Source: Peribacillus kribbensis DSM 17871 (GTDB taxonomy: Bacteria; Bacillota; Bacilli; Bacillales; DSM-1321). Taken from it: 64,000 nt of DNA. The stretch covers positions 1-64,000 of the forward strand of contig NZ_AUMQ01000016.1 in NCBI RefSeq assembly GCF_000430765.1, in the 5' to 3' direction. How positions within the stretch are numbered: the stretch's first letter is position 1; each line of letters starts with the position of its first letter. The notes under the pieces were generated by a model, which saw nothing but the letters and a program-made list of their open reading frames with translations, had not been told where the DNA came from and searched no databases. This document shows positions 1-64,000 of the stretch, in pieces. The position numbers and the translations under genes are program-made.

Positions 1-191
1 GAAGAAAAGTCATATCCGGTATTAGCTCCGGTTTCCCGAAGTTATCCCGATCTTAGGGGCAGGTTGCCCACGTGTTACTCACCCGTCCGCCGCTGATCTC
101 AGGAAGCAAGCTTCCATCGATCCGCTCGACTTGCATGTATTAGGCACGCCGCCAGCGTTCGTCCTGAGCCAGGATCAAACTCTCCGAAGAA
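1..191 (-). rRNA. rrs: 16S ribosomal RNA, 5' end (partial)
   Basis: Read on the minus strand, the sequence opens with the universal 16S start (GAGAGTTTGATCCTGGCTCA) and runs through the first hairpins, including GAACGCTGGCGGCGTGCC and the Bacillus-type V1 loop, before the window cuts it. Only about 190 nt are present. The 5' end is set at about 191 by analogy with Bacillus 16S genes. The V1 sequence fits Bacillaceae but does not settle the genus. Confidence 0.97.
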
Positions 192-448
192 TGTTTGATG
201 TAGCTCATAAAAGTGTTTAAAACTTGTTTTTGTATTTTCTCGAAAGAAAATAACGTTGGCGTCTTGTTTCGTTCAGTTTTCAAAGAGCAGTTCGTGTTGG
301 TCAAGAATAGTCAATGTCTCAACGACAACTTAATTAGTATATCATGTTCGAATGAACAAGTCAATATCTTTTTTTAACCTGTCTGGTTGATCATCACTGC
401 CTCTCGAACAGCTTTCTAATAGTATCACGGGCTGACTAACTAAGTCAA
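192..448 (-). promoter_or_regulatory. rRNA operon leader with tandem promoters P1, P2 and boxA
   Basis: Two sigma-A promoters face the 16S gene. P1 (448-419) has TTGACT, an 18-bp spacer and TACTAT. P2 (364-336) has TTGACT, a 17-bp spacer and TATACT. Downstream at 289-271 lies TGCTCTTTGAAAACTGAAC, a typical Bacillus rRNA boxA-type antitermination element. Tandem promoters plus boxA are the standard arrangement for rrn operons in this group. Confidence 0.85.
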
Positions 449-806
449 CACCTTTTTTATACATGAAGGTCAAGAATTAAAAAGACCGGCACCAGGCTGT
501 TCGTTTATTGCCTGGCAGTACCTGCTCCCTCACAGGAGGGGATTCCCACTGAACAGGTCACGATGGGAATATGCCCATGTATTCAGGTTAATAATTTTTG
601 GTGAACGTATACTAAATAAAGCTGCATCTTCAAGTTAATCATGGAGATGCTGATTAAAATGTATAGTCCCTTCAGTAAACAGGGGCTTATGCTTACATCT
701 TTATATAGAAGAAATACGTCAAAATATTGATCTGTATCCAGAGGCTAAGCCAGACAGATGCCTGGCTATTATCAACCTATAAAAAGTGTCCCCATACTCA
801 CCTCAT
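449..806. other. Gene-poor stretch between rrn leader and isochorismatase gene
   Basis: I see no complete gene here. On the plus strand a 28-codon open run at about 700-783 reads like protein (it contains EEIRQNIDLYPEAKPDRC and ends in TAA). It has no start or upstream continuation, so it may be the tail of a lost gene. Short inverted repeats occur around 494-575 (CCAGG/CCTGG and TTCCCA/TGGGAA) with no clear terminator. Confidence 0.35.
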
Positions 807-1550
807 TTATGAATTGGTTACAGGTTCCAGATTGCTTGAACTGGTTATGAACCCGCCTATCGCCTTCATATTGTAAAAGGTTGCCTCTAACGCATAGGAC
901 GGTGAAGTGGTGGCTGTACAGTCTCTTAAAAGAATGCAATCATAGCCTAGGAATGCGGCGTCCATAATCGTTCCCATTACACACTGATCTGTGTTTACCC
1001 CAGCAAAAAATAGTGTATTGATTCCATTTGCGCGGAGAGTCTGATCCAGAATTGTCCCTGGAAAACCACTTACCCTGTATTTGTCAATCCACCAATCTTC
1101 GGGTTGAATAGATCCCTTTAACTCTTCTATCACATCAGCTGACCACGAATCTTTAACCAGAGATGCCCCCAGATTATCAGGCAGCAATTCACCAATTCCC
1201 GGTTGTTTCTCCTTTCCTCCTTTGAATGCATATAGTAAGCTTGGCGGTAAATTTGCCGTATCCAAGCGATTCCCCCAATTCACCCAGGCAATCGACATCC
1301 CTATTTTACGACAGCTATCCACAGCCCCAGTAATGGCTGGTGAAAGACTGAGAGCCTCTTTAGATCTCCCTAGTACAGGAGAACAGAAGAAATTCTGCAT
1401 ATCAATAATAATGAATGCTGCTCGGGACGGATCCAATGTCAATTGTTTATTGTCTTCAACCGATATAGTTACAGAGCTTTTTGAGCCTCGACTTATGTCA
1501 ATGACGTCCTCTTTAACCAGCCAATAATTGTGTTTATTTCCCACCTTCAT
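807..1550 (-). CDS. Isochorismatase-family cysteine hydrolase
   Basis: A 247-aa hydrolase of the isochorismatase/nicotinamidase fold. The triad is visible: Asp in AAFIIIDMQNFF, Lys in DKYRVSGF and nucleophilic Cys in NTDQCVMGT, just after the usual cis-peptide region. The family cleaves amide, carbamoyl or vinyl-ether bonds. This member most resembles the N-carbamoylsarcosine amidase/biuret hydrolase/RutB branch, but the substrate cannot be assigned. An ATG 51 bp further upstream lengthens the frame by 17 residues. I prefer the ATG at 1550 because GGAGGAG sits 7 bp before it. It stands alone, ends near the rRNA leader and shows no operon partners. RutB-type enzymes accompany RutA-like oxygenases elsewhere, and RutA-like enzymes occur 42 kb away, but linkage is not implied. 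Confidence 0.85.
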   Translation of the reverse strand: MKVGNKHNYWLVKEDVIDISRGSKSSVTISVEDNKQLTLDPSRAAFIIIDMQNFFCSPVLGRSKEALSLSPAITGAVDSCRKIGMSIAWVNWGNRLDTANLPPSLLYAFKGGKEKQPGIGELLPDNLGASLVKDSWSADVIEELKGSIQPEDWWIDKYRVSGFPGTILDQTLRANGINTLFFAGVNTDQCVMGTIMDAAFLGYDCILLRDCTATTSPSYALEATFYNMKAIGGFITSSSNLEPVTNS

Positions 1551-1725
1551 TTTACGCTCCTCCTCCAATACTATTTTATTTGATCGCTTTTTGGGAAACA
1601 TTTATCACATTGTGGTTTGCCTCTAATAATCTCAGTTGCTCAGGTTAAAAATCCCTCTTCCTCAATTGATTACCTCTGCTCATATCTTTGCATTAATTAT
1701 AACGGATTCCTACATATAGACATAG

Positions 1726-1771
1726 AAAAACCCTGAATAAGGAACTTTTCTAAAGTAGCCATTATTCAGGG
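1726..1771 (-). terminator. Rho-independent terminator after the HNH gene
   Basis: On the minus strand CCCTGAATAA pairs with TTATTCAGGG around an internal loop and is followed by TTTTT. It begins 15 bp after the stop of the HNH endonuclease gene. Confidence 0.8.
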
Positions 1772-1785
1772 CAAAGTTCTTCTCT

Positions 1786-2703
1786 CTATTTCCTAAAAAC
1801 ATTCCTCTTATGCCACTTAACGTACACCTTATTATCCGGATAAATCTTAATCCTTGTCTTCGGCTCTATCCCAAAAGTGACATAATCCTCCTCGCTGATC
1901 TCAGAAGAAATATGCAAACGCCCCTGCCCATCGAAGGCTATAAAGCCGTTCTGATATAATGCATGGTGATTCGAACAAAGCAGCACGCCGTTGTATGGAT
2001 CGATTCGTTCCGAATTCGTACTATCCTTCCAAGGCTTTGCATGGCTTGCCTGCAATAATTCTGGCAGGCTTATCCCGCATAAGACGCATTGGCCATTCCA
2101 CAGCGGCATTAAGTCTCGTCTGAATTTCTGCTGCCCTAGCCTTAATTTCGTTTGTACTTCCGATTCTGTTTCCGCCAGCACGGGAATTAACGTATTATGC
2201 TCCGTTCTTTTTACTTCTTCTATCGAAAACTCCAATTGTTCATCACTTACCAGATAAATATTCAGCTCGCTCATTAGCTCCAGAAGCTTGATGGCTAACT
2301 CTTCGTGGCAGGGATATAAATATCCCTGGTTTCCGTCCGAATTTGGCTGGAAAGGTGAGTACTTGAGGGGCAATAAAGGAGCGATTTGATCAAAATGATC
2401 CCGTACATGAACCGGTTTCTCCAATTCATGGTAGCTGAGATGAACTAAATATCCATCGGTATTCCCGCTTTCTTCATCTTCCGTAGAGGGTTTTACAGCT
2501 TCTATACACCCTCCTCTGGCAATACTAATCGCCACAATGTTTCCTTTTACATAGTGGAAAATCTGATCCCCTTTTTTGACCTCTTTCATCCGTCCCCAGG
2601 AATGAGGAGTATTTCCACCCTTATCGGTTTTCGGGATCCAGATAATCCCCAAATCTCGATCGATTTCATATGTATGGCCTTGCATCACGATGAAACTGCT
2701 CAA
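1786..2703 (-). CDS. HNH endonuclease with N-terminal EVE/PUA-like domain
   Basis: About 305 aa. The C-terminal third is a classic HNH nuclease: a CVLCG knuckle, ASHAKPW (catalytic His), PYNGVLLCSNHHALYQNGFI (central Asn and metal His, second Cys). The N-terminal ~130 residues (IIWIPKTDKGG, SWGRMKEVKKGDQIFHYV, VAISIARGGC) look like an EVE/PUA-type base-flipping domain. EVE-HNH proteins are known as modification-dependent (type IV) restriction enzymes such as VcaM4I, so a role in cutting modified foreign DNA is plausible but inferred. The first ATG would be at 2760. An in-frame TTG at 2703 with AGGAGG 7 bp upstream is the better start. It is monocistronic, with its own terminator. A methylase partner is absent, as expected for a type IV enzyme. 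Confidence 0.8.
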   Translation of the reverse strand: MSSFIVMQGHTYEIDRDLGIIWIPKTDKGGNTPHSWGRMKEVKKGDQIFHYVKGNIVAISIARGGCIEAVKPSTEDEESGNTDGYLVHLSYHELEKPVHVRDHFDQIAPLLPLKYSPFQPNSDGNQGYLYPCHEELAIKLLELMSELNIYLVSDEQLEFSIEEVKRTEHNTLIPVLAETESEVQTKLRLGQQKFRRDLMPLWNGQCVLCGISLPELLQASHAKPWKDSTNSERIDPYNGVLLCSNHHALYQNGFIAFDGQGRLHISSEISEEDYVTFGIEPKTRIKIYPDNKVYVKWHKRNVFRK

Positions 2704-2903
2704 TAAACTTCCTCCTAAATCTCTGTACAGTAACTGCTTCCTACAAATATTTAAAAGCATTTGCCCATGCTGTATATTATGTAAATAGACCTAATAAGTC
2801 CAAATAAACATTCCTCTATGACTATTTTCAACTAACAAGACCTTAAGTATATCAACTTTGACATCTTTTTTGTTAAAAGTGTGCTCGCAATTTGAGTAAT
2901 AAT

Positions 2904-2945
2904 CAAAAAAAGAAAGCACTACTCCTTAAAGAAGTAATGCTTTCT
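2904..2945 (-). terminator. Rho-independent terminator of the DoxX operon
   Basis: The minus-strand hairpin AGAAAGCATTACTTC/GGAGTAGTGCTTTCT is followed by a run of T, 11 bp after the DoxX stop codon. Confidence 0.8.
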
Positions 2946-2955
2946 TCCAATCTAT

Positions 2956-3387
2956 CTAGGCTGCTTCATTGTTTTCGTCTGGAACCGACTGCCCTTTGAA
3001 AAACAATGAATCAAGAGCCAATAATCTGCTTCCATTAACCGCAAGGAATACCGCTATGACCAGGTAAGCCACATCCAGTTCATACCCTGCCATCTGTCCA
3101 TTCCCTAAGAAGCCGACAGCTAATTTTACTTTGATGATGGCTCCGATCATTAAGAGGGAAAGTAAAATGGATACAATTCTAGTGCCTAAACCAAGGACAA
3201 TGGCGATTCCTCCGACCATTTCAATGGCTGCCGTGACATATGCCAAACCGCCGGGGAGCCCCATGCTTTCAAACCATGAAACAATATTTCCAATTCCATC
3301 ATGGAACTTCACAAATCCGTGGATAAAGAAACTAATTCCTAATACGAATCTCAAAAGCAGTGTACTTACTTCTAATTTATTTTTCAT
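2956..3387 (-). CDS. DoxX family membrane protein
   Basis: A 143-aa protein with four predicted membrane helices and the DoxX signature (LLRFVLGISFFIHGFVKF, then GLAYVTAAIEMVGGIAIVLG). DoxX proteins such as B. subtilis CatD sit next to ring-cleaving dioxygenases and help resist thiol-reactive quinones and catechols, perhaps by membrane redox chemistry. An upstream ATG at 3426 exists, but the ATG at 3387 has GGAGAGG 9 bp before it and begins a normal DoxX N-terminus. It is the last gene of a three-gene operon, 23 bp after the LigB-type dioxygenase, and is followed by a terminator. Confidence 0.9.
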   Translation of the reverse strand: MKNKLEVSTLLLRFVLGISFFIHGFVKFHDGIGNIVSWFESMGLPGGLAYVTAAIEMVGGIAIVLGLGTRIVSILLSLLMIGAIIKVKLAVGFLGNGQMAGYELDVAYLVIAVFLAVNGSRLLALDSLFFKGQSVPDENNEAA

Positions 3388-3410
3388 TTTTATATTCCTC
3401 TCCTTATTTA

Positions 3411-4196
3411 TTAACCAAATTGCCAAACGCTGTGACTGAGGTTTCCATAGCGAAAACTGCGGTGTAACAGCTTTGCTTTTCTCTCGTCATCTGCAGCACC
3501 CATCGCATAGAAAAGCGGAATGAAGTGCTCTTTTCCATATGGCGGTACCGCGAACTGTGCGCCGGGTGCTAATGAATCATAGTGGAACAGTGATTCTATA
3601 TCCCACTTTTCCATATTACCTGCCAGCCACTCATCGAAATGAAGGGCCCAGTCATCTACTTCCCCGGTTCCATCCTTTGCCCAATTCAATGCTCTTAAAT
3701 TATGGACCGTTCCGCCGCTGGCGATGATTAATACATCCTGCTCCCTCAATGCTGTTAAAGCTTTTCCAATCTTAAACTGATCGGCTGGAGAAAGATTAGG
3801 ATTGACCGACATTGAAATGACAGGAATATCAGCATCCGGATACATCAGTCTAAGAACGACCCATGCTCCATGATCCAAGCCCCGTTCGGTATCCACATCG
3901 AAAGAAACGTCTTGCCGCTTAAACAACTCTTGAATGCTTTTCGCCAATTCCTCATTCCCGTTGGCTGGATATTGAATGCGGAACAGCTCTTCGGGAAATC
4001 CTCCAAAATCATGGATGGTGCTATATTCTTGGACATTGCCCACCTTTTGAACATGTGACTCCCAGTGAGCAGAGAATAAAACAATCGCCTTTGGTCGTGG
4101 CAATGTTTTCCCTAAGTGATTTAGAAACTGAGTATACTCATTATTTTCAATGGCCAGTAATGGAGCGCCATGAGCAATAAATAAAGACGGATGCAT
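3411..4196 (-). CDS. DODA/LigB-type extradiol ring-cleaving dioxygenase family protein
   Basis: A 261-aa class III extradiol dioxygenase (YgiD/4,5-DOPA-dioxygenase branch). The N-terminus MHPSLFIAHGAP carries the first metal His, PKAIVLFSAHWES the second. LDHGAWVVLRLMYP and IIASGGTVHNLRAL complete the active-site pattern. The family uses non-haem Fe(II) or Zn to open catechol-like rings. The longer frame from 4247 is unlikely; the ATG at 4196 follows AAAAGGAGAGG. The gene lies between an MhqD-like hydrolase (14-bp gap) and DoxX, a set reminiscent of B. subtilis catDE and mhqNOD, so removal of electrophilic quinones or catechols is the inferred job. The actual substrate is unknown. Confidence 0.88.
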   Translation of the reverse strand: MHPSLFIAHGAPLLAIENNEYTQFLNHLGKTLPRPKAIVLFSAHWESHVQKVGNVQEYSTIHDFGGFPEELFRIQYPANGNEELAKSIQELFKRQDVSFDVDTERGLDHGAWVVLRLMYPDADIPVISMSVNPNLSPADQFKIGKALTALREQDVLIIASGGTVHNLRALNWAKDGTGEVDDWALHFDEWLAGNMEKWDIESLFHYDSLAPGAQFAVPPYGKEHFIPLFYAMGAADDERKAKLLHRSFRYGNLSHSVWQFG

Positions 4197-4210
4197 GAAA
4201 ACCTCTCCTT

Positions 4211-4873
4211 TTAATGTGTTAGTCCTCCAGGGAAATCTAGCAGCCATGTCCTAAAATCCTGGAAATTCTGGAGTGATACGGTATGACCTTCCTGATATGT
4301 TTTGAACGTTACATATGCACCTAGTTTTTGAAAAAGCTCCTTATTCGCCACTCCCCATTCGAATGGCAGGACCCCATCCATTTCTCCATGGGAAATAAAT
4401 AGGGATAGTTGATGAACCGGTTTTATGCTGTACTCATCCTTAACAAAATCGGGAATGTACCCGCTGAGAGCGATAATACCCTTTATCCGGTTACCCAGCA
4501 TCAAGCCGAGTGTCATGGATAAAATGGCTCCCTGACTAAAGCCGAGTAAATACATGGAGCCTTCGTAAATAGGATACGTTTCGGCAGCAAAATCTATAAA
4601 ACCAGTTAGTCTTTGAACAGCCTGGTCAAATGATTCTCGGTGCGGTTTCCCAAACCCTTGAATCCTAAAGAAGGCAAATCCAGGCGGCTGTTCAAGAGGA
4701 CCGCGGATACTGAATATGAAAAACCGCTCTTCCAGCCCGTTCACTAGAGACAGCATGTCTTTCTCATTGCTCCCCATTCCATGCATGACGAAAAGAGCGG
4801 TGTATTTTTTATCCGGCTCGATCTGCTTCGGCCGGCGAAGCTCGTAGATCAGGGTTGAATCCATTTGAATCAT
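4211..4873 (-). CDS. Alpha/beta hydrolase, phospholipase/carboxylesterase family (MhqD-like)
   Basis: A 220-aa cytosolic serine hydrolase. GFSQGAIL holds the nucleophilic Ser, ISHGEMDGVLPFEWG the acidic residue and EGHTVSL the His. An oxyanion strand (ALFVMHGMGSNEKDML) is present near residues 28-43. It resembles MhqD of the B. subtilis quinone-response operon mhqNOD and short carboxylesterases. It is the first gene of the hydrolase/dioxygenase/DoxX operon, divergent from an XRE-cupin regulator with a ~200-bp shared promoter region. The start at 4873 has only a weak ribosome site (TTAGG). An ATG three codons later is possible. Confidence 0.85.
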   Translation of the reverse strand: MIQMDSTLIYELRRPKQIEPDKKYTALFVMHGMGSNEKDMLSLVNGLEERFFIFSIRGPLEQPPGFAFFRIQGFGKPHRESFDQAVQRLTGFIDFAAETYPIYEGSMYLLGFSQGAILSMTLGLMLGNRIKGIIALSGYIPDFVKDEYSIKPVHQLSLFISHGEMDGVLPFEWGVANKELFQKLGAYVTFKTYQEGHTVSLQNFQDFRTWLLDFPGGLTH

Positions 4874-5079
4874 CCTAACATTTTGTTTACATATAAAAAC
4901 AATAGATTCATATTAAGAAACTTAATGGTAAAAAAATAAAGACGTTTAGTCTTATCAATTTGTTTCTTCATACGAATAATTGTTTTGTATATAGTAACAA
5001 GTTATCCTATAGAATGTCAACTTTTTATTTGCTATGATAGAAATATGTTTTGTATTAGAAAACTTCAGAGGTGACTATT
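4874..5079. promoter_or_regulatory. Divergent promoter region, detox operon versus XRE-cupin regulator
   Basis: A 206-bp AT-rich intergenic region between two divergent genes. On the plus strand TATGAT (5033-5038) is a good -10 for the regulator gene, but I cannot pair it with a convincing -35. Shared control of both directions by the XRE-cupin protein is an inference from the divergent layout. Confidence 0.4.
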
Positions 5080-5619
5080 TTGGAAATAGGAACAAAAATC
5101 CGGGCGATACGAAATCGAAAAAAAATCACCATTGCCCAAATGTGTGAGGGGACGGGATTGTCAAAGGGCTTTATCAGCAATGTCGAAAACAACAACACCT
5201 CCCCTTCCATCAACACCTTGCAAACCATTGCAAGCTTTTTAGGGATTCCGCTGCCCTACCTATTGTTAGACAAGAAGCAGCATATGAAAGTGATAAGAAA
5301 GACCGAGAGGACGTACTCTTCCTATAACAACCTAAAAATTGAGCACCTAACGTCCAAAGGCGGATTAAGAATGATGCTGGTAGAATTTCCTGCCGGTGCC
5401 TCAATGGGTGAAGCCAATGCCCATGAAGGAGAGGAGTGCCACCTCGTGTTAGAGGGGAAATTCCTTGCAGAACAAGGCGAAGACTCTGCCATCGTCGAAG
5501 AAGGAGATACCTTCAGCTGGAACGCAAGCGTACCGCATTTCGTTAAAAATATTGGGGATGAGAAAGGGGTAATTTTGATTTCGGTTCATTCGGATACGGA
5601 GCTTAGTGATATTCTCTAA
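5080..5619 (+). CDS. XRE-family transcriptional regulator with cupin sensor domain
   Basis: About 179 aa. Residues 1-65 are a helix-turn-helix of XRE type (MCEGTGLSKGFISNVENNN, then PSINTLQTIASFLG). The C-terminal ~100 residues are a cupin barrel (HEGEECHLVLEGKF, GDTFSWNASVPHFVKNIGD) likely to bind a small ligand. The frame opens at a GTG (5071), but that GTG is part of the ribosome site AGAGGTGA. A TTG at 5080, 6 bp further on, gives the usual MEIGTKIRAIR start and is preferred. It is divergent from the hydrolase/dioxygenase/DoxX operon and probably regulates it. The ligand is unknown. Confidence 0.88.
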   Translation: MEIGTKIRAIRNRKKITIAQMCEGTGLSKGFISNVENNNTSPSINTLQTIASFLGIPLPYLLLDKKQHMKVIRKTERTYSSYNNLKIEHLTSKGGLRMMLVEFPAGASMGEANAHEGEECHLVLEGKFLAEQGEDSAIVEEGDTFSWNASVPHFVKNIGDEKGVILISVHSDTELSDIL

Positions 5620-5641
5620 GGAAGCTGCCGTCCTATACATT

Positions 5642-5674
5642 AAAATAGCGGCCATAGCCTGGCCGCTATTTTTT
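5642..5674. terminator. Bidirectional rho-independent terminator
   Basis: A near-perfect hairpin (AAAATAGCGGCCA / TGGCCGCTATTTT, 5-nt loop) with T runs on both sides. It separates the convergent XRE-cupin and PrsW-family genes. Confidence 0.9.
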
Positions 5675-5697
5675 CACATTGATTCTCCCACCCACTA

Positions 5698-6756
5698 TTA
5701 TATCTGTAATTTCCTCTCCCCCACCTGCTTAAGACCAGCCCTGAGCATCAGGAACACAACAACCCAGGAAGCGGCCATTAGAAATATATAACCGAAAGGC
5801 ATGATTCCAGGTATCGAAGTATCCCACAAAGCGTGCATGATTACTACTAACAGAAACACACGCAAAAATTTAAAACGGAACAGCATGCGTAAGGTTAAGG
5901 GCTTGTCTTCTTTCACCCGGCAGATGGCGGCACCTGTCAGAGCCGCCCAGGCGATGTGCCCTCCAGGAGAAAAGATGCCGCGCCAGAGGATCGTGTTGTA
6001 GAATGCCGCTCCCTGATCGGTTAACAGTGCCCTGAACGCATATCCAGCTGTTTCAAAGGCGGCAAACCCCGCCCCGACTGCAGCACCAATCAGAAGGCCG
6101 TTCAGGATATATCTGTATTTTTTCTTGCGGACAAAGATTAACACCGTTATGGCTTTGGCCATTTCCTCTGCAATTCCAATGGTAAATGGATTGATATGGC
6201 CTCTTAGAAAATCGTAAAACACCAGTGAGGCCAGCAGCGAAAGAATTCCGCCGATTAATACGAAGTACATCACCCGATAAATGGCAATGTTTTGCGGCGC
6301 ATTCATTTCCCAAAAAAAGATCAGCGTGGCAATGGGAACTGCAAACGCACCCACAATAATAAGGCCGGGGATAAAATTCGCATTTTGAAAAACACTTACA
6401 CCCATGTAAAGACCCGCGAAGGCAAGGAGCGTAATCATAAACACCCTCGCAAACAGCCACGGTTTTGGCCAGGTATCCTTCACCTCCGAAAGCTGCGGCG
6501 TCGTAAGGGCTGTGCCCACGATGAACAGCCGTTCCGCTTCCAGCTCACTGTGTTTGCGGAACACACGTGAAAAAATATTTTGAAATTTCGGCTCCACTGA
6601 TCTCTCGAATTTCGGAACCATATCCACATAATGAGCAAATTCATAAAAATAGCTCGTGTCATCCTCCTGCTTGCCAGTCTTGAAGAACTTTTCGCCGCAG
6701 TTTAAGCAGAACTTCACAGCCTCAGGATTTGCATACGCGCATTGCGAACATTTCAA
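5698..6756 (-). CDS. PrsW-family glutamic intramembrane protease with N-terminal zinc ribbon
   Basis: A 352-aa polytopic membrane protein. Residues 1-25 form a zinc ribbon (CSQC-x11-CLNCG). The rest has about eight membrane helices with PrsW motifs: EEMAKA (catalytic Glu pair), GFAAFETAGYAF, GGHIAWAALTG and HALWD. PrsW of B. subtilis performs site-1 cleavage of the anti-sigma factor RsiW. This protein differs by its zinc ribbon and long cytosolic N-terminus, so it is a family member rather than PrsW itself. The start codon is TTG (6756), 7 bp after AGGGGGG. It stands alone and is convergent with the XRE-cupin gene across a shared terminator. The substrate is unknown. Confidence 0.88.
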   Translation of the reverse strand: MKCSQCAYANPEAVKFCLNCGEKFFKTGKQEDDTSYFYEFAHYVDMVPKFERSVEPKFQNIFSRVFRKHSELEAERLFIVGTALTTPQLSEVKDTWPKPWLFARVFMITLLAFAGLYMGVSVFQNANFIPGLIIVGAFAVPIATLIFFWEMNAPQNIAIYRVMYFVLIGGILSLLASLVFYDFLRGHINPFTIGIAEEMAKAITVLIFVRKKKYRYILNGLLIGAAVGAGFAAFETAGYAFRALLTDQGAAFYNTILWRGIFSPGGHIAWAALTGAAICRVKEDKPLTLRMLFRFKFLRVFLLVVIMHALWDTSIPGIMPFGYIFLMAASWVVVFLMLRAGLKQVGERKLQI

Positions 6757-6824
6757 AGCATCGCCCCCCTCTTATCTCGTATTCCATTGATTATTTTCTT
6801 ATGTGAAAATGGTCTGGTTTCCAG

Positions 6825-7530
6825 CTTTTCTGCTCAGCCAACAGCATTATTTCAGCTTTGGTTTTGCTCATGGGATCACAGTTTTTGCTCGAGGCACAGG
6901 GATTTTTGCTCATATATTCTGATTTTTGCTCAGCCCCAGCTCTTTTTTGCTCCAGCTTTTGGTTTTGCTCATGGAACCAGTTTTTTGCTCAGCTGTTCCC
7001 CTTTTTTGCTCGAGCATCCCCCTTTTTTACTCAGCCACGCCTCTTTTTTGCTCCAGCCTTTGGCTTTGCTCACAGCATCTAGTTTTTTGCTCAGACCTCA
7101 GGGGTTTTTGCTCTGCTTCCCCGTTTTTTTGCTCAAGCTTCCTCACTTTTTGATCAGCCGAGGCTCTTTTTTGCTCTAGTCCTTGGCTATGCTCACAGCA
7201 TACAATTTTTGCTAAGAGCACAGGGGTTTTTGCTCCGCTGCCCCGGTTTTTTGCTCAAGCAACTTCTTTTTTTGCTCAGCCAATAGCCATTTTTGCTCCA
7301 GCCTTTGGTTTTGCTCACAAAACCCAGTTATTTGCTCAGCTTCCCTGGTTCTTTGCTCAAGCATCCTCACTTTTTCCTCAGCCGAGGCTCTTTTTTGCTC
7401 CAGCCCTTGGCTTTGCTCACAGCATCCAATTTTTTGCTCAGACCACAGGGGTTTTTGCTCTGCTGCCCTGTTTTTTTGCTCCAGCACCCTCTTTTTTGCT
7501 AAGCCAAAGTCCATTCTTGCTTCAGCCTTT
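6825..7530 (-). repeat. 21-bp/~102-122-bp hierarchical tandem repeat (degenerate heptad-coding array)
   Basis: About 700 bp made of TTTTTTGCTC-type units (plus strand) every ~21 bp. On the minus strand each unit reads Glu-Gln-Lys plus four variable residues, a seven-residue repeat. Every five or six units a shorter six-residue unit (EQSQGL) recurs. This gives a higher-order period: the CTCCAGCCTTTGG-type marker recurs near 6848, 6949, 7050, 7173, 7295, 7397 and 7519, with spacings of about 101, 101, 123, 122, 102 and 122 bp. Spacings that are not multiples of three, plus a GAG-to-TAG change at 7212-7214, break the frame, leaving minus-strand pieces at 7212-7514 and 7027-7221. I read it as a decayed coiled-coil-coding or minisatellite array. 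No start with a ribosome site is evident. Confidence 0.8.
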
Positions 7531-7615
7531 GCCTAATCCCACACAGCCAAAACGCCGTTCTAATGCTTAAAAAGCGACTGCTCAAATCGAACAATCGCGG
7601 TCATCTAAGCGGTGG

Positions 7616-7900
7616 TCAGGCCATTCCCCAAACCATGCAAACCAGTGTACCGAATACCGTAATCAATACGATAAAAATCGCGTAGTAGAGAGTGGCGAAG
7701 ACAGATTTGCTGTCTTCGATCTCGCGTGCGTGCATGAACAGGACAATTTGGACGGCTGCTTGTATGAATGCGGTCAAGAGAAAAATGGTCATGGCTAGTG
7801 TTTTTGACATATGAAAGTAGTAAACCGATAAAGCGAGCAAAGTCAAAACCAGTGAAAACACATAGCCCCCTACTTGTTTAGCCGGGAACAATTGCCTCAT
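7616..7900 (-). CDS. qoxD: Cytochrome aa3 quinol oxidase subunit IV
   Basis: A 94-aa protein with three membrane helices (YVFSLVLTLLALSVYYF, MTIFLLTAFIQAAVQIVLF, AIFIVLITVFGTLVCMVWG), typical of the small subunit IV of haem-copper oxidases. It assists assembly or stability of the complex in the membrane. The ATG at 7900 overlaps the qoxC stop as ATGA, so the two are translationally coupled. A longer frame from 7969 would run inside qoxC and is not preferred. It is the last gene of qoxABCD, with no clear terminator before the repeat array. Confidence 0.93.
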   Translation of the reverse strand: MRQLFPAKQVGGYVFSLVLTLLALSVYYFHMSKTLAMTIFLLTAFIQAAVQIVLFMHAREIEDSKSVFATLYYAIFIVLITVFGTLVCMVWGMA

Positions 7901-8499
7901 ACTCCTGTCATTCCTTTCAAGTAGATAAAGGTAAAGATAAATATCCAGACAACATCCAGGAAGTGCCAATATAGAGAGAAAATGAAGGTCTTATTGGCCG
8001 TTTCGGGAGTAAAACCCCGCCTTGCGACTTGAATAATGATGAAGGTCCCCCAAAAAATTCCCAGCGTCACATGGGCCCCATGCGTCCCTAGTGTGGTAAA
8101 CAGGATCGATGTAAAAGCGCTTGTCTGGAGTGTGGCTCCTTCATGGTAATAGGTCATGAATTCATTAATTTCCAAGAATAAGAATCCGAGACCGAGAAGA
8201 AGGGTGATCACAAAAAATGTGATCATCGCTTTCTTGTTTCCGATCCGCATCGCGTGAACGACAAGACCGATGACAAAGCTGCTTGTCAGTAGAAAGAAGG
8301 TTTCCAGAAGGACAGGCCCCATTTCAAATATTTCCTCTCCGGCAGGACCGCTTCCTATGCGGTCCACCAGAGTGAAAAAGGAGGCAAAAAGGGTGCCAAA
8401 CAGCATGATCTCGGCTCCGAGAAAAATCCAGAAGCCCAGGATATTCAGCCGGTTTTGTTCTGTGCTGTATTCAAGAGGTTTGCTGTGATCTATATTCAT
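7897..8499 (-). CDS. qoxC: Cytochrome aa3 quinol oxidase subunit III
   Basis: A 200-aa protein with five membrane helices, matching the short (five-helix) subunit III of quinol oxidases. Recognisable stretches are NILGFWIFLGAEIMLFG, LGTHGAHVTLGIFWG and LYWHFLDVVWIFIFT. It stabilises the catalytic subunit. It overlaps both neighbours by ATGA: its ATG lies in the qoxB stop, and its stop carries the qoxD start. Confidence 0.95.
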   Translation of the reverse strand: MNIDHSKPLEYSTEQNRLNILGFWIFLGAEIMLFGTLFASFFTLVDRIGSGPAGEEIFEMGPVLLETFFLLTSSFVIGLVVHAMRIGNKKAMITFFVITLLLGLGFLFLEINEFMTYYHEGATLQTSAFTSILFTTLGTHGAHVTLGIFWGTFIIIQVARRGFTPETANKTFIFSLYWHFLDVVWIFIFTFIYLKGMTGV

Positions 8500-10451
8500 T
8501 TATCTGATCCTCCTCCATAGTTTGCTTCTGTTTCTTTCACTCCTTCTAAAGGAATGTAATGTCCGTGATCGATCTGAAAGGAACGCTGTGCCATACAAAC
8601 AAAGATACCAATCAGCGCAGCGCCAGCCACATACCACATGCTAAAGACGAGCGAGAAGCCAAACACAAAGAACAGACAGGACATAATAAACGGGGCACCC
8701 GTGTTATTAGGCATATGGATTTTATTGTACTCTCCTTTGAATATGGAAAGACCTTTATATTTGGCATCCCAAAAAGGTTCTCTCGAGTTCACTTCCGGGA
8801 TGATAGCAAAGTTATATTCCGGAACGGGACTATGAGTCGCCCATTCAAGGGTCCGTGCATCCCAAGGGTCGCTGCTGGCTCCCTCCCGCGGGGAGTGGCG
8901 TATGCTGTAGTAAATCATATAGACGATCAGCACATAACTGAGGGCCATTAGCGCCGAGCCTATCGTCGAAACGAAATTCCACGGCCCAAAGCCTGTATCC
9001 GCGGAATAGGTATACATCCGGCGTACCTGCCCATCCAAGCCTGTGATATACATCGGGAAGAAAGCGAGGCAAAAGCCAACATTCAGAACCCAGAATGCCA
9101 TTTTCCCGATCCGTTCGTTCAGCGTGAATCCAAACATCTTGGGCCAATAGTAGGTCGACGCACCCAGCACCGCATAGACGACACCCGGTATGATGACATT
9201 GTGAAAATGAGCGACCAAAAATTGCGTATTATGATATTGATAATCTGCCGCCGACATGGCGAGCATCACCCCGGTAACTCCCCCGATGGTGAAGAGAGGG
9301 ATGAAGGCGAGCGAATAGAGCATCGGCACCGTAAACCGGATCCGCCCTCTCCACATCGTGAACAGCCAGTTAAAGATCTTAATCCCGGTGGGAATGGCAA
9401 TGACCATCGTGGTGATGGAGAAAATACTATTCACATAAGCCTGCTGCCCCATCGTGAAGAAGTGATGAGTCCAAACCATGAAGGAGTAAAGAGAGATGAT
9501 TATCATGGAAGCTACCATGGATTTATAGCCATAAATATTCCGCTTCGAAAAGGTCGGGATGATCTCACTAAACAGACCAAACGCAGGCAGAATCAATATG
9601 TACACTTCAGGATGTCCCCAGACCCAGAAAAGATTGGCCCACAGCATGTCCATCCCGCCATCCGTGATGGTGAAAAACTTCGTAAAAGCCAGGCGGTCGA
9701 GGGCCCCCATCAGCAAGGCTACGGTGAAAACCGGAAAAGCGAAAATGATGATGACGCTCGTGACAAAAATGGACCATGTAAACATGGGCATCCTCATTGA
9801 CGTCATGCCAGGGGCCCTCATTTTCAATATGGTCGTCATAAAATTAATCCCGGTCATCAAGGTACCGATTCCGGCAATCTGAAGACTGATCATATAAAAA
9901 TTGGTTCCGACAGACGGGCTGAACTCATTTCCGGCAAGCGGGAAATAAGAAGACCAGCCTGCATCAGGCGAGCCGCCAATGACAAACGAAAGATTGAAAA
10001 GCATGGCCCCCATAAAGAACAGCCAAAAACTGATCGCGTTCAGCCTCGGGAATGCAACATCCCGGGCCCCAATCTGCAGGGGCACCACGAAGTTCATAAA
10101 GCCGATAATGTACGGCATGGCCATAAACATAATCATGATGACCCCGTGCGCTGAAAAAACCTCATTGTAATGCTGTGAAGCCAATAATTTGTTTTCTGGA
10201 ACAGCGAGCTGCGCACGCATCATCAGGGCATCCACCCCGCCGCGGAATAGCATCAGCAAAGCCGAAATCAGATACATAATCCCGATTCTTTTATGATCGA
10301 CGGTTGTCAGCCATTCACTCCATAAATAAATCCACTTTTTAAAATACGTTAGACCCACAACCAGGAGGAACATTGTCACAGCGATCGCAACCATCGACGC
10401 ATAAATCGCAGGGCTGGCATGAGGGACCATAAATCTAGAGAAATAACCCAT
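8496..10451 (-). CDS. qoxB: Cytochrome aa3 quinol oxidase subunit I
   Basis: A 651-aa subunit I, close to the ~650 aa of B. subtilis QoxB, with about 14 helices. The catalytic ligands are visible: a haem His in SAHGVIMIMFM, CuB His and cross-linked Tyr in WGHPEVYILILPAFG (also the proton-channel Glu), the CuB His pair in WTHHFFTMG and two haem His in VAHFHNVI. The enzyme oxidises menaquinol and reduces O2 to water while pumping protons. The ATG follows GAAAGGAATC. Its stop overlaps the qoxC start. Confidence 0.97.
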   Translation of the reverse strand: MGYFSRFMVPHASPAIYASMVAIAVTMFLLVVGLTYFKKWIYLWSEWLTTVDHKRIGIMYLISALLMLFRGGVDALMMRAQLAVPENKLLASQHYNEVFSAHGVIMIMFMAMPYIIGFMNFVVPLQIGARDVAFPRLNAISFWLFFMGAMLFNLSFVIGGSPDAGWSSYFPLAGNEFSPSVGTNFYMISLQIAGIGTLMTGINFMTTILKMRAPGMTSMRMPMFTWSIFVTSVIIIFAFPVFTVALLMGALDRLAFTKFFTITDGGMDMLWANLFWVWGHPEVYILILPAFGLFSEIIPTFSKRNIYGYKSMVASMIIISLYSFMVWTHHFFTMGQQAYVNSIFSITTMVIAIPTGIKIFNWLFTMWRGRIRFTVPMLYSLAFIPLFTIGGVTGVMLAMSAADYQYHNTQFLVAHFHNVIIPGVVYAVLGASTYYWPKMFGFTLNERIGKMAFWVLNVGFCLAFFPMYITGLDGQVRRMYTYSADTGFGPWNFVSTIGSALMALSYVLIVYMIYYSIRHSPREGASSDPWDARTLEWATHSPVPEYNFAIIPEVNSREPFWDAKYKGLSIFKGEYNKIHMPNNTGAPFIMSCLFFVFGFSLVFSMWYVAGAALIGIFVCMAQRSFQIDHGHYIPLEGVKETEANYGGGSDK

Positions 10452-10545
10452 TTGTTTTTGATTCCTTTCTACAAATAGTCTGGATGCCTGTTACTCGGAG
10501 TTTCCCGCCCGAACAAGAGGGTCCGTCTCGAGCATTGTGTTAACT

Positions 10546-11445
10546 TCATTCATGACTATGAGGATGATCGAGATGCTTACCTTTTGCATCACTATCCGAC
10601 ATATGTTCATCATTAGGCTGCCCCGAGTGTTCCATCGGAGGCGGCGAGAACCCTAAATGAGTGCCCGTATACGTCAGCTGTCCAAGATGGCCGGGCTTTA
10701 ATAATTTGTTAAAGGTTTTCTCTGTAATAGGAGCTGCTCTTCCTTTCACATCCCTGACCCATTTCTTAAACTCGACTTGTTTCATGGTTTCGACGTAAAA
10801 GGTATTTTCGGCGAAGCCTTCCCCACTGAAATTGGCATTTCTACCCTCCATGGCCGCTACATCATCGGCGGCCAGGTGCAGGGTCGTCACCATATCAGAC
10901 ATCGCATATTTCTGGCCTCCCAGCTGCGGAATCCAAAAGCTCGTAATCGGCCCATACGAATAGAGTTTAAATTCCAACGGCCGTTTCGTTGGAAGATACA
11001 AATAATTCACGGTTTCAATATTGTACTCGGGGTAGCTAAAATGCCATTTCCAATTGGATGAGGACGCATAAACGATTAAAGGATCCTGCCCTTTATACTT
11101 CTCTGGGGTTGCTTCCACTTTATTATTCGTGATAATCGTCACAACGGAAAAGAAAATGACAATCAGAACAGGTACCGCAACAATGATCGTCTCCACGATA
11201 TGATTACCTTCAATATAAGGCGGTTCATAGTCCTTCGGCAGCTTAGAATCCCGGTATTTGACCAGGACATAAACCAATATGGCACACACCACAAGGACAA
11301 TGACCGACATAATACCAATCGATAGCCAAATTACATCGGCCTGTGTCTCTGCCTGTGGTCCTTTCGGATCCAGAACGACCAAATCACATCCAGTAAGAAA
11401 AGCAGATAAAATAAAGCAAACGAAAATCGACCTGGTGGTTTTCAT
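10546..11445 (-). CDS. qoxA: Cytochrome aa3 quinol oxidase subunit II (lipoprotein)
   Basis: A 299-aa subunit II. The N-terminus is a lipoprotein signal (SAFLTGC lipobox), followed by two membrane helices (residues ~40-65 and ~85-105) and an extracytoplasmic cupredoxin domain. The domain lacks the Cys-x3-Cys CuA ligands, so this is a quinol rather than cytochrome c oxidase. The tail is His/Asp rich (HLDHPHSHE). It is the first gene of qoxABCD, 94 bp before qoxB. A terminator-like hairpin lies ~150 bp upstream, and a leader role for it is possible but unproven. Confidence 0.96.
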   Translation of the reverse strand: MKTTRSIFVCFILSAFLTGCDLVVLDPKGPQAETQADVIWLSIGIMSVIVLVVCAILVYVLVKYRDSKLPKDYEPPYIEGNHIVETIIVAVPVLIVIFFSVVTIITNNKVEATPEKYKGQDPLIVYASSSNWKWHFSYPEYNIETVNYLYLPTKRPLEFKLYSYGPITSFWIPQLGGQKYAMSDMVTTLHLAADDVAAMEGRNANFSGEGFAENTFYVETMKQVEFKKWVRDVKGRAAPITEKTFNKLLKPGHLGQLTYTGTHLGFSPPPMEHSGQPNDEHMSDSDAKGKHLDHPHSHE

Positions 11446-11592
11446 GATTGTACTCTGTCTCCTCGTTTTCAGGGAATTTTGTTTCTAATTTGCTCTAAAT
11501 AGGTAAAATTATGAGTATTCTCTTCTTACTTGCTCAAATAAAGATAGGATTAGGCCCACATCGAGTTCTGTTTAGCGTCTTTTCCAAAAATT

Positions 11593-11619
11593 TAAAAAAG
11601 CCGCCTTTTAAGGGCAGCT
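11593..11619 (-). terminator. Terminator-like hairpin upstream of qoxA
   Basis: On the minus strand GCTGCC pairs with GGCGGC (one G-T) around CTTAAAA and is followed by TTTTTT. It could end read-through from the peptidase gene or act as a leader attenuator ~150 bp before qoxA. Confidence 0.7.
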
Positions 11620-11898
11620 AAGTCTAGGAATAAAGCTGTACATATTATGGCAATTCGGAAGGTTCGTTATCATTTACTACATCTTTCGCTTTAGAAACTA
11701 TTTTCTAAAGAAGCACCGTTTGCTTGGTCTTTGCAAGCATATATTTATCAAGTTATAAATCATTACTGTATCCGTAAGCTTCAAAGGGTTCTCTTCTTTA
11801 AATAGTTTTTTTCGTGTTATTTCTTTTTCTTCATCTGATTGAATCCAGGTGGAGAATCTCTCGGAAACAATAGTATAGTTGATCCTATGAATAACAAA

Positions 11899-11924
11899 GG
11901 ATGACCCAATGGCTTGGGTCATCC
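11899..11924 (-). terminator. Hairpin after the M14 peptidase gene
   Basis: A perfect 11-bp stem (GGATGACCCAA / TTGGGTCATCC) with a 4-nt loop, 17 bp beyond the peptidase stop. T-rich flanks occur on both sides (TTTGTT on the minus strand, CTCTTTTTGT on the plus strand). Confidence 0.75.
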
Positions 11925-11940
11925 CTCTTTTTGTATCTAT

Positions 11941-13608
11941 TTAATGTTGGTTCCGGTCGTGTGTATGGTGTTTATTCCCCATATACCGATATATAGGAAG
12001 CTCTTCACCTGTTTTGGCAGAGATAAAATTATAGGATACATAACTGTCTACTGATTCAGGTTCCAGAGCAAGGACGGCAAAGTTCGCGTTTGGCTGAGCC
12101 ATAGAGATCATATAGCTTCCAGACGGGAAAGTTTGCGTCTTTTCTGTAACGCTGGTGGTGACTGTATTCAATTCGTCCTGAGTTGTACTGCTGTTTACTT
12201 TGTAGCTTTCTACTTTGATAGCAGCCGGCTTATTTAACTTCTCCGTCTGTACACCGAGAAGTTTCAGCTTGCTTGCCGTCACATCCGATTGAGGTCCAGG
12301 AGGAAGGATATAAGCTGCAGGTCTTTCCCGCTCCAGAGTTGCATATGCCTCCGTGGAATCTTCCCAGACAATCGGAATATCTGTTTTAACTGCTTTTGCA
12401 AGGTCCACGACCTTAAGTTTTTGTCCCGCCATCCGTTTGTTTTCGCTAGTCACGACCACTTTGTCATCATCATTCACATTTATTCCTTTTTTTACTACTT
12501 CAGAACGTGCCTTGGAAACTGCATCTAAGACCTTGCCAGCATTTTGGGCGGTATGGAGAATAAAGGAAGACTGAGCAGCAACCTGTGCATATACGCGCCG
12601 TTCAAAATCAGCGCGTCCGATGTTGATCCCTCGCGTTTCGATTAAATAGGTTAACGTGTTCTTCATTCCAAGTGCATTCCGTCCGATCCGGGTCTCGGTA
12701 CTTCCTTCTGTGGCAACAAGGTCGCTGCCCTGCATGGCTAATGTATAGTAATCGTGATAGCTTAAGTTTTCTTTATCCAGCGACTTATGCACTTTGGAAA
12801 GCAGGAGGTTGTCAGATGTCTCACGTATCCTTTCCGGAATATTCAAGTTCTTGGCAGAAGATATGAGAAGGTCATAGGATGGCAATGATCCTTTTTCTCC
12901 AAAATTTTTGAGCGGGGAGGAGTTTACCGTGTATTCATGGGCATCGAGCACGACATCCGGTTTATACTCATTAACAGCACGGAGTATGGTCTGTACCTCC
13001 GGAAGCTCTACCTTCATGTAATCCCTGTTAGCATCATCATTATTGGCTGCTGTTCGTTTAAAATCGTACGAACCATCAGGATTGATGCGTGGCACGATGG
13101 CGATATCCACTTTATCGAGAACGTTCCCCAATTTGCCCTCTGCAATCCTCTGGGCAAGGACGAGTGCAGATTCTCCTGCTGCCGGTTCATTGCCGTGGAT
13201 CTGAGCTTGTACCCAAACCAGCGGCTTTTTCCTATTCTTTTTTCCAAGCTTATCATGGTTCTCGCTAAAGAGCAGCAGCGGAATATCCCTGCCCTGAATA
13301 GACTTACCGAGAACCGTCAGCTTGGCTGTTTTCGTTCTTTTGGTGAGAGATTTCAAAAAGTTCATCATTTCTTCCTGGCTTGTGAATGGTAATCGGCCTT
13401 CCTGAAATGCTGGAGTGTTGAACATGACATTTGGCTTCGGGAAAAGGTATCCGATGTTTTCGGGTTGAACATAACTTGGGCCTGTACCATAGTAGGGGAC
13501 GAACTCTGCAGCCGATGACGTGCCTATGATGCCGGAAGACGGTTGAGCGAGTCCTGCAGAAATGGAAAGTACCATGGCGATTGACGTTACTTGAAATACT
13601 TTTTTCAT
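11941..13608 (-). CDS. Secreted M14-family zinc carboxypeptidase
   Basis: A 555-aa exported metallopeptidase. The start at 13608 follows AAGGAGGG and begins a signal peptide (MKKVFQVTSIAMVLSIS, ending near AQPSS). A longer frame from 13797 adds 63 residues before this signal and is unlikely. The M14 catalytic set is visible: zinc ligands His and Glu in QIHGNEPAAGES, substrate-binding RINPDG, third ligand His in VVLDAHEYTV and the general-base Glu in LTYLIETRG. The C-terminal ~200 residues are an accessory beta-rich region without recognisable motifs. Such proteins trim peptides or wall-derived peptides outside the cell. It stands alone and is terminated at 11899-11924. Confidence 0.88.
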   Translation of the reverse strand: MKKVFQVTSIAMVLSISAGLAQPSSGIIGTSSAAEFVPYYGTGPSYVQPENIGYLFPKPNVMFNTPAFQEGRLPFTSQEEMMNFLKSLTKRTKTAKLTVLGKSIQGRDIPLLLFSENHDKLGKKNRKKPLVWVQAQIHGNEPAAGESALVLAQRIAEGKLGNVLDKVDIAIVPRINPDGSYDFKRTAANNDDANRDYMKVELPEVQTILRAVNEYKPDVVLDAHEYTVNSSPLKNFGEKGSLPSYDLLISSAKNLNIPERIRETSDNLLLSKVHKSLDKENLSYHDYYTLAMQGSDLVATEGSTETRIGRNALGMKNTLTYLIETRGINIGRADFERRVYAQVAAQSSFILHTAQNAGKVLDAVSKARSEVVKKGINVNDDDKVVVTSENKRMAGQKLKVVDLAKAVKTDIPIVWEDSTEAYATLERERPAAYILPPGPQSDVTASKLKLLGVQTEKLNKPAAIKVESYKVNSSTTQDELNTVTTSVTEKTQTFPSGSYMISMAQPNANFAVLALEPESVDSYVSYNFISAKTGEELPIYRYMGNKHHTHDRNQH

Positions 13609-14262
13609 AAATTCCCTCCTTAAATATAGTATTCTGACTTTTCTGTAAATTAGCATATACCTCTTCCTTTTAATACCAAAAACTAGTTGATTGTCGATGA
13701 AACGGTACGATAAACCTAGCGTCCATGCCTCATTGCTGTTTGTATGAGTAGATGGACCTAGACCTTTAATAATATGAGTATAAAAAATAGTACTCAAACT
13801 TAGAGGAGCAAAAATTATAATTGAAATCCCTGCTGGATAAATGAACTGATTAACTTTAAGCTCATTACATACGAATCTCTCTGTTTGGTCTGCTCGATAC
13901 TTTGTTTGCCCGGTAATTTACACTTAAAAAATGAAAAAATAGTGAAGGAAAATAATACAGGCAGCCTCGAGAACCACATGGTCCAAGAAGCTGCCTATCT
14001 TTTTTAAGTCATCATATAGCGCTTATCACGTACTTTGTTAGCTGCGTAACCCCAGCTTTTTTATTGTCAAACACCTAGATTTCTTAAGTATCTTGGATTC
14101 CATGGGTGACTTGGGTGTATTTAAATGGATAATCATCTTCTAAGTGATGTCAGGAAGTACTTTGACAATTCACCCCTAATATTAGCCCTCGAGAAAACTG
14201 AGTACTCGATTTTAAACGCTCCCTTTTTCCCATGCAACTCATTCATTAGAGATAGTTATTGC
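13609..14262. other. Intergenic region between M14 peptidase and ubiX
   Basis: 654 bp without a supported gene. It contains the extended hairpin at 13959-14006. A plus-strand frame at 14125-14322 overlaps the 3' end of ubiX and has no ribosome site. No promoter for the peptidase could be fixed. Confidence 0.45.
13959..14006. terminator. Extended terminator hairpin downstream of the ubiX operon
   Basis: AGGCAGC pairs with GCTGCCT, with an inner GGACC/GGTTC stem. T6 follows on the plus strand and an A/T-rich run on the minus strand. It lies ~250 bp beyond the ubiX stop and is the first good transcription end for the long catabolic block. Confidence 0.7.
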
Positions 14263-14826
14263 CTAATAGCTAATACCAGCCCACCTATTAAAAAGGTTGA
14301 CCTCGATGCCAAATTGATCTAAAGCTTTTTGGACACTCTGGTCAATGATGTCGCCAACTGTTTTTGGCAGGTGGTAAAATGAGGGTACAGGCGGGAGAAT
14401 TACCCCGCCCATTTGTGTAACTATCGTCATTTGGTTTAAGTGTCCCAGGTGAAGAGGAGTCTCCCTGACCATTAAGACTAATTTTCTTCGTTCCTTTAAG
14501 CTTACATCGGCTGCCCTGGTGAGGAGATCGGAATTATAGCTGTTAGCAATGCCGGAAAGTGTCTTAATGGAACAAGGTGCTACAATCATTCCATCCACTT
14601 TAAACGATCCACTGGATATAGCTGCTCCAAGATTCTTATTGTCGTAGACTTTCGCAGCCAGTTCTATTACTTCTTCTATGCTGTAATCAGTTTCGTATGG
14701 AATAGTCGTCCTTGCAGTGTCACTAAGAACCAGGTGGCTTTCTATATGTACTTCCTTTAAAGCTTCAAGTATACGGATCCCAAAAATCGCACCGCTTGCC
14801 CCTGATATTCCCACAATAATTTTCAT
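14263..14826 (-). CDS. ubiX: Flavin prenyltransferase, UbiX/Pad1 family
   Basis: A 187-aa UbiX-family protein. It shows the N-terminal FMN-binding loop ([16 protein letters not shown]), the active-site region [12 protein letters not shown], the basic stretch [26 protein letters not shown], and [13 protein letters not shown]. UbiX prenylates FMN with dimethylallyl phosphate to make prFMN, the cofactor of UbiD decarboxylases. The gene lies 31 bp after ubiD, as in B. subtilis bsdBC. The third small subunit BsdD of that system is not present. Confidence 0.93.
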
Positions 14827-14857
14827 TCATATCCCCCGATCTTTATTGAACTTTGAA

Positions 14858-16249
14858 CTATATCTCCTTTTCTAAATGCTGCGATTGTAATCCTGAGGCA
14901 TCTTTGTTTATATAGTCATGAATGTCCATTTCTTCAAAACCCGGAATATGAATGCGTTGATATCTCATAAGCTCGCTATCTAAAGGGATTGTACAGTCGA
15001 ACCCCATTTTGGATCCAAATCCTTCGTCAGTGGAGGGATCCAATTTGGAACCTTGGGCACCTTTAATCACGACCAAATCCTTTTCTGCTTGAAAACGTGT
15101 GGCGACGGCCCACTCCACTTCTTCCATATTAAATACATCAACCTCTTCATCGACCACGACTACGTGCTTTATATCGAAGCTGTTCGCCAATGCAGCAATT
15201 ATCGTATTTTTTCCCTCGCCTTCATTTCTTTTTCTAATGGAGATGACCGCATGATACCGGCATGTTCCTCCAAGGCTCATATGCACTGCCTTTACGGATG
15301 GAACCGTTTGGCGTACGCTTTCGATGAGGCTCGCTTCCCGAGGGATCCCTCCTAAAAGCAAATGTTCGTACCCGGCAGGGACAATCGTATAGAAAATCGG
15401 ATGGTTCCGGTGCGTAATCCCGGTAATTTGTACTACTTCTTTATCCCCTCTTGGGCCGTAGTATTTTGGGAATTCACCAAACGGCCCTTCCGGTTCGCGT
15501 ACTTTAGGCAGAATCTTACCCTCTAGCACAATCTCAGCATAGGCAGGTACATCAATGTCCACTGTTTCGCATCTGACCAGTTCGAGCGGTTCATTTCGGA
15601 GTGCACTTGCTACTTCAAGCTCATCAACTCCAAAGGGTGTACTGGCTTGTGAAGAAAGGAGCGTAACGGGATCGACACCTATAGCAATCGCACACTCAAG
15701 CGGCCTGCCTTCCTCTTCTGCCTGTTTAAATAGGTGGTACGTGTGGCGTGGTAAAAGCAGGACCCCTAATTTGTCCTTCCCCGAAATCTGAAGGCGGTGT
15801 ATAGAAACATTCTGTTTCCTTGTGACAGGATCCCGAACGATAAAAAGTCCAGCCGTGATATACTTGCCTGAATCTTTTTCATGATGAACTGGTATAGGAA
15901 ATATATTTAAATCAATCTCATCCAATATAATGTTTTCCTTTACCGGGGCAGCCTCTTTTTTTACATGACGGCATTCAACAGGGGAAGCGACCGCCCGGGA
16001 AAATTTGGAGAGGATTTCATATTGGTCGGTCTCGAGGGCTTCTGCAAATTGCTCCCGGGTTGAACATATACCAGATACAAGAGGAATCTCATAGTCTTCA
16101 ACATTTGTAAAAAAGGCTGCCTGCTTTCCATCGAGTTTTTTCGTAAGTGCAGCAGCCTCAAACTCTAGACTGACTTCTTTATCGATGACTGCCAGTCTGC
16201 CGGTTTTTTGAAGATATTCAAGCCAGGTGCGAAGTGACTTTGCCCTCAT
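14858..16249 (-). CDS. ubiD: UbiD-family prFMN-dependent (de)carboxylase
   Basis: A 463-aa UbiD-family enzyme. Conserved prFMN and metal-site stretches are seen at IHRLQISGKDKLGVLL, in the Glu/Arg catalytic segment GPFGEFPKYYGPRG, and at FGSKMGFDCTIPL near the C-terminus. These enzymes reversibly decarboxylate aromatic or alpha,beta-unsaturated acids. The ATG follows AGGAGTTG, 11 bp after the R2-like diiron gene, with ubiX next. Context (CoA ligase, molybdenum hydroxylase, diiron protein) supports a catabolic aromatic or unsaturated acid rather than ubiquinone precursors. The substrate is not assignable. Confidence 0.92.
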   Translation of the reverse strand: MRAKSLRTWLEYLQKTGRLAVIDKEVSLEFEAAALTKKLDGKQAAFFTNVEDYEIPLVSGICSTREQFAEALETDQYEILSKFSRAVASPVECRHVKKEAAPVKENIILDEIDLNIFPIPVHHEKDSGKYITAGLFIVRDPVTRKQNVSIHRLQISGKDKLGVLLLPRHTYHLFKQAEEEGRPLECAIAIGVDPVTLLSSQASTPFGVDELEVASALRNEPLELVRCETVDIDVPAYAEIVLEGKILPKVREPEGPFGEFPKYYGPRGDKEVVQITGITHRNHPIFYTIVPAGYEHLLLGGIPREASLIESVRQTVPSVKAVHMSLGGTCRYHAVISIRKRNEGEGKNTIIAALANSFDIKHVVVVDEEVDVFNMEEVEWAVATRFQAEKDLVVIKGAQGSKLDPSTDEGFGSKMGFDCTIPLDSELMRYQRIHIPGFEEMDIHDYINKDASGLQSQHLEKEI

Positions 16250-16260
16250 AACATCAACTC

Positions 16261-17094
16261 CTAACTGTTTACCAGACTACTGCCAAATATATCTTTCAAA
16301 CGTCTGTCAAATAACTTGGTCAACCGCTCACGGCCCCTGACTTCTGGCGGTGTTGGCACAATACGGCCATCCACAACGATTTCCTGGTCGTAACGAATCA
16401 GGATAAATGGCAGGTATTCATCGTAAATGGCACGGATCCTCTCGGCATGCTTCGGATTTTTAGCCAAAAGCTTTAACATGCGAAGCCCGAAACCAACATG
16501 TCGTCCCTCGTCCTCTTTAATTCTCGCAAATCCTTCAGCCAGTCCAGGAAACAATCCTTTGCTTCCATAAACCGCTTCAAAGACATCATATCCTGACATA
16601 GCCTGGACACCTTCGATGATTCCCTGATAATGAGTCAGTCCTTCCACAAGGGCTGCTTCACGTTCTTCCTCTCCTGCTTCGAGTGCATCCAGCATCTGTC
16701 TTGCACGGCTGTCTAATTTCTGCTGTACCAGATTTTTAACACCCGGGATGCGCTCGCGGCCCAATACTTCACTGAAATATCGCATAAAAAACTCTGTATG
16801 TTTAAATTCCTCCAGTAATTGCGTGCTGAGGAACGCCTGCTCTTCCGTAGTGGCCCCGAGCATGATCCATGGACAAAACTTTAAAGCAACGTTCTCTTCG
16901 GCATCCAGAAACCCTGTACAGAAATGAATGAGATAATCCTTCAAGTCCTGGTCGAGTGATTCAAAATCTTTTTTATCCTGATTTAAATCGATAGATGCAG
17001 GATCCCATGTTCCAAAACGGATTGCCTTCCGATATAGATTCCAAGCCACTTCGGCTGTACTTTTATCAAGTCCACTAATCAATTCTTCGCTCAT
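16261..17094 (-). CDS. Ferritin-like diiron protein, R2-like oxidase family
   Basis: A 277-aa four-helix protein with two Glu/ExxH metal-binding half-sites: Glu in DAEENVALKF, EExxH in LLEEFKHTEFF, Glu in QGIIEGVQAM and a DEGRH helix (IKEDEGRHVGFG). This is the pattern of ribonucleotide reductase R2-like oxidases and related diiron oxygenases. No R1 subunit gene is nearby, so nucleotide reduction is unlikely. In this operon (alcohol dehydrogenase upstream, ubiD downstream) an O2-dependent oxidation of the pathway substrate is the best inference. The exact reaction is unknown. It sits 31 bp after the Fe-ADH gene. Confidence 0.8.
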   Translation of the reverse strand: MSEELISGLDKSTAEVAWNLYRKAIRFGTWDPASIDLNQDKKDFESLDQDLKDYLIHFCTGFLDAEENVALKFCPWIMLGATTEEQAFLSTQLLEEFKHTEFFMRYFSEVLGRERIPGVKNLVQQKLDSRARQMLDALEAGEEEREAALVEGLTHYQGIIEGVQAMSGYDVFEAVYGSKGLFPGLAEGFARIKEDEGRHVGFGLRMLKLLAKNPKHAERIRAIYDEYLPFILIRYDQEIVVDGRIVPTPPEVRGRERLTKLFDRRLKDIFGSSLVNS

Positions 17095-17125
17095 ATTCCA
17101 TTCCTCCTATAATGATTTGGAGAAT

Positions 17126-18304
17126 TCAATACACACGATGTAACAGCTCAAGCACTTCTGATTCGGAAGCTCTGCGCGGATTGAATTTCATCATCCCGCT
17201 TTGAAAGGAATCCCGTGCAATGTCAGCCAGTTTTTCTTCGGGGACATTCATATCTCTCAGCCGGGTTGGAAGACCAATGTCTTTAACCAGATCACCGACA
17301 GCGTGAGAAGCTTGTTCTGCCAGCTGCCTTTCATCCTCTGCCTTTACTCCCAGTATTTTAGCAATCTCAGCAGCCTGATCAGGACACTCGGACGAGTTAA
17401 ATTCCACCACATGCGGAAGCAATAAACCGATCGCGACTCCATGCGGAACATGACAATGGCCTGACAGCGCACTTCCAATGGCATGGGCCAGACCAAGAAA
17501 CCCATTGTTAAAAGCCATTCCAGCAAGCAGACTTCCATGAGACATTCCACACCTGGCCTCTTTATCTTCCCCGTTAGCTACCGATTGGCGAAGGTGGTTT
17601 CCTACTATGTTTATTGCCTCTAAAGACAGAGCTCTAGATGCAGATGTGGACCTCAATGAGAAATAGGATTCAATTCCGTGTGCCAGTGCATCGATCCCTG
17701 ATGCCGCTGTCATCTTCCGAGGTAATCTCATCGTAAGCTCAGGATCAACCAGCGCAATGGTAGGCGCCATATACTGGCTGGTAACGGTCACCTTCACATT
17801 TTTCACCCAGTCGGAATAGACTCCAAAAATGGTTACTTCACTTCCAGTTCCTGACGTAGTCGGTACAGCAATCAACGGAATCTGAGGTGCTTTACCGATC
17901 TTATCAACACCTGCAAAGTCGCCAATGCTTCCGCCATTACCCGCTACTACCCGGATTCCTTTTGCCGTATCGATGGCACTTCCACCGCCGACTGCCACGA
18001 TGCAGTCATACTTGCCTGAGTTAAAAGCCTCCGCACCCAGATCGATGGTCTCCAGGCTAGGGTCGGGCTCAACCTCTAAGTAGGTTTTAAAATGTATATC
18101 CGACGTTTGTAAGGATTGTTCTAATTTTTGCAGGAGCCCGGCAGATGCGACTCCCTTATCACTGACCAAGAACACATTCCCCACACCTAATTTCAGAAGC
18201 CTCTCTCCAAGAAGAGAAGCTTTGCCAAACCCGAATTCAATCAAGGTCGGGAGATGAAAGGAGAATTCAACATCTATTGCTTTAGATGTGCCGCTTACAC
18301 TCAT
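17126..18304 (-). CDS. Iron-containing (group III) alcohol dehydrogenase
   Basis: A 392-aa enzyme. NAD(P)-binding GGGSAIDTAKGI and PTTSGTGSEVT are present. The metal ligands are Asp/His in SGIDALAHGIES and His residues in LAHAIGSALSGHCHVPHG. It interconverts alcohols and aldehydes. It lies 15 bp after an aldehyde dehydrogenase, so the pair could take an alcohol to an acid. The ATG follows AAGGTGG. Confidence 0.93.
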   Translation of the reverse strand: MSVSGTSKAIDVEFSFHLPTLIEFGFGKASLLGERLLKLGVGNVFLVSDKGVASAGLLQKLEQSLQTSDIHFKTYLEVEPDPSLETIDLGAEAFNSGKYDCIVAVGGGSAIDTAKGIRVVAGNGGSIGDFAGVDKIGKAPQIPLIAVPTTSGTGSEVTIFGVYSDWVKNVKVTVTSQYMAPTIALVDPELTMRLPRKMTAASGIDALAHGIESYFSLRSTSASRALSLEAINIVGNHLRQSVANGEDKEARCGMSHGSLLAGMAFNNGFLGLAHAIGSALSGHCHVPHGVAIGLLLPHVVEFNSSECPDQAAEIAKILGVKAEDERQLAEQASHAVGDLVKDIGLPTRLRDMNVPEEKLADIARDSFQSGMMKFNPRRASESEVLELLHRVY

Positions 18305-18319
18305 ACTCTTCCACCTTTC

Positions 18320-19786
18320 TTAATCCGTTTCGATGTGAACATGTTTCGTTTCGCAATATTCCATCAGTCCATCTATCCCTCTGGTTCGCCCTAAACCACT
18401 TTGCTTGTAGCCGCCAAATTCAGCTTCCGGAAAATTTTTATTGTACGTATTGATCCAGACAGTACCCGCCTTAATCCCCCGGGACATTTTCACTGCCCGA
18501 TTCAAATCCGAGGTCCAGACACCTGCTGACAGCCCGAAGTCACTGTCATTCGCTATTTTCAGCGCTTCTTCATCTGACGAGAAAGTTTGGACCGCAAGGA
18601 CAGGGCCGAATATCTCCTCTTTTACGACTCGGGAATCAGCAGGAAGTCCATCTATGATCGTCGGGCTGAAGAAGTATCCCTTATCATAGTCCCCTCCGGT
18701 CAATCGATAACCGCCTGTTATGATTCTGCCCTCCTCTTTGCCAATTTCACAATACTTCTCTACGATTTCCAGCTGGCTTTTTGAAGAAAGCGGTCCCATA
18801 TCTGCACTTTCCAAAATCCCGTTTTCTACCCGGAGCCCTTCTGCATATTCCTTTAGCCGGGCTATTACTTCATCTTTGATCGATTCGTGTATTAACACTC
18901 TTGACCCAGCCATACAAATTTGTCCTGCGGAAATAAAAATAGACTTGCCAATGATCGGAATGGCTTTATCCAGATTTGCATCGGCAAATACAACATTTGG
19001 GGACTTGCCGCCAAGCTCGAGTGCAATTTTCTTAATGGTCTTTGCGCCCATTTCCATGATGGCTCTTCCAGTTGATGTATCCCCGGTAAAACTGATCATG
19101 TCAATTTTTTCGCTCATCGCCATTGCAGCCCCTATTGAGCTGCCAGGGCCTGTAATGATACTGGCAATCCCTTTTGGGAATTCAGGAACCTCATCGATCA
19201 ATTTAAAGATTTCCACCGATATGGATGGAGTCAAACTTGCAGGTTTTACAATCACGCCATTACCAGCTGCAAGCGCAGGTGCAAGTTCCCGCACCATTAA
19301 AAGAGCCGGCCAGTTCCAGGGTGAGATGATTCCCACAACCCCGATGGGTTCTTTCACGATGACTCCAAGATTATTGGGCTCCAGTTGAATGGATCGTCCA
19401 AAAACAGTACGGGCCGCACCGGCAAAATATTTTAAGGTATCAATACAGCTGGATATCTCGACCCGGGACTCTCGAATGGTTTTCCCCTGCTCCAATGTCA
19501 AAATTCGTGACAGTTCATCCATTTTCTCTGTCATTTTTTGAGCCAAACCAGTCAGGGCTTCATAGCGGCGCTTTGGATTGACGGACCAATCACTCGTAAC
19601 GTAATTTTGGTGCACAGAATCGATCGTTTCCCTCACATCGTGCAAGTTTGACTTTTGGGAATAGCTTACCAGCTCCCCCGTTGCAGGATTAAATGATTCA
19701 ATCCTCTCATGCGACGAAGATTCAACCCAATTTCCTCCTATATAGTTGTAATAAACGGGGGTTTTTTGATCTACCACAGCAGTCAT
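18320..19786 (-). CDS. NAD(P)-dependent aldehyde dehydrogenase
   Basis: A 488-aa member of the ALDH superfamily. SPWNWPALLMVRELAPALAAG, FTGDTSTGRAI, the general-base Glu in LELGGKSPN and the nucleophilic Cys in AGQICMAGSRV are all intact, as is the late EEIFGPVLAV motif. It oxidises an aldehyde to its acid. It precedes the Fe-ADH in the operon. A strong GGAGGAG ribosome site lies before the ATG. A second ALDH (46723-48246) occurs in the other cluster of this window. Confidence 0.95.
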   Translation of the reverse strand: MTAVVDQKTPVYYNYIGGNWVESSSHERIESFNPATGELVSYSQKSNLHDVRETIDSVHQNYVTSDWSVNPKRRYEALTGLAQKMTEKMDELSRILTLEQGKTIRESRVEISSCIDTLKYFAGAARTVFGRSIQLEPNNLGVIVKEPIGVVGIISPWNWPALLMVRELAPALAAGNGVIVKPASLTPSISVEIFKLIDEVPEFPKGIASIITGPGSSIGAAMAMSEKIDMISFTGDTSTGRAIMEMGAKTIKKIALELGGKSPNVVFADANLDKAIPIIGKSIFISAGQICMAGSRVLIHESIKDEVIARLKEYAEGLRVENGILESADMGPLSSKSQLEIVEKYCEIGKEEGRIITGGYRLTGGDYDKGYFFSPTIIDGLPADSRVVKEEIFGPVLAVQTFSSDEEALKIANDSDFGLSAGVWTSDLNRAVKMSRGIKAGTVWINTYNKNFPEAEFGGYKQSGLGRTRGIDGLMEYCETKHVHIETD

Positions 19787-19850
19787 TTTTCTCCTCCTCC
19801 TAACTGGACTCCATAAATACGAAAGGAATGGGTTTTATTCCTCTACATAG

Positions 19851-21194
19851 CTAATTTAAGTTACCCTTGGTTTCTTTAATGACAGCGCTTCCAATTAGAT
19901 AAAGCAGGAAAATACCGATAAAGAAATACATTAAAGTATGTGGAATATTTTTTACTGACCCACTTGCCAATGTTACAAAAGTAGGCATCATACCTCCCAC
20001 GGCAAACCCCATATTCCAGGAAATTCCCGTACCGGTTGATCGAATGGAAGTGGGAAAACGCTCATTTAGAAAAATCAGAACAGGAGCATAAGCAGCATTC
20101 CCAAGGAATACTACGCACATGGTGTAGAAATAAATGGAAGGAGTAGTTGCTGCATCAGCTAATGAAAGGTAGAAGAATGGTAGCCCGATGATATTTACTA
20201 CACCGATAGCAAGAAACGTCTTCTTTCTCCCGATTATTTCACTTAGATGTCCTACAAGAAGCGCAGAAATAATCGTTACAACGCTTGAAGCAATCAGGAT
20301 TCCTGACTTCGTACCCGGCGATACATCATTAATGATGGTCAGGAAGGTAGGTATAAAACCTGCTGTGAGATAATAACCGGTGCCACCGCCAATTACAATC
20401 ATCAAGTTTACCAATAAAACCTTAGAGTAGGTAGTGAACAAGGTCTTTACTGGCTTTTGTTCGATCGTATGACTCACAGCTTTACCTTTTTTCTCTTCCT
20501 GGAGCCCTTTCCATAGAGGTGACTCATCCAGGGTCCGGAAGACAAAGAGTCCAGCAATAGCTCCCAATATACCGGTGAAAAACATGACTCTCCATCCCCA
20601 TTCACTAAATGCCTCACCAGGAAAAAAAGATGAAACGACCGTGAATGCGATAGAAGCGAACAACGCGCCTAGACCTGCTCCTCCTCCGCCTATCAGGCCG
20701 GACATTAAACCTCTTAATTTAGGAGGGGCAGATTCAGTTCCAATCGTATGACTTGAGGCAACCACACCTCCAACAAATATTCCCTGGCAGAGGCGCAGAA
20801 CCAGGAAGATGATGGTCGCGAATACGCCAATTTGAGGTACAGTTGGCAATAGTCCAAAGACAGCGGTACTCACTCCGACACCGACTATGGCTACAGTCAT
20901 CGCTTTTTTTCTTCCATTTTTGTCTGCATAAGATCCAAAAATAGCTGATCCGAGCGGCCTCATGAGCAATGTAACAGCAAAGGAAGCATAAACGGCAGCA
21001 AGCGATAGGGTTGGGTTGCTGCTCGGAAAAAATAAAGATCCAATGGTAGGGGTTACATATAATAGAATGAAAAGATCATAAAGGTCAAAGGACCACCCTA
21101 AAAGTGATGCCATAGTCGCTGATACAAGTTGACGGTTATTGCCCTTTTGAATGGGCACGTTTGCTACAACCTCTGAATGGATCGAGTTGGACAT
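19851..21194 (-). CDS. MFS transporter, metabolite:H+ symporter (MHS) family
   Basis: A 447-aa permease with 12 predicted helices. Loop 2-3 carries GSYADKNGRKKAM, and the first helix has the MHS-type GWSFDLYDLFILL. The second half repeats the loop (GHLSEIIGRKKTF). MHS proteins import organic acids such as benzoate-like, dicarboxylic or shikimate-type substrates. Position between the CoA-ligase genes and the dehydrogenases suggests uptake of the pathway substrate. A G/C-rich hairpin at 21283-21303 separates it from the upstream hydratase gene. Confidence 0.9.
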   Translation of the reverse strand: MSNSIHSEVVANVPIQKGNNRQLVSATMASLLGWSFDLYDLFILLYVTPTIGSLFFPSSNPTLSLAAVYASFAVTLLMRPLGSAIFGSYADKNGRKKAMTVAIVGVGVSTAVFGLLPTVPQIGVFATIIFLVLRLCQGIFVGGVVASSHTIGTESAPPKLRGLMSGLIGGGGAGLGALFASIAFTVVSSFFPGEAFSEWGWRVMFFTGILGAIAGLFVFRTLDESPLWKGLQEEKKGKAVSHTIEQKPVKTLFTTYSKVLLVNLMIVIGGGTGYYLTAGFIPTFLTIINDVSPGTKSGILIASSVVTIISALLVGHLSEIIGRKKTFLAIGVVNIIGLPFFYLSLADAATTPSIYFYTMCVVFLGNAAYAPVLIFLNERFPTSIRSTGTGISWNMGFAVGGMMPTFVTLASGSVKNIPHTLMYFFIGIFLLYLIGSAVIKETKGNLN

Positions 21195-21282
21195 AAGTTC
21201 TTCCCTCCATACTTTTTTTTCAACGACCTAGAGACTAATGATGTTCTGTTAAAGCCCGTAACGGATAGTGTTTTATGATAAT

Positions 21283-21303
21283 CCCCCACAGGCAGCGTGG
21301 GGG
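21283..21303 (-). other. GC-rich hairpin between hydratase and transporter genes
   Basis: CCCCCAC/GTGGGGG with a 7-nt loop, just after the enoyl-CoA hydratase stop. No T tract follows on the minus strand, so it is more likely an mRNA-stability or processing hairpin than a full terminator. Confidence 0.5.
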
Positions 21304-21318
21304 GTATCTGTCAAGTAG

Positions 21319-22107
21319 TTATTTACCAATAAAGTGTGGTTTCCGCTTTTCGACGAATGCATCTACTCCCTCTTTAAAATCATGAGTACTTCTCAGCATT
21401 CCATATGCCCTGCCCTCGATTTCTAATCCAGTGCTGAGCGGACCTTCTTCTGCTGCGTTTAATACTTCTTTACAAACTCGTTGGGCCAATGGTGAAAATC
21501 TTATCAGCTCCTCCGCGAGCTTTTGAACTTCTGATTCCAGATCCTCCTTCGCAACGACTTTTGTCAGCAGTCCCCATTGATATCCCTCCTCAGCAGGAAT
21601 TCTTCTCGCTCTCATAATCATATCTTTGGCTCTCGTTAGTCCGACTGCTTTCGCCACGCGCTGAGTACCGCCGCTGCCTGGTATCATGCCTAGATTCATT
21701 TCTGGCAGACCCATAAGTGTGTCATCTGCAGCAATCCGGAAATCACATGCCATGGCGATTTCAAATCCAACTCCAAAGGTAAAGCCTTGAAGCTGAGCAA
21801 TAACGGGTTTAGGAGAACGTTCTGGTGCTGCCACATTTATTCGTAAACGGGATAGTTCTTCTGGATGAGTTTCCATGAATTGCGGGATACTGCCCCCGGC
21901 ACTGAAAGCTTTGTCTCCTTCCCCTTTAATAATGATAACCCTTACATTTTCATCCTTATTTAATTCATCGAAGATTTCCGAGAATTGTCCTCGGGCTGTC
22001 ATACTGATATAATTCATTTTTTCGGGACGATCGAATACAATGGTAGCGATTTGTTTCTCCCTGTCTTTTTCAACTCTGATATGGTCATATTTTGTTGTAA
22101 TTTCCAT
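21319..22107 (-). CDS. Enoyl-CoA hydratase/isomerase family protein
   Basis: A 262-aa crotonase-fold enzyme. The oxyanion-hole segments are KAFSAGGSIPQF and LQGFTFGVGFEIAMACD. A catalytic Glu lies in LPEMNLGMIPGSGGTQR. The second acidic position common in true hydratases is not obvious, so isomerase or ring-modifying roles remain open. It lies 18 bp after the CoA-ligase gene, so it presumably acts on the acyl-CoA formed by that enzyme. Confidence 0.9.
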   Translation of the reverse strand: MEITTKYDHIRVEKDREKQIATIVFDRPEKMNYISMTARGQFSEIFDELNKDENVRVIIIKGEGDKAFSAGGSIPQFMETHPEELSRLRINVAAPERSPKPVIAQLQGFTFGVGFEIAMACDFRIAADDTLMGLPEMNLGMIPGSGGTQRVAKAVGLTRAKDMIMRARRIPAEEGYQWGLLTKVVAKEDLESEVQKLAEELIRFSPLAQRVCKEVLNAAEEGPLSTGLEIEGRAYGMLRSTHDFKEGVDAFVEKRKPHFIGK

Positions 22108-22125
22108 TTAGAATTCCCCTTTCGC

Positions 22126-23685
22126 TTATCCTACGATTTGATTTTTATTAAAATATAACTCAAATTCTCCATCCCTTATCTTTCGACGAAGAATCTTACC
22201 AACTGGGCTTTTTGGAATCTGTTTTAAGAACACATAGTTCCGGGGCCTTTTAAAATTGGAAATACTTGGATCGCTTTTGCAATATTCATCCAGCTCCTGA
22301 ACAGTGATCGTTGGATCCGAGGGCACGATAAAGGCAGCTACGATTTGTCCCCAGCGGTCATCTTCTTCTCCGACAACGGCAACCTCTGAAACCTTAGGAT
22401 GTTTGGAAAGAACATCTTCTACCTCAAGCGGATGAATATTCTCTCCTCCTGAGATAATCATGTCATCCACTCTTCCGACCACATACAAATCCCCGTCATC
22501 ATCGATGACCCCGAGATCTCCCGTAAAATACCAGCCCTCACGTATGGCCTTTTGGGTCGCCTCTGGTTTATTCCAATATCCCTTAAACGCCTCATCCGAA
22601 TTGAGATTTATGATGATTTCCCCAATTTCCCCTTTACCGATCTTATGATGCGGCAGTGAATTCCCCCCGGCATCGGGTTTAACAAGCCGCACACATTGGT
22701 GCAGGCCGGGTTTCCCAGCACAGCCTGGTTTCTTTTCGACATAAGGACAAATGGTAAACGTATAGATTTCCGTGCTTCCATAATGATTGACGAACACTTT
22801 AGGCTTTAATAACTTCATGCATCTTTCCGTAAGCGCGGTCGTCATTGAAGCCCCGGCATACCCAATTTTCTCAAGCTTGTCTAAAGGATAGCTTTCAAAA
22901 TCATCATGGCTTAAGATGTCATGATAGAGAGTGGGAACCAGGTAAAGAGAGGTTATTTCTTCTTCGCTTAACAGTTCCAGAGCCTCCTTTGCATCGAAAT
23001 CGGGCAGCACTACGTATTTCCCATTCAAAAAGGCGACTGCAAGCAAGGAACGCATCCCCATCGTATGATATAAGGGCATGGTACCTAATGTGCTCTCCCC
23101 ATCGGTATATTGATTTTGAATGATATGGGCAATAGCGGCCGAGTATTCATTCTTATGGCTTCTTGGGACACCCTTTGGCAGGCCTGTTGTTCCTGAGGTA
23201 TAAAGCATCAGAGCGATGTCTTCATCATAAATCATTGGTTTCTTAAAGCTGCCTGGACTTCGATCCACCAGCTCTTCGTAATAAATATCAGCACCCTCTG
23301 CGCCGCCTAATCCTATTAAAATGGGATTTCCTTCTAAGGATGCATTCAGGACAGCATCCTGGCTGGAGACTTCGTAGACGACCGCTCTTGCTTCTGCATC
23401 GTTCACACAATACTCTACTTCTTTAGCCGATAGTCTATGATTGATAGGGGTGTACACAGCGCCGAGCTTTTGAATCGCCCAATATATCACGACGTTTTCA
23501 AGTCTGTTTTTTAAGACAATGATTACCCGATCTTGCTGTTTAATCCCCATTCGCTGCAGGGACGCCGCGACCTTTGTGATTTCATTATTGAGATGGTTAT
23601 ACGTGTATCTCTTTTGTCCTTCTACTAGAGCAAGCCGGTTTGGATGCCTTTCTACCACAAAATCAAACATGGTTGATAAGTTCAT
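22126..23685 (-). CDS. Acyl/aryl-CoA ligase (AMP-forming)
   Basis: A 519-aa ANL-superfamily ligase. The P-loop LYTSGTTGLPKG, NHYGSTEIY, GWYFTGDLG, VDDMIISGGENIHP and the C-terminal catalytic Lys in KSPVGKILRR are all present. It activates an organic acid with ATP and CoA. It follows the molybdenum hydroxylase FeS gene by 15 bp, so the acid may be a hydroxylation substrate or product, as in 4-hydroxybenzoyl-CoA pathways. Substrate specificity is not readable. Confidence 0.93.
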   Translation of the reverse strand: MNLSTMFDFVVERHPNRLALVEGQKRYTYNHLNNEITKVAASLQRMGIKQQDRVIIVLKNRLENVVIYWAIQKLGAVYTPINHRLSAKEVEYCVNDAEARAVVYEVSSQDAVLNASLEGNPILIGLGGAEGADIYYEELVDRSPGSFKKPMIYDEDIALMLYTSGTTGLPKGVPRSHKNEYSAAIAHIIQNQYTDGESTLGTMPLYHTMGMRSLLAVAFLNGKYVVLPDFDAKEALELLSEEEITSLYLVPTLYHDILSHDDFESYPLDKLEKIGYAGASMTTALTERCMKLLKPKVFVNHYGSTEIYTFTICPYVEKKPGCAGKPGLHQCVRLVKPDAGGNSLPHHKIGKGEIGEIIINLNSDEAFKGYWNKPEATQKAIREGWYFTGDLGVIDDDGDLYVVGRVDDMIISGGENIHPLEVEDVLSKHPKVSEVAVVGEEDDRWGQIVAAFIVPSDPTITVQELDEYCKSDPSISNFKRPRNYVFLKQIPKSPVGKILRRKIRDGEFELYFNKNQIVG

Positions 23686-23700
23686 AGATTCAACTCCCTT

Positions 23701-24183
23701 CTAAGAGATTGTCTCTTTATTTTCCTCAACGGTTTTTTGGATAGCTTTTAGAATTCCATCATAACCCGTGCACCTGCACAGATGTCCAGATAGCATTTCT
23801 TTCAATTCCCTGGTGGTTGGTTCAGGATGTTTCGATAGATAGTCAGTTGCAGACATGAGTATTCCCGGTGTGCAAAAACCACATTGCAATCCGTGGCACT
23901 CTTTAAAGTTCTTCTGCAGCGGCCCCAGCTCTCCATTTTGGCTAAGTCCTTCTACCGTCTCGATCTCAAGACCATCTGCCTGTACGGCAAACATTAAACA
24001 GCTTCGAACAGCCGCACCATCCACAATGACGGTGCAGGAACCGCATACACCATGCTCACACCCTACATGGGTCCCTGTAAGCCCACAGCCATCTCGGATG
24101 AAGTCACTTAAAAGGGTGCGTGATTCAACTCCTTCCACAACCGTTTTTCCATTGATCGTAAGTTTAACCTGGTGTACGCCCAT
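23701..24183 (-). CDS. Molybdenum hydroxylase, [2Fe-2S] subunit
   Basis: About 160 aa. The N-terminal plant-ferredoxin cluster uses Cys in GCEHGVCGSC plus a later Cys (RSC). The C-terminal cluster uses CGFCTPG and CRCTG. This is the CoxS/HcrC/XdhC-like small subunit of the xanthine dehydrogenase family. It passes electrons from the molybdenum site to FAD. A GTG at 24186 and an ATG at 24183 are both possible. AAGGAGG lies 8 bp before the ATG, which overlaps the FAD-subunit stop as TGATG. Confidence 0.95.
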   Translation of the reverse strand: MGVHQVKLTINGKTVVEGVESRTLLSDFIRDGCGLTGTHVGCEHGVCGSCTVIVDGAAVRSCLMFAVQADGLEIETVEGLSQNGELGPLQKNFKECHGLQCGFCTPGILMSATDYLSKHPEPTTRELKEMLSGHLCRCTGYDGILKAIQKTVEENKETIS

Positions 24184-25058
24184 CACATTGACCTCCTTGC
24201 CCGATTGTAAGCGGTTTGCAGGGTTCGTTTTGTCAATACGGTGGCGAGATGTCTTCGATATTCCGACGATGCATGAAGATCGGATTCTGGATCCACCGCT
24301 GATTTTACAATTTCCGCCACCTTATCCAGCAGCATTTCAGAAATCTTTTCTCCCGCCATGATTTGGTTTACCTCTTCCACTAAGAGGGGCACAGCTTCCA
24401 CACCACCCAGGGCAAGCCTGACTCTGCTTATTTTATCCTGGTCATCTAAGCACAGCTGACAGGCAGAAGCAACCAAAGCAAAATCACCGTGCCTGCGGGA
24501 TATTTCCTGAAAGGAATGACCGATCCTGCCTTCCCAGACTGGAATATGGACCTCCGTCAGAAGTTCAGTAGGCAGAAGGTCTGTCGTCAAATAGGTTACG
24601 AAGAAATCTTCCACCTTCACCTCTCTTGATTCGTCCTTAGAGGCGATCAGCACGGATCCGCCTGAAGCCATCAAAGAAAGGGGTATTTCTGCACTTGGAT
24701 CTGCATGAACGAGGCTCCCCCCAAAGGTGCCCCTGTTTCTCGTCTGAACATGACCGATGAAAGGGACAGCTTCACTCAAAAGGCCGCATTTTTCCTTTAT
24801 CTTTGCAGACGCTTCCACACGGCTTTGTCTCGTTAGAGTTCCAATTTTGATTTTTTCGTTATCCAGTTCGATAAAATCCAAATCGTTTAAATGATTGATA
24901 TCGATTAAACAATCAGGTGTGGAGAGCCGCATATTCATTATGGGAACCAGGCTCTGCCCCCCAGCGATGATTTTTCCGTCAAACCCGGATTCATCGAGCA
25001 GAGAAAGTGCAGATTCAACTGTTGTAGGACGGTAATAATCAAATTTTGCTGGTTTCAA
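24183..25058 (-). CDS. Molybdenum hydroxylase, FAD-binding subunit
   Basis: A 291-aa CoxM/HcrB-type flavoprotein subunit. FAD contacts are seen in IIAGGQSLVPIMNMRL and in TRNRGTFGGSLVHADPSAE. The C-terminal CO-dehydrogenase flavoprotein domain is full length. It transfers electrons between the FeS clusters and the external acceptor. The 4-hydroxybenzoyl-CoA reductase type carries an extra 4Fe-4S insertion in this subunit; none is seen here. Confidence 0.93.
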   Translation of the reverse strand: MKPAKFDYYRPTTVESALSLLDESGFDGKIIAGGQSLVPIMNMRLSTPDCLIDINHLNDLDFIELDNEKIKIGTLTRQSRVEASAKIKEKCGLLSEAVPFIGHVQTRNRGTFGGSLVHADPSAEIPLSLMASGGSVLIASKDESREVKVEDFFVTYLTTDLLPTELLTEVHIPVWEGRIGHSFQEISRRHGDFALVASACQLCLDDQDKISRVRLALGGVEAVPLLVEEVNQIMAGEKISEMLLDKVAEIVKSAVDPESDLHASSEYRRHLATVLTKRTLQTAYNRARRSM

Positions 25059-25078
25059 GTAGAATCCTCCCTTCTCGC

Positions 25079-25528
25079 TTACGCTTCAATTCGCTTTAAC
25101 TCTCTGGCCAGTTTTTTGAAAAAGTCCTGAATGATTAATTTGGCCACTCCACCCAGCATACGCTGGCCAATCATGGCTACCTTTCCACCAACTTCTGCCT
25201 CATACGAATAGGCAAGCTCAGTTGAGGATTCATCAATAGGGGTAAGATCGATAATCCCGGTCGCTTCCACATTACCAGGCCCGCCTTCGCCTTTGACGAT
25301 AAGCTTGTAATGCTTAGGTTCCTCAAGATCCGCAATCTCAATCGTAGATTCATATTTTCCTTTCACGGCTGCAATCCCTATCGAAAGCTCGGCATTATAG
25401 GTATTTTCCGAAACTAATACGAGCTTCTTACAGCCCATTATGCATTTTTCTAAGACATGCGGGTCGAGTAATATTTCCCATGACTTTTCAATTCCCGCAT
25501 CTAATTTTAATGTTCCTTGTCCATTCAT
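25079..25528 (-). CDS. CoxG-like SRPBCC protein
   Basis: A 149-aa CO-dehydrogenase subunit G (CoxG)-family protein of the SRPBCC fold (MNGQGTLKLDAGIEKSWEIL, PHVLEKCIMGCK, LAYSYEAEVGGKVAMIGQRM). CoxG-type proteins are linked to membrane anchoring or quinone delivery for molybdenum hydroxylases. It sits between the large and FAD subunit genes, 4 bp after the large-subunit stop, and is clearly co-expressed. Confidence 0.9.
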   Translation of the reverse strand: MNGQGTLKLDAGIEKSWEILLDPHVLEKCIMGCKKLVLVSENTYNAELSIGIAAVKGKYESTIEIADLEEPKHYKLIVKGEGGPGNVEATGIIDLTPIDESSTELAYSYEAEVGGKVAMIGQRMLGGVAKLIIQDFFKKLARELKRIEA

Positions 25529-25532
25529 ATCC

Positions 25533-27956
25533 TCACCTCTTTAATGTATTGGCAGCCTTTTGTTCAGAAAGTAATTTCCAAATTTTATTTGGGCTTAGTG
25601 GAAGTGAATCAATCGTTACGCCAAAGGGTTTCAATGCATCGCTTACCGCATTAGCAATTGCCACAGGAGCACTCATGGTATTTCCTTCACCCAGCCCTTT
25701 TGCTCCAAGTGGAGTAACCGGAGATGGAGTTTCAATATGCCTAATGGTAATATTCGGAATTTCCGGTGCAGTTGGACAGAGGTAATCCATAAAGGTGCCT
25801 GTTAAGAATTGACCTTTTTCATCATAGGCAAGTTCTTCGTAAAGCGCCCCGCCTAGTCCATGGACCAGCCCTCCATATATCTGCCCGTCCACAATTAAGG
25901 GATTCAACAATTTACCTGCATCATGGATTGTAATATAGTCCAGGATTTCCACTTGACCTGTCTCTGGATCTATTTCTACTGTGACCATATCCGCAACAAA
26001 TCCATAGGTGATAGAAGAATTTATTAAATCATTCTGATCCGGTGGTTCAGCTATTTTTGCGGTGTAATAGTACGTTTCATAGATTCCGGGTTCCATTCCC
26101 TCAGGAAGGGACAAAGGGTTCCAATGCGCTGATCCAGCTGCTCTTTTCAATGGCCACCTTATGGAAGAATCACTTTTTGATAGGATGGCAGCATTCTCAA
26201 AGTAAAGGTCCTCTTCAGGTACCTGGAGATGATGAGCACCTATTTGTAATAATTTCTTCTTTACTTTCTGAGCGGCCAGATAAACAGCACTTGAACCAAG
26301 TGATGCAAAACGGCTGGAATAGCTTCCAGAAGCAATGGACCACGGACTTGTAGATGTGTCGAGTTCAGCTACTACATTAATTTGTTCCTTCGGAATCTGA
26401 AGCACATCCGCTACGATTTGGGCGGTCACCGTCTCATGGCCCTGGCCTGTCGGCGCCGTACTGATTCTGACATTTACAAATCCCATAGGATCCATGGAAA
26501 CGGTCGCTGCTTCGGTACAGCCGGACTTCGGCAGAGACGCGGCCCGTTCATCAGGGGTTAAGGCAATGGTAATGTACCCCATATTTGAGCCTGAAGGTTC
26601 TACAATGCAAGCGAGCCCTACCCCAAAAATCCTGCCCTTACCTCTGGCTTCTTCCTGCTTTTTCCTGAATTCCTTGTACCGGCCGGTATCCAGCGCCAGT
26701 TGAAGCGCCCTCTCGTAATCCCCGCTGTCATAAATTCCGCCTGATGCCGTCTGGTAGGGAAATTGACGGGTCTTTATCAAATTCTTTTGGATGACATCTA
26801 CGGGATCTAAATGTAGTTTAAACGCTATCATTTGCATAATCCGTTCCAATGGAAAGTAGAGTTCCTGGCCTCCATATCCCCTAATCAATCCTGTCGGCAA
26901 TTTATTTGTCATCACTACATACCCATCGATCTTCAGGTTAGGAATATCATATGCACCGGTGGTATTTGCATGGGTCCGGTAAAGGCATGCTGGTTCTGGT
27001 GCACGAATATAGGCGCCGACATTATCCATCATCTTCATCTTAAGGCCAAGAACTTTCCCATCCTCATTCACCGCAGCTTCGATATAGGTCACCCGGTCTG
27101 TTCCACTGGAGCTTGCTGACAAATGTTCCTGTCTGTCTTCAATCCATTTGACAGGGCATCCGGCGATCCGGCTGGCAACGGCTAATAAAACCATATACGG
27201 AAAGGTACCTGCCTTAATTCCATAACTTCCGCCGATGTCTTTTGGAATAATGATTCTAAGCCGATTACTAGGGATTTTTAAAGCTCCTGCCATAACGGAC
27301 TGAATGATAAACGGTCCGTGAAAGTTGGCATGAATGGTATATCGGTCTGAACTATTTTCATATTGTGCAATGATCCCATACGTTTCCACAGGAGTAGCCG
27401 AATATTTTGGAAAATGGAATTTATGTTTGACGATTAGGTCGGCCTCATTAAATGCACGGTCGACATCTCCATAATGAAAGGAACGATGGTTTGCGATATT
27501 GGAACCAACATTCTCATGCAGCAAAGGCGCATCTTGGTCCATCGTCTTTTCTATATCAACTATTGGCTGCAGCGGCTCGTATTTTACTCTTACCAATTCG
27601 GCTGCATCTTCAGCTACATACCTGTCTTTTGCCACGATGACGGCAACTGGTTCTCCCACATACCTTACTTTATCTATGGCAATGGGATAATAGTTAACAG
27701 GTGCACTGACACCGACACTAAAGGGATTCAGGTAGGCTTCGATTTCTCTGCCAGTTATAACTCCTTTAACCCCAGGCACCAATAAGGCTTCCGACACATC
27801 GATGGACTTTATGATGGCGTGGGGGTACGTACTGCGCACTATTGCTGCATGAGCTGTATTTGGGGGTACGCCAATATCATCAATATACGTCCCTTGCCCT
27901 GTTAGCAATCTTGCATCTTCTACTCGGGTTACCGAGCTGCCAATAACATTCTTCAT
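25533..27956 (-). CDS. Molybdenum hydroxylase, molybdopterin-binding large subunit
   Basis: An 807-aa xanthine dehydrogenase/CoxL-family large subunit. Cofactor contacts are visible at DIGGSYGIKAG, GLIRGYGGQELYF, PTGQGHETV and the C-terminal GAKGLGEGNT with the catalytic Glu. The form-I CO-dehydrogenase motif AYxCSFR is absent and the corresponding loop is RGYGG, so it is not a CO dehydrogenase. With a CoA ligase next door, hydroxylation of an aromatic or N-heterocyclic carbon by water is likely. The start ATG directly abuts the stop of the mocA-like gene. Confidence 0.93.
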   Translation of the reverse strand: MKNVIGSSVTRVEDARLLTGQGTYIDDIGVPPNTAHAAIVRSTYPHAIIKSIDVSEALLVPGVKGVITGREIEAYLNPFSVGVSAPVNYYPIAIDKVRYVGEPVAVIVAKDRYVAEDAAELVRVKYEPLQPIVDIEKTMDQDAPLLHENVGSNIANHRSFHYGDVDRAFNEADLIVKHKFHFPKYSATPVETYGIIAQYENSSDRYTIHANFHGPFIIQSVMAGALKIPSNRLRIIIPKDIGGSYGIKAGTFPYMVLLAVASRIAGCPVKWIEDRQEHLSASSSGTDRVTYIEAAVNEDGKVLGLKMKMMDNVGAYIRAPEPACLYRTHANTTGAYDIPNLKIDGYVVMTNKLPTGLIRGYGGQELYFPLERIMQMIAFKLHLDPVDVIQKNLIKTRQFPYQTASGGIYDSGDYERALQLALDTGRYKEFRKKQEEARGKGRIFGVGLACIVEPSGSNMGYITIALTPDERAASLPKSGCTEAATVSMDPMGFVNVRISTAPTGQGHETVTAQIVADVLQIPKEQINVVAELDTSTSPWSIASGSYSSRFASLGSSAVYLAAQKVKKKLLQIGAHHLQVPEEDLYFENAAILSKSDSSIRWPLKRAAGSAHWNPLSLPEGMEPGIYETYYYTAKIAEPPDQNDLINSSITYGFVADMVTVEIDPETGQVEILDYITIHDAGKLLNPLIVDGQIYGGLVHGLGGALYEELAYDEKGQFLTGTFMDYLCPTAPEIPNITIRHIETPSPVTPLGAKGLGEGNTMSAPVAIANAVSDALKPFGVTIDSLPLSPNKIWKLLSEQKAANTLKR

Positions 27957-28550
27957 CTAACAGACCTCCTCCCGAAGTAATTTTTGGTAGTCTACATCTG
28001 TGTCAATATCAGAAGCCATGCTTGTTTCCATATTTGAATAGTAAACCTGGCGTTTATACTTATTGATAATGGATTTACCGCCTTCATCACCATCTACAAA
28101 GTAAAATTCAGGAAACAGACGCCTATCAAATAAAACCGGGTGTCCTTTTTGATTTTTATAGCTTGACTGAACGATCAATGGTGCATCCTTCTGTGCAGAG
28201 TAATCTTCGATCACTTTGTTAATTTCATGTAATGTTATTAACGGCATATCACCGAGCAAGAACATGACCCCCGCAGTATCGGCCGGTACCGAGAGTAATC
28301 CTGACTTTATGGAAGCTGAAAGTCCCTTTGAAGCCTGTTCATTTAAGATGACCTTATCGATACCTGGTAAATAAGCTTCCTTTACCAATTCAGGGATCTG
28401 AGGATTTACTACGACCGAGATTCCGGACAACTTCGAGTTTAGGCTCTGCTCCATCACATGGCCCAATATGGATTTGCCTTTATAGGGAAGTAATAGCTTT
28501 GCGGTTCCCATTCGTCTGGAAAATCCCGCCGCAAGAATAATTCCCCAAAT
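27957..28550 (-). CDS. MobA/MocA-like molybdenum cofactor cytidylyltransferase
   Basis: A nucleotidyltransferase of the MocA family that matures Moco for xanthine-dehydrogenase-type enzymes. The first ATG (28511) falls inside the NTP-binding motif, whose start (IILAAGFSRRMG) is encoded just upstream in the same frame. An in-frame TGA at 28580-28578 limits extension, and no ATG, GTG or TTG lies between. A non-AUG start is therefore likely: ATT at 28550, or ATC at 28565 or 28571 (the ATC at 28571 lies 11 bp after AAGGAG). Later motifs LLGDMPLI and KGHPVLF are intact. It overlaps or nearly abuts the xdhC-like gene and abuts the large subunit, so translational coupling may permit the odd start. 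Confidence 0.85.
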   Translation of the reverse strand: MWGIILAAGFSRRMGTAKLLLPYKGKSILGHVMEQSLNSKLSGISVVVNPQIPELVKEAYLPGIDKVILNEQASKGLSASIKSGLLSVPADTAGVMFLLGDMPLITLHEINKVIEDYSAQKDAPLIVQSSYKNQKGHPVLFDRRLFPEFYFVDGDEGGKSIINKYKRQVYYSNMETSMASDIDTDVDYQKLLREEVC

Positions 28551-28558
28551 CTTTTTTG

Positions 28559-29677
28559 TTACGATATCGATAGGACTTCACGCTCCTTCTCAACACCAAA
28601 AAGTGCACCCTTTACTTCGCTCAATCTGCGGCCAGTCCCGCCACGGTAAGCAGCCATTATTTCGGCTGCCATACTTAACGCAATTTCTTCTGGGGTTTTC
28701 GAACCCAAATCCAGACCAATCGGGCTATGAATCACATGCAGACCCGGGCATGTTCCAGGAGTCATAGTGGTTCCAATCAATTGATCTGTTCTTTTTCTCG
28801 GCCCTAGCACGCCTATATATGCAGGTGCCATTTTTAAAATGCGCTCTAATATGGCTTGGTCTTGCAGAAAGTTGTGTGTCATTAGGATGATATATGAGTT
28901 TTGGTTGATTTCGATTTCCGGAATCTCTCCCGAAGGATAGACGATCAGCCGATCCGCTTCGGGGAAATTCTTTTTATTAGCAAACGCTGCTCTATAATCT
29001 AATACTGTGATATGCCAATTCAATGTTTTCGCTATTTTCACTAACGGAATGGCGTCAGGGCCGGCACCAAAGATGATTAGATTAGGGGGTGGTTCAGTAA
29101 ACTCATAGAAAACCAGAAGCTTGGAATTGCCCGCAATAGTGGCAAGGCTATTCTTTTTTGTTTGTCTTCTGCTCTGGTAGTCCTGCAGGATTTCCTGGAA
29201 TGGAAGTGCGGGCAATTCCTTAGCTGCAGGTTCAACCATCCAAGATGTTCCAAGCAGCGATGTGTCGTTACACTCCACTATGGTGATTCTGTGGATGGGT
29301 TTCGTTTGAGCAGCTAAAAAAAAGGATTCTATTATATTTGCCCTGCTTTTGTTTTCTTCAGGAACATAAGGCTCCAAAAAAACATTGAGTTTTCCGTTGC
29401 AGCCTAAGCCTAATCCCCACACAATATCCCCATCATCCTGAAAATCATAATGAACAATCCTTGGAAGCCCCGACGCCAGTATGTCATGTACGTACTCCTG
29501 TAAGTCCCCTTCTACACAGCCCCCGCTTAAAAGGCCTGTTAAGACTCCATCTTCACTAATAAAGCATTTGGCCCCGGTTTTTTGATAGGTTGATCCTTCT
29601 GTCGAAATAATAGTCCCAACAACGCCTCTTAAACCGTTACGTTTACATCTTTGTAACTCCTTGTAAATGGAGTTCAT
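28559..29677 (-). CDS. XdhC/CoxI-family molybdenum cofactor insertion protein
   Basis: A 372-aa maturation factor. The N-terminal XdhC_CoxI domain shows GTIISTEGSTYQKTGAKC, LSGGCVEGDL and GLGLGCNGKLNVFLEP. The C-terminal Rossmann-like domain shows IIFGAGPDAIPL, VLDYR and HSPIGLDLGSKTPEEIALS. XdhC proteins bind Moco and insert it, sulfurated, into the large subunit. It lies 15 bp after the response-regulator gene and leads the hydroxylase operon. Confidence 0.93.
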   Translation of the reverse strand: MNSIYKELQRCKRNGLRGVVGTIISTEGSTYQKTGAKCFISEDGVLTGLLSGGCVEGDLQEYVHDILASGLPRIVHYDFQDDGDIVWGLGLGCNGKLNVFLEPYVPEENKSRANIIESFFLAAQTKPIHRITIVECNDTSLLGTSWMVEPAAKELPALPFQEILQDYQSRRQTKKNSLATIAGNSKLLVFYEFTEPPPNLIIFGAGPDAIPLVKIAKTLNWHITVLDYRAAFANKKNFPEADRLIVYPSGEIPEIEINQNSYIILMTHNFLQDQAILERILKMAPAYIGVLGPRKRTDQLIGTTMTPGTCPGLHVIHSPIGLDLGSKTPEEIALSMAAEIMAAYRGGTGRRLSEVKGALFGVEKEREVLSIS

Positions 29678-29692
29678 CTTTTCACCTCCCTT

Positions 29693-30466
29693 TCAGCTTG
29701 TAATTGTCACACTAGGATCCAAATGAAATTGTTCCCGGTACTCTGTGGGCGTTTTTCCCACTAATTTTTTGAAGGCAGTGGCAAAATAACTGGAATTGGC
29801 AAAGCCTGTATTATTGGCAATTACTTCAACTGGAAGTGAAGACAAACGAAGCATCCCCTTGGCTTTTTGAACTCTTACAAACATTACATACTCAACAAAG
29901 GTCATTCCCGTTTCTTCCTTAAATAACCTGCTAAAATAAGATGGGCTAAGGTATACCCTATTAGAGATGGCTTTTAGCGTTAAAGATTCTCCATAGTTCA
30001 TTTGTATATATTGGATAGCACTGTCGATCGGATTCTTTAAATCTGTTACAAACTCTCCCGACGAATGATTAATCCCATAATGAACCTGAGAGCTGATTTC
30101 TGGCGCAAGGACCCTGTCAAACGTTTCTATTAGTTCATTTTTTGAAACCGGTTTCAATAAATAAGAAGAAAAACCAGAGTTCATTGCCTTTTGTACTAAT
30201 TCAAACATTTTCAACTGAGTGAGAACGATAATGGGTAAAGTAGGATACAATTGGAGAGCTGTCCGGCCAAATTGAATCCCATCCATATCAGGTAAAGATA
30301 AGTCCATAATTAGGGCACTTGGCTGATTTTGCTTAAGAAGCAGCGATCCTCGTTGAACGGTACTTGCTTCATAAATGGATAGAAAATGATATTTACTTTC
30401 CCTTATTTTGCAGCTTACCTCTTGCCTCGCCATTTGGTCATTATCAACAATAAGCAATTCAGCCAA
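29693..30466 (-). CDS. Response regulator with AraC-type output domain
   Basis: 257 aa. Residues 1-120 are a receiver with Asp8/Asp10 acid pocket (IVDNDQ), phospho-acceptor Asp55 (MDLSLPDMDG) and Lys105 (LLKPVSK). Residues ~150-255 are an AraC-type double helix-turn-helix (YLSPSYFSRLFKEETGMTFVEYV, then GFANSSYFATAFKKLVGKTPTEYR). This is YesN-like. No histidine kinase gene is adjacent, so its partner is elsewhere. It is the first gene of the molybdenum-hydroxylase block, 15 bp before xdhC, and likely controls it. Confidence 0.92.
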   Translation of the reverse strand: MAELLIVDNDQMARQEVSCKIRESKYHFLSIYEASTVQRGSLLLKQNQPSALIMDLSLPDMDGIQFGRTALQLYPTLPIIVLTQLKMFELVQKAMNSGFSSYLLKPVSKNELIETFDRVLAPEISSQVHYGINHSSGEFVTDLKNPIDSAIQYIQMNYGESLTLKAISNRVYLSPSYFSRLFKEETGMTFVEYVMFVRVQKAKGMLRLSSLPVEVIANNTGFANSSYFATAFKKLVGKTPTEYREQFHLDPSVTITS

Positions 30467-31074
30467 TCATTCTCTCCTCCTAACAAAATCTTAATAAACA
30501 TAGATTGACAGCGGTTTCATTTTTTTATTTTATCTTTTTTAAATTTATCTCACTTTTTAAAATTTTCTAATTAATTTTATCCTATTTGATATATCTTTTC
30601 ATTGGTTTTAAATTTTTGCTATATCACTTTTAAATATTTCCTATTATCCCTTTTAACTAAAAAAATCGATTCTTTCGTGCTTCTGTCTCAGCTGGGATAA
30701 GGTAATACTGATTTAAGGGTTTACTATGGGGAGAAAAGAGAAGAACTTGTAAATATTAAGTTTAGAAGTGAATGCATTTGCGGTGGATGTACGGCTTCGA
30801 GATACGCCCTCACTCCTCGGGCCTGTAGAATGTAGTTTTTGTAAAATAGGTAAAAAAGATGAAAATAATAATCAAATACAAACAATGATACAGTCATTGT
30901 TCTAGAAATACGAGCCACGCTACAGCAATCCTTAGTGGTTCGAAGCCGTATTTATATAGGTATAAAAAATAGCCCATCCAAAAATTAGACGGGCTCTACA
31001 TAGAGAGTATCGAGTGTTTCTATATAATATATCCTGTTCCTTATTTTATCCTTAAGTTGAAATGGTTTTATTTA
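30467..31074. other. AT-rich intergenic region with an inverted-repeat element
   Basis: 608 bp without a supported gene. 30490-30660 is very AT rich and probably holds the promoter of the response-regulator operon, though no clear -35/-10 stands out. An 11-bp perfect inverted repeat (TACGGCTTCGA at 30790-30800, TCGAAGCCGTA at 30940-30950) bounds a 161-bp segment that could be a small MITE-like element or a structured RNA. Confidence 0.4.
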
Positions 31075-31653
31075 TCAGGAGGTGAAAAGATGATTTCCTA
31101 TTCTCTTTTCAACCGGCCTAGAATGCATGAATCCATCATTTGTAGCATCGGGATTAAAGAAATATAATGCGGTGGTAATCTTTGAATTGCTATAAAGAGC
31201 TTCATTCACTGCCTTTTTGGCATCCTGTCCGGCCGGCTTATTAATCTGTCCGTTTGAAACTGGCTGGAACTGCTTCTTCTGGTAAATGACTTCCTTTACT
31301 GTATCCGGGAATTGGCCGCTCTGGACACGGTTAATCACCACTTCCGCTACAGCCACTTTGCCTTTATAGGGTTCCCCTTTAGCTTCTGCTTGCACAAGGC
31401 GTTCAAGAAGCTTTTTTTCTGGCACGGATAGTTTGATTTCTGGTCCTTTGGGTGCAGCTTTTTTAGGGGCAGCGGCCTTCTTTTTTTCTGCCGCATTACG
31501 AGGTGTATGTTTTGAAGCTTCTCTTTTCTTTTGGTCAACTGCCATTACTGTTTTTTCCTGACTCGAGGAGTTCCCTCTAAATGAACCTGGGATCGTCAGC
31601 GTGAGTAATAAGGCCGTTACAAGAAATAGAGCAGCGCTTTGCTTTATTCTCAT
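31075..31653 (-). CDS. Secreted cell-wall hydrolase, SleB-type hydrolase domain
   Basis: 192 aa from the ATG at 31653, which follows AGGGAGACG. An upstream ATG at 31689 exists. An N-terminal signal or anchor (ALFLVTALLLTLTIPGSF) is followed by a Lys/Ala/Pro-rich linker (residues ~45-75). The C-terminal SleB/CwlJ-type domain (residues ~80-192) has ERLVQAEAKGEPYKGKVAVA with the catalytic-site Glu, VVINRVQSGQFPDTV and LYFFNPDATND. The family cleaves peptidoglycan, mostly spore cortex. It lacks the LysM or peptidoglycan-binding domain common in SleB, so a general wall role is also possible. Confidence 0.88.
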   Translation of the reverse strand: MRIKQSAALFLVTALLLTLTIPGSFRGNSSSQEKTVMAVDQKKREASKHTPRNAAEKKKAAAPKKAAPKGPEIKLSVPEKKLLERLVQAEAKGEPYKGKVAVAEVVINRVQSGQFPDTVKEVIYQKKQFQPVSNGQINKPAGQDAKKAVNEALYSNSKITTALYFFNPDATNDGFMHSRPVEKRIGNHLFTS

Positions 31654-31785
31654 CGTTCGTCTCCCTTGCATAAGATTTACTCCATACATGCTAACATGAG
31701 AGCACTGCTCAAATCACCCCCAAATTCTTACCATGGAAATGCGTCTACTTTTTTCCTGTGATATGTAATAGGTATCATTGTCATA

Positions 31786-31818
31786 ATAAAAGCCAACGGT
31801 GAAAAATCACCATTGGCT
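31786..31818 (-). terminator. Rho-independent terminator of the 224-aa hypothetical gene
   Basis: On the minus strand AGCCAATGGTGA pairs with TCACCGTTGGCT (one mismatch) around a short loop and is followed by TTTTATT, about 40 bp after the stop codon. Confidence 0.75.
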
Positions 31819-31856
31819 TGTCTATAGTATACAGAACGTTACATAAGACTCATGCA

Positions 31857-32531
31857 TTAAAGGGATTTTATTGTATCTAAGAGGATTCCCATCGTCTTCC
31901 CTTTAAATGCGTCAGGAACGGTTTCATCATTTGGATCTTCATAATAGCAGCTTCCGTCTTCCTTGTATTGGTAACCAAGATCGAAAAGCTTTTCCTTTAG
32001 TGATTGAGGAATTGTGTTAGAACCTGTCTCTGTAGTAAAGGCAGCAGTTGGATAGATTTTTGCATCCTTATCATTTTTTCCGGTCCACACAACAAATAAA
32101 TCGTTATCATTCCTTAGAATCCACTGCCCTTTAGAATATAAAGAAATACGGCCGTTCTCCAAGGAGGAAATCCCATCGAGATTGATGCCAAAGATATCAT
32201 TAATGACCTTCCTGATTTCTGGCCCCGTTAGCTTATTCTGTCTTGATCTCAAAAACAAATCCATGGCTTCTGCTTTTTTCATAGCCATGATTTTCTGATC
32301 GATCTCGGTTTTATTAGACCCCGTCCCTATTTCTTTAAGGATGCCTTCCATGATCTCTTCAGGGTATTTCAAGACCACACTTCCGTGATATTCTGAAGAA
32401 ATTCTGTCTAAATCAATCTCAAAAATATCTTTGACCACTCTGGTAATATCGCTTCCTGATGGACTTGCGGGTAAGCGGCAATCCATTCTATTCACTTTTG
32501 CCGTTGTCCGATCATTTTCATTTGATTTCAT
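31857..32531 (-). CDS. Hypothetical protein with internal duplication
   Basis: A 224-aa protein I do not recognise. It is hydrophilic, with no signal peptide or membrane helix. Two copies of a ~40-residue unit are visible: SDITRVVKDIFEIDLDRISS (about residues 27-46) and PEIRKVINDIFGINLDGISS (about residues 104-123), each followed by a short beta-like stretch. The C-terminus has an aromatic, acidic loop (YQYKEDGSCYYEDPNDE). The ATG follows GAGGAGCTG. It is monocistronic, with its own terminator, between a wall hydrolase and a ThDP enzyme. Confidence 0.75.
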   Translation of the reverse strand: MKSNENDRTTAKVNRMDCRLPASPSGSDITRVVKDIFEIDLDRISSEYHGSVVLKYPEEIMEGILKEIGTGSNKTEIDQKIMAMKKAEAMDLFLRSRQNKLTGPEIRKVINDIFGINLDGISSLENGRISLYSKGQWILRNDNDLFVVWTGKNDKDAKIYPTAAFTTETGSNTIPQSLKEKLFDLGYQYKEDGSCYYEDPNDETVPDAFKGKTMGILLDTIKSL

Positions 32532-32755
32532 AAAAAGTGCAGCTCCTCGGCTATTTAATTCTAGGCTCTGTTATCATTTATTAGTAAGCGGAGAATTACG
32601 CTTAACTTGCTCTAGTTAAGACCAAACCCATGGATTTAGATCACATAAGCGGAAAAACTCCCTTTATTTTTAAGGGAATATGCATATTTCTTATTTAAAC
32701 GGATTTTTCTGCTTATTTTTCAAACACCGTGAATCAGAGCCTCGTTCTCTAAGAG

Positions 32756-34390
32756 TTACTTCCCAAAAGACGAAAGAAACTTGACTCTGTCTCCCATCGG
32801 GGGAACATTATTATCCACTAAGGCAATTTCAATAAGAGCAGGGCCTTCATTAGTCTGCAGAGGGGCAAGAAGGTCCATGTTAATATCTTTGAGACTTTCC
32901 ACTCTGGCAGATGGTATGCCCATTGATCTGGCCATGTCTGAAATATTCACCGGGTTTTGTTCAAACCTTGCATGTGACCGCTTATACTGAAGGTTATGTC
33001 CATGGTACACCATTCCAAGTCTGGCGTTATTAATCACAATAAATAAAATCGGCAGATTATATTCTTTTGCGGTAATCAATTCCATGCCGTGCATAAAGAA
33101 ACAGCCATCGCCTGTAATAGAGACTACCGGACGTTCGGGGTCCGCAAGCTTAGAACCAAGTGCAGCACTGATTCCGCTTCCCATCGCCCCAAAATGAACG
33201 TTTATATCAAACGTATCTTGTTCGAAGACTTTCATATAGTGAATGACATAGGACATAAATTCCCCGATATCAACCGTATAGCGGGTTGTCGAAGGCAGGT
33301 ATTCCTGCAGCTTGAAAAGGATATTTTGGGTGTTAAACTCCTGATTAACCTTAACCTCTTCGCTTGGTTTAAGCGTGAATGAGCTTTGCTTTCTTCCGAG
33401 CTCGTTTAATTCATTAGTCAGCATTTCCAGACTTAGAGAGATGTCCCCTAAAACTGGGATGTCGGTGTGATATCTGCGGTGAAAAACACTTTCATCGAAA
33501 TCAAGCTGAATAATAGACCGGTTATCGGACAGCTTGCTGCTATAATTGCTTGTGGCTGTTTCGCCGAGGCTTGAGCCGACAACCAGGATTGTCTCGCCCG
33601 AACCATTGTTGATGAGGTCAGAAGCCGGCTCTTGAGCTGCAAAGCCAAACACACCCGCATTCAATGGGTGGTCTGAAGGAATGCTTCCCTTAGCCTGGGG
33701 AGTGGTGATGATCGGCCATCCAAGCATGTCAGCCAGCTGCAGCAGCTGATCCTGTGAGCCCCTTATGCCCTGGCCGGCCAAAATAAACCCATCTTTAGAG
33801 TCATGTAGCTTTTTAGCGGCCTTCTTTATTGTGCTGGTCTCCGGTACGAGCGGCACCCTTTTTGGATAAGGAGGGATTTCCGTTTCCGGAATGCTTTCAA
33901 GCTGAACATCGATCGGCATGGCAACATGAACCGGTCCTGGAACCCCGGACAGCGCAATTTCCACCGCTTTGGCTACTTCTTTCACCAATTCCTTCCCTTC
34001 CCGAACGGTCACACTATATTTCGTGATGGATCTAAACACAGGTTCAGCATCCAGCTCCTGTGATGCATTTAAACCTTCTGTACTTACCGGTACAGCACCT
34101 GTTAGAAAGAGTACGGGCAGATGCTCCCTCATAGCGTTCGCTGCCCCTGTCACTAGATTCGTACCCCCAGGCCCGCTGCTTCCGATGCACACTCCCAGAG
34201 AGTTCTTATATTTCGCGTAGGAGGCTGCCATGTAAGAAGCCGCGCCTTCATGTTTGGTGATAATGGGCATGATATCAGGCATATCATATAATTCATCAAA
34301 GAACGCATTCACCGAACCGGCAGGAATGCCAAATATGTATTCAACCCCGCCGCCCTGGAGAAATTGCAGAACTGGTCTTACCGCTTTCAT
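32756..34390 (-). CDS. Thiamine-diphosphate-dependent enzyme, acetolactate synthase-like
   Basis: A 544-aa ThDP enzyme with the three domains of the AHAS/pyruvate-oxidase/benzoylformate-decarboxylase family. The catalytic Glu is in ITKHEGAASYMA. A central FAD/nucleotide-like domain follows (residues ~180-320), then the ThDP motif GDG...NN at SITGDGCFFMHG to FIVINNARLGM. Specificity residues do not identify the substrate. There is no regulatory (IlvH-type) subunit gene beside it, so biosynthetic AHAS is unlikely. It lies 14 bp after the GGDEF/EAL gene and shares its transcript. Confidence 0.85.
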   Translation of the reverse strand: MKAVRPVLQFLQGGGVEYIFGIPAGSVNAFFDELYDMPDIMPIITKHEGAASYMAASYAKYKNSLGVCIGSSGPGGTNLVTGAANAMREHLPVLFLTGAVPVSTEGLNASQELDAEPVFRSITKYSVTVREGKELVKEVAKAVEIALSGVPGPVHVAMPIDVQLESIPETEIPPYPKRVPLVPETSTIKKAAKKLHDSKDGFILAGQGIRGSQDQLLQLADMLGWPIITTPQAKGSIPSDHPLNAGVFGFAAQEPASDLINNGSGETILVVGSSLGETATSNYSSKLSDNRSIIQLDFDESVFHRRYHTDIPVLGDISLSLEMLTNELNELGRKQSSFTLKPSEEVKVNQEFNTQNILFKLQEYLPSTTRYTVDIGEFMSYVIHYMKVFEQDTFDINVHFGAMGSGISAALGSKLADPERPVVSITGDGCFFMHGMELITAKEYNLPILFIVINNARLGMVYHGHNLQYKRSHARFEQNPVNISDMARSMGIPSARVESLKDINMDLLAPLQTNEGPALIEIALVDNNVPPMGDRVKFLSSFGK

Positions 34391-34404
34391 TTATAGTTCC
34401 TCCT

Positions 34405-37194
34405 CTATACATTTAGAAAATACTTAGCCTCAATTTCGCTGGCCGCGATTGGACGGCTGAAGTAATAGCCCTGCATGTAGTAACAGTGATTGTTTAGTAA
34501 AAAGCGGATTTGCTCCTCCGATTCTACTCCTTCTGCAATCACGTCGAGATGTAAATTACGGGCAAGAGCAATGATGGTATTGGTAATGGCCGCATTATTG
34601 GGATCGCAGATGATGTCCCGGACAAAGGTCTGGTCAATCTTTAACGTATCTATCGGGAAATTCTTCAGATAACCAAGCGAAGAATATCCTGTCCCAAAGT
34701 CATCAATGGAAATCCGAATGCCCAATTCCTTTAATTTTTTCATGATGCACAGTGTAGCGTCTGTATTATGGATGATGGCATTTTCTGTAAGTTCCAATTC
34801 CAGGTGTTTGGGTGACAGATGGGTCTCGTCTAATGTTGTTTTTACCGTTTCGATCAATTCTCTTCTATTAAATTGCTGGGCTGAAATATTAACGGAAACC
34901 TTTTCAATCGGGAATCCTGCATTCAGCCATTTTTTCATTTGGGTACAGGCTTCACCAAGAATCCACTTTCCTATTGGGAAGATCAACCCCGTTTCCTCGG
35001 CGATCGGGATGAACTCCCCTGGCGAAATCATTCCTTTTGCCGGATGGTCCCATCTTATCAGCGCCTCCACCCCAACGATTTTATTGGCAACCGCATCGAT
35101 CTGAGGCTGGTAGTACAGACAGAATTCATCATTCTCTAAAGCCCGGTATAAGTCGTTTTCCAGCTTAACACTCTCAAGGGTCCGGAATTCCATTCCCTGC
35201 TTGTAAAACTCCAGATTTCCCCCAAACGATTCCTTAGCCTTATACATAGAGGTATCCGCGTTCTTGAGCAATGTGTCTGCATGATTTCCATCACGAGGAA
35301 AAAGACTGACTCCGATGCTCGTATTGATAAATACCTCAATCCCATTCAAATCGATTGAATGCGAGAAATCCTCAATTATTCTATTAGCCAGACTTCTAAC
35401 CTCTTCTTCATCCTGAATATTGGGAATCAGCACCGTAAACTCATCCCCGCCCTGCCTTGAGACCGTGCAGTCGTCTGGAATAATTCTTTGAAGCCTTATC
35501 GCTACTTCCTGCAGGAGGAGATCGCCCACACTATGGCCTAAGGTATCATTAATATTTTTAAATCGGTCTAAATCCAAAAACATGACCGCAAGCTGTTCGT
35601 TATGCTTTGAAGCAGCTGTTAATGCCTGGTTCAGTCGGTCTTGAAAAAGCACCCTGTTTGGAAGCCCGGTTAAACTGTCGTAATACGCATGATACCTGAT
35701 CTCCTCTTCCATTTGCTTTCGATGCGTAATATCCTTGAAGGTAACCACATATCCAACATTTCGGTTATTCTCTTTGATCGTAGAAGAGAAAAATTCAACC
35801 GGGAACTTGGTTCCGTCCCTTTTCATGAAGAATTCGTCGGTCATCTGTTTGTTTTTAGGAATGAAAAACGTTTTCTTCCCATCCTTACTGCCCTTTAATT
35901 TTCCATAAATCCCGCTGAATGGCCGGCCGATCAAATCATTTTTATCGCTGTAACCCAGCATGGTAACAGCAGCAGGATTACAAAAGGTGAAATTCCCATT
36001 CAAATCCAGGCCGAAGATCCCTTCACCTGCTGAGTTTAAGATTAATTCATTTTCACGGCTTAGACGGCGGAGCTTCTGCACGACCTTTTCCAGCTCGACA
36101 TTTTTCTTTTTTAATTCAGACGTTCTTTCCTGTATAATCAGCTCCTGCTTTTCGAAAAAAAGGTGATTAGAGAGAGCCAGAGCTGTCATGTCCACTACGG
36201 ACTGAGCGAGCTGCCTGTCCGCTTTCGTATATTTGCTGTCACTCTCATTAAAGTTTGCCACAGGTATTGTCCCGAGCACCTTCCCCATTGCATTGAGCGG
36301 CATAATATAAAGACCTTGTATCTCAAACGTCCGGCACAATTCATGATCAGGTCTTGGATCTGAATAAACATCAGGCACATATATGGCTTCCCTTGTCCTA
36401 ATTACCTCCTGGACAAGAGGATCGTTATTATGATCGAAGCTATTATCTCCATGCGTTTTCTTCCAATCCTCGACGGACCAGCTGCTGGTTTTGCTTAAGC
36501 TTGCCGGTTTGATTTTCCTCTCCGCAATGGGATCCAAAATATGAGCTGCAGCGTTAGGATTATTCAACACCCTGCCGACATAGGAGAAACAGGTTTCCAG
36601 CACCTCCTGCATGGTCGAGCATAGCGAGAGGTCCCGATTCACATCCAAAAGCAATTGCTTTTCTTTGATTAAATTCTCTTTTCTCGTAATGGTATTTGCG
36701 TTACTTATGGCAACAGCGGCCATATTCACATAAGCCTCGACTGACTGAATTTCGGATTGTGTGAGATTCATAGGAATTCCATAGTCGAATAAATAAACCA
36801 ATCCATATATGGAGTCTTCTTTTACAATCGGAACGCATAATAACGATTTTATTTGAAACGCCCGGATCGGACCTGGATCAGGCCGGTCATCCTGCGCCGT
36901 GTCCGGTATATAAATCGCTTTTCTGGTTTCCAGTGCCTCTTTTGCCAGCTGATCCTCCTTGGGATCAATCACAAGCATGTCCAATGTGATTCCATTCATC
37001 TCGTCTGGTTTCCCAACATATCCTCTGTAGGTTCCATTTTCCTGGGGCAGATAAATGCCTACCGAATCACACCGCATAATCTCTTCTGAGATGGCCAGTA
37101 CGACGTGTTCTAACACATTCTTTAATTCCAGCTTTGAATTCATCAATTGGGTTATCTTAGCCAGCCTGGAATAGCGCGTTTGATCTTCTTGCAT
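34405..37194 (-). CDS. Cyclic-di-GMP turnover protein, GAF-GAF-PAS-GGDEF-EAL
   Basis: A 929-aa soluble signalling protein. Two GAF domains (about residues 10-165 and 180-345) share the motif YIPDTAQDDRPDPG / YVPDVYSDPRPDHE. A coiled coil and PAS domain (about 350-495) lead to a GGDEF domain with an intact RQGGDEF active site (about 500-665). An EAL domain (about 680-925) carries GVEALIRW, ELTENAI, DDFGTGYSS, KIDQTFV and IAEGVES. Both cyclase and phosphodiesterase sites look intact, so it may synthesise or degrade c-di-GMP depending on input. No membrane segment is seen. The ATG follows AGGAGGAATGT. Confidence 0.93.
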   Translation of the reverse strand: MQEDQTRYSRLAKITQLMNSKLELKNVLEHVVLAISEEIMRCDSVGIYLPQENGTYRGYVGKPDEMNGITLDMLVIDPKEDQLAKEALETRKAIYIPDTAQDDRPDPGPIRAFQIKSLLCVPIVKEDSIYGLVYLFDYGIPMNLTQSEIQSVEAYVNMAAVAISNANTITRKENLIKEKQLLLDVNRDLSLCSTMQEVLETCFSYVGRVLNNPNAAAHILDPIAERKIKPASLSKTSSWSVEDWKKTHGDNSFDHNNDPLVQEVIRTREAIYVPDVYSDPRPDHELCRTFEIQGLYIMPLNAMGKVLGTIPVANFNESDSKYTKADRQLAQSVVDMTALALSNHLFFEKQELIIQERTSELKKKNVELEKVVQKLRRLSRENELILNSAGEGIFGLDLNGNFTFCNPAAVTMLGYSDKNDLIGRPFSGIYGKLKGSKDGKKTFFIPKNKQMTDEFFMKRDGTKFPVEFFSSTIKENNRNVGYVVTFKDITHRKQMEEEIRYHAYYDSLTGLPNRVLFQDRLNQALTAASKHNEQLAVMFLDLDRFKNINDTLGHSVGDLLLQEVAIRLQRIIPDDCTVSRQGGDEFTVLIPNIQDEEEVRSLANRIIEDFSHSIDLNGIEVFINTSIGVSLFPRDGNHADTLLKNADTSMYKAKESFGGNLEFYKQGMEFRTLESVKLENDLYRALENDEFCLYYQPQIDAVANKIVGVEALIRWDHPAKGMISPGEFIPIAEETGLIFPIGKWILGEACTQMKKWLNAGFPIEKVSVNISAQQFNRRELIETVKTTLDETHLSPKHLELELTENAIIHNTDATLCIMKKLKELGIRISIDDFGTGYSSLGYLKNFPIDTLKIDQTFVRDIICDPNNAAITNTIIALARNLHLDVIAEGVESEEQIRFLLNNHCYYMQGYYFSRPIAASEIEAKYFLNV

Positions 37195-37636
37195 ACATTC
37201 CTCCTATTGTAATGATTATAGATTCATAGAGAAATCCACTTCAGGCATTCCAGACAAAATACGTCTTAGCGAAACCTTATTATACCAAAAATGCCATTAA
37301 TTTCGACAAAGGTCTACATTTAAAAGAATTTCATCTTGGATTTGATTCAAATTCCCCACAATTCATCATATTTTTTTCAATCTTTTTAAGGGATGAGTGA
37401 GTATACCCCTTCCCTTTATCTATTAAAATCTTTTATATTACTTTTCTACCTTTGAATGAGAACATGAAATTTTTACCTATTTGTGGTTTTCCTTTGTTTT
37501 ATAAAACTCACCAAAATACGAAATTCTATGTTTCACCTGGTTATTAACCATCCTCAGCTGCTAAATAATTGTAGATAGATCCATGTACATAAATACCTAT
37601 GTAGAGCCCTGACGAATAGGTGAGATAAAAATAATC

Positions 37637-37671
37637 ATAAAAAACCCCGCTCCAAGTTGAGGCAGGGTTTT
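37637..37671 (-). terminator. Rho-independent terminator downstream of the RibB/RibK fusion gene
   Basis: On the minus strand AAAACCCTGC pairs with GCGGGGTTTT and is followed by TTATG. It lies ~150 bp beyond the fusion-gene stop and belongs to relic repeat copy A. Confidence 0.75.
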
Positions 37672-37780
37672 ATCATTTATAAATATAATACGGAGTCATT
37701 CCCTCTAACTTAATCACCTCGATGGTTCCAGATATTACTCTTCCTGATTCTTTTCGGAAAGGAAATGCAGGCTGATCCGG
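37640..37780 (-). repeat. Dispersed relic repeat, copy A
   Basis: About 140 bp resembling 57253-57400 in the same orientation. Shared blocks are the AAAACCC...GGGTTTTATCATT hairpin, GGAGTCATTCCCTCT, ACTCTTCC and GGAAAGGAAATG. Read on the minus strand, both encode protein-like scraps (HFLSEKNQEE here, HFLSDKEREELYLETL in copy B) broken by stops. This suggests two decayed copies of one small gene or element. Confidence 0.65.
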
Positions 37781-37823
37781 TCAATCAGATATAAGGTGCT
37801 GATGTCCAAGCCAACAATCAGGA

Positions 37824-38810
37824 TCACCCAATTTTAACCGTTTGCTGCAATTCAAACCTATGTTTAGCCGTTTGTATATCTGTTTCTATCTGCTGAACCA
37901 GCTGGTTTAGTGAATTAAATTTTTTCTCTTCCCTTATAAAAAATTTAACCTCGACGTTGATTTTCTCTCCATAAATATCATTATAAAAATCTAAGAGATG
38001 AATTTCATAAGTTTTTTTCAAATTATTTTTAATAGTGGGTTTCACCCCTGCATTCATGACACCAAAGTAGGATGAACCACACCAATTCACTATTACACCA
38101 TAAACACCATTTCTTAAGGAATCAGATGGAGTGGACAACTCCAGGTTTGCTGTAGGGAATCCAAGCTTGCTTCCAAGCTTTTGTCCATGAATAACCTGCC
38201 CGTCTATGGTACAAATGGGATCCTTATAGAGGGATTTAAAAACTTCCGTGATATTAATAGAAGGAATACCAAACTCATGTGAAATTTCTGCAACATCTTG
38301 ATCAGCAGCGATTCCTCCTTCTTTATTAAGAATCTCACATAAATAAGTAGTATCTGAAAAACTTGAAGATATTTTTGCTAAGTCCGCCGATGCTTCAACA
38401 ACACCCATATAATCCAGCATTCCATAATCAGAGTATACAAGTGGGAATACATGGCCAGGTCTTCTAAAATCTTCAGGTTTTGAATCTTCATTAGCAACAG
38501 CTTTTATCGTAATAGCGCGTTCAAATGCGGATATTCCGGTTGTAGTGGTATGGTGATCAATAGAAATAGCGAAATTTTTACTTGGATTCATCTTCCCAGT
38601 CATGAGGGGCAAGTCGAGCTGTTTTGCTTTCCGATTGTTTAAACAAACATACACTAGCCCCTTCCCAATCTTCGCCATAAGGTTAACATGCTGCCCAGTC
38701 ACTGTCTCAGCTAACCCCATTAAATAACTTGTTTGGGTATCCGCATCATCAACCAAGATTGCCAGCTTCCCTTTTTTTAAATGCTCTTTCACTTCTCCAA
38801 GTTTGCCCAT
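37824..38810 (-). CDS. RibB-like domain fused to riboflavin kinase
   Basis: A 328-aa two-domain protein. Residues ~1-200 match 3,4-dihydroxy-2-butanone-4-phosphate synthase (RibB): HHTTTTGISAFERAITIKA, KPEDFRRPGHVFPL (His120), VVEASADLA (Glu139) and LCEILNKEGG. The catalytic acidic loop, normally D-x-D-R-E-N-E-G-D, reads DDADTQTSYL (21-30) and has lost its Arg and Glu residues, so synthase activity is doubtful. Residues ~200-325 match the riboflavin kinase domain of RibF (GQKLGSKLGFPTANLE, NGVYGVI, YEIHLLDF), without the FAD-synthetase half. It likely makes FMN from riboflavin, or senses flavin, for the neighbouring flavin enzymes. The ATG follows GGAGGGG. It is last in the CoA-transferase/lyase operon. 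Confidence 0.88.
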   Translation of the reverse strand: MGKLGEVKEHLKKGKLAILVDDADTQTSYLMGLAETVTGQHVNLMAKIGKGLVYVCLNNRKAKQLDLPLMTGKMNPSKNFAISIDHHTTTTGISAFERAITIKAVANEDSKPEDFRRPGHVFPLVYSDYGMLDYMGVVEASADLAKISSSFSDTTYLCEILNKEGGIAADQDVAEISHEFGIPSINITEVFKSLYKDPICTIDGQVIHGQKLGSKLGFPTANLELSTPSDSLRNGVYGVIVNWCGSSYFGVMNAGVKPTIKNNLKKTYEIHLLDFYNDIYGEKINVEVKFFIREEKKFNSLNQLVQQIETDIQTAKHRFELQQTVKIG

Positions 38811-38870
38811 TTAGACCCCTCCTGGTTGATCGTATAGCTTGATTTTTTCAAAATAGAAAATTCCCTTGTT

Positions 38871-39776
38871 TTAAACACAGGAGTGTTCAAGGATCATATT
38901 GTAGTGGCTCATCAAATTTCGATTGGACATTTCTCTAACCAAATTTAAGCTGAATCGCAGTGCTTCCATGTCGATGCCTGTTTCTATCCCTAATTCATTC
39001 ATCATAAATACTACATCCTCCGTAGCCACATTTCCCGCCGCACCCGGTGCAAATGGGCACCCGCCTAAACCTCCAATGGAAGCATCGAACCGTGTTACTC
39101 CTGATTGGAGGGCAGCTAACACATTGGCCTGGCCCATTCCGTAAGTATCGTGAAAATGGCCTGTAATCATTGCATCTGGCTGAATCTCCAAAATGCTTTT
39201 AAACAGCGAGTACACTTGTTTAGGATTTGCCCGGCCGATGGTGTCACATAAAACGATTTCATCTACATCTAAACGATTAATTTTTTTAACCATATCTAAA
39301 ACCAGTTTGTCATCCACCATTCCTTCGAACGGACACCAAAATGCGGTAGCAATATTGTATCTGACAAACATATTTTGTGCTCTGGCTTTTAAAACAACTT
39401 TTTCCAATTGGTTGATTGATTCTTCTCTAGTCATTTTTACATTTTTCAGATTAAAACTGTTGCTGGCTCCTACTACAAGAGAAACTGCCTGCACTCCCTG
39501 TTCTACTGCCCTATCAAATCCCTTTTCGTTGGGTAAAAGGGCCATATATTGAATGTTAGGATCCTGTACAATACCCTGAAGGACTTCTTTTGCATCCTTC
39601 ATTTGAGGTACATAGGCTGGATGAACAAAAGATGTTGCTTCCATTCTCTTAATTCCTGTCTTATTTAACGCATTTATAAGGGCAATTTTGTGATCAGTTG
39701 GAATAAACTCTGACTCGTTTTGAAGACCGTCCCTTGGCCCGACCTCGATTATTTCAGCCTTTTTTGGTAGATTCAC
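38871..39776 (-). CDS. HMG-CoA lyase family enzyme
   Basis: A 301-aa TIM-barrel lyase. EVGPRDGLQNE (metal and catalytic Asp/Arg), GHFHDTYGMGQAN (metal His pair) and SIGGLGGCPFAPGAAGN (mobile-loop Cys) match hydroxymethylglutaryl-CoA lyases such as MvaB. The family also includes lyases for related branched 3-hydroxyacyl-CoAs such as citramalyl-CoA. It yields acetyl-CoA or similar plus a ketoacid. Context with a CoA-transferase and a hydratase relic suggests the end of a dicarboxylic-acid route. The ATG follows AAAGGAG. Confidence 0.92.
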   Translation of the reverse strand: MNLPKKAEIIEVGPRDGLQNESEFIPTDHKIALINALNKTGIKRMEATSFVHPAYVPQMKDAKEVLQGIVQDPNIQYMALLPNEKGFDRAVEQGVQAVSLVVGASNSFNLKNVKMTREESINQLEKVVLKARAQNMFVRYNIATAFWCPFEGMVDDKLVLDMVKKINRLDVDEIVLCDTIGRANPKQVYSLFKSILEIQPDAMITGHFHDTYGMGQANVLAALQSGVTRFDASIGGLGGCPFAPGAAGNVATEDVVFMMNELGIETGIDMEALRFSLNLVREMSNRNLMSHYNMILEHSCV

Positions 39777-39790
39777 TGATTTTCTCCTTT

Positions 39791-39992
39791 TTAACTAAGT
39801 AATCTTTTTGCTAAGTATGGTTCAAGCCCTCCGAGTTCCACCATCTCAATTAAATGCTCCGGTAACTTTGTTCCCTTGTATTCATCAGTTTGAGTATGGT
39901 TGATGATTCTGCCTTCTAACAATCTCTCCAGCCCGTACTTCGGCCCTTCCAGAGGCCCTGGCCAGGATCTTTTCAGACATCGTCATCCCCAT
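39791..39992 (-). pseudogene. Deletion scar of a LeuC/LeuD-type (aconitase-family) hydro-lyase pair
   Basis: On the minus strand an ATG at 39992, behind AGGAGGG, begins a classic aconitase/isopropylmalate dehydratase large-subunit N-terminus (MTMSEKILARASGRAE, then VRAGEIV). The frame hits a stop at 39885. From about 39930 in another frame, ending at the TAA at 39793-39791, the sequence reads like the C-terminus of the small subunit (EGRIINHTQTDEYKGTKLPE, then LIEMVELGGLEPYLAKRLL). Everything between, normally ~1.7 kb of two genes, is gone. A single internal deletion joining leuC-like and leuD-like genes explains it. The site lies between the CoA-transferase and HMG-CoA-lyase genes. Confidence 0.8.
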
Positions 39993-40052
39993 ATCCCAAT
40001 AATCCCTCCTTTATTCACAGACTGCCTTACTTATATCGATGTGTTCAAGCAT

Positions 40053-41282
40053 TTAACTTTTAACATTCGTTTCTTTTATGTCTCCAATTATTCCCTTTTC
40101 AATAAAAGAATGGAGTTCTTTCTGCTCCAATTTCAGGGTGTTTACTAGGATTTCCTCATTATGCTGTCCCAGTCTGGGTCCAGCCCAGTCTATGCCGCCC
40201 GGTGTTTCGCTTAACTTTGGAACAATTCCCGGGACCTTTAGCTTCCCAATTCCATCTACCCATACTTCTTCAATCATTTGCCGTGCATGATAATGAGGAT
40301 CAGCCACAATATCCTCAATGGAATAAATGGACCCTGCAGGTACCTTTGCTTCATCAAGCCTTCTTACCGCCTCTGCAAGATTAAGTTTTTTTGTCCATTG
40401 CTCGATCGTTAAATCCAAGAATTCCGCATGCTCCGAACGAGCTGCATTGTTCTGAAATCTGGGATCAACTGCAAATTCCGGATGTCCGATAACTTCCATC
40501 AGACGCTTAAATATTCCATCGCCGTTCGCACCGATAACAATATATTTTCCATCTTTACATTCATACGTATTGGAAGGTGTAATTCCGGGTAAGGTACTCC
40601 CCGTCCGTTCTCTTATCACCCCTGTCCTGTCATATTCGGGAAGCATGCTTTCCATAAAACTAAAAACAGATTCATATAAAGCAACATCAACAATCTGTCC
40701 TTGTCCAGTGCCTTTTAAATCCCGATGATAAACGGCCATCAAAGCACCGATGACAGCGTAAAGGGAGGAAATAGAATCCCCTATACTGATCCCTACCCTT
40801 GTTGGCGGGCGGTCAGGATAACCTGTAAGGTACCGTAACCCTCCCATTGCTTCTCCAATGGAACCAAATCCGGCTTTATCCCTGTAAGGTCCATCTTGGC
40901 CATACCCGCTAATACGGACCATAATCAGTGCCGGATTGATTTCTTTAAGTTGTTCATAGCCAATTCCCCATTTTTCCAACGTTCCGGGACGAAAGTTTTC
41001 GATGATAATGTCGACTTCCAACGCTAACCTTTTGATGATTTCCTGACCCTCTGCCTGCTTCAAATCGAGGGTAATGGATTTTTTATTTCGTGCCTGCACA
41101 TACCACCACAAACTTGTTCCATCTTCCACTACTCTCCATTTACGAATAGGGTCGCCTTCAGTTGGATTTTCTACTTTGATTACCTCTGCTCCAAATTCGG
41201 CAAAAAGCCTTCCTGCTGAAGGACCAGCAATTAATTGACCCATTTCCAATACCTTTAGCCCTGTTAACGGTTTTTGCTTCAT
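40053..41282 (-). CDS. CaiB/BaiF-family (class III) CoA-transferase
   Basis: A 409-aa class III CoA-transferase (formyl-CoA, carnitine and succinyl-CoA:acid transferase family). Typical features are GLKVLEMGQLIAGPSAGRLF, DFGAEVIKVE-like FGAEVIKVENPTEGDPIR, NKKSITLDLK, the EGQEIIKRL helix and SGYGQDGPYRDKAGFG. The catalytic Asp is expected after DIIIENFRPG. It moves CoA to a carboxylic acid. It is followed by the LeuC/LeuD scar and the lyase, so an acid-to-CoA step before hydration and cleavage is likely. It begins 3 bp after the 111-aa unknown gene. Confidence 0.92.
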   Translation of the reverse strand: MKQKPLTGLKVLEMGQLIAGPSAGRLFAEFGAEVIKVENPTEGDPIRKWRVVEDGTSLWWYVQARNKKSITLDLKQAEGQEIIKRLALEVDIIIENFRPGTLEKWGIGYEQLKEINPALIMVRISGYGQDGPYRDKAGFGSIGEAMGGLRYLTGYPDRPPTRVGISIGDSISSLYAVIGALMAVYHRDLKGTGQGQIVDVALYESVFSFMESMLPEYDRTGVIRERTGSTLPGITPSNTYECKDGKYIVIGANGDGIFKRLMEVIGHPEFAVDPRFQNNAARSEHAEFLDLTIEQWTKKLNLAEAVRRLDEAKVPAGSIYSIEDIVADPHYHARQMIEEVWVDGIGKLKVPGIVPKLSETPGGIDWAGPRLGQHNEEILVNTLKLEQKELHSFIEKGIIGDIKETNVKS

Positions 41283-41285
41283 ATA

Positions 41286-41621
41286 CTATCCCTCCATGCT
41301 GATCTTATAAATTAAAGCTTGATCTTTCTGCATGAATAGAGGAACATCAAATGAAAAATTACCTTCCGAGTAATCCATTAAATTTTTGGATAAGTTTCCA
41401 GGACCAAACTTGATTTTCCCGTTAGCAGCTAATCCATTTTGCAAACACCAGTTTAGAAAGTGAAAGATTCTTTGTCTTCGTTCTAGGATGTTTTTGTTTC
41501 CTTTGTCAAAAAACCACTCATCAATGGTATTATAGACTCCTCGATTGATTCCAAATTGTTTAATACAGTATTGATGAAAGAGTAAATCTGGTAAATGGAC
41601 CAATTCAGTATAAAGATTCAT
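41286..41621 (-). CDS. Hypothetical protein in the CoA-transferase operon
   Basis: A 111-aa protein with no family I recognise. The ATG at 41621 follows AAGGAGG. A longer frame from 41720 has no ribosome site. It is soluble, rich in aromatic residues, with a central basic helix (NILERRQRIFHFLNWCLQNG) and a beta-rich C-terminus (KIKFGPGNLSKNLMDY). It ends 3 bp before the CoA-transferase start, so it is co-translated with it and probably serves the same pathway, perhaps as a small accessory subunit. Confidence 0.7.
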   Translation of the reverse strand: MNLYTELVHLPDLLFHQYCIKQFGINRGVYNTIDEWFFDKGNKNILERRQRIFHFLNWCLQNGLAANGKIKFGPGNLSKNLMDYSEGNFSFDVPLFMQKDQALIYKISMEG

Positions 41622-41750
41622 TTTGTTCCTCCTTTCATGTAGAACCTGCATAGCGTATATGCATACCTCTGTATCAAGAGGTATTGCAGACGGCAATCGG
41701 CTGTCGACAGTTAAAATCAATACCCTTCCCTTACTTTCATTCCGAAGCGC

Positions 41751-41894
41751 TTACATAAGGATATCTGAGAAATTTTTAGGGGAAGTTCCCTTGGCTGTTT
41801 CGATGTCTGCTAAGATTTGGACCTTTAATTCTTCTAACTTATTAAATATTCTTTTCAAATTAAATTCAGTATTGTATTTCCAGCTTATCCCCAT
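41751..41894 (-). pseudogene. Possible gene remnant or small ORF
   Basis: A 47-codon minus-strand frame from an ATG at 41894 to TAA. The composition is strongly protein-like, with an amphipathic Lys/Glu helix (FNLKRIFNKLEELKVQIL) and tail (TAKGTSPKNFSDILM). There is no ribosome site before the ATG. It may be the C-terminal remnant of a lost gene or a small protein. No family is recognised. Confidence 0.35.
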
Positions 41895-42151
41895 ATTAAA
41901 TTAAGAATGTGAACTTCTATCGTTTTGTTTTTTATTGAACTACTCGTTTTTTCAATAGTTGACCGCGATATTCTTGACACCTCTATACTATTCCATTTTG
42001 GTAGATTTAAACTGCAAATACGCCTTAGTTAAACTGGATATGGTCTATTGGGTTCTAAATTTGCTGTAGGGAGCCAATTTGTCTGCCTATCCTTTTTCCC
42101 AATACGACAACACCGGAAAAATTCATAAACATCTATTCCTTTCTAGAATAG

Positions 42152-42185
42152 GGAGCGGATAGTTAATACTTTAACTATCCGCTCC
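42152..42185 (-). terminator. Strong hairpin after the flavin monooxygenase operon
   Basis: A near-perfect stem (GGAGCGGATAGTTAA / TTAACTATCCGCTCC, 4-nt loop) ending 12 bp after the flavin-reductase stop. The following T content is modest (CTATTCT), so it may terminate or protect the long operon mRNA. Confidence 0.75.
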
Positions 42186-42196
42186 GTAATTTATAA

Positions 42197-42697
42197 TTAA
42201 ACAGGCCAGCCCTCAGGTATTAATCCCACATTGCGGCGGAAATACAGCATCGGTTCTTTGTCCCGCTTCACGATATCTATTATTTGGCCAATGAAAATGA
42301 TATGATCACCGGCTTCGATTGTCTGAACAGTTTTGCATTCCATTACTCCTAAGGATTCTGAGATGACCGGTAAATTATTCTCAGAGTATGACCAATCTGC
42401 TTTTGAAAAACGGTCTAGACTCTTCCCCGCAAAGGCCCAGCATAATTCACATTGATCAGCTGCCAAAATATTAACAGCAAATCCGATAGAATTTTTAAAG
42501 GCGTTCAAATGTGTGGATTTACGATCCAGACACCATAAAACCATCAACGGGTCCAATGACACAGAAGCAAATGAGTTCACAGTAAGGCCAACAGGACTGC
42601 CATCTTCATTTACTGTAGTAATTATGGTCACGCCAGTTGGATAACTTCCCATAATCTGCTTGAAAGTGTCTACTGTCTCTAGATTAGTCAACCCCAT
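42197..42697 (-). CDS. Flavin reductase domain protein (NAD(P)H:FMN reductase)
   Basis: About 166 aa of the flavin-reductase-like split-barrel family (HpaC/RutF/SsuE-partner type): FKQIMGSYPTGVTIITT, VGLTVNSFASVSLDPLMVLWCLDR, GFAVNILAADQ and GDHIIFIGQIIDI. It supplies reduced FMN to group C monooxygenases. The frame opens at 42736 inside the upstream gene. The ATG at 42697 or TTG at 42691, behind AAGGGGG, are better starts. It is the last gene of the sigma-54 operon. Confidence 0.9.
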   Translation of the reverse strand: MGLTNLETVDTFKQIMGSYPTGVTIITTVNEDGSPVGLTVNSFASVSLDPLMVLWCLDRKSTHLNAFKNSIGFAVNILAADQCELCWAFAGKSLDRFSKADWSYSENNLPVISESLGVMECKTVQTIEAGDHIIFIGQIIDIVKRDKEPMLYFRRNVGLIPEGWPV

Positions 42698-42704
42698 AAC
42701 CCCC

Positions 42705-43265
42705 TTAATATAATGATGGACCCAGAACCATTCCATGAGTCACTTTTGTCAATTGGACCAAGTCATAACCAAACTTTTCTGCCTGATTTCTTATATTTTC
42801 TTCAACAATTCTTCCTTCCTCCACTGTAAAGCGCGAATGGTACAGGACACCTGGAATCGTATGTACCCTAAAGAAAGCCATCGCTGTCCGAAATCCAAGA
42901 TCCATACCAAGATAATGATGATCACTTCCGCCCGTAGCGACCAGACCTGCTGTCTTTCCCTTAATAAAATCATCAGGGACGAGATCAATTAAATTTTTCA
43001 ATGCCCCAGTAATCGTCCCTCTGTACATGGGGGATCCAAAAACATAGGCATCAGCCCTTTTAATTTTCTCTAACACCTCCTGGGTATCACGTCCGTATTC
43101 TTCTACTTTTCTCCCGTCACAGAACTCCAATACGTGCTGGGATAAATCAACAACATCAATGGTTACTTCATGATCCTCCAGCCGCGCACCCTCTAAAGCG
43201 CTTTCAACCAATGCCCGTGTCCGTCTGCTGGAAGCAGAACTTCCACAGATACCAAGTATTTGCAC
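42705..43265 (-). CDS. NADPH-dependent FMN reductase family protein
   Basis: A 186-aa flavodoxin-like reductase of the SsuE/MsuE/NAD(P)H:FMN type: ILGICGSSASSRRTRALVES (FMN phosphate loop), FGSPMYRGTITGALKNLIDLV and VATGGSDHHYLG. The start is GTG at 43265, 6 bp after GGAGGGAG. With the split-barrel reductase that follows, the operon carries two unrelated flavin reductases. This matches its two monooxygenases, though a one-to-one pairing is not proven. Confidence 0.9.
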   Translation of the reverse strand: MQILGICGSSASSRRTRALVESALEGARLEDHEVTIDVVDLSQHVLEFCDGRKVEEYGRDTQEVLEKIKRADAYVFGSPMYRGTITGALKNLIDLVPDDFIKGKTAGLVATGGSDHHYLGMDLGFRTAMAFFRVHTIPGVLYHSRFTVEEGRIVEENIRNQAEKFGYDLVQLTKVTHGMVLGPSLY

Positions 43266-43321
43266 CTATCTCCCTCCTTCCTCTAGTAAATTATTTACTC
43301 GTTACTGCATCCATTCCTGAA

Positions 43322-43735
43322 TTAAGCCATGGTTACATCCTTGACCTTCACAAACCTGAAAGCAGAGACCATACTTTCTAGGTCGTAACCAACAATAACA
43401 GTTTTATAGTTTGTTATGATTGGAGAAATGCAAAGTGAAGGCACCTCTGCAAGCAAATCCCGTATTTCTTCTTCAGTCAATTGACCACTATTCATTTTTT
43501 CAATATATTGTCTTTCGAAGTTTCTCTGGGGATTGATCATGGAAAACGAAAACACATCCGGGTAAATCAGTTCTCGTACTCCCCCAGGTACCAGATTGGC
43601 TAACCTGTCAATTTCCTCTCTAGTTAAACGGAAAACACTAGTACTTTCAAACGGTATACCATTATTTTTCAGCCACGCTTTGGCAATATCCGATGATGGA
43701 TTCCCTGACTTTGCATACACTACCCATCGATCCAT
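43322..43735 (-). CDS. Cysteine-less Spx/ArsC-like protein (second copy of the pair)
   Basis: A 137-aa protein with the ArsC/Spx thioredoxin-like fold. WVVYAKSGNPSSDIAKAWL aligns with the Spx N-terminus, placing Asn12 and Ser15 where Spx has its redox Cys10 and Cys13. The late CISPIITNYKTVIVGYD matches the Spx/ArsC PII...VGY strand. There is no CxxC, so arsenate reduction or disulfide sensing is excluded. The ATG at 43735 follows GGAGGC. It lies 40 bp after its partner monooxygenase gene. The same pairing recurs at 45020-46703, so it is probably a dedicated partner or regulator of the oxygenase. The function is unknown. Confidence 0.82.
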   Translation of the reverse strand: MDRWVVYAKSGNPSSDIAKAWLKNNGIPFESTSVFRLTREEIDRLANLVPGGVRELIYPDVFSFSMINPQRNFERQYIEKMNSGQLTEEEIRDLLAEVPSLCISPIITNYKTVIVGYDLESMVSAFRFVKVKDVTMA

Positions 43736-43775
43736 ATGTCCTGCCTCCATTCCATTTATTCTTTGCTAGTCAAAC

Positions 43776-44966
43776 TTAAACCTGTACAGGCGAATATAAT
43801 TCTGTACTGATCCTTTCAGCTTCTTCAGGGGATTCTTCCTGTTTAACTGGTTTACGTACACCAGCCTGTTCTAATAACGGTAATACATTTTCGTTAAAAT
43901 ATGGCATTTCCTCAACGTAATCAAGGAATGAAACTAATGTTCCAGAAATGCCTGTTTTCGAAATCTTAATCATCTCATCTGCTACTTGTTCAGGAGTTCC
44001 GACGAATGCCCAGCCGCCCCAGCCGCCAATGAAATTCTCTCTGGCCTTGGTTAAGAAATCAATAGAGTTTGAGGATGATTCAATGCCAAACATATCACAA
44101 ATGATGTTGGCGACCTCCCAATCCCCCTGTTCACGGACATAATAATCATAGAATTCTTTTGCCTCTTTCTCCGTCGGCCGGCATACAACAAAACCAGTTG
44201 TAAACGTATTTATTTCTCTTCTAAACTCATCCCAAGCTAGTTTTTTCATATGATTGGTCCATTCCTTGGCATGTTCCATGGATTCAATATATCCAAAGTT
44301 AAAATCTGTTAATCTAGCTGAAAATTCACGTCCCTTTTTAGAGGTACCCGCACTGATTAATACCGGTCTTGGACTTTGGGATGGTTTTGGCTCCTGCCAT
44401 CCATCCTTGATCTCAAAAAAGTCACCCTTATAGTCAAAGAATTGCTCAGACCACATTTTCAAGACGACTTCCATCCATTCAGTGGCATACTCGTATCCTT
44501 TGTCGTGTTCCATTTTCTTTCCAGAAAACATATCCATTTCTTTTGGAAACCAGCCTGTAACCGTGTTCAGCCCAATTCTGCCCTTTGAAATTTCGTCGAT
44601 TGTCGACAGCATTTTGGATGCCACAATCGGATGCATAGTAGGAACATGTGAAGTACAGAATAGATAGATTTTTTTAGTAACAGCAGCCATAGCGGCAGCC
44701 CACGTATACGTTTCCATACAGTTGCCATTAAAGTTACTGGCACCGCCAAATCCACGCCAGCGTGCAACCGGTACAATACACTCGTATCCCGCATCTTCCA
44801 TCATTTTTGCAATCTTTACATTGGTCTCAAAATCTGGTTTAAATGATGTATTTGCTAAAGTCATTGAACAAGAATTACTAACATTGGGACCAAATATCCC
44901 CAACTTTAACTGATTATCATTAAACATTGGATTTCCTGCTTCTCTGAAAGCATCAAACCGGCTCAT
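43776..44966 (-). CDS. LLM-class flavin-dependent monooxygenase, RutA/SfnG-like (copy 2)
   Basis: A 396-aa bacterial-luciferase-like TIM-barrel enzyme. LKLGIFGPNVSNSCSM, VPVARWRGFGGASNFNG, TSHVPTMHPIVASKMLSTID, GRIGLNTVTGWFPKEMDMF and VLISAGTSKKGREFSA follow the pattern of RutA, SfnG and DszA, the group C enzymes that can act through flavin-N5-oxide. These use FMNH2 from a separate reductase and O2 to cleave C-N, C-S or C-halogen bonds. Two reductase genes follow. It closely resembles the product of 45486-46703 except in the C-terminal tail. The substrate is unknown. The ATG follows AGGGAGCG. Confidence 0.92.
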   Translation of the reverse strand: MSRFDAFREAGNPMFNDNQLKLGIFGPNVSNSCSMTLANTSFKPDFETNVKIAKMMEDAGYECIVPVARWRGFGGASNFNGNCMETYTWAAAMAAVTKKIYLFCTSHVPTMHPIVASKMLSTIDEISKGRIGLNTVTGWFPKEMDMFSGKKMEHDKGYEYATEWMEVVLKMWSEQFFDYKGDFFEIKDGWQEPKPSQSPRPVLISAGTSKKGREFSARLTDFNFGYIESMEHAKEWTNHMKKLAWDEFRREINTFTTGFVVCRPTEKEAKEFYDYYVREQGDWEVANIICDMFGIESSSNSIDFLTKARENFIGGWGGWAFVGTPEQVADEMIKISKTGISGTLVSFLDYVEEMPYFNENVLPLLEQAGVRKPVKQEESPEEAERISTELYSPVQV

Positions 44967-45019
44967 TATATCGCTCCCTGCTTTTTTATTAAATTACTGA
45001 TACATGAATTACAAAATGT

Positions 45020-45433
45020 TTATGCCATACTAATATCTTTCACTTTGACATAACGGAAGGTTGAGACCATTTTTTCCAGATCATAGCCGACTAAAACTGT
45101 TTTATAATCTGTAATGATGGGGGATATCACCAATGCCGGAAAAGTTGCAAGAATATCTCTTATTTCTTCTTCTGTTAATTCACCGCTGTGAATTTTATGA
45201 ATATATTCTTTTTCGGTTTTTTTCTGGGGGTTAATCATACTAAATGAAAAGGTATTAGGATATACAAGGTCCTTAGCGCCACTGGGCAAGAGGTCGGCCA
45301 GTATATCAATCTGTTCTCTTTTTATTTGAAAAATACTATAGTTTTCTGAAGGTATCCCGTTGTTTTTTAACCAAGCCTTTGCAATATCTGAAGCAGGATT
45401 TCCTGTCTTGCTATATAACACCCATTTGTCCAT
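45020..45433 (-). CDS. Cysteine-less Spx/ArsC-like protein (first copy of the pair)
   Basis: 137 aa, the same length as its paralogue at 43322-43735. WVLYSKTGNPASDIAKAWL again replaces the Spx/ArsC Cys residues with Asn12 and Ser15. VISPIITDYKTVLVGYD forms the conserved late strand. The ATG at 45433 follows AAGGAGAG, 52 bp after the partner monooxygenase gene. Strict co-duplication with the oxygenase is the main clue to function. Options are an oxygenase subunit, a flavin or substrate carrier, or an Spx-like RNA polymerase-binding regulator. Confidence 0.82.
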   Translation of the reverse strand: MDKWVLYSKTGNPASDIAKAWLKNNGIPSENYSIFQIKREQIDILADLLPSGAKDLVYPNTFSFSMINPQKKTEKEYIHKIHSGELTEEEIRDILATFPALVISPIITDYKTVLVGYDLEKMVSTFRYVKVKDISMA

Positions 45434-45485
45434 ACATTTCTCTCCTTCTTCCATGGATTGCCATTAGAGCATAACCGACCGCAGT

Positions 45486-46703
45486 TTAGCGAACGGATGA
45501 TACTAGTACGGCTGCCTCTTCTGACGTTTCTTTTAAAGATTGTGCCTCAATCTGTTCTGATGCTGACTTTTCTGAAGACTTCATAGATTTACGTACACCT
45601 GCCTGCTCAAGCAAAGGCAGTACAGTTTGGTTGAAATATGGCATCTCTTCAAGATAGTCCACAAATGACAGGAGAGTTCCAGAAACTCCAGACTTTGAGA
45701 TGTTTATTAACTTATCGGCTACTTGTTCAGGTGTTCCGACTAATGCATAACCGCCCCAGCCAGCAATAAAGTTTTCCCTGAACTTCTTATTGAAATCAGC
45801 AGATTGAGAGGCCGTATCGATATTAAAGAGGCGGCAAATGATATCCGTTACTTCGTCATCGCCTTTTTCCCTCACATAATAATTGTAATATTCCCACGCT
45901 TCCTTTTCTGTAGGACGGCAGACTACAAAGCTGGTTGTAAACGTATTAATTTCTCTCTTGTATTCTTCCCAGGCAAGCTTCTTCATGGTATTTGTCCATT
46001 CCCTGGCCTGTTCCATGGACTCAATGAAGGAGAAGTGGAAATCGACGTATTTTGCTGCAAAATTCATTCCTGCTTTTGACGAGCCCGCATTTATCAGTAC
46101 AGGCCGAGGGCTCTGGCTTGGTTTCGGCTCCTGCCATCCATCTTTAATTTCAAAGAATTCTCCTTTATGATCAAAAAACTGTTCGGACCACATTTTCAGG
46201 ACTATGTTCAGCCATTCTGCTGCGAATTCATATCCTTTATCATGCTCCAGTTTCTTTCCAGAGAACATTCCCATCTCATTTGGAAACCAGCCGTTAACAG
46301 TGTTTAATCCTATTCTGCCTTTAGAAATGCCATCAATAGTAGAAATCATTTTAGATGCAACAATCGGATGAATGGTCGGCAGATGGGATGTGCAGAAGAG
46401 ATAAATTTTTTCCGTAACAGCAGCAATCGAAGCTGCCCATGTGTAGGTTTCCATACATTCCCCATTAAAATTACTTGGCCCGCCAAATCCGCGCCACCTG
46501 GCTACAGGTACGATACACTCGTAGCCTGCAGCCTCCATCATTTTGGCAATCTTGACATTGGTTTCGAAGTTGGGCTTAAACGAAGTTTCTGCCAGAGTCA
46601 TAGCACAGGAGTTATTTACATTTGGGCCAAATATGCCCAGCTTTAGCTGATTATCATTAAACATTGGATTCCCTGCTTCTTTGAAAAGATCAAAGCGGCT
46701 CAT
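45486..46703 (-). CDS. LLM-class flavin-dependent monooxygenase, RutA/SfnG-like (copy 1)
   Basis: A 405-aa paralogue of the enzyme at 43776-44966. The barrel is the same throughout (LKLGIFGPNVNNSCAM, VPVARWRGFGGPSNFNG, GRIGLNTVNGWFPNEMGMF). Substitutions cluster around the likely substrate pocket and in the Ser/Glu-rich C-terminal tail. It should use FMNH2 and O2. The two paralogues may act on successive or related substrates. It is 19 bp after the aldehyde dehydrogenase gene, and its ATG follows AAAGGAGGA. Confidence 0.92.
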   Translation of the reverse strand: MSRFDLFKEAGNPMFNDNQLKLGIFGPNVNNSCAMTLAETSFKPNFETNVKIAKMMEAAGYECIVPVARWRGFGGPSNFNGECMETYTWAASIAAVTEKIYLFCTSHLPTIHPIVASKMISTIDGISKGRIGLNTVNGWFPNEMGMFSGKKLEHDKGYEFAAEWLNIVLKMWSEQFFDHKGEFFEIKDGWQEPKPSQSPRPVLINAGSSKAGMNFAAKYVDFHFSFIESMEQAREWTNTMKKLAWEEYKREINTFTTSFVVCRPTEKEAWEYYNYYVREKGDDEVTDIICRLFNIDTASQSADFNKKFRENFIAGWGGYALVGTPEQVADKLINISKSGVSGTLLSFVDYLEEMPYFNQTVLPLLEQAGVRKSMKSSEKSASEQIEAQSLKETSEEAAVLVSSVR

Positions 46704-46722
46704 TTTCTTCCTCCTTTATCCA

Positions 46723-48246
46723 TTACAAAATTTTAAATGGATCTGTAATGATGTTGCCAGTATCTACCCAGACACTCTTAACCTGTGTATATTCATTCAT
46801 GACATTAAAGCCATTTTCTCTTCCAATACCGCTGGATTTGTATCCTCCAAACGGTGAGGAATAAGAAACTTTTCGATAATTATTGATCCATACAGTACCC
46901 GCGTTAATTTTAGAAGCCATTCGGTGGGCACGTTGAACATCTTTTGTCCAAACAGCGGCCGCTAAACCAAATTCCGTATCGTTTGCAATGGATATGGCTT
47001 CTGCTTCATCTTTAAAGCGGATTAGAACTACAACAGGGCCAAAAACTTCTTCCTGGGCAATCCTCATGTCATTTGTCACATCGCCAAAGATCGTGGGCTC
47101 TACAAAGAATCCGTCTTTCAATTCAGGTGCAGCTGGGTGGTTACCTCCGTGCAGAAGAGTAGCACCTTCATCCTCTGCAATTTTGATATAACGAAGGACT
47201 TTTTCATATTGTCCCTTAAAAGCTACGGTTCCCATTTCAGATTCCATATCAAGCGGATTTCCAAGTTTGATTTGGCTTGTTCTAGCAACAAGCTTTTCGA
47301 CAAACTGATCATAGATATTTTCATGGACAAGCACTCGTGACCCAGCCATACAGGTTTGGCCAGAAGCTGCGAATACACCCGCTAAAACGCCATTGACTGC
47401 ATTTGAAAGGTCGGCATCCTCATAAATAATATTTGGGGATTTACCGCCTAGCTCTAATGTTACACGGGCAAAGTGGTCTGCAGAGTTTTTCGTGATCAGT
47501 CTGCCAGTTGCTGTAGAACCAGTAAAGGCTATTTTACGAACATCAGGATGCCTGGACAATGCCTCACCTGCTGTTTGGCCAAAACCGGTGACAAAATTTA
47601 CAACTCCAGCCGGGAAGCCAGCTTCTTTAATTAATTTTGCCAACTCTAATAGGGATGCAGGAGTTACTTCTGATGGTTTAACAACAACCGTATTTCCTGC
47701 TGCTAAAGCCGGGCATAATTTCCATAGGGTTAATAGCAATGGTGAATTCCATGGAACTATTGCGCCTATGACACCAAGAGGCTCGCGAACCGTATAATTA
47801 ATCATATTGGGTACATCAACCGGAATGCTTTCCCCATGAATTTTGTCTGCCATACCAGCAAAGTAGTAGCACCAGCCTGGGAGGGACTTTGTTTGACCGA
47901 TCATTTCCCGAATCAATTTACCATTGTCAACTACTTCACTAATAGCCAGATGCTCTGCATTTTCTGCGATCAAATCACCAAGTCTGCGGAGCAATGCACC
48001 GCGCTGGGCACCTGTGTATGTAGACCATTCACCCGTCTCAAATGCCGCTTTAGCTGCCTTTACAGCAAGATCAATATCTTCTTTTTCACCTGCTGGTGCT
48101 GTTGCCCAAACCTTTCCTGTAAACGGGTTGACAGATTCAAGCCTTTTTCCGGAAGCGCTTTCCACCCATTCGTTATTAATGAACATTTTATAATCTTTTA
48201 CTTCAGTATAAGGCAGCTGATAAACCGTTTTTGTTATTGTAGTCAA
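46723..48246 (-). CDS. NAD(P)-dependent aldehyde dehydrogenase
   Basis: A 507-aa ALDH. IVPWNSPLLLTLWKLCPALAAG, FTGSTATGRLI, the Glu in LELGGKSPN, the Cys in ASGQTCMAGSR and EEVFGPVVVL are intact. The start is TTG at 48246, 8 bp after GAGGAGG, only 1 bp after the GntR stop. It heads the enzyme genes of the sigma-54 operon and probably oxidises an aldehyde released by the monooxygenases. Confidence 0.95.
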   Translation of the reverse strand: MTTITKTVYQLPYTEVKDYKMFINNEWVESASGKRLESVNPFTGKVWATAPAGEKEDIDLAVKAAKAAFETGEWSTYTGAQRGALLRRLGDLIAENAEHLAISEVVDNGKLIREMIGQTKSLPGWCYYFAGMADKIHGESIPVDVPNMINYTVREPLGVIGAIVPWNSPLLLTLWKLCPALAAGNTVVVKPSEVTPASLLELAKLIKEAGFPAGVVNFVTGFGQTAGEALSRHPDVRKIAFTGSTATGRLITKNSADHFARVTLELGGKSPNIIYEDADLSNAVNGVLAGVFAASGQTCMAGSRVLVHENIYDQFVEKLVARTSQIKLGNPLDMESEMGTVAFKGQYEKVLRYIKIAEDEGATLLHGGNHPAAPELKDGFFVEPTIFGDVTNDMRIAQEEVFGPVVVLIRFKDEAEAISIANDTEFGLAAAVWTKDVQRAHRMASKINAGTVWINNYRKVSYSSPFGGYKSSGIGRENGFNVMNEYTQVKSVWVDTGNIITDPFKIL

Positions 48247-48247
48247 T

Positions 48248-48937
48248 TTAAAAACCTCCTCTGTTTGTTATGGATTCCATTTGGTTTTGGCAAATGTATG
48301 AATCCTCAAAATGTTTCATATCACGCTGGATATGCTGTTCCATTTTTTTTGCAGCTAATTCTGGCTCATGAATGCTCAAAGCCCGGAAAATACTATAATG
48401 TTCTGCTAAAAAACTATCACTTCGGTTATATTGTTTAATAATGGTGTTTCTGCAAATTTGAATTAATGAACGGATATTGTCCATCATCTTTTTGAGCTGA
48501 TTGTTTCTTGAATAAGTAATGATCGATTCATGAAATTTTGTATTGAGAGCTATAATTTTTTGCGTATTTTTTTGCTCTATAGCTTGCTCTGTCCAGATTA
48601 ATACCTGGCTTAAGCATTCGAGTTCATCTTCCTTCATGTTTTTGGCAGCCCAATACGCCGCGATTGCTTCCAATCCAATTCGGACTTGATATAGCTCTTT
48701 TGCATCCTGTAAAGTAGGAGTAAAAACTGAAATATTCCCTTCATCATTAACAAGAAGTCCATCGCGTTCCAATTTTCTAAATGCCTCTCTAACCGGACTT
48801 CTGCTCACACCCAGGTCGGATGCTATTTTTGTGTCGATCAATCTTTCGCCGGGCATGATTTTCCCTTCTAATATTTCTGCCTCTAGTCGTTTATAAATTT
48901 GCTGGTAAAGCGGGTCAACTCGTTTAACCGGATGCAT
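48248..48937 (-). CDS. GntR-family regulator, FCD subfamily
   Basis: 229 aa. An N-terminal winged helix (residues ~8-75: LEAEILEGKIMPGERLID, SDLGVSRSPVREAFRKLERD) is followed by an all-helical FCD ligand domain (residues ~85-215; metal-site candidates Asp/His in NTKFHESII and EHYSIFRAL). FCD regulators usually sense organic acids and repress their catabolic operon. It is the first gene of the sigma-54 operon, so it likely autoregulates. The palindrome TGTATACA (49131-49138) upstream is a possible operator. Confidence 0.93.
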   Translation of the reverse strand: MHPVKRVDPLYQQIYKRLEAEILEGKIMPGERLIDTKIASDLGVSRSPVREAFRKLERDGLLVNDEGNISVFTPTLQDAKELYQVRIGLEAIAAYWAAKNMKEDELECLSQVLIWTEQAIEQKNTQKIIALNTKFHESIITYSRNNQLKKMMDNIRSLIQICRNTIIKQYNRSDSFLAEHYSIFRALSIHEPELAAKKMEQHIQRDMKHFEDSYICQNQMESITNRGGF

Positions 48938-49269
48938 GTCCGACTCATCACCCCCTGTATCATTTTGAATATTGTAATCTGTCGACTACTCACCTTTTTA
49001 AAGTGCAAAAACCATGCCAACTCTTATTCAGCGGAAAATTTTATTATAAATTGTTGTAAAAGTACTTTGGTTTAAGGGATTTTTATTTTTTTATTCAATT
49101 TTTCAAGACAAGACAACGTAGATGATATACTGTATACAAAATAGATATTTCAGTATTTGTATAATAAAGAAACACATTTTTTGTCTAAAAAATAGACAAA
49201 TGTGCCAATATTGACAATATTCAAAATTTATAATACTTTTTTGATAACAAAAATAGAGGTGGTGATATT
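48938..49269. promoter_or_regulatory. Divergent control region with sigma-54 promoter and dyads
   Basis: The 332-bp region separates the GntR operon from the sigma-54 activator. On the minus strand TTGGCATGGTTTTTGCA (49020-49004) has the exact GG-N10-GC spacing of a -24/-12 promoter and points at the GntR/ALDH/monooxygenase operon. About 160-215 bp upstream of it lie three dyads: TTTGTCTA-N5-TAGACAAA (49180-49200), AATATTG-A-CAATATT (49207-49221) and TATACAAA...TTTGTATA (~49133-49162). These are candidate enhancer or operator sites. The same region must carry the activator's own promoter. Confidence 0.8.
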
Positions 49270-50718
49270 TTGTCGGTTCTCAAAACAAGTGATTTGGATC
49301 CAGATAATCTCGATATTATTTTCAACTCTATGAATTACGGAGTAGTAATAATAGATAAAAGAGGAAAATTCGTGTTCATTAATCAGGCTGCTCAAAGAAA
49401 AATGAACCTTACATTGAATGTATGGATTGGAAAGCATATAGAAAGCTTCGTTCCTAATTCAGTCATTTACGAGGCGCTGGTTACTAAAAGCCCGAAGGTT
49501 AACAGGATTAGCAAAATAATAGGGAAAGACTTCCTCATAGATGCTGCCCCTATAGAGAACCGCGGAAAGATCATTGGCGCTATTGCAACTTACCGGGACG
49601 AAGAGGACATAACTGCACTTAAAATTTGCCTTAACTTCCCTTTCCAACAGAATGGTCATGACTTACATAATGAATTACTCTTGGATCCCTCCCTTCCTCC
49701 AGCTGAAAATGATTTTTTCATTTCACAAGACAGCCAGCTGGCAGCTGATCTTAAAAAAGTAAAAAAGCTTTCACGTTCGGATCTCTCAATTTTAATTCGA
49801 GGAGAAAGCGGAGTTGGAAAAGAAGTAATGGCCAAAAGCATTCATCATTGGTCAAATCGAAAATCAAAACCTTTTATTGCGATTAACTGTGCAGCTATAC
49901 CAGAATCATTATTAGAAAGTGAGCTTTTTGGATATAATGAAGGCGCTTTCACAGGTGCCAAGCGTAATGGCAGTAAAGGAAAGTTTGAATTGGCTAATGG
50001 CGGCACGATATTTTTGGATGAAATCGGGGATATGAGCTATCACCTACAGGCAAAGCTCTTACGGGTTCTGCAGCAAAAAGAAATTATCCGAGTTGGAGGC
50101 AGTGAAGTTATTCCAATCAATGTAAGAGTTATCGCAGCCACTAATCGTGATCTAGAAGCTATGATAATCAGTGAAACATTCCGTGAAGATTTGCTTTACA
50201 GAATTAATGGTTTCACGATAACAATTCCCCCTTTGAACAAGAGAAAAAAGGATATTGAGGTTCTTATTCACCATTTTCTCAAGGAAATTAACTGGAAATA
50301 TAATAAGGATATAAAACTAAGCCAGGAGGCTTTTGATGTTCTGCTAAACTACTCTTTTCCTGGGAATGTACGGGAATTAAGAAATGTATTAGAACAGGCC
50401 ATTTTTTTAACAGATACAAATGTAATAGAAATCATGGATCTACCCAAAAACCTATATAAGGATATTGAAGACTTACCTTATACTGAACCACAGCAAAACA
50501 ATGAAGAAATAGTACCAAGCCTTTCTCCTCTACCATCTTCGTTGGACTTTTCTCAAAATATCACTGAATTAGAAATAAAATTAATGAAAGAAGCATTAAA
50601 ACGCTCAAACCATAATCGATCAGATGCTATAAAAATGTTAGGTATATCCCGGCGTTCTTTTTATGAACGTTTGAAAAAATACAAAGATGAAATTGAAGAT
50701 TTAGAATTACAATTTTGA
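49270..50718 (+). CDS. PAS-domain sigma-54-dependent transcriptional activator
   Basis: A 482-aa enhancer-binding protein. Residues ~10-120 are a PAS sensor (IIFNSMNYGVVIIDKRGKFV, IGKHIESFVP). The AAA+ domain (~150-385) has Walker A GESGVGKE (178-185), the sigma-54 contact loop GAFTGA (225-230), Walker B GTIFLDEIGD and the arginine finger region (NVRVIAATNRDLE, FREDLLYRING). A Fis-type helix-turn-helix ends the protein (NRSDAIKMLGISRRSFYERL). The start is TTG at 49270 behind AGAGGTGG. It is divergent from, and almost certainly activates, the sigma-54 promoter at 49004-49020. The PAS ligand is unknown. Confidence 0.95.
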   Translation: MSVLKTSDLDPDNLDIIFNSMNYGVVIIDKRGKFVFINQAAQRKMNLTLNVWIGKHIESFVPNSVIYEALVTKSPKVNRISKIIGKDFLIDAAPIENRGKIIGAIATYRDEEDITALKICLNFPFQQNGHDLHNELLLDPSLPPAENDFFISQDSQLAADLKKVKKLSRSDLSILIRGESGVGKEVMAKSIHHWSNRKSKPFIAINCAAIPESLLESELFGYNEGAFTGAKRNGSKGKFELANGGTIFLDEIGDMSYHLQAKLLRVLQQKEIIRVGGSEVIPINVRVIAATNRDLEAMIISETFREDLLYRINGFTITIPPLNKRKKDIEVLIHHFLKEINWKYNKDIKLSQEAFDVLLNYSFPGNVRELRNVLEQAIFLTDTNVIEIMDLPKNLYKDIEDLPYTEPQQNNEEIVPSLSPLPSSLDFSQNITELEIKLMKEALKRSNHNRSDAIKMLGISRRSFYERLKKYKDEIEDLELQF

Positions 50719-51266
50719 TAGATCAATGTTAATCTAGACATTAAAATTACATTAGTCATGTTTGGATCTGAAATAGGTATTGAAGATTAAAAGTTATGGG
50801 AACAATAGGATTTCTGAAAAAACCACTACAAAAGGGCATTCATCATGTACAATCTTCAAATTCGATTCCATCAGCTTTCGGTATATCATTTACTTATTCC
50901 CCTTTGCCCGAATATCGTTTAGCGGAACTCCTGCTTGTGCTTCTGCTTATGTACAAAAGAAACTTGAGCTTGAATGACTTCCTCCTTTTAGCGAGTCGCA
51001 GCGCTTACTCTTTATTCCATATTAAAAACACTTGATATATCCTATAACCACTTTAAAAGATGGGTTTACATTTACCAGATTAATAAGATTTATCCAGCCC
51101 CTTCCAAATTAAACAGAACTTAATAAAAGAAGCTGCAATATAGATCAACTTAGCTTTTACTTCTAAATGTTCAAATTACTGCAAAACATTATTTCTAAAG
51201 AGATAATTTTATAAGGAAAGTTATAACTAAAAGAGAACTATATTCTTTTATAAGTGAGGGATAAAT
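50719..51266. other. Intergenic region after the sigma-54 activator
   Basis: 548 bp, AT rich. Short plus-strand frames at 50780-51035 have no ribosome site or recognisable motif. No convincing terminator, repeat or RNA was seen. The promoter of the 51267 gene should lie near 51180-51250. Confidence 0.4.
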
Positions 51267-51979
51267 ATGGGTCGGTATAAACAAAGAAGTGACGGCAAAG
51301 GCAGCCTAAAACTAATTCAAACCTTAATTAATGAGCATGTGCATGTTATCAACAAAAAACTTTCACTAGTAACAGACGAAAACATAATTTGGGTTTCTCC
51401 TCTTGAAAAAGACGAATATGCCGAATATAGTGATGTTGATTTTATTGAAAGGGTCGCTCTAGATGGAAAAGTGGCAAGTAAATTAAAGGAGTTTTGGCCG
51501 ACAAATGGTCCCCGATGGGATGCATTAGCCAAATACGGGGAAAATGGAGTTTTCATAATTGAAGCTAAAGCAAACCTGAAAGAGCTCATATCACCCCATC
51601 CTCTTCAGTAGCCCCCATCTCCAAGCAGCTTATCGCTCAGTCATTAAGGGAAACACAAAAATATATAGGTGCCGAGCCAAGCGATATTTGGACAGAAACT
51701 TATTATCAATATGCAAACAGGCTAGCCCATTTGTATTTTTTAAGGGTAATGAACAGTGTCCCTGCCTTTTTGGTCATGATCTATTTTATTGGAGATGAAA
51801 CCGTAAAAGGTCCGTCATCTCAGGAGCAATGGGAAATTTTTATTGTGAGGATGAATCAAAAATTAGGGATACCAGATGACCATCTTTTGAAACCTTTCAT
51901 AAAAGATATTTTTATAGATGTGAATGAATTGCAGGAAAATAATAGTACGGGTCTAGCCGGACCTACATGTAATTATTAA
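51267..51979 (+). pseudogene. Frameshifted PD-(D/E)XK nuclease-like hypothetical gene
   Basis: The ATG at 51267 follows GTGAGGGAT and opens a 114-codon frame ending at a stop at 51609. The same protein continues in another frame (ISKQLIAQSLRETQKYIG ... LYFLRVMNSVPAFLVMIYFI) to 51979. One frameshift near 51580-51605, just after the EAKAN motif, joins them into a ~236-residue protein. PRWDALAKYGENGVFIIEAKAN has the Asp and Glu-x-Lys spacing of PD-(D/E)XK nuclease-fold proteins. This may be a real pseudogene or a sequencing indel. The cellular role is unknown. Confidence 0.7.
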
Positions 51980-52332
51980 AGGTCTCTCATATTTTTGAAA
52001 GATGAATCATAAAAAAGGAAAGGAAAAAAGCAGGGGCATTTGAACTGCCTCGTAACATTTACGGGGTGTTTTATAGCCAAATTTACAGCCGAAAAGAAAT
52101 TAGAAATTGTTCAAATTTGATCAAGGCGGTTACGGGATCCGTAGTAGGATATATGGAACAACCCATAATACAATTAAAAAATGGGTTCTACAGTTTCAAT
52201 ATCAGTTTCCCAATCTTAGAGACATTGGGTTTCCTCAGCTCGTTACAACTGCCCCCTTCTTCTCTCAAACGCGGTAAAACCATGCAATTGACAAAAAAAC
52301 ACCAGCACTCAACTCTGATGTTTTTTGACTTT
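51980..52332. other. Intergenic region before the esterase operon end
   Basis: 353 bp. A plus-strand frame (52066-52341) runs through the terminator at 52292-52327 and has no ribosome site, so I do not accept it. Nothing else is recognisable. Confidence 0.4.
52292..52327. terminator. Terminator of the esterase/ATP-grasp operon
   Basis: AAAAAACA-C-CAG pairs with CTG-A-TGTTTTTT around a 9-nt loop, with T runs in both directions. It starts a few bases after the minus-strand esterase stop. Confidence 0.8.
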
Positions 52333-53073
52333 TTAGTATAGTATTTTCCCTAAATAATACGGCATTTGGTGCCGCCACCAAATCCAATCATGCGAAACAT
52401 CTTCGCCCCACTCATCAAACCATACCGGAATTTGTTTTTCATTAAAGGCATCTTTTAATGTGAAGTATGAAGGCAGCCCATCCTGTTCCCAATCACCCAG
52501 CCCTGTACAAATAATGATAGTTGCTGAACGATAGCGATCAATAAACCAGCCGTCATTTTGATTCCATATGTAATCACTCGGTGAATTTTGATATACAAGC
52601 GGATCATTTCCGTAATCCCCCAAAAAGTATCGCGCATCGTAAATACCGCTAAGTGCAACGGTTGTTTGGAACACATCCGGGTGTCTCAAGAAAAAATTCA
52701 ATGCATGATAGGCCCCCATGCTGCACCCTGTTGTCATCATTGGATCAAACCAGCCTGTTTTATGTTTAATAAATGGAATAGCTTCGGATATTACATAACG
52801 GTCATATGCTTCATGAGCCAAAGCACGGTCATGCGGCGTTTTTGAATCATGGAGCCAGCTTTCATTATCTATACTGGACAATGTAAAAAACTGAACTTTT
52901 CCGGTTTCAATAAAATCCTGGCAAGCATCAATCATTCCAAAATCATGATATTCAGTGTGCTTCCCTCCAGATGAAGGAAAAACCAGGATCGGCATGCCGC
53001 TGTGCCCATATCTGTTCAACAGCATTTCACGTCCTAATTCACCGCTCCAATGGCTTAAGTATTCAATATGCAT
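52333..53073 (-). CDS. Alpha/beta-hydrolase-fold esterase
   Basis: A 246-aa esterase of the esterase-D/IroE-like group. A nucleophile elbow GCSMGAYHAL, strand MPILVFPSSGGKHTEY and C-terminal His region (VSHDWIWWRHQMPYYLG) are seen. The ATG at 53073 follows GGAGATTT. It overlaps by position the end of the ATP-grasp gene (53084) closely (10-bp gap). With the second esterase (54410-55240) and the ATP-grasp enzyme it forms a three-gene unit seen as a conserved-looking set, but the substrate is unknown. Confidence 0.88.
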   Translation of the reverse strand: MHIEYLSHWSGELGREMLLNRYGHSGMPILVFPSSGGKHTEYHDFGMIDACQDFIETGKVQFFTLSSIDNESWLHDSKTPHDRALAHEAYDRYVISEAIPFIKHKTGWFDPMMTTGCSMGAYHALNFFLRHPDVFQTTVALSGIYDARYFLGDYGNDPLVYQNSPSDYIWNQNDGWFIDRYRSATIIICTGLGDWEQDGLPSYFTLKDAFNEKQIPVWFDEWGEDVSHDWIWWRHQMPYYLGKILY

Positions 53074-53083
53074 AGAAAATCTC

Positions 53084-54259
53084 CTATCCCTCATTTATTC
53101 GTTCATGTACAAAACGGATAATCTCATCCACTTCTTCCTGCGAATCTGCATTAATCGCATAAATTTGATTCCCCTGGAGTACCGCAAACGCATCTGGAAT
53201 GCGCTGAACAAACTTTACACGATCGCCAAATCGTTCATAAATATCATTCATGCCATGCTTATACTCATGCGCATCACGCTGTGTTACACCGACACAAAAC
53301 TGATTTTCTGCCTTGGACTCCTTACATTCTCCTCCTGTCACAATTGAGGCATACTGAGCAAATAGATCAATAGAGTACGCGGCATTGTACATATCAATCG
53401 TGTAGCCGCCAGCCAGGCGATTATTGTATTCAAGTGCAACATAATCCCCATCTTCTAATTTAAAAAACTCAATATGAAAAAAGCGTTCTTTCATGCCAAA
53501 AGCTTTTACGATCGCCTTTCCATATGCTTCGAGCTTTGAATCAATTTCTTTTTGGATCACATATGCCATATCAAGCTGGCCGCTAACGAGTTCCAGAGTT
53601 GGCACATTATATGTAAAGCTTGTTTGGAAAACAATATCACCTTTTTGATCCACCAGCCCATCAAATGTACAAAGCACGCCTCCTTCGACAAATGGTTCTA
53701 AGAAGTATACCTGTGCTTCTCCCCATTCTTCTTCAAAACGTCGTACTGCCTCTTCTGAATCTAATTTGAAGGTTGCAGCTGATCCCACTCCATTATCCGG
53801 TTTAGCGATAACTGGCAGTCCTAAATCATCAAGAGCTTTAGATAAATCACTTTTACTTTTAACAACTCTTCCTTCTACAACGGGTACATCTGCTTCTCTA
53901 AACAGTTTTTTCATTTCAGATTTATACTTAACTTTTTTCAACTCATCCGTTTTATTGCCGTACACATTAAATTGGTCACGCAGCTGTGCATCAAGCTCCA
54001 GCCAGTGCTCATTATTGGACTCAATGCGGTCAATTGGACCATGTTTATAGAATAAAAATGCAACTGCCCGTTTCACTTCATCTATATCTTCTAAATTATT
54101 TACACGATAGTATTCTGTTAAAGAGTTTTGTAATTTGGATTCTAACTGGTAATATGGCTCTTCGCCAATTCCCAGTACATTGACACCTGCTTCTTTTAAA
54201 CGATGAGCGAACGGCTGGAAATTACCTGGGTAATATGGCGAGATCAAAATATAATTCAT
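53084..54259 (-). CDS. ATP-grasp domain ligase
   Basis: A 391-aa ATP-grasp enzyme. A pre-ATP-grasp domain (NYILISPYYPGNFQPF) leads to the nucleotide-binding fold: LPVIAKPDNGVGSAATFKL (phosphate loop), EAQVYFLEPFVEGG and the metal-site EYNNRLAGGYTIDM. Such enzymes join a carboxylate to an amine or thiol through an acyl phosphate. It lies between two esterases in one operon, so synthesis and trimming of a peptide- or ester-like compound is plausible. The product is unknown. The ATG follows AAAGGAG. Confidence 0.9.
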   Translation of the reverse strand: MNYILISPYYPGNFQPFAHRLKEAGVNVLGIGEEPYYQLESKLQNSLTEYYRVNNLEDIDEVKRAVAFLFYKHGPIDRIESNNEHWLELDAQLRDQFNVYGNKTDELKKVKYKSEMKKLFREADVPVVEGRVVKSKSDLSKALDDLGLPVIAKPDNGVGSAATFKLDSEEAVRRFEEEWGEAQVYFLEPFVEGGVLCTFDGLVDQKGDIVFQTSFTYNVPTLELVSGQLDMAYVIQKEIDSKLEAYGKAIVKAFGMKERFFHIEFFKLEDGDYVALEYNNRLAGGYTIDMYNAAYSIDLFAQYASIVTGGECKESKAENQFCVGVTQRDAHEYKHGMNDIYERFGDRVKFVQRIPDAFAVLQGNQIYAINADSQEEVDEIIRFVHERINEG

Positions 54260-54409
54260 AAAAAAAGGCTCCTTTCTTAGAATCCAAGAATCTTAGTTTT
54301 TACAAATGATACAGTTATTTAAATATTAAATCAATTTAAATGCGAATATATTCAAAAAAAGAGTGAGAGTTTCCTCTCACTATCAATTAAATATAATGAT
54401 TCACTTCAA

Positions 54410-55240
54410 TCAAGACCACTTCTCACTTAAGAAACGTAAACATTCTGGTAAGTGTTTTGCCCAGGCTTTTTCATTATGTTCTTCATCCGCAAAAATATTC
54501 AAACGAATGCTCTCAATTGGAACAGATCCTGTTAGCAGCTGGTTATAATACTTAAGCGATCCATCGATATATGCCTGCTTCATATTGCCATACATCAATT
54601 TCCGATCGGTTTCATCACCTTCCTGTGTCCCAACCTGGATGTACACGCGTTGTTCAGGATCCAGCTCTTTTCTTGCAATATAACTGTCAAAGGCTTTACT
54701 TGTAATCCAATTGGCTAAAGAAAAAATTCCTAACCCGCCAATTTGATCTTTATATTCAATTCCCATAAAAGCAGAAATATTTCCTCCAAGGGAACTGCCA
54801 ATCATCGCAGTATGATACTTATCAGATTTCGTTCGGTAATGCTGGTCGATAAAAGGCTTCACCACTGTCATGACAAACTCTGCAAACTCCGCGCCTCTCC
54901 CGCCCAGCTCAAACTCTTCAGGAAGCGGGCTTTCAGTAATTTTCCAGGGCGTATATTCATTAATTCGCTCTTGCCCTCCATGATCAATCCCAACAACAAT
55001 CATCCTCGGCAGATCGGGGTTTTGTTTAATTGCCGGAATTACTTTCCATGAATTCCCGCTATAGGATTCACTGCTGTAGAAAACATTTTGTCCATCATGC
55101 ATATAGACGACCGGATAACTTTCAGCCTCATCTATATCATAATTTTTCGGCAATAAAACACGCACGCGACGTTCTTCATTTTTATAGGACATATGTAAAT
55201 GATGTGTTTCTAGTTTTAAATAAAAATAGGATTTGTTCAT
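54410..55240 (-). CDS. Alpha/beta-hydrolase-fold esterase (Fes/IroE-like)
   Basis: A 276-aa putative esterase. RVRVLLPKNYDIDEAESYPVVYMHDGQNVF, the nucleophile elbow MIGSSLGGNISAFMG and the late His in FADEEHNEKAW match the esterase family that includes enterobactin esterases. The ATG at 55240 follows GAGGAGTG. An earlier in-frame start at 55261 is less likely. It is the first gene of the esterase/ATP-grasp/esterase operon, 150 bp before the ATP-grasp gene. No siderophore genes are near, so enterobactin-like substrates are not supported. Confidence 0.88.
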   Translation of the reverse strand: MNKSYFYLKLETHHLHMSYKNEERRVRVLLPKNYDIDEAESYPVVYMHDGQNVFYSSESYSGNSWKVIPAIKQNPDLPRMIVVGIDHGGQERINEYTPWKITESPLPEEFELGGRGAEFAEFVMTVVKPFIDQHYRTKSDKYHTAMIGSSLGGNISAFMGIEYKDQIGGLGIFSLANWITSKAFDSYIARKELDPEQRVYIQVGTQEGDETDRKLMYGNMKQAYIDGSLKYYNQLLTGSVPIESIRLNIFADEEHNEKAWAKHLPECLRFLSEKWS

Positions 55241-55636
55241 TTTGCCACTCCTCACTCCCATGATATTACATTAAATATACTAATCTCTTTTCCATTAAAC
55301 CTTTTGTTTATATTAACATTTCTAGTGCTTCATCTCTCCATTAAAACAAAAAGACTTTAATGAAAATAGGGTGGAGAGCTTTTCATTTTCAATAAAACGA
55401 CGGACTGCTATTTTTTCCTATTTACCTTTTTTAATCTTATACAGGTAGAAACTCTGCGGATGAAGTTGTATAATCTCTAGGTAGTGTTAAACAAAGCTGT
55501 TTTCTAATTGTTGTTTTTAAAAGAGGATAAGTTGATTTCCGCTTCAACCAACTTCTTTGACAAAACACATTCCACTTCCAATAGCAATAAAGTTTGCTAA
55601 AACAGCCTAAACAAAAAACATTAGAGGTGAAATGCA
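55241..55636. other. Intergenic region between divergent genes
   Basis: 396 bp between the esterase operon and the plus-strand membrane-protein gene. It must hold both promoters. A minus-strand frame (55437-55766) overlaps the next gene and has no ribosome site. Nothing else stands out. Confidence 0.4.
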
Positions 55637-56461
55637 TTGGGCTTATATTCAGATTCCGAGCATACAGAAAAAGTCGAAGGCGAACAATATAGAGAACAAA
55701 CACGGACCGAGGAACCGCAGACAGAATGGGAGACGGACCAAAGGGGACCTGATCCACGGGAAACAAGGGAAAGCAGGGTCAGTCACTCAAGAATGGAGAG
55801 GAGAAACAAACCGGCAGATTCAGAGGACACAGTGGGAGTTACTCCGCAAAGCATGACAAGCTCCAAGCGCGTCCCCAAATCCAGACCTTCCCTTAAGGGA
55901 ATAAATATGAAACTGCCCAAAGTGAAGCTCAATCTTGTTATAAAAATCGCAGCAGTCATTGCGGTTCTCATCAACGTTAGATATATTTTAGGTCTGATGA
56001 AAGACCCGGCCGCCATCTTTACTTTCAATGAATTGGTGATTAAGCTGGCAATATCAGTTGGTATCAACTTTGCAGCAGTCTGGATTCTGTTTGCCAAACA
56101 GTCCCGGATTAAGTATTTTCTTTCTCTGTTCGCAGTGTTAGCATCGTTTCTATATTATCTTTATGGTGAGTATACCAATCATACTTTATTGATGAGGAGC
56201 CACCTAATCCCTTCAGTTCTTGTCATACTATCCGTTTTGATGATGGTCAATTCCAAGTCAAATTATTATATCAAAAGCATCCTTTTGCTGGTCTTCCCCA
56301 CAGCGGGGATCTATTTCAGCAGCAATCAATTTGCACTTGAGTGGGTACTGATTGGCAGTGCTGGACTGGTGATGTTTTTTAGAATTTCCAAAACAAAAAG
56401 GAATCGCAAATCTGTTAACAAGGAAAGCAGGGCAAGAAGGAACCAACGAGAGTCAGCTTAG
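55637..56461 (+). CDS. Hypothetical membrane protein with charged N-terminus
   Basis: 274 aa from a TTG at 55637, 7 bp after GAGGTG. The first ~95 residues are hydrophilic and rich in Glu/Arg/Thr, likely disordered. Residues ~98-255 hold six or seven hydrophobic helices (IKIAAVIAVLINVRYILGLM, LVIKLAISVGINFAAVWILF, and others). The C-terminus is strongly basic (RISKTKRNRKSVNKESRARR). No family is recognised. An ATG at 55632 opens a different short frame and is not supported. It is followed by a strong terminator. Confidence 0.75.
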   Translation: MGLYSDSEHTEKVEGEQYREQTRTEEPQTEWETDQRGPDPRETRESRVSHSRMERRNKPADSEDTVGVTPQSMTSSKRVPKSRPSLKGINMKLPKVKLNLVIKIAAVIAVLINVRYILGLMKDPAAIFTFNELVIKLAISVGINFAAVWILFAKQSRIKYFLSLFAVLASFLYYLYGEYTNHTLLMRSHLIPSVLVILSVLMMVNSKSNYYIKSILLLVFPTAGIYFSSNQFALEWVLIGSAGLVMFFRISKTKRNRKSVNKESRARRNQRESA

Positions 56462-56829
56462 TTTGGCGAGAAAACCCAGCATGCAAATAAGGCCATCCAG
56501 ATATTCTGGATGGCCCGTTTTTTATTTAATGAAAGTAGCTCCGCTAAAATGCTATTATTTTATTGAAACAAACGTCCTTCCAAAAACGTTGTCCTTGGCC
56601 CTTCCGTGAGCTATGATGAAGGTTAAGACCGGCTAGTCATTGATCCTTCAAAATACTAAGATACAGGTGCATTTATTTCAAGAACGGATTTATCTTCTGA
56701 AAAGAACCAAGAAATTATTTTAAATTCCATCAATGTCCTGATGAAACGGTCATCCATGGCCTGTACCATTTATGCGACAGATCCTAAGTTAAGACAGAGA
56801 CTACTCCAACTGCAAAGGGGAAAACAATC
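56462..56829. other. Intergenic region with terminator
   Basis: 368 bp. After the terminator at 56491-56523 no gene, repeat or RNA is recognisable. The promoter of the MazG-like gene should lie in the last ~100 bp. Confidence 0.4.
56491..56523 (+). terminator. Rho-independent terminator of the membrane-protein gene
   Basis: GGCCATCCAG pairs with CTGGATGGCC around ATATT and is followed by CGTTTTTTAT, 30 bp after the stop. Confidence 0.9.
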
Positions 56830-57135
56830 ATGAGCGATATTCAAGGCTTAATTAACAAACTCAATGAATTTAGAGACGAAAGAAACTGGAGACAATATCA
56901 TAACCCAAAGGACCTTGCCATTTCCATTTCCATCGAAGCAGCAGAGCTACTGGAAGACTTTCAATGGATCAGCAATGAAGAAGCACTTAAAGAAAATGAA
57001 GAAAACATCCGTGAGGAAATTGCGGATGTACTGATTTATTCATTAATGCTATGTTCTGACCTCGGGTTAAATGTAAAAAAAATAGTAGAGGAAAAGATTG
57101 TGAAGAATGGGAAGAAGTATCCGGTTGGTAAATAG
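56830..57135 (+). CDS. MazG-like nucleotide pyrophosphohydrolase
   Basis: A 101-aa all-alpha NTP pyrophosphatase. The metal-binding motif is complete: Glu residues in ISIEAAELLEDFQW and EEIADVLIYSLM (the EExxE...ExxD pattern). RNWRQYHNPKDLAISI is typical of the short dCTP/dUTP-type branch. It removes pyrophosphate from non-canonical or excess nucleotides. The ATG follows AAAGGGGA. It is monocistronic, with a bidirectional hairpin at 57253-57286. Confidence 0.92.
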   Translation: MSDIQGLINKLNEFRDERNWRQYHNPKDLAISISIEAAELLEDFQWISNEEALKENEENIREEIADVLIYSLMLCSDLGLNVKKIVEEKIVKNGKKYPVGK

Positions 57136-57451
57136 GCAGGGTATTTCTTCCAATAAATGGATAAAGGGGTGTAAAAACCGCTTTAAAGGATACGTAAATT
57201 GTATATAATAACAAACATCTTTTCTTCCTTCCGTGTTCAATTAATATAATATAAAACCCTGCTCCATTTTAGAAGCTGGGTTTTATCATTCTGTAAAAAA
57301 TTTAAGAAATGTTAAATGGAGTCATTCCCTCTCGCTTTAATCGCCTAGAGCGTTTCCAAATATAACTCTTCCCTTTCCTTGTCAGAAAGGAAATGATAGA
57401 CTGAATGCAAATAATTCTACTAACTGCAAATCAATTTTTAACAACGGCAGG
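57136..57451. repeat. Intergenic region carrying dispersed relic repeat, copy B
   Basis: The ~150 bp from 57253 to 57400 resemble 37640-37780 in the same orientation, with the shared GGAGTCATTCCCTCT, ACTCTTCC and GAAAGGAAATG blocks. Minus-strand reading gives HFLSDKEREELYLETL, a stop, then AIKARGNDSI and a stop, so it looks like a decayed coding tail. The region is convergent between the MazG-like and TPR genes. Confidence 0.65.
57253..57286. terminator. Bidirectional terminator between MazG-like and TPR genes
   Basis: AAAACCCTGCT pairs with AGCTGGGTTTT (one mismatch), with A and T runs outside. It belongs to relic repeat copy B and matches the hairpin of copy A. Confidence 0.75.
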
Positions 57452-59917
57452 CTACAAATATTGCTGCTGTATCTCTAGTACCATCTGAACATAGATTTCT
57501 TTTGCCTTTGGAAAATCCTGTTGAAGGAGGTGCTTGTATCCGTTTTGGATATACTTATTCCATATATACTGATAGATTTGGAGCGCATCTTTACGGGAAT
57601 CAATTTTTTCCACTAAAGCTGGGGCCATATGGTAATACTCTTGAATTAATCCTGAACCCTCCTCCTGCATAATTAACCACTCATCACGAAATTTCTTAAA
57701 AGCCAGTATCTCCTCACAGTTGTCTTTTTTCCCAAGCGCCATACAAGTAGCTGTAGTCAAGAAACACCCTGACCTCGACGAGCTACTGCTGCTATAGGAA
57801 CCTGAAGATGACTTACTATAGCTGCTACTTGAACTGTAACTAGTAGTGGATCCCTGTTCTTTCTTCTTTTTCTCTTCCTCTAAACGGGCAGTAATTTTAA
57901 TATGATGGGTTTTACATATGTTATGTCCCAACTTTGATCCTTTTGAGTAATATTGGAGAGCTAGTTCCATATTTTTCATTTTGCCTGCGCCAGTTTCATA
58001 CATTTGACCAATCAAAAAATAAGCTTCTCCTGTTGAACAATTACACAAAGTTTCATATGCCTGTTCATAATCCTTATTGTTATAATAACAAACACCAAGA
58101 AGCTCCTGTATTTCTTGACCTTTCTCCTTTTTATCTAATCCCAAATACGCCTTAGCATAATCAATCACCCGATTATAATCCCTTTTTCGATAAAAAAGTT
58201 CTGCCAGTTGAAAAATAGCTTCGGAATGCTCATAAATAGCAGCCAGTGAAAGTCTGATAATAGCCTCCTGTTCTTTTCCCTGAGCTAGTAACATACTTCC
58301 GAGTTGAAAATTTGCATCCCTGTTTAGATAATTGCCTAAATAAGTTAAATGTTCCACAGAAAGTATTTTCTTAGACTGGTAGAGGCTAAATAAAGAGCCA
58401 CCTGCCTTTTTATTTCCTTTTTCAAGTGCTAACCGATAAAACTTAGCAGCCTCTTTTTCATAATCTTGATTTTCATAATACTGACCCAATATAAAAAGAA
58501 TACCAGAATCATCACTATCTTTGAGCTTTAATACAAAATTGTAAACCTGTAGCTTTTGAAACCCTAGTTCCTTTTTATATTTTATCTTCGCTTCCAATAC
58601 TTCAGGATCTTCTGGATCCATCAAATGAATAGCATCCAGATGGGATTTGGAAGGACTCTCACCCTTTTTTTCACCAATAGTTAGTAATAATAGATTGGCT
58701 TTTTTATATCCAGCTTTGAGAAGTTCTTCAGCACTAGACTCTGCCTCTTCAAACTTTTCAAGTCCTATATAAGATTTACTCAACCTATAAAGAGTTTCTA
58801 ATTGATGAGTTCTAAGTACTCCGTTTTCAGATTTACCTATGATACTTTCCTTAATGTCACTCAAAATAGATTGTATCTTTGTTAGTATATTTTGTAATCT
58901 CTCAAAAGAAGATGTCGCTTTATCAATTTCATCCTGAACTCCAGTTCGCAATTTGATTAATCCGCTTTTATCGTAATGCTCCAACATCAGCAGAGTCCTG
59001 TTGATTTTTTCTATAACATGAAGACTTTTGTTCCGCTCCTGGTAGATATATGCAGACACCTCTTGAATCAACTGCTCAGTCTTTCGGAACAAATCCTTTC
59101 GGCTGCTCGGAACATTAAACTCTTGGAGAGCTTCAAAAAGATTTCCATCCATAATTGCAAAGTTGAGATTCATGTCCATTAATAAATCTAGCAAATTATC
59201 TCTATCCTCATGTGGAACTTGGAGCAAAATCTTTTTATTATAACCAATCGTATTTAAATAGCGAATAGGCTTATCCCAACCACTCTTAATATCAATATTC
59301 ACAAGAAGGGCGTCTGTCCTATCAAGAAAATCCCAAAAAGTTTCATTGTTATTAGATGCTAGGGAAAAATCAATATAGGTTATATGTTCATGAATGAAAG
59401 GAGTCTCACTTAAAAAATAAGTAATAACATTCCGCAAATCCATATGATATTTCCGAGCTAAAGTATCCAGTAAAACTCTGATATCAAGCCTGCTGATTTC
59501 CTCTCGGTTATGAAAGGCATTATACAAATAAATCCTCTCATCCTCACTGTGACAATGTATAATTGGGATATTTCTATTTTTCTTCATCAAAAACTCACTA
59601 TTCCGACCAGGCTGAATAATCTTGTCATAAAATAATTGCCTTCCCGCCACTGAAGTGTGCATAACACCAATTACCGTTTTTTCTCTTAATGCAGGAACTG
59701 TAATAAAAAGCTGAAGCTGCGACATAAAGTTTTCGATTACTTTCAAAAAAGATGCTTTTTCTGGATACTTAGAGTCATCAATAATCATTACTAACTCTTG
59801 TTTTATTAAATCGTGTAACTGTTTAAAGGTCTCATCCCAAATGTGACTATCTCCCTCGGTTTGAAAAACCTTCGAAAGCAGTTCTATTTCTGTCCCTTGT
59901 TTTCCTATCTCCCTCAT
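57452..59917 (-). CDS. TPR/Sel1-repeat protein with C-terminal CFLTTA domain
   Basis: An 821-aa protein without signal or membrane segments. The N-terminal ~300 residues are an uncharacterised alpha/beta region (IIHCHSEDERIYLYNAF, ILLQVPHEDRDNLLDLL). Residues ~365-675 are TPR/Sel1-like repeats (GILFILGQYYENQDYEKEAA, AIFQLAELFYRKRDYNRVI, AYFLIGQMYETGAGKMKNME). A Ser-rich linker (~689-717) leads to a CFLTTATCMALGKKDNCEE box at 718. This C-terminal Cys-rich motif occurs in several Sel1-repeat proteins. It follows the smaller dynamin-like gene by 14 bp and is surely part of the same system, perhaps as scaffold or sensor. Confidence 0.85.
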   Translation of the reverse strand: MREIGKQGTEIELLSKVFQTEGDSHIWDETFKQLHDLIKQELVMIIDDSKYPEKASFLKVIENFMSQLQLFITVPALREKTVIGVMHTSVAGRQLFYDKIIQPGRNSEFLMKKNRNIPIIHCHSEDERIYLYNAFHNREEISRLDIRVLLDTLARKYHMDLRNVITYFLSETPFIHEHITYIDFSLASNNNETFWDFLDRTDALLVNIDIKSGWDKPIRYLNTIGYNKKILLQVPHEDRDNLLDLLMDMNLNFAIMDGNLFEALQEFNVPSSRKDLFRKTEQLIQEVSAYIYQERNKSLHVIEKINRTLLMLEHYDKSGLIKLRTGVQDEIDKATSSFERLQNILTKIQSILSDIKESIIGKSENGVLRTHQLETLYRLSKSYIGLEKFEEAESSAEELLKAGYKKANLLLLTIGEKKGESPSKSHLDAIHLMDPEDPEVLEAKIKYKKELGFQKLQVYNFVLKLKDSDDSGILFILGQYYENQDYEKEAAKFYRLALEKGNKKAGGSLFSLYQSKKILSVEHLTYLGNYLNRDANFQLGSMLLAQGKEQEAIIRLSLAAIYEHSEAIFQLAELFYRKRDYNRVIDYAKAYLGLDKKEKGQEIQELLGVCYYNNKDYEQAYETLCNCSTGEAYFLIGQMYETGAGKMKNMELALQYYSKGSKLGHNICKTHHIKITARLEEEKKKKEQGSTTSYSSSSSYSKSSSGSYSSSSSSRSGCFLTTATCMALGKKDNCEEILAFKKFRDEWLIMQEEGSGLIQEYYHMAPALVEKIDSRKDALQIYQYIWNKYIQNGYKHLLQQDFPKAKEIYVQMVLEIQQQYL

Positions 59918-59931
59918 CCTACACCTCCCTC

Positions 59932-61188
59932 CTATGGTTCAGCTGCTAAAGTAAGAGAATCAATCTTATTCATAAGCCTTGAGAAACTAGTTTTTAAAAA
60001 AGCATACTCCTCATGCAAAACATTCTGTTCAGATATGCGAGCATGAATACTTGAATAAAGCTCTGCAAGATCTCGAAACTGAGTGACTTGCTTCGTATAA
60101 GATAACAATTCTCCGACTTCTTTTTGTTGTTTCAATAACATTGCACCAGTATCTTTAAAATAAATGTCCCACTCTTTAATTGCATCTTCAAATTCATCCT
60201 TAAATGTCATTCCTTTTCGAAGGGGCTTATTTGCATACTTAAAAAAAGCTTGGATATAATCTCCTGCATATTCATTTTCCAAAAGTGAGGAATATGCCGT
60301 TACACCAAATACATTTAATCCCCTTTTGGAAATAATTTCTTTCGTATTCGAGACAATTTCTTCTACTTGAGATTCCGGCTTAATATCTGCTTTATTAAAC
60401 ACAAATAAAATAGGTACATCCGCTCTAAGTTTCGCTATAAAGTCTAAATCTTTATCTGTAATCACACCATCATCTATATCCATAAGCCAAATGATAAAGT
60501 CTGCAATCCTCAACTGCTCTCTGGCAATATGTTCGTCGGTATTGTTCTCAAGCTTATACGACTCAGCTTTCGTATACCCAGGTGTATCTAATAGAATCAG
60601 ATTCTCATATGGAAAGAAAGGCGTCTGCACATTAATGTTTTTTATTAGTTTAGAAAAACTTAGTTTGTATTGGTTGTAAAATTCATGGGACAAAGCTTTA
60701 AGCGCTTCTTTACCGATATCCAGCACCTGATTCCTAAAGGTATAAGCGCTTAGCTTCTCTTTCCCCTTCATTATATATGTCGGTACGGAGGTAGTTGGTG
60801 TTTGGTCCTCTGGCAAAAGCTCCAATCCAATGATTGAATTTAGAAACTTTGATTTCCCTGCACTAAATCCCCCGCCGATTGCAATAAAATTTTTACCATC
60901 CAATATTTGAAAACGATTCATTTCTTTAATCTTATCAACAATTTGGAGCAACTTTTGATAGATCGCTATTTCATCTACCATATCAAATTTCCCTGCAAAC
61001 TTACGGAAATCATCCTGAATAAGACGTTCTAAACGATACATTGCTCTTTTCAAGTCAGGTAAAATCTCTTTTGTTTTCAATAGGTTAGATATTAAAATGA
61101 GCGCTTCTTCAGGATTATCTAAATATCGATTTGAAGCCTTAGATTTTTTATATCCTTCATCCTTATCTATGTCATCCAAAAAGTTCAT
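59932..61188 (-). CDS. Dynamin-like GTPase (short)
   Basis: 418 aa. The GTPase motifs are complete: G1 GGFSAGKS (106-113), switch Thr in PEDQTPTTSVPT, G3 DTPG (201-204) and G4 NKAD (265-268). Helical arms precede (1-95) and follow (~310-418) the G domain. There is no clear membrane helix. Bacterial dynamin-like proteins often work as unequal pairs that remodel membranes; the larger partner is encoded 24 bp upstream. The ATG follows CTGGAGAAG. Confidence 0.9.
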   Translation of the reverse strand: MNFLDDIDKDEGYKKSKASNRYLDNPEEALILISNLLKTKEILPDLKRAMYRLERLIQDDFRKFAGKFDMVDEIAIYQKLLQIVDKIKEMNRFQILDGKNFIAIGGGFSAGKSKFLNSIIGLELLPEDQTPTTSVPTYIMKGKEKLSAYTFRNQVLDIGKEALKALSHEFYNQYKLSFSKLIKNINVQTPFFPYENLILLDTPGYTKAESYKLENNTDEHIAREQLRIADFIIWLMDIDDGVITDKDLDFIAKLRADVPILFVFNKADIKPESQVEEIVSNTKEIISKRGLNVFGVTAYSSLLENEYAGDYIQAFFKYANKPLRKGMTFKDEFEDAIKEWDIYFKDTGAMLLKQQKEVGELLSYTKQVTQFRDLAELYSSIHARISEQNVLHEEYAFLKTSFSRLMNKIDSLTLAAEP

Positions 61189-61212
61189 TTCTTCTCCAGC
61201 CTTTTTCCTATT

Positions 61213-63465
61213 TTAGTCAAGGACCATAACCCTTTTAATATCGGCATTAATATCTATTAGTAATTGCTCATAATACTTCACGTACTTTGCTCTTGACTCT
61301 AGCTGAATTTGAACTTCTCCTAATACATTGTTCATATTCTTTGCAACTTTGTCCGTAAATTGTTTCCCTTCCTCAGATAATAGATTGGAAACCTTTCTAA
61401 TTTCATTCTCCAAAGCCTCAATTGTTTCTTTCACCACAAGAGACATAACCTTATTCTGTTTTTCCACAAGCTTATGTATTTCATCATTTTGAATGACACT
61501 TACAGAAAAGGCATCGGAAATCATTTCCTCATATTTGCTGCTATCCAAATTAAATTCTGGAATTGTTAACTTGTTTAATAAAATTTCAATTGGATTTAAC
61601 ATCTCATTTTCCCTTAAACTGCTATTCTTTAAATCAAGCAACTCTAAAATAGCTTTCTTAAGTTCCTTGCGTAATCCATCAATATTAATAATGGTATGAA
61701 ACGTATCGATAACATGCCTTTGAATAGCGACTGAGTAATTTCGGACATTATCTATAACTTGATTTACTTTGGCATAGTGATAAGTTACATTTTGATAATG
61801 ATCCTTCTTCCAGAGCCACCAGCCTGAAGAGTGCGAGTACTCGCTTTTGTTTTCCGATGTAATATCAACATTTTGATGATGCGCCTGTGCTTCCCTTAAA
61901 TCCTGCTGTAAATATCTTATCTTCCTCTGGAAACTGACGGCTTCCTTTTGGAAGATAAAATCAACATCTGCTTTGGAAGCATTAATTTTAGATGTCATTA
62001 GATTATACTTTTCTTCTAGCTGCTTTTGATCATAGTTAGTGATATTATCTAACCGAGTAACTGTCTCCGATTGAATTGTTTCAAGAATCTGTTTAAATCG
62101 TTTGCTTTGACCAGAAAGTGTGTCCTTTAATCTATTCTTTAGGATATCTTCTTTATCATTGAGTATAGATGGAAATTCTTTCTCTTTGATTCGATCGATA
62201 TTTGAAAGGTACTTAAACAGCTCTGGATCATTCTTCATTGCTGGAAAAGTTACCTTTAGTCGCTCGACAACATGGCCTTCAAGCTCGTCCAGATTCTTCA
62301 ATCTTTTATGACCTATGCTGTATAAAACAGACGAAATGAATTGTGGCGGCATATATTCTTTCAAGGAGAGGAGCGTTTTATTATTTGGATTTTTTTTTAA
62401 TTCTTCATCGACAATATGAAGGGCATGTCTTATCAGTTTATTCCTTAATTCCAAATACCCCTCTTCCAATACCCCGCCTGGTTTTAGGTTTAGTAATGCA
62501 TTGTCAAATTTGCTTCCAAGAATGATGCCTTTACGAATGCCTTCCGTCGGTAAAGTATTTACAATAAACTCCACGTCATGACTACTCATGAAACGACTAG
62601 CTCGGCTTAATAGGAAGATGGCATCGCATTGTCCTAAATATTTTCTTGTAACCATCCCACGAGAAACGATAGGATCGTTTGTTCCTGGTGTATCAATGAT
62701 TTCTAAATCCTTCAAACTTGGAACATCTAGATAAACATTGGTGCTTTTTACAATAGGTGTTAGTATACCAGTTGCCCCCACGTAATAACTAAGCCGGCCA
62801 ACTAAATCATCAATATTTTCAACTCCAATGATTGTTTCCGATTTCCCAAGGTAACTATCAACATCTAATCCGTTTTTCAACACAAGTTGAGTAAGCTCTT
62901 TACAGCCTGACTTTTCTTTAGGCACTCTTTCCTCTACATATCTCTTAATTTCTTCAGCAGAAATGTTGACCTTTTCTGCTGTATTAGAACTTTCTAAACT
63001 TAATCGTAAGGAAGAAAAAGGATTGGAATTTTCACTTCTTTTTTTCGCAATTAGTTCATTTTTGAACTTCTCGTAATCTAGGTCATATTGATGGGAGAGA
63101 TCTTCAATTGTTTCCCAGTCCTTACGGCTGTAGAAAAAAACTTCCGCCTTTAGATTTCTAGAATAGGATATTTTGGTCAAAGCGGCTGTCATCGGTGTTG
63201 GTGCCTCCGGCAGAATCTTTTTGCCTTCGAAGAGGAATGCATTTATAAAAGAGGACTTTCCAGCTTTCACTTCCCCAACAATACCAATTTTCAGCAATTT
63301 TTCTCCACGGACAATTCCCTCGATTTTTTCACGGAATTCAGACGAAAAGACATGCAAATCAGTAAGTACCTGATCAGAAATCAGTTCTGTTTTTGGTACA
63401 TATTTTTTTGAGATTTCCTCATATCTATTAATCATAATTTCATAATTGTGTTCCATATCGACCAC
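61213..63465 (-). CDS. Dynamin-like GTPase (long, LeoA-like)
   Basis: 750 aa. G1 GEVKAGKSS (64-72), switch Thr in EAPTPMTAALT, G3 DTPG (258-261). The G4 position reads GSKFD (317-321) rather than NKxD, so guanine specificity may be relaxed. A long coiled-coil/helical arm fills residues ~400-740. A Trp/Lys-rich hairpin (SSGWWLWKKDHYQN, near 560) could be a membrane paddle. The family includes LeoA of the LeoABC/Eleos group, reported in anti-phage defence and toxin-vesicle release. The start is GTG at 63465 or ATG at 63456. It is 3 bp after the upstream gene. Confidence 0.88.
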   Translation of the reverse strand: MVDMEHNYEIMINRYEEISKKYVPKTELISDQVLTDLHVFSSEFREKIEGIVRGEKLLKIGIVGEVKAGKSSFINAFLFEGKKILPEAPTPMTAALTKISYSRNLKAEVFFYSRKDWETIEDLSHQYDLDYEKFKNELIAKKRSENSNPFSSLRLSLESSNTAEKVNISAEEIKRYVEERVPKEKSGCKELTQLVLKNGLDVDSYLGKSETIIGVENIDDLVGRLSYYVGATGILTPIVKSTNVYLDVPSLKDLEIIDTPGTNDPIVSRGMVTRKYLGQCDAIFLLSRASRFMSSHDVEFIVNTLPTEGIRKGIILGSKFDNALLNLKPGGVLEEGYLELRNKLIRHALHIVDEELKKNPNNKTLLSLKEYMPPQFISSVLYSIGHKRLKNLDELEGHVVERLKVTFPAMKNDPELFKYLSNIDRIKEKEFPSILNDKEDILKNRLKDTLSGQSKRFKQILETIQSETVTRLDNITNYDQKQLEEKYNLMTSKINASKADVDFIFQKEAVSFQRKIRYLQQDLREAQAHHQNVDITSENKSEYSHSSGWWLWKKDHYQNVTYHYAKVNQVIDNVRNYSVAIQRHVIDTFHTIINIDGLRKELKKAILELLDLKNSSLRENEMLNPIEILLNKLTIPEFNLDSSKYEEMISDAFSVSVIQNDEIHKLVEKQNKVMSLVVKETIEALENEIRKVSNLLSEEGKQFTDKVAKNMNNVLGEVQIQLESRAKYVKYYEQLLIDINADIKRVMVLD

Positions 63466-63468
63466 ATC

Positions 63469-64000
63469 CTAAGCTAAGTTTTGTCTAATGCTTTCTAGCC
63501 TTTGAATATCGGATTTTAACTGATTAAGATATTCAGCTAATTCACTCTCTTTTTTCTCTTTACTATTAATTGATTGGTGTAGCGCTGACGATAAACTTAA
63601 CATTTCTTCTTCCATCTCTTGCTTAAACTTTTGTAAAAATTCATTCTTTACATTTTCTAAATTGTCTTCGATATTCCCACGAATTTTATTAGTAATTTGG
63701 GGGATGATTTGCGTTTCAACCTGCTCTTTCAATTTCTCAAGTTGGCGTTCCTCACTGCCAATACCAAGTACTTTTAAAATATCCGGCAGGAAAAATATAA
63801 TTAACTCAACCCACGGGGCCACCACACCTGTTATAATAGCCAATCCACCAACAGAAACTTTATATATCTTTTCAAAGCGTTTCATAAACTCTGCATTTTC
63901 TGCAAGCTTATTAAGCCCCTCTTGAACAAGTTCAATCGCAGCTCCTACTTTTTGTGATGATACATTTATGCCTTGGGCGATCTGATTAGCATCTAATAAT
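63469..64000 (-). CDS. Membrane/coiled-coil protein of the dynamin operon (partial, 5' end cut)
   Basis: An open frame continues from the right window edge. An internal ATG at 63885 would give 138 aa, but upstream codons (LLDANQIAQGINVSSQKVG, then LVQEGLNKLAENAEFMK) are in frame, without a stop and protein-like. The true start therefore lies beyond the window. It has a hydrophobic hairpin (VSVGGLAIITGVVAPWV and LIIFFLPDILKVLGIG) followed by a long coiled coil. It could be a membrane anchor for the GTPases or the tail of another dynamin-like protein. It lies 3 bp before the long GTPase gene. Confidence 0.75.
   Translation of the reverse strand, partial: LLDANQIAQGINVSSQKVGAAIELVQEGLNKLAENAEFMKRFEKIYKVSVGGLAIITGVVAPWVELIIFFLPDILKVLGIGSEERQLEKLKEQVETQIIPQITNKIRGNIEDNLENVKNEFLQKFKQEMEEEMLSLSSALHQSINSKEKKESELAEYLNQLKSDIQRLESIRQNLA

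Follow-up and report, generated by a model that had tools for sequence, protein, structure and literature searches.

A redox-dead Spx-like protein as the probable helper of a RutA-like flavin oxygenase in a catabolic operon of a few Bacillales

In the few Bacillales that proved to have it, a small protein with the fold of Spx probably assists flavin oxygenases of one kind, encoded in a breakdown operon; such a role is so far undescribed. We use SpxL as a working name for this 137-aa Spx/ArsC-fold product of the gene behind the LLM oxygenase gene. It was noticed in a 64,000-nt stretch of the Peribacillus kribbensis DSM 17871 genome, hereafter called the window.

The oxygenase–SpxL units and their operon

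As the sequence-only reading had described, the minus strand at 43322–46703 carries two tandem units, each consisting of a RutA/SfnG-like LLM gene and then an SpxL gene. LLM1 (45486..46703) is followed by SpxL1 (45020..45433 if counted from the conserved Met, the longest ORF beginning at 45454), and LLM2 (43776..44966; Bac_luciferase, 159.4 bits), a flavin-dependent oxygenase, by SpxL2 (43322..43735; longest ORF to 43750). The two LLM proteins are 77% identical and the two SpxL proteins 68%, and synonymous sites are saturated; given this divergence, the duplication of the unit is old.

The operon, also on the minus strand, has an aldehyde dehydrogenase gene (46723..48246; Aldedh, 617.6 bits) as its first enzyme gene, together with a gene for a GntR/FCD regulator (48248..48937). 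A sigma-54 type promoter, TGGCATGGTTTTTGCA (49004..49019, minus strand), is the window's only perfect match, and a sigma-54 activator with AAA+ and Fis-type HTH domains is encoded divergently (49270..50718, plus strand). The promoter has a perfect counterpart in four of the five other such operons and one with a single mismatch in the fifth. When one mismatch is allowed, the pattern is no rarer in the window than chance (4 matches vs 4.7 expected). Loci L013 and L014 also have perfect sites (four and one, respectively) that are not near their LLM genes.

Beyond the two units, still on the minus strand, the operon encodes an MsuE/SsuE-like NAD(P)H:FMN reductase (42705..43265), scoring under the cut-offs of those models, and a flavin reductase with an HpaC/RutF-like domain (42197..42736). 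Two-component flavin monooxygenase systems require a separate flavin reductase alongside the oxygenase, and the window, with two reductase genes, agrees with this. There follow a conserved orphan protein of 111 aa (41286..41621; longest ORF to 41720), a class III CoA-transferase (40053..41282) whose solved relatives include succinate-hydroxymethylglutarate CoA-transferase, an HMG-CoA-lyase-like aldolase (38871..39776), and a RibB-riboflavin kinase fusion (37824..38810; DHBP_synthase 165.4 bits, Flavokinase 132.2 bits) suited to flavin supply. Searches of Pfam, NCBIfam and PHROG gave no match to the 111-aa orphan, relatives of which are present in loci L006, L009 and L012. PADLOC, applied to SpxL2 and LLM2, returned nothing.

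The best solved relatives of LLM2 are RutA and dimethylsulfone monooxygenase. Against the NCBIfam equivalog models, the two LLM proteins score 174.7 and 192.2 bits for RutA (cut-off 498.3) and 185.5 and 182.2 bits for SfnG (cut-off 382.95); being under both cut-offs, the window LLMs appear to be neither RutA nor SfnG proper. The residues of the RutA dioxygen pocket, T105, N134, V136 and F224, as given in PMC7662398 and PMC8234197, are invariant in 11 aligned LLMs. The group C (N5) dioxygen motif is stated as F/L-T/S-NxV-A-F/L/Y in PMC8234197; relative to it, LLM position 65 is Val in place of Leu/Phe, the motif x is Thr, and the motif Ala was assigned to A206 by position. The present system resembles RutA-RutF in LLM fold, these four pocket residues and flavin reductase partner, whereas it departs from RutA in the Val at 65 and in falling far under the RutA model cut-off. 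The rut gene list of PMC7662398 includes no Spx-like protein.

The nearest LLM found outside the clade (56% identical) belongs to a Rhizobium plasmid operon (R. etli p42d, R. tropici CIAT 899), which like the present operon comprises a flavin reductase, an AHL-lactonase-type protein, a GntR regulator and, in R. etli, RibBA. A gene of the carboxymuconolactone-decarboxylase family adjoins the LLM gene there, and tblastn detected no SpxL in these operons (L024, L025).

Fold and lost residues of SpxL

Both profile and model predict an ArsC/Spx fold for SpxL. The predicted structure of the small protein alone, of middling confidence (mean pLDDT 65.8, pTM 0.64), matches Spx with Z 11.9 (107 aligned residues, 2.8 Å, 25% identity), in keeping with the fold proposed from the letters. 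The SpxL pair falls below the cut-offs of the family models, scoring 31.3 and 24.4 bits against the NCBIfam Spx subfamily (cut-off 123), 29.8 and 29.6 bits against TIGR01617 (cut-off 75.05) and 19 and 21.9 bits against Pfam ArsC (cut-off 24).

Alignment to the Spx of the same genome confirmed that both window copies have Asn at the position of C10 and Ser at that of C13, as had been claimed; among all 13 SpxL proteins, from 8 loci, the former is always Asn and the latter Ser, Tyr or Phe. The description "cysteine-less" holds literally for 11 of the 13, but window SpxL2 has Cys102 and SpxL2 of Bacillus sp. B15-48 has Cys92, both outside the motif. The quoted sequence motifs are as stated, except that SpxL1 has T in place of S (YSKTGNPASDIAKAWL). 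In 13/13 SpxL, moreover, R60 and K62 of Spx are replaced by D/N/T and F, and R92, the Arg before the cis-Pro, by Ser/Thr. B. subtilis Spx, of the ArsC/Spx/MgsR family, thus shares with SpxL the fold and G52, a residue of the Spx-alphaCTD interface retained in 13/13, whereas SpxL has no CXXC, lacks R60, K62 and R92, ends in a different C-terminus, has about 12 extra residues inserted just past the position of Spx N68, and is encoded next to an oxygenase gene, which it follows, within a catabolic operon.

ArsC arsenate reductase uses a catalytic Cys and an Arg before the cis-Pro (RPI). Both are missing from SpxL (Asn and Ser/Thr, respectively, in 13/13), and this activity was rejected on that ground.

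Pairing, distribution and selection

All 13 SpxL genes, in 8 loci, lie directly behind a same-strand LLM gene (that of L013 is frameshifted). Such an adjacency is not chance. The proposed conserved association with LLM genes recurs in other genomes, but it is not strictly one-to-one: in Aneurinibacillus danicus, a single SpxL accompanies two LLM genes, LLM2 being the unpaired one. A second SpxL is reported as absent from A. danicus because no match appeared even at E<=10. Gaps of 213 and 239 nt between LLM1 and SpxL1 in two loci make the picture of tight coupling weaker.

The distribution of SpxL is patchy, with plasmid carriage in Peribacillus. An order-wide sample contained it in 2/397 genomes, P. 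kribbensis included, and the close LLM (E<=1e-90) in the same two; in a family sample, SpxL occurred in 2/43 genomes and LLM (E<=1e-60) in 3/43, the third genome having an LLM of 37% identity and no SpxL. Among 113 plasmid records in which an LLM relative was detected (E<=1e-40), 110 gave no SpxL match, so that the wider LLM family can do without SpxL. A viral collection, searched with the SpxL protein and with the SpxL alignment, yielded no relative. In a phylum sample, the alignment matched 8/398 genomes at E<=1e-6. Apart from the match in P. kribbensis itself, the hits, seven in number, are weak (E 5e-11 to 6e-7) and were not counted as SpxL: blastp found no LLM gene in these loci (2.6–3.4 kb each), Cys is retained where the ORF spans the motif (L019, L021), and several run through stops.

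The set of LLM, SpxL and FMN reductase occurs in two settings, namely CoA-transferase/HMGL operons and hydantoinase A/B loci (L013, L014). SpxL persists in L006, in which the FMN reductase has decayed or was not found, and in the operons of L010 and L011, for which the same holds of both reductases: a remnant of a flavin reductase, or none, was found there.

A dN/dS of 0.12 for both SpxL copies, equal to those of HMGL and GntR (LLM: 0.05 and 0.03), indicates purifying selection. In D. iocasae, dS between the SpxL copies is 0.27 vs 3.4 between the LLM pair, and in P. frigoritolerans 0.35 vs 1.41. The SpxL copies of both lineages have been homogenised, as would suit a partner common to the two units, whereas their LLM copies remained distinct. 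In the LLM tree, there is support for an LLM2 set, to which the lone P. glennii LLM belongs on a long branch, but none for an LLM1 clade; the SpxL tree has many open forks.

Possible roles of SpxL

Our preferred reading, held tentatively, is that SpxL is a redox-dead Spx/ArsC-fold protein serving as a dedicated accessory of a RutA-type (N5-type) two-component flavin oxygenase. Its place of action would be the oxygenase step, where it would most likely bind LLM1 as well as LLM2 and hold or gate the oxygenase with FMNH2, with no electron or thiol transfer. In favour of this reading are the constant adjacency, the co-occurrence with the close LLM, the occurrence in two gene settings, the persistence of SpxL where reductases decay, the purifying selection, the homogenised copies and the retained pocket residues of the LLM; weighing against it are the LLM relatives that do without SpxL, the unpaired LLM2 of A. 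danicus, the long LLM1–SpxL1 gaps, the Val at LLM position 65, the former active-site edge (not significantly more conserved than the remainder) and the middling confidence of the model. The flavin reductases of the operon would supply FMNH2, and the RibB-riboflavin kinase FMN. The LLM would cleave its substrate, perhaps a heterocyclic or amide-type one, oxidatively; the aldehyde dehydrogenase would make an acid; and the CoA-transferase, the HMG-CoA-lyase-like enzyme and a LeuCD-like hydratase encoded elsewhere in the genome might cleave a C4–C5 dicarboxylate, our guess being citraconate to (R)-citramalyl-CoA to acetyl-CoA and pyruvate. Our literature searches on LLM heterocycle cleavage and on the citramalyl-CoA route were uninformative as to the substrate.

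The sequence-only reading knew of no role for an Spx-like protein in such a system. Our literature search found no description of an SpxL-type protein, but the B. subtilis cmoO-cmoI-cmoJ-ribR operon (S-methyl/alkyl-cysteine salvage) is a partial precedent, in that a flavin-oxygenase operon there also encodes a small protein with a thioredoxin fold. We take cmoO, cmoI and cmoJ to be ytmO, ytnI and ytnJ, CmoO to be an LLM enzyme, RibR a riboflavin kinase, and CmoI a glutaredoxin-like protein with cysteines. The list in PMC3862929 has ytmO and ytnJ under monooxygenases and gives ytnI as a redoxin, and the CmoJ product is a sulfenic acid that requires reduction (PMC10863075). That operon has a Cys-bearing redoxin between two monooxygenase genes; the SpxL arrangement is similar, but the Cys pair is absent, and the reduction of a sulfenic acid is impossible through cysteines that SpxL lacks. 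A CmoI-like glutaredoxin next to an LLM was also sought in the same genome. Five glutaredoxin-family matches were obtained, one being Spx and one a second ArsC-family protein; blastp (E<=1e-3) around the latter and the other three placed none beside an LLM.

SpxL could also be a separate, thiol-free enzyme, with a GST- or isomerase-like thioredoxin fold, that converts the reactive immediate product of the oxygenase. This would account for the constant oxygenase linkage and the interchangeable SpxL copies, and the invariant G11-N12-P13, S63, N68-P69-Q70, R127 and D133 could form a pocket; on a plasmid of R. leguminosarum WSM2304, moreover, the second gene upstream of the LLM, just before the aldehyde dehydrogenase, has a GST fold. 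We nonetheless consider it unlikely: we can name no set of catalytic residues, SpxL has also lost the Arg before the cis-Pro, and the old active site shows no significant conservation peak. The mean conservation along its former edge is 0.81 vs 0.75 elsewhere, a value reached by 26 of 136 shifted masks; since this test was not significant, we did not use it as support.

A regulatory role, as for Spx, was among the earlier suggestions, next to a subunit or a carrier. That SpxL activates transcription in the manner of Spx is unlikely, given the loss of C10, C13, R60, K62 and R92 in 13/13 and the presence in the operon of a sigma-54 promoter with a dedicated activator. R60 and K62 matter for activation by Spx, whereas its negative role works without them, according to PMC2801614. 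A redox-blind regulator that binds the RNA polymerase alphaCTD and blocks other activators, like Spx at srfA, would thus agree with the closest fold and with the retained G52. It is quite improbable all the same: besides the five lost residues, G52 is not diagnostic, occurring also in the Cys-bearing ArsC-family proteins of L019 and L021, the operon already has a GntR regulator as well as its sigma-54 elements, and a regulator need not sit behind every oxygenase gene.

Flavin oxygenases can leak peroxide, and SpxL might be a decoy for the Spx adaptor YjbH/ClpXP; the resulting rise in Spx would prepare the cell for such a leak in advance. The two best Foldseek matches of the SpxL model are indeed Spx within the YjbH complex, but the C-terminal tail of SpxL is unlike that of Spx, and we regard this role as very improbable. 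Least credible is that SpxL has no role and merely travels with a mobile catabolic operon, as a selfish gene or one in decay. The patchy distribution, the plasmid carriage and the copy missing from A. danicus might suggest this, but the dN/dS values oppose it, as does the presence of SpxL in all 8 loci while the reductase genes decay; these loci were, however, found by SpxL, and the search would overlook any that had lost it.

The accessory reading can be taken a step further, to a third component of the two-component system: a redox-dead Spx-fold subunit that docks on the N5-type LLM and controls how the flavin N5 (per)oxide forms or what becomes of it, with a single type of subunit for two paralogous oxygenases. 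We consider this version less likely than not; if true, an enzyme would have gained a subunit from a transcription-factor fold. By their descriptions, RutA-like systems need an oxygenase and a flavin reductase, to which the recurring SpxL gene would add a third part, suggesting an unrecognised way of controlling oxygen activation or of handling the product. SpxL would then be a clean example of a stress-regulator fold that has become a catabolic accessory.

Fold and residues of the SpxL proteins

SpxL1 (45020-45433, minus strand) and SpxL2 (43322-43735, minus strand) each comprise 137 residues, counted from a conserved start codon. When they were aligned with the genome's own Spx, both showed Asn in place of C10 and Ser in place of C13 (Spx numbering), as the sequence-only reading had stated for the redox cysteine pair. 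In a Pfam search, the two proteins fell slightly under the ArsC-family cut-off (22.5 and 19.3 vs 24 bits); two other ArsC-family proteins of the genome scored above it and keep the CXXC motif.

The Spx/ArsC fold proposed in that reading was recovered by structure prediction. A model with 11 SpxL sequences as input (mean pLDDT 65.8, pTM 0.64; low confidence at 60-69 and 117-137) had Spx and ArsC proteins as its top matches by Foldseek and VIA-align, with Z up to 11.9 over 107 residues at 2.8 Å. Spx chains were also retrieved by the SpxL sequence profile (E 3e-7), so the fold call has a basis beyond the model alone.

C10, C13, R60, K62 and R92 of Spx are substituted in 13/13 SpxL proteins, and G52 is retained in every one. 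According to one study (PMC2801614), redox-controlled activation by Spx needs the CXXC centre, R60E nearly abolishes activation and K62E lowers it; the same study places G52 in the alphaCTD interface and describes a negative role of Spx independent of R60 and K62.

Pairing with flavin oxygenases

The SpxL alignment was scanned once against 84,980 species genomes by short conserved patterns, which divergent members may escape, and yielded 6 loci: in Neobacillus muris, Bacillus sp. B15-48, Aneurinibacillus danicus, Domibacillus iocasae, Paenibacillus sp. BSR1-1 and Peribacillus glennii. SpxL also occurred in 3 of 72,556 plasmid records, all from Peribacillus and all with the doubled pair. Counting the 6 scan loci, the window and one plasmid, there are 8 loci with 13 SpxL genes, and each gene directly follows, on the same strand, one for a RutA/SfnG-like flavin oxygenase (LLM), with gaps of 17-239 nt. 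The one-to-one pairing claimed earlier is not strict: behind LLM2 of A. danicus, neither a second SpxL nor either reductase was found, even at E<=10. In Bacillus sp. B15-48 the FMN reductase is reduced to 31 residues, and the operon yielded no flavin reductase; on the Peribacillus plasmid the FMN reductase is a remnant of 48 aligned residues, and the flavin reductase is intact.

In the comparison of the window with N. muris, dN/dS was 0.12 in SpxL1 and SpxL2, 0.05 in LLM1, 0.03 in LLM2, 0.12 in both the HMG-CoA-lyase-like gene (HMGL) and the GntR gene, and 0.14 and 0.10 in the two reductases. N. muris, B15-48 and the window each have two old pairs. Within genomes, dS between SpxL copies was 0.27 in D. 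iocasae and 0.35 in P. frigoritolerans, as against 3.4 and 1.41 between the LLM copies; the SpxL copies are therefore exchangeable for each other, or were so when homogenised, while LLM1 and LLM2 are still distinct.

LLM1 (45486-46703, minus strand) and LLM2 (43776-44966, minus strand) did not reach the model cut-offs for RutA or SfnG, and assignment to either proper was rejected. The LLM2-RutA alignment is gap-free over positions 20-143, where residue numbers equal those in the papers. T105, N134, V136 and F224, which line the dioxygen pocket of RutA (PMC7662398, PMC8234197), are present and invariant among 11 aligned LLMs; L65 is replaced by Val. A flavin N5-peroxide mechanism appears plausible for these enzymes.

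Operon context and a possible lower pathway

The window operon runs on the minus strand in the order GntR, aldehyde dehydrogenase, LLM1, SpxL1, LLM2, SpxL2, FMN reductase, flavin reductase, a conserved 111-aa orphan (41286-41621), CoA-transferase III, HMG-CoA-lyase-like protein and a RibB (DHBP synthase)-riboflavin kinase fusion (37824-38810), with a sigma-54 activator divergent to it. The orphan had no match in Pfam, NCBIfam or PHROG; it has relatives in the related operons L006, L009 and L012, and L010 contains a broken copy. Near the operons of L006, L010 and L012, RibB or riboflavin kinase is encoded by a separate gene, and RibBA or RibB is present in two Rhizobium loci.

A perfect sigma-54 site (TGGCAY-N5-TTGCW) at 49019-49004, minus strand, is the sole perfect match in the window. 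In each of L006, L009, L010 and L012, a single perfect site stands immediately before the GntR gene; that of L009 lies within the longest ORF, yet ahead of the start aligned to the window's GntR, and the L011 site has a single mismatch. With one mismatch allowed, matches in the window are no rarer than chance would give, and perfect sites occur at other places in L013 and L014, so the case for the operon's own sigma-54 promoter rests on position and recurrence.

The CoA-transferase/HMGL operon type comprises the window and five loci, and in these five the CoA-transferase, LeuCD-like hydratase and HMGL genes form one block. The hydratase gene of the window's genome lies on another contig, within a second such block (L039, C14:8001-28000; 7467-14782, minus strand), which also encodes an EutA-like protein (score well under that model's cut-off), a tartrate dehydrogenase (492.2 vs 470.4 bits, above its cut-off), an MFS transporter and a GntR protein. 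Citramalyl-CoA lyases of HMGL type exist, and on this basis our guess for the lower pathway is citraconate to (R)-citramalyl-CoA to acetyl-CoA and pyruvate; a literature search on the citramalyl-CoA route did not help with this reading.

L013, with a frameshift in its LLM gene, and L014 have a single LLM-SpxL pair near hydantoinase A/B genes (15632-19908 and 1435-5725, respectively; 88% and 78% identical between the loci), a hint of an amide- or lactam-containing substrate.

Elsewhere in the window, 14263-28511 (minus strand) is a probable aromatic-compound catabolism cluster, with flavoprotein/UbiD-type decarboxylase genes, an R2-like ligand-binding oxidase (above its cut-off), Fe-ADH, ALDH, MFS, enoyl-CoA hydratase, AMP-dependent ligase, and a Mo-hydroxylase with a maturation gene. 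At 57452-63885 (minus strand), a TPR protein, two dynamin-family GTPases and a 138-aa ORF are consecutive; one GTPase weakly matched the PADLOC model LeoBC.

Specificity and precedent

In the order samples, SpxL occurred in 2 of 397 genomes (the window's own included), and a close LLM in the same 2; in the phylum sample, at E<=1e-50, the LLM was confined to the window's own genome (1/398). Since the named loci were all found via SpxL, any locus that had lost SpxL but retained its LLM would show up in LLM searches only. At E<=1e-40, the plasmid collection held LLM relatives in 113 records (71 from Rhizobium), 110 of them <60% identical; none of these 110 had a SpxL match, and in five such loci inspected no Spx-like gene was annotated or found by tblastn (E<=0.01). 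This argues against a general need of the LLM family for SpxL, which therefore looks limited to one Bacillales LLM clade. In two Rhizobium plasmid loci (L024, L025), an operon encodes an LLM that shares 56% identity with the window's clade, together with a CMD-family protein, an AHL-lactonase-type protein and flavin genes; this LLM recurs on many Rhizobium plasmids with Phaseolus as listed source.

Among the papers searched, none on the pairing of an Spx-like protein and an LLM oxygenase came up, in keeping with the earlier claim that no role for such a pairing had been described. Bacillus subtilis ytmO, ytnJ and ytnI are presumably cmoO, cmoJ and cmoI, and in the cmo genes, as with SpxL, a small thioredoxin-fold protein lies between two flavin oxygenases. 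In PMC3862929, ytmO and ytnJ are listed as monooxygenases, with ytnI given as a redoxin, so the arrangement has a parallel. The B. subtilis system differs in that its cysteines could reduce a sulfenic acid product; such reduction is mentioned in PMC10863075, and CmoI would be its agent. The SpxL-LLM pairing is real and, as far as we searched, undescribed; SpxL is most likely an accessory of the oxygenase step, with a putative molecular action.
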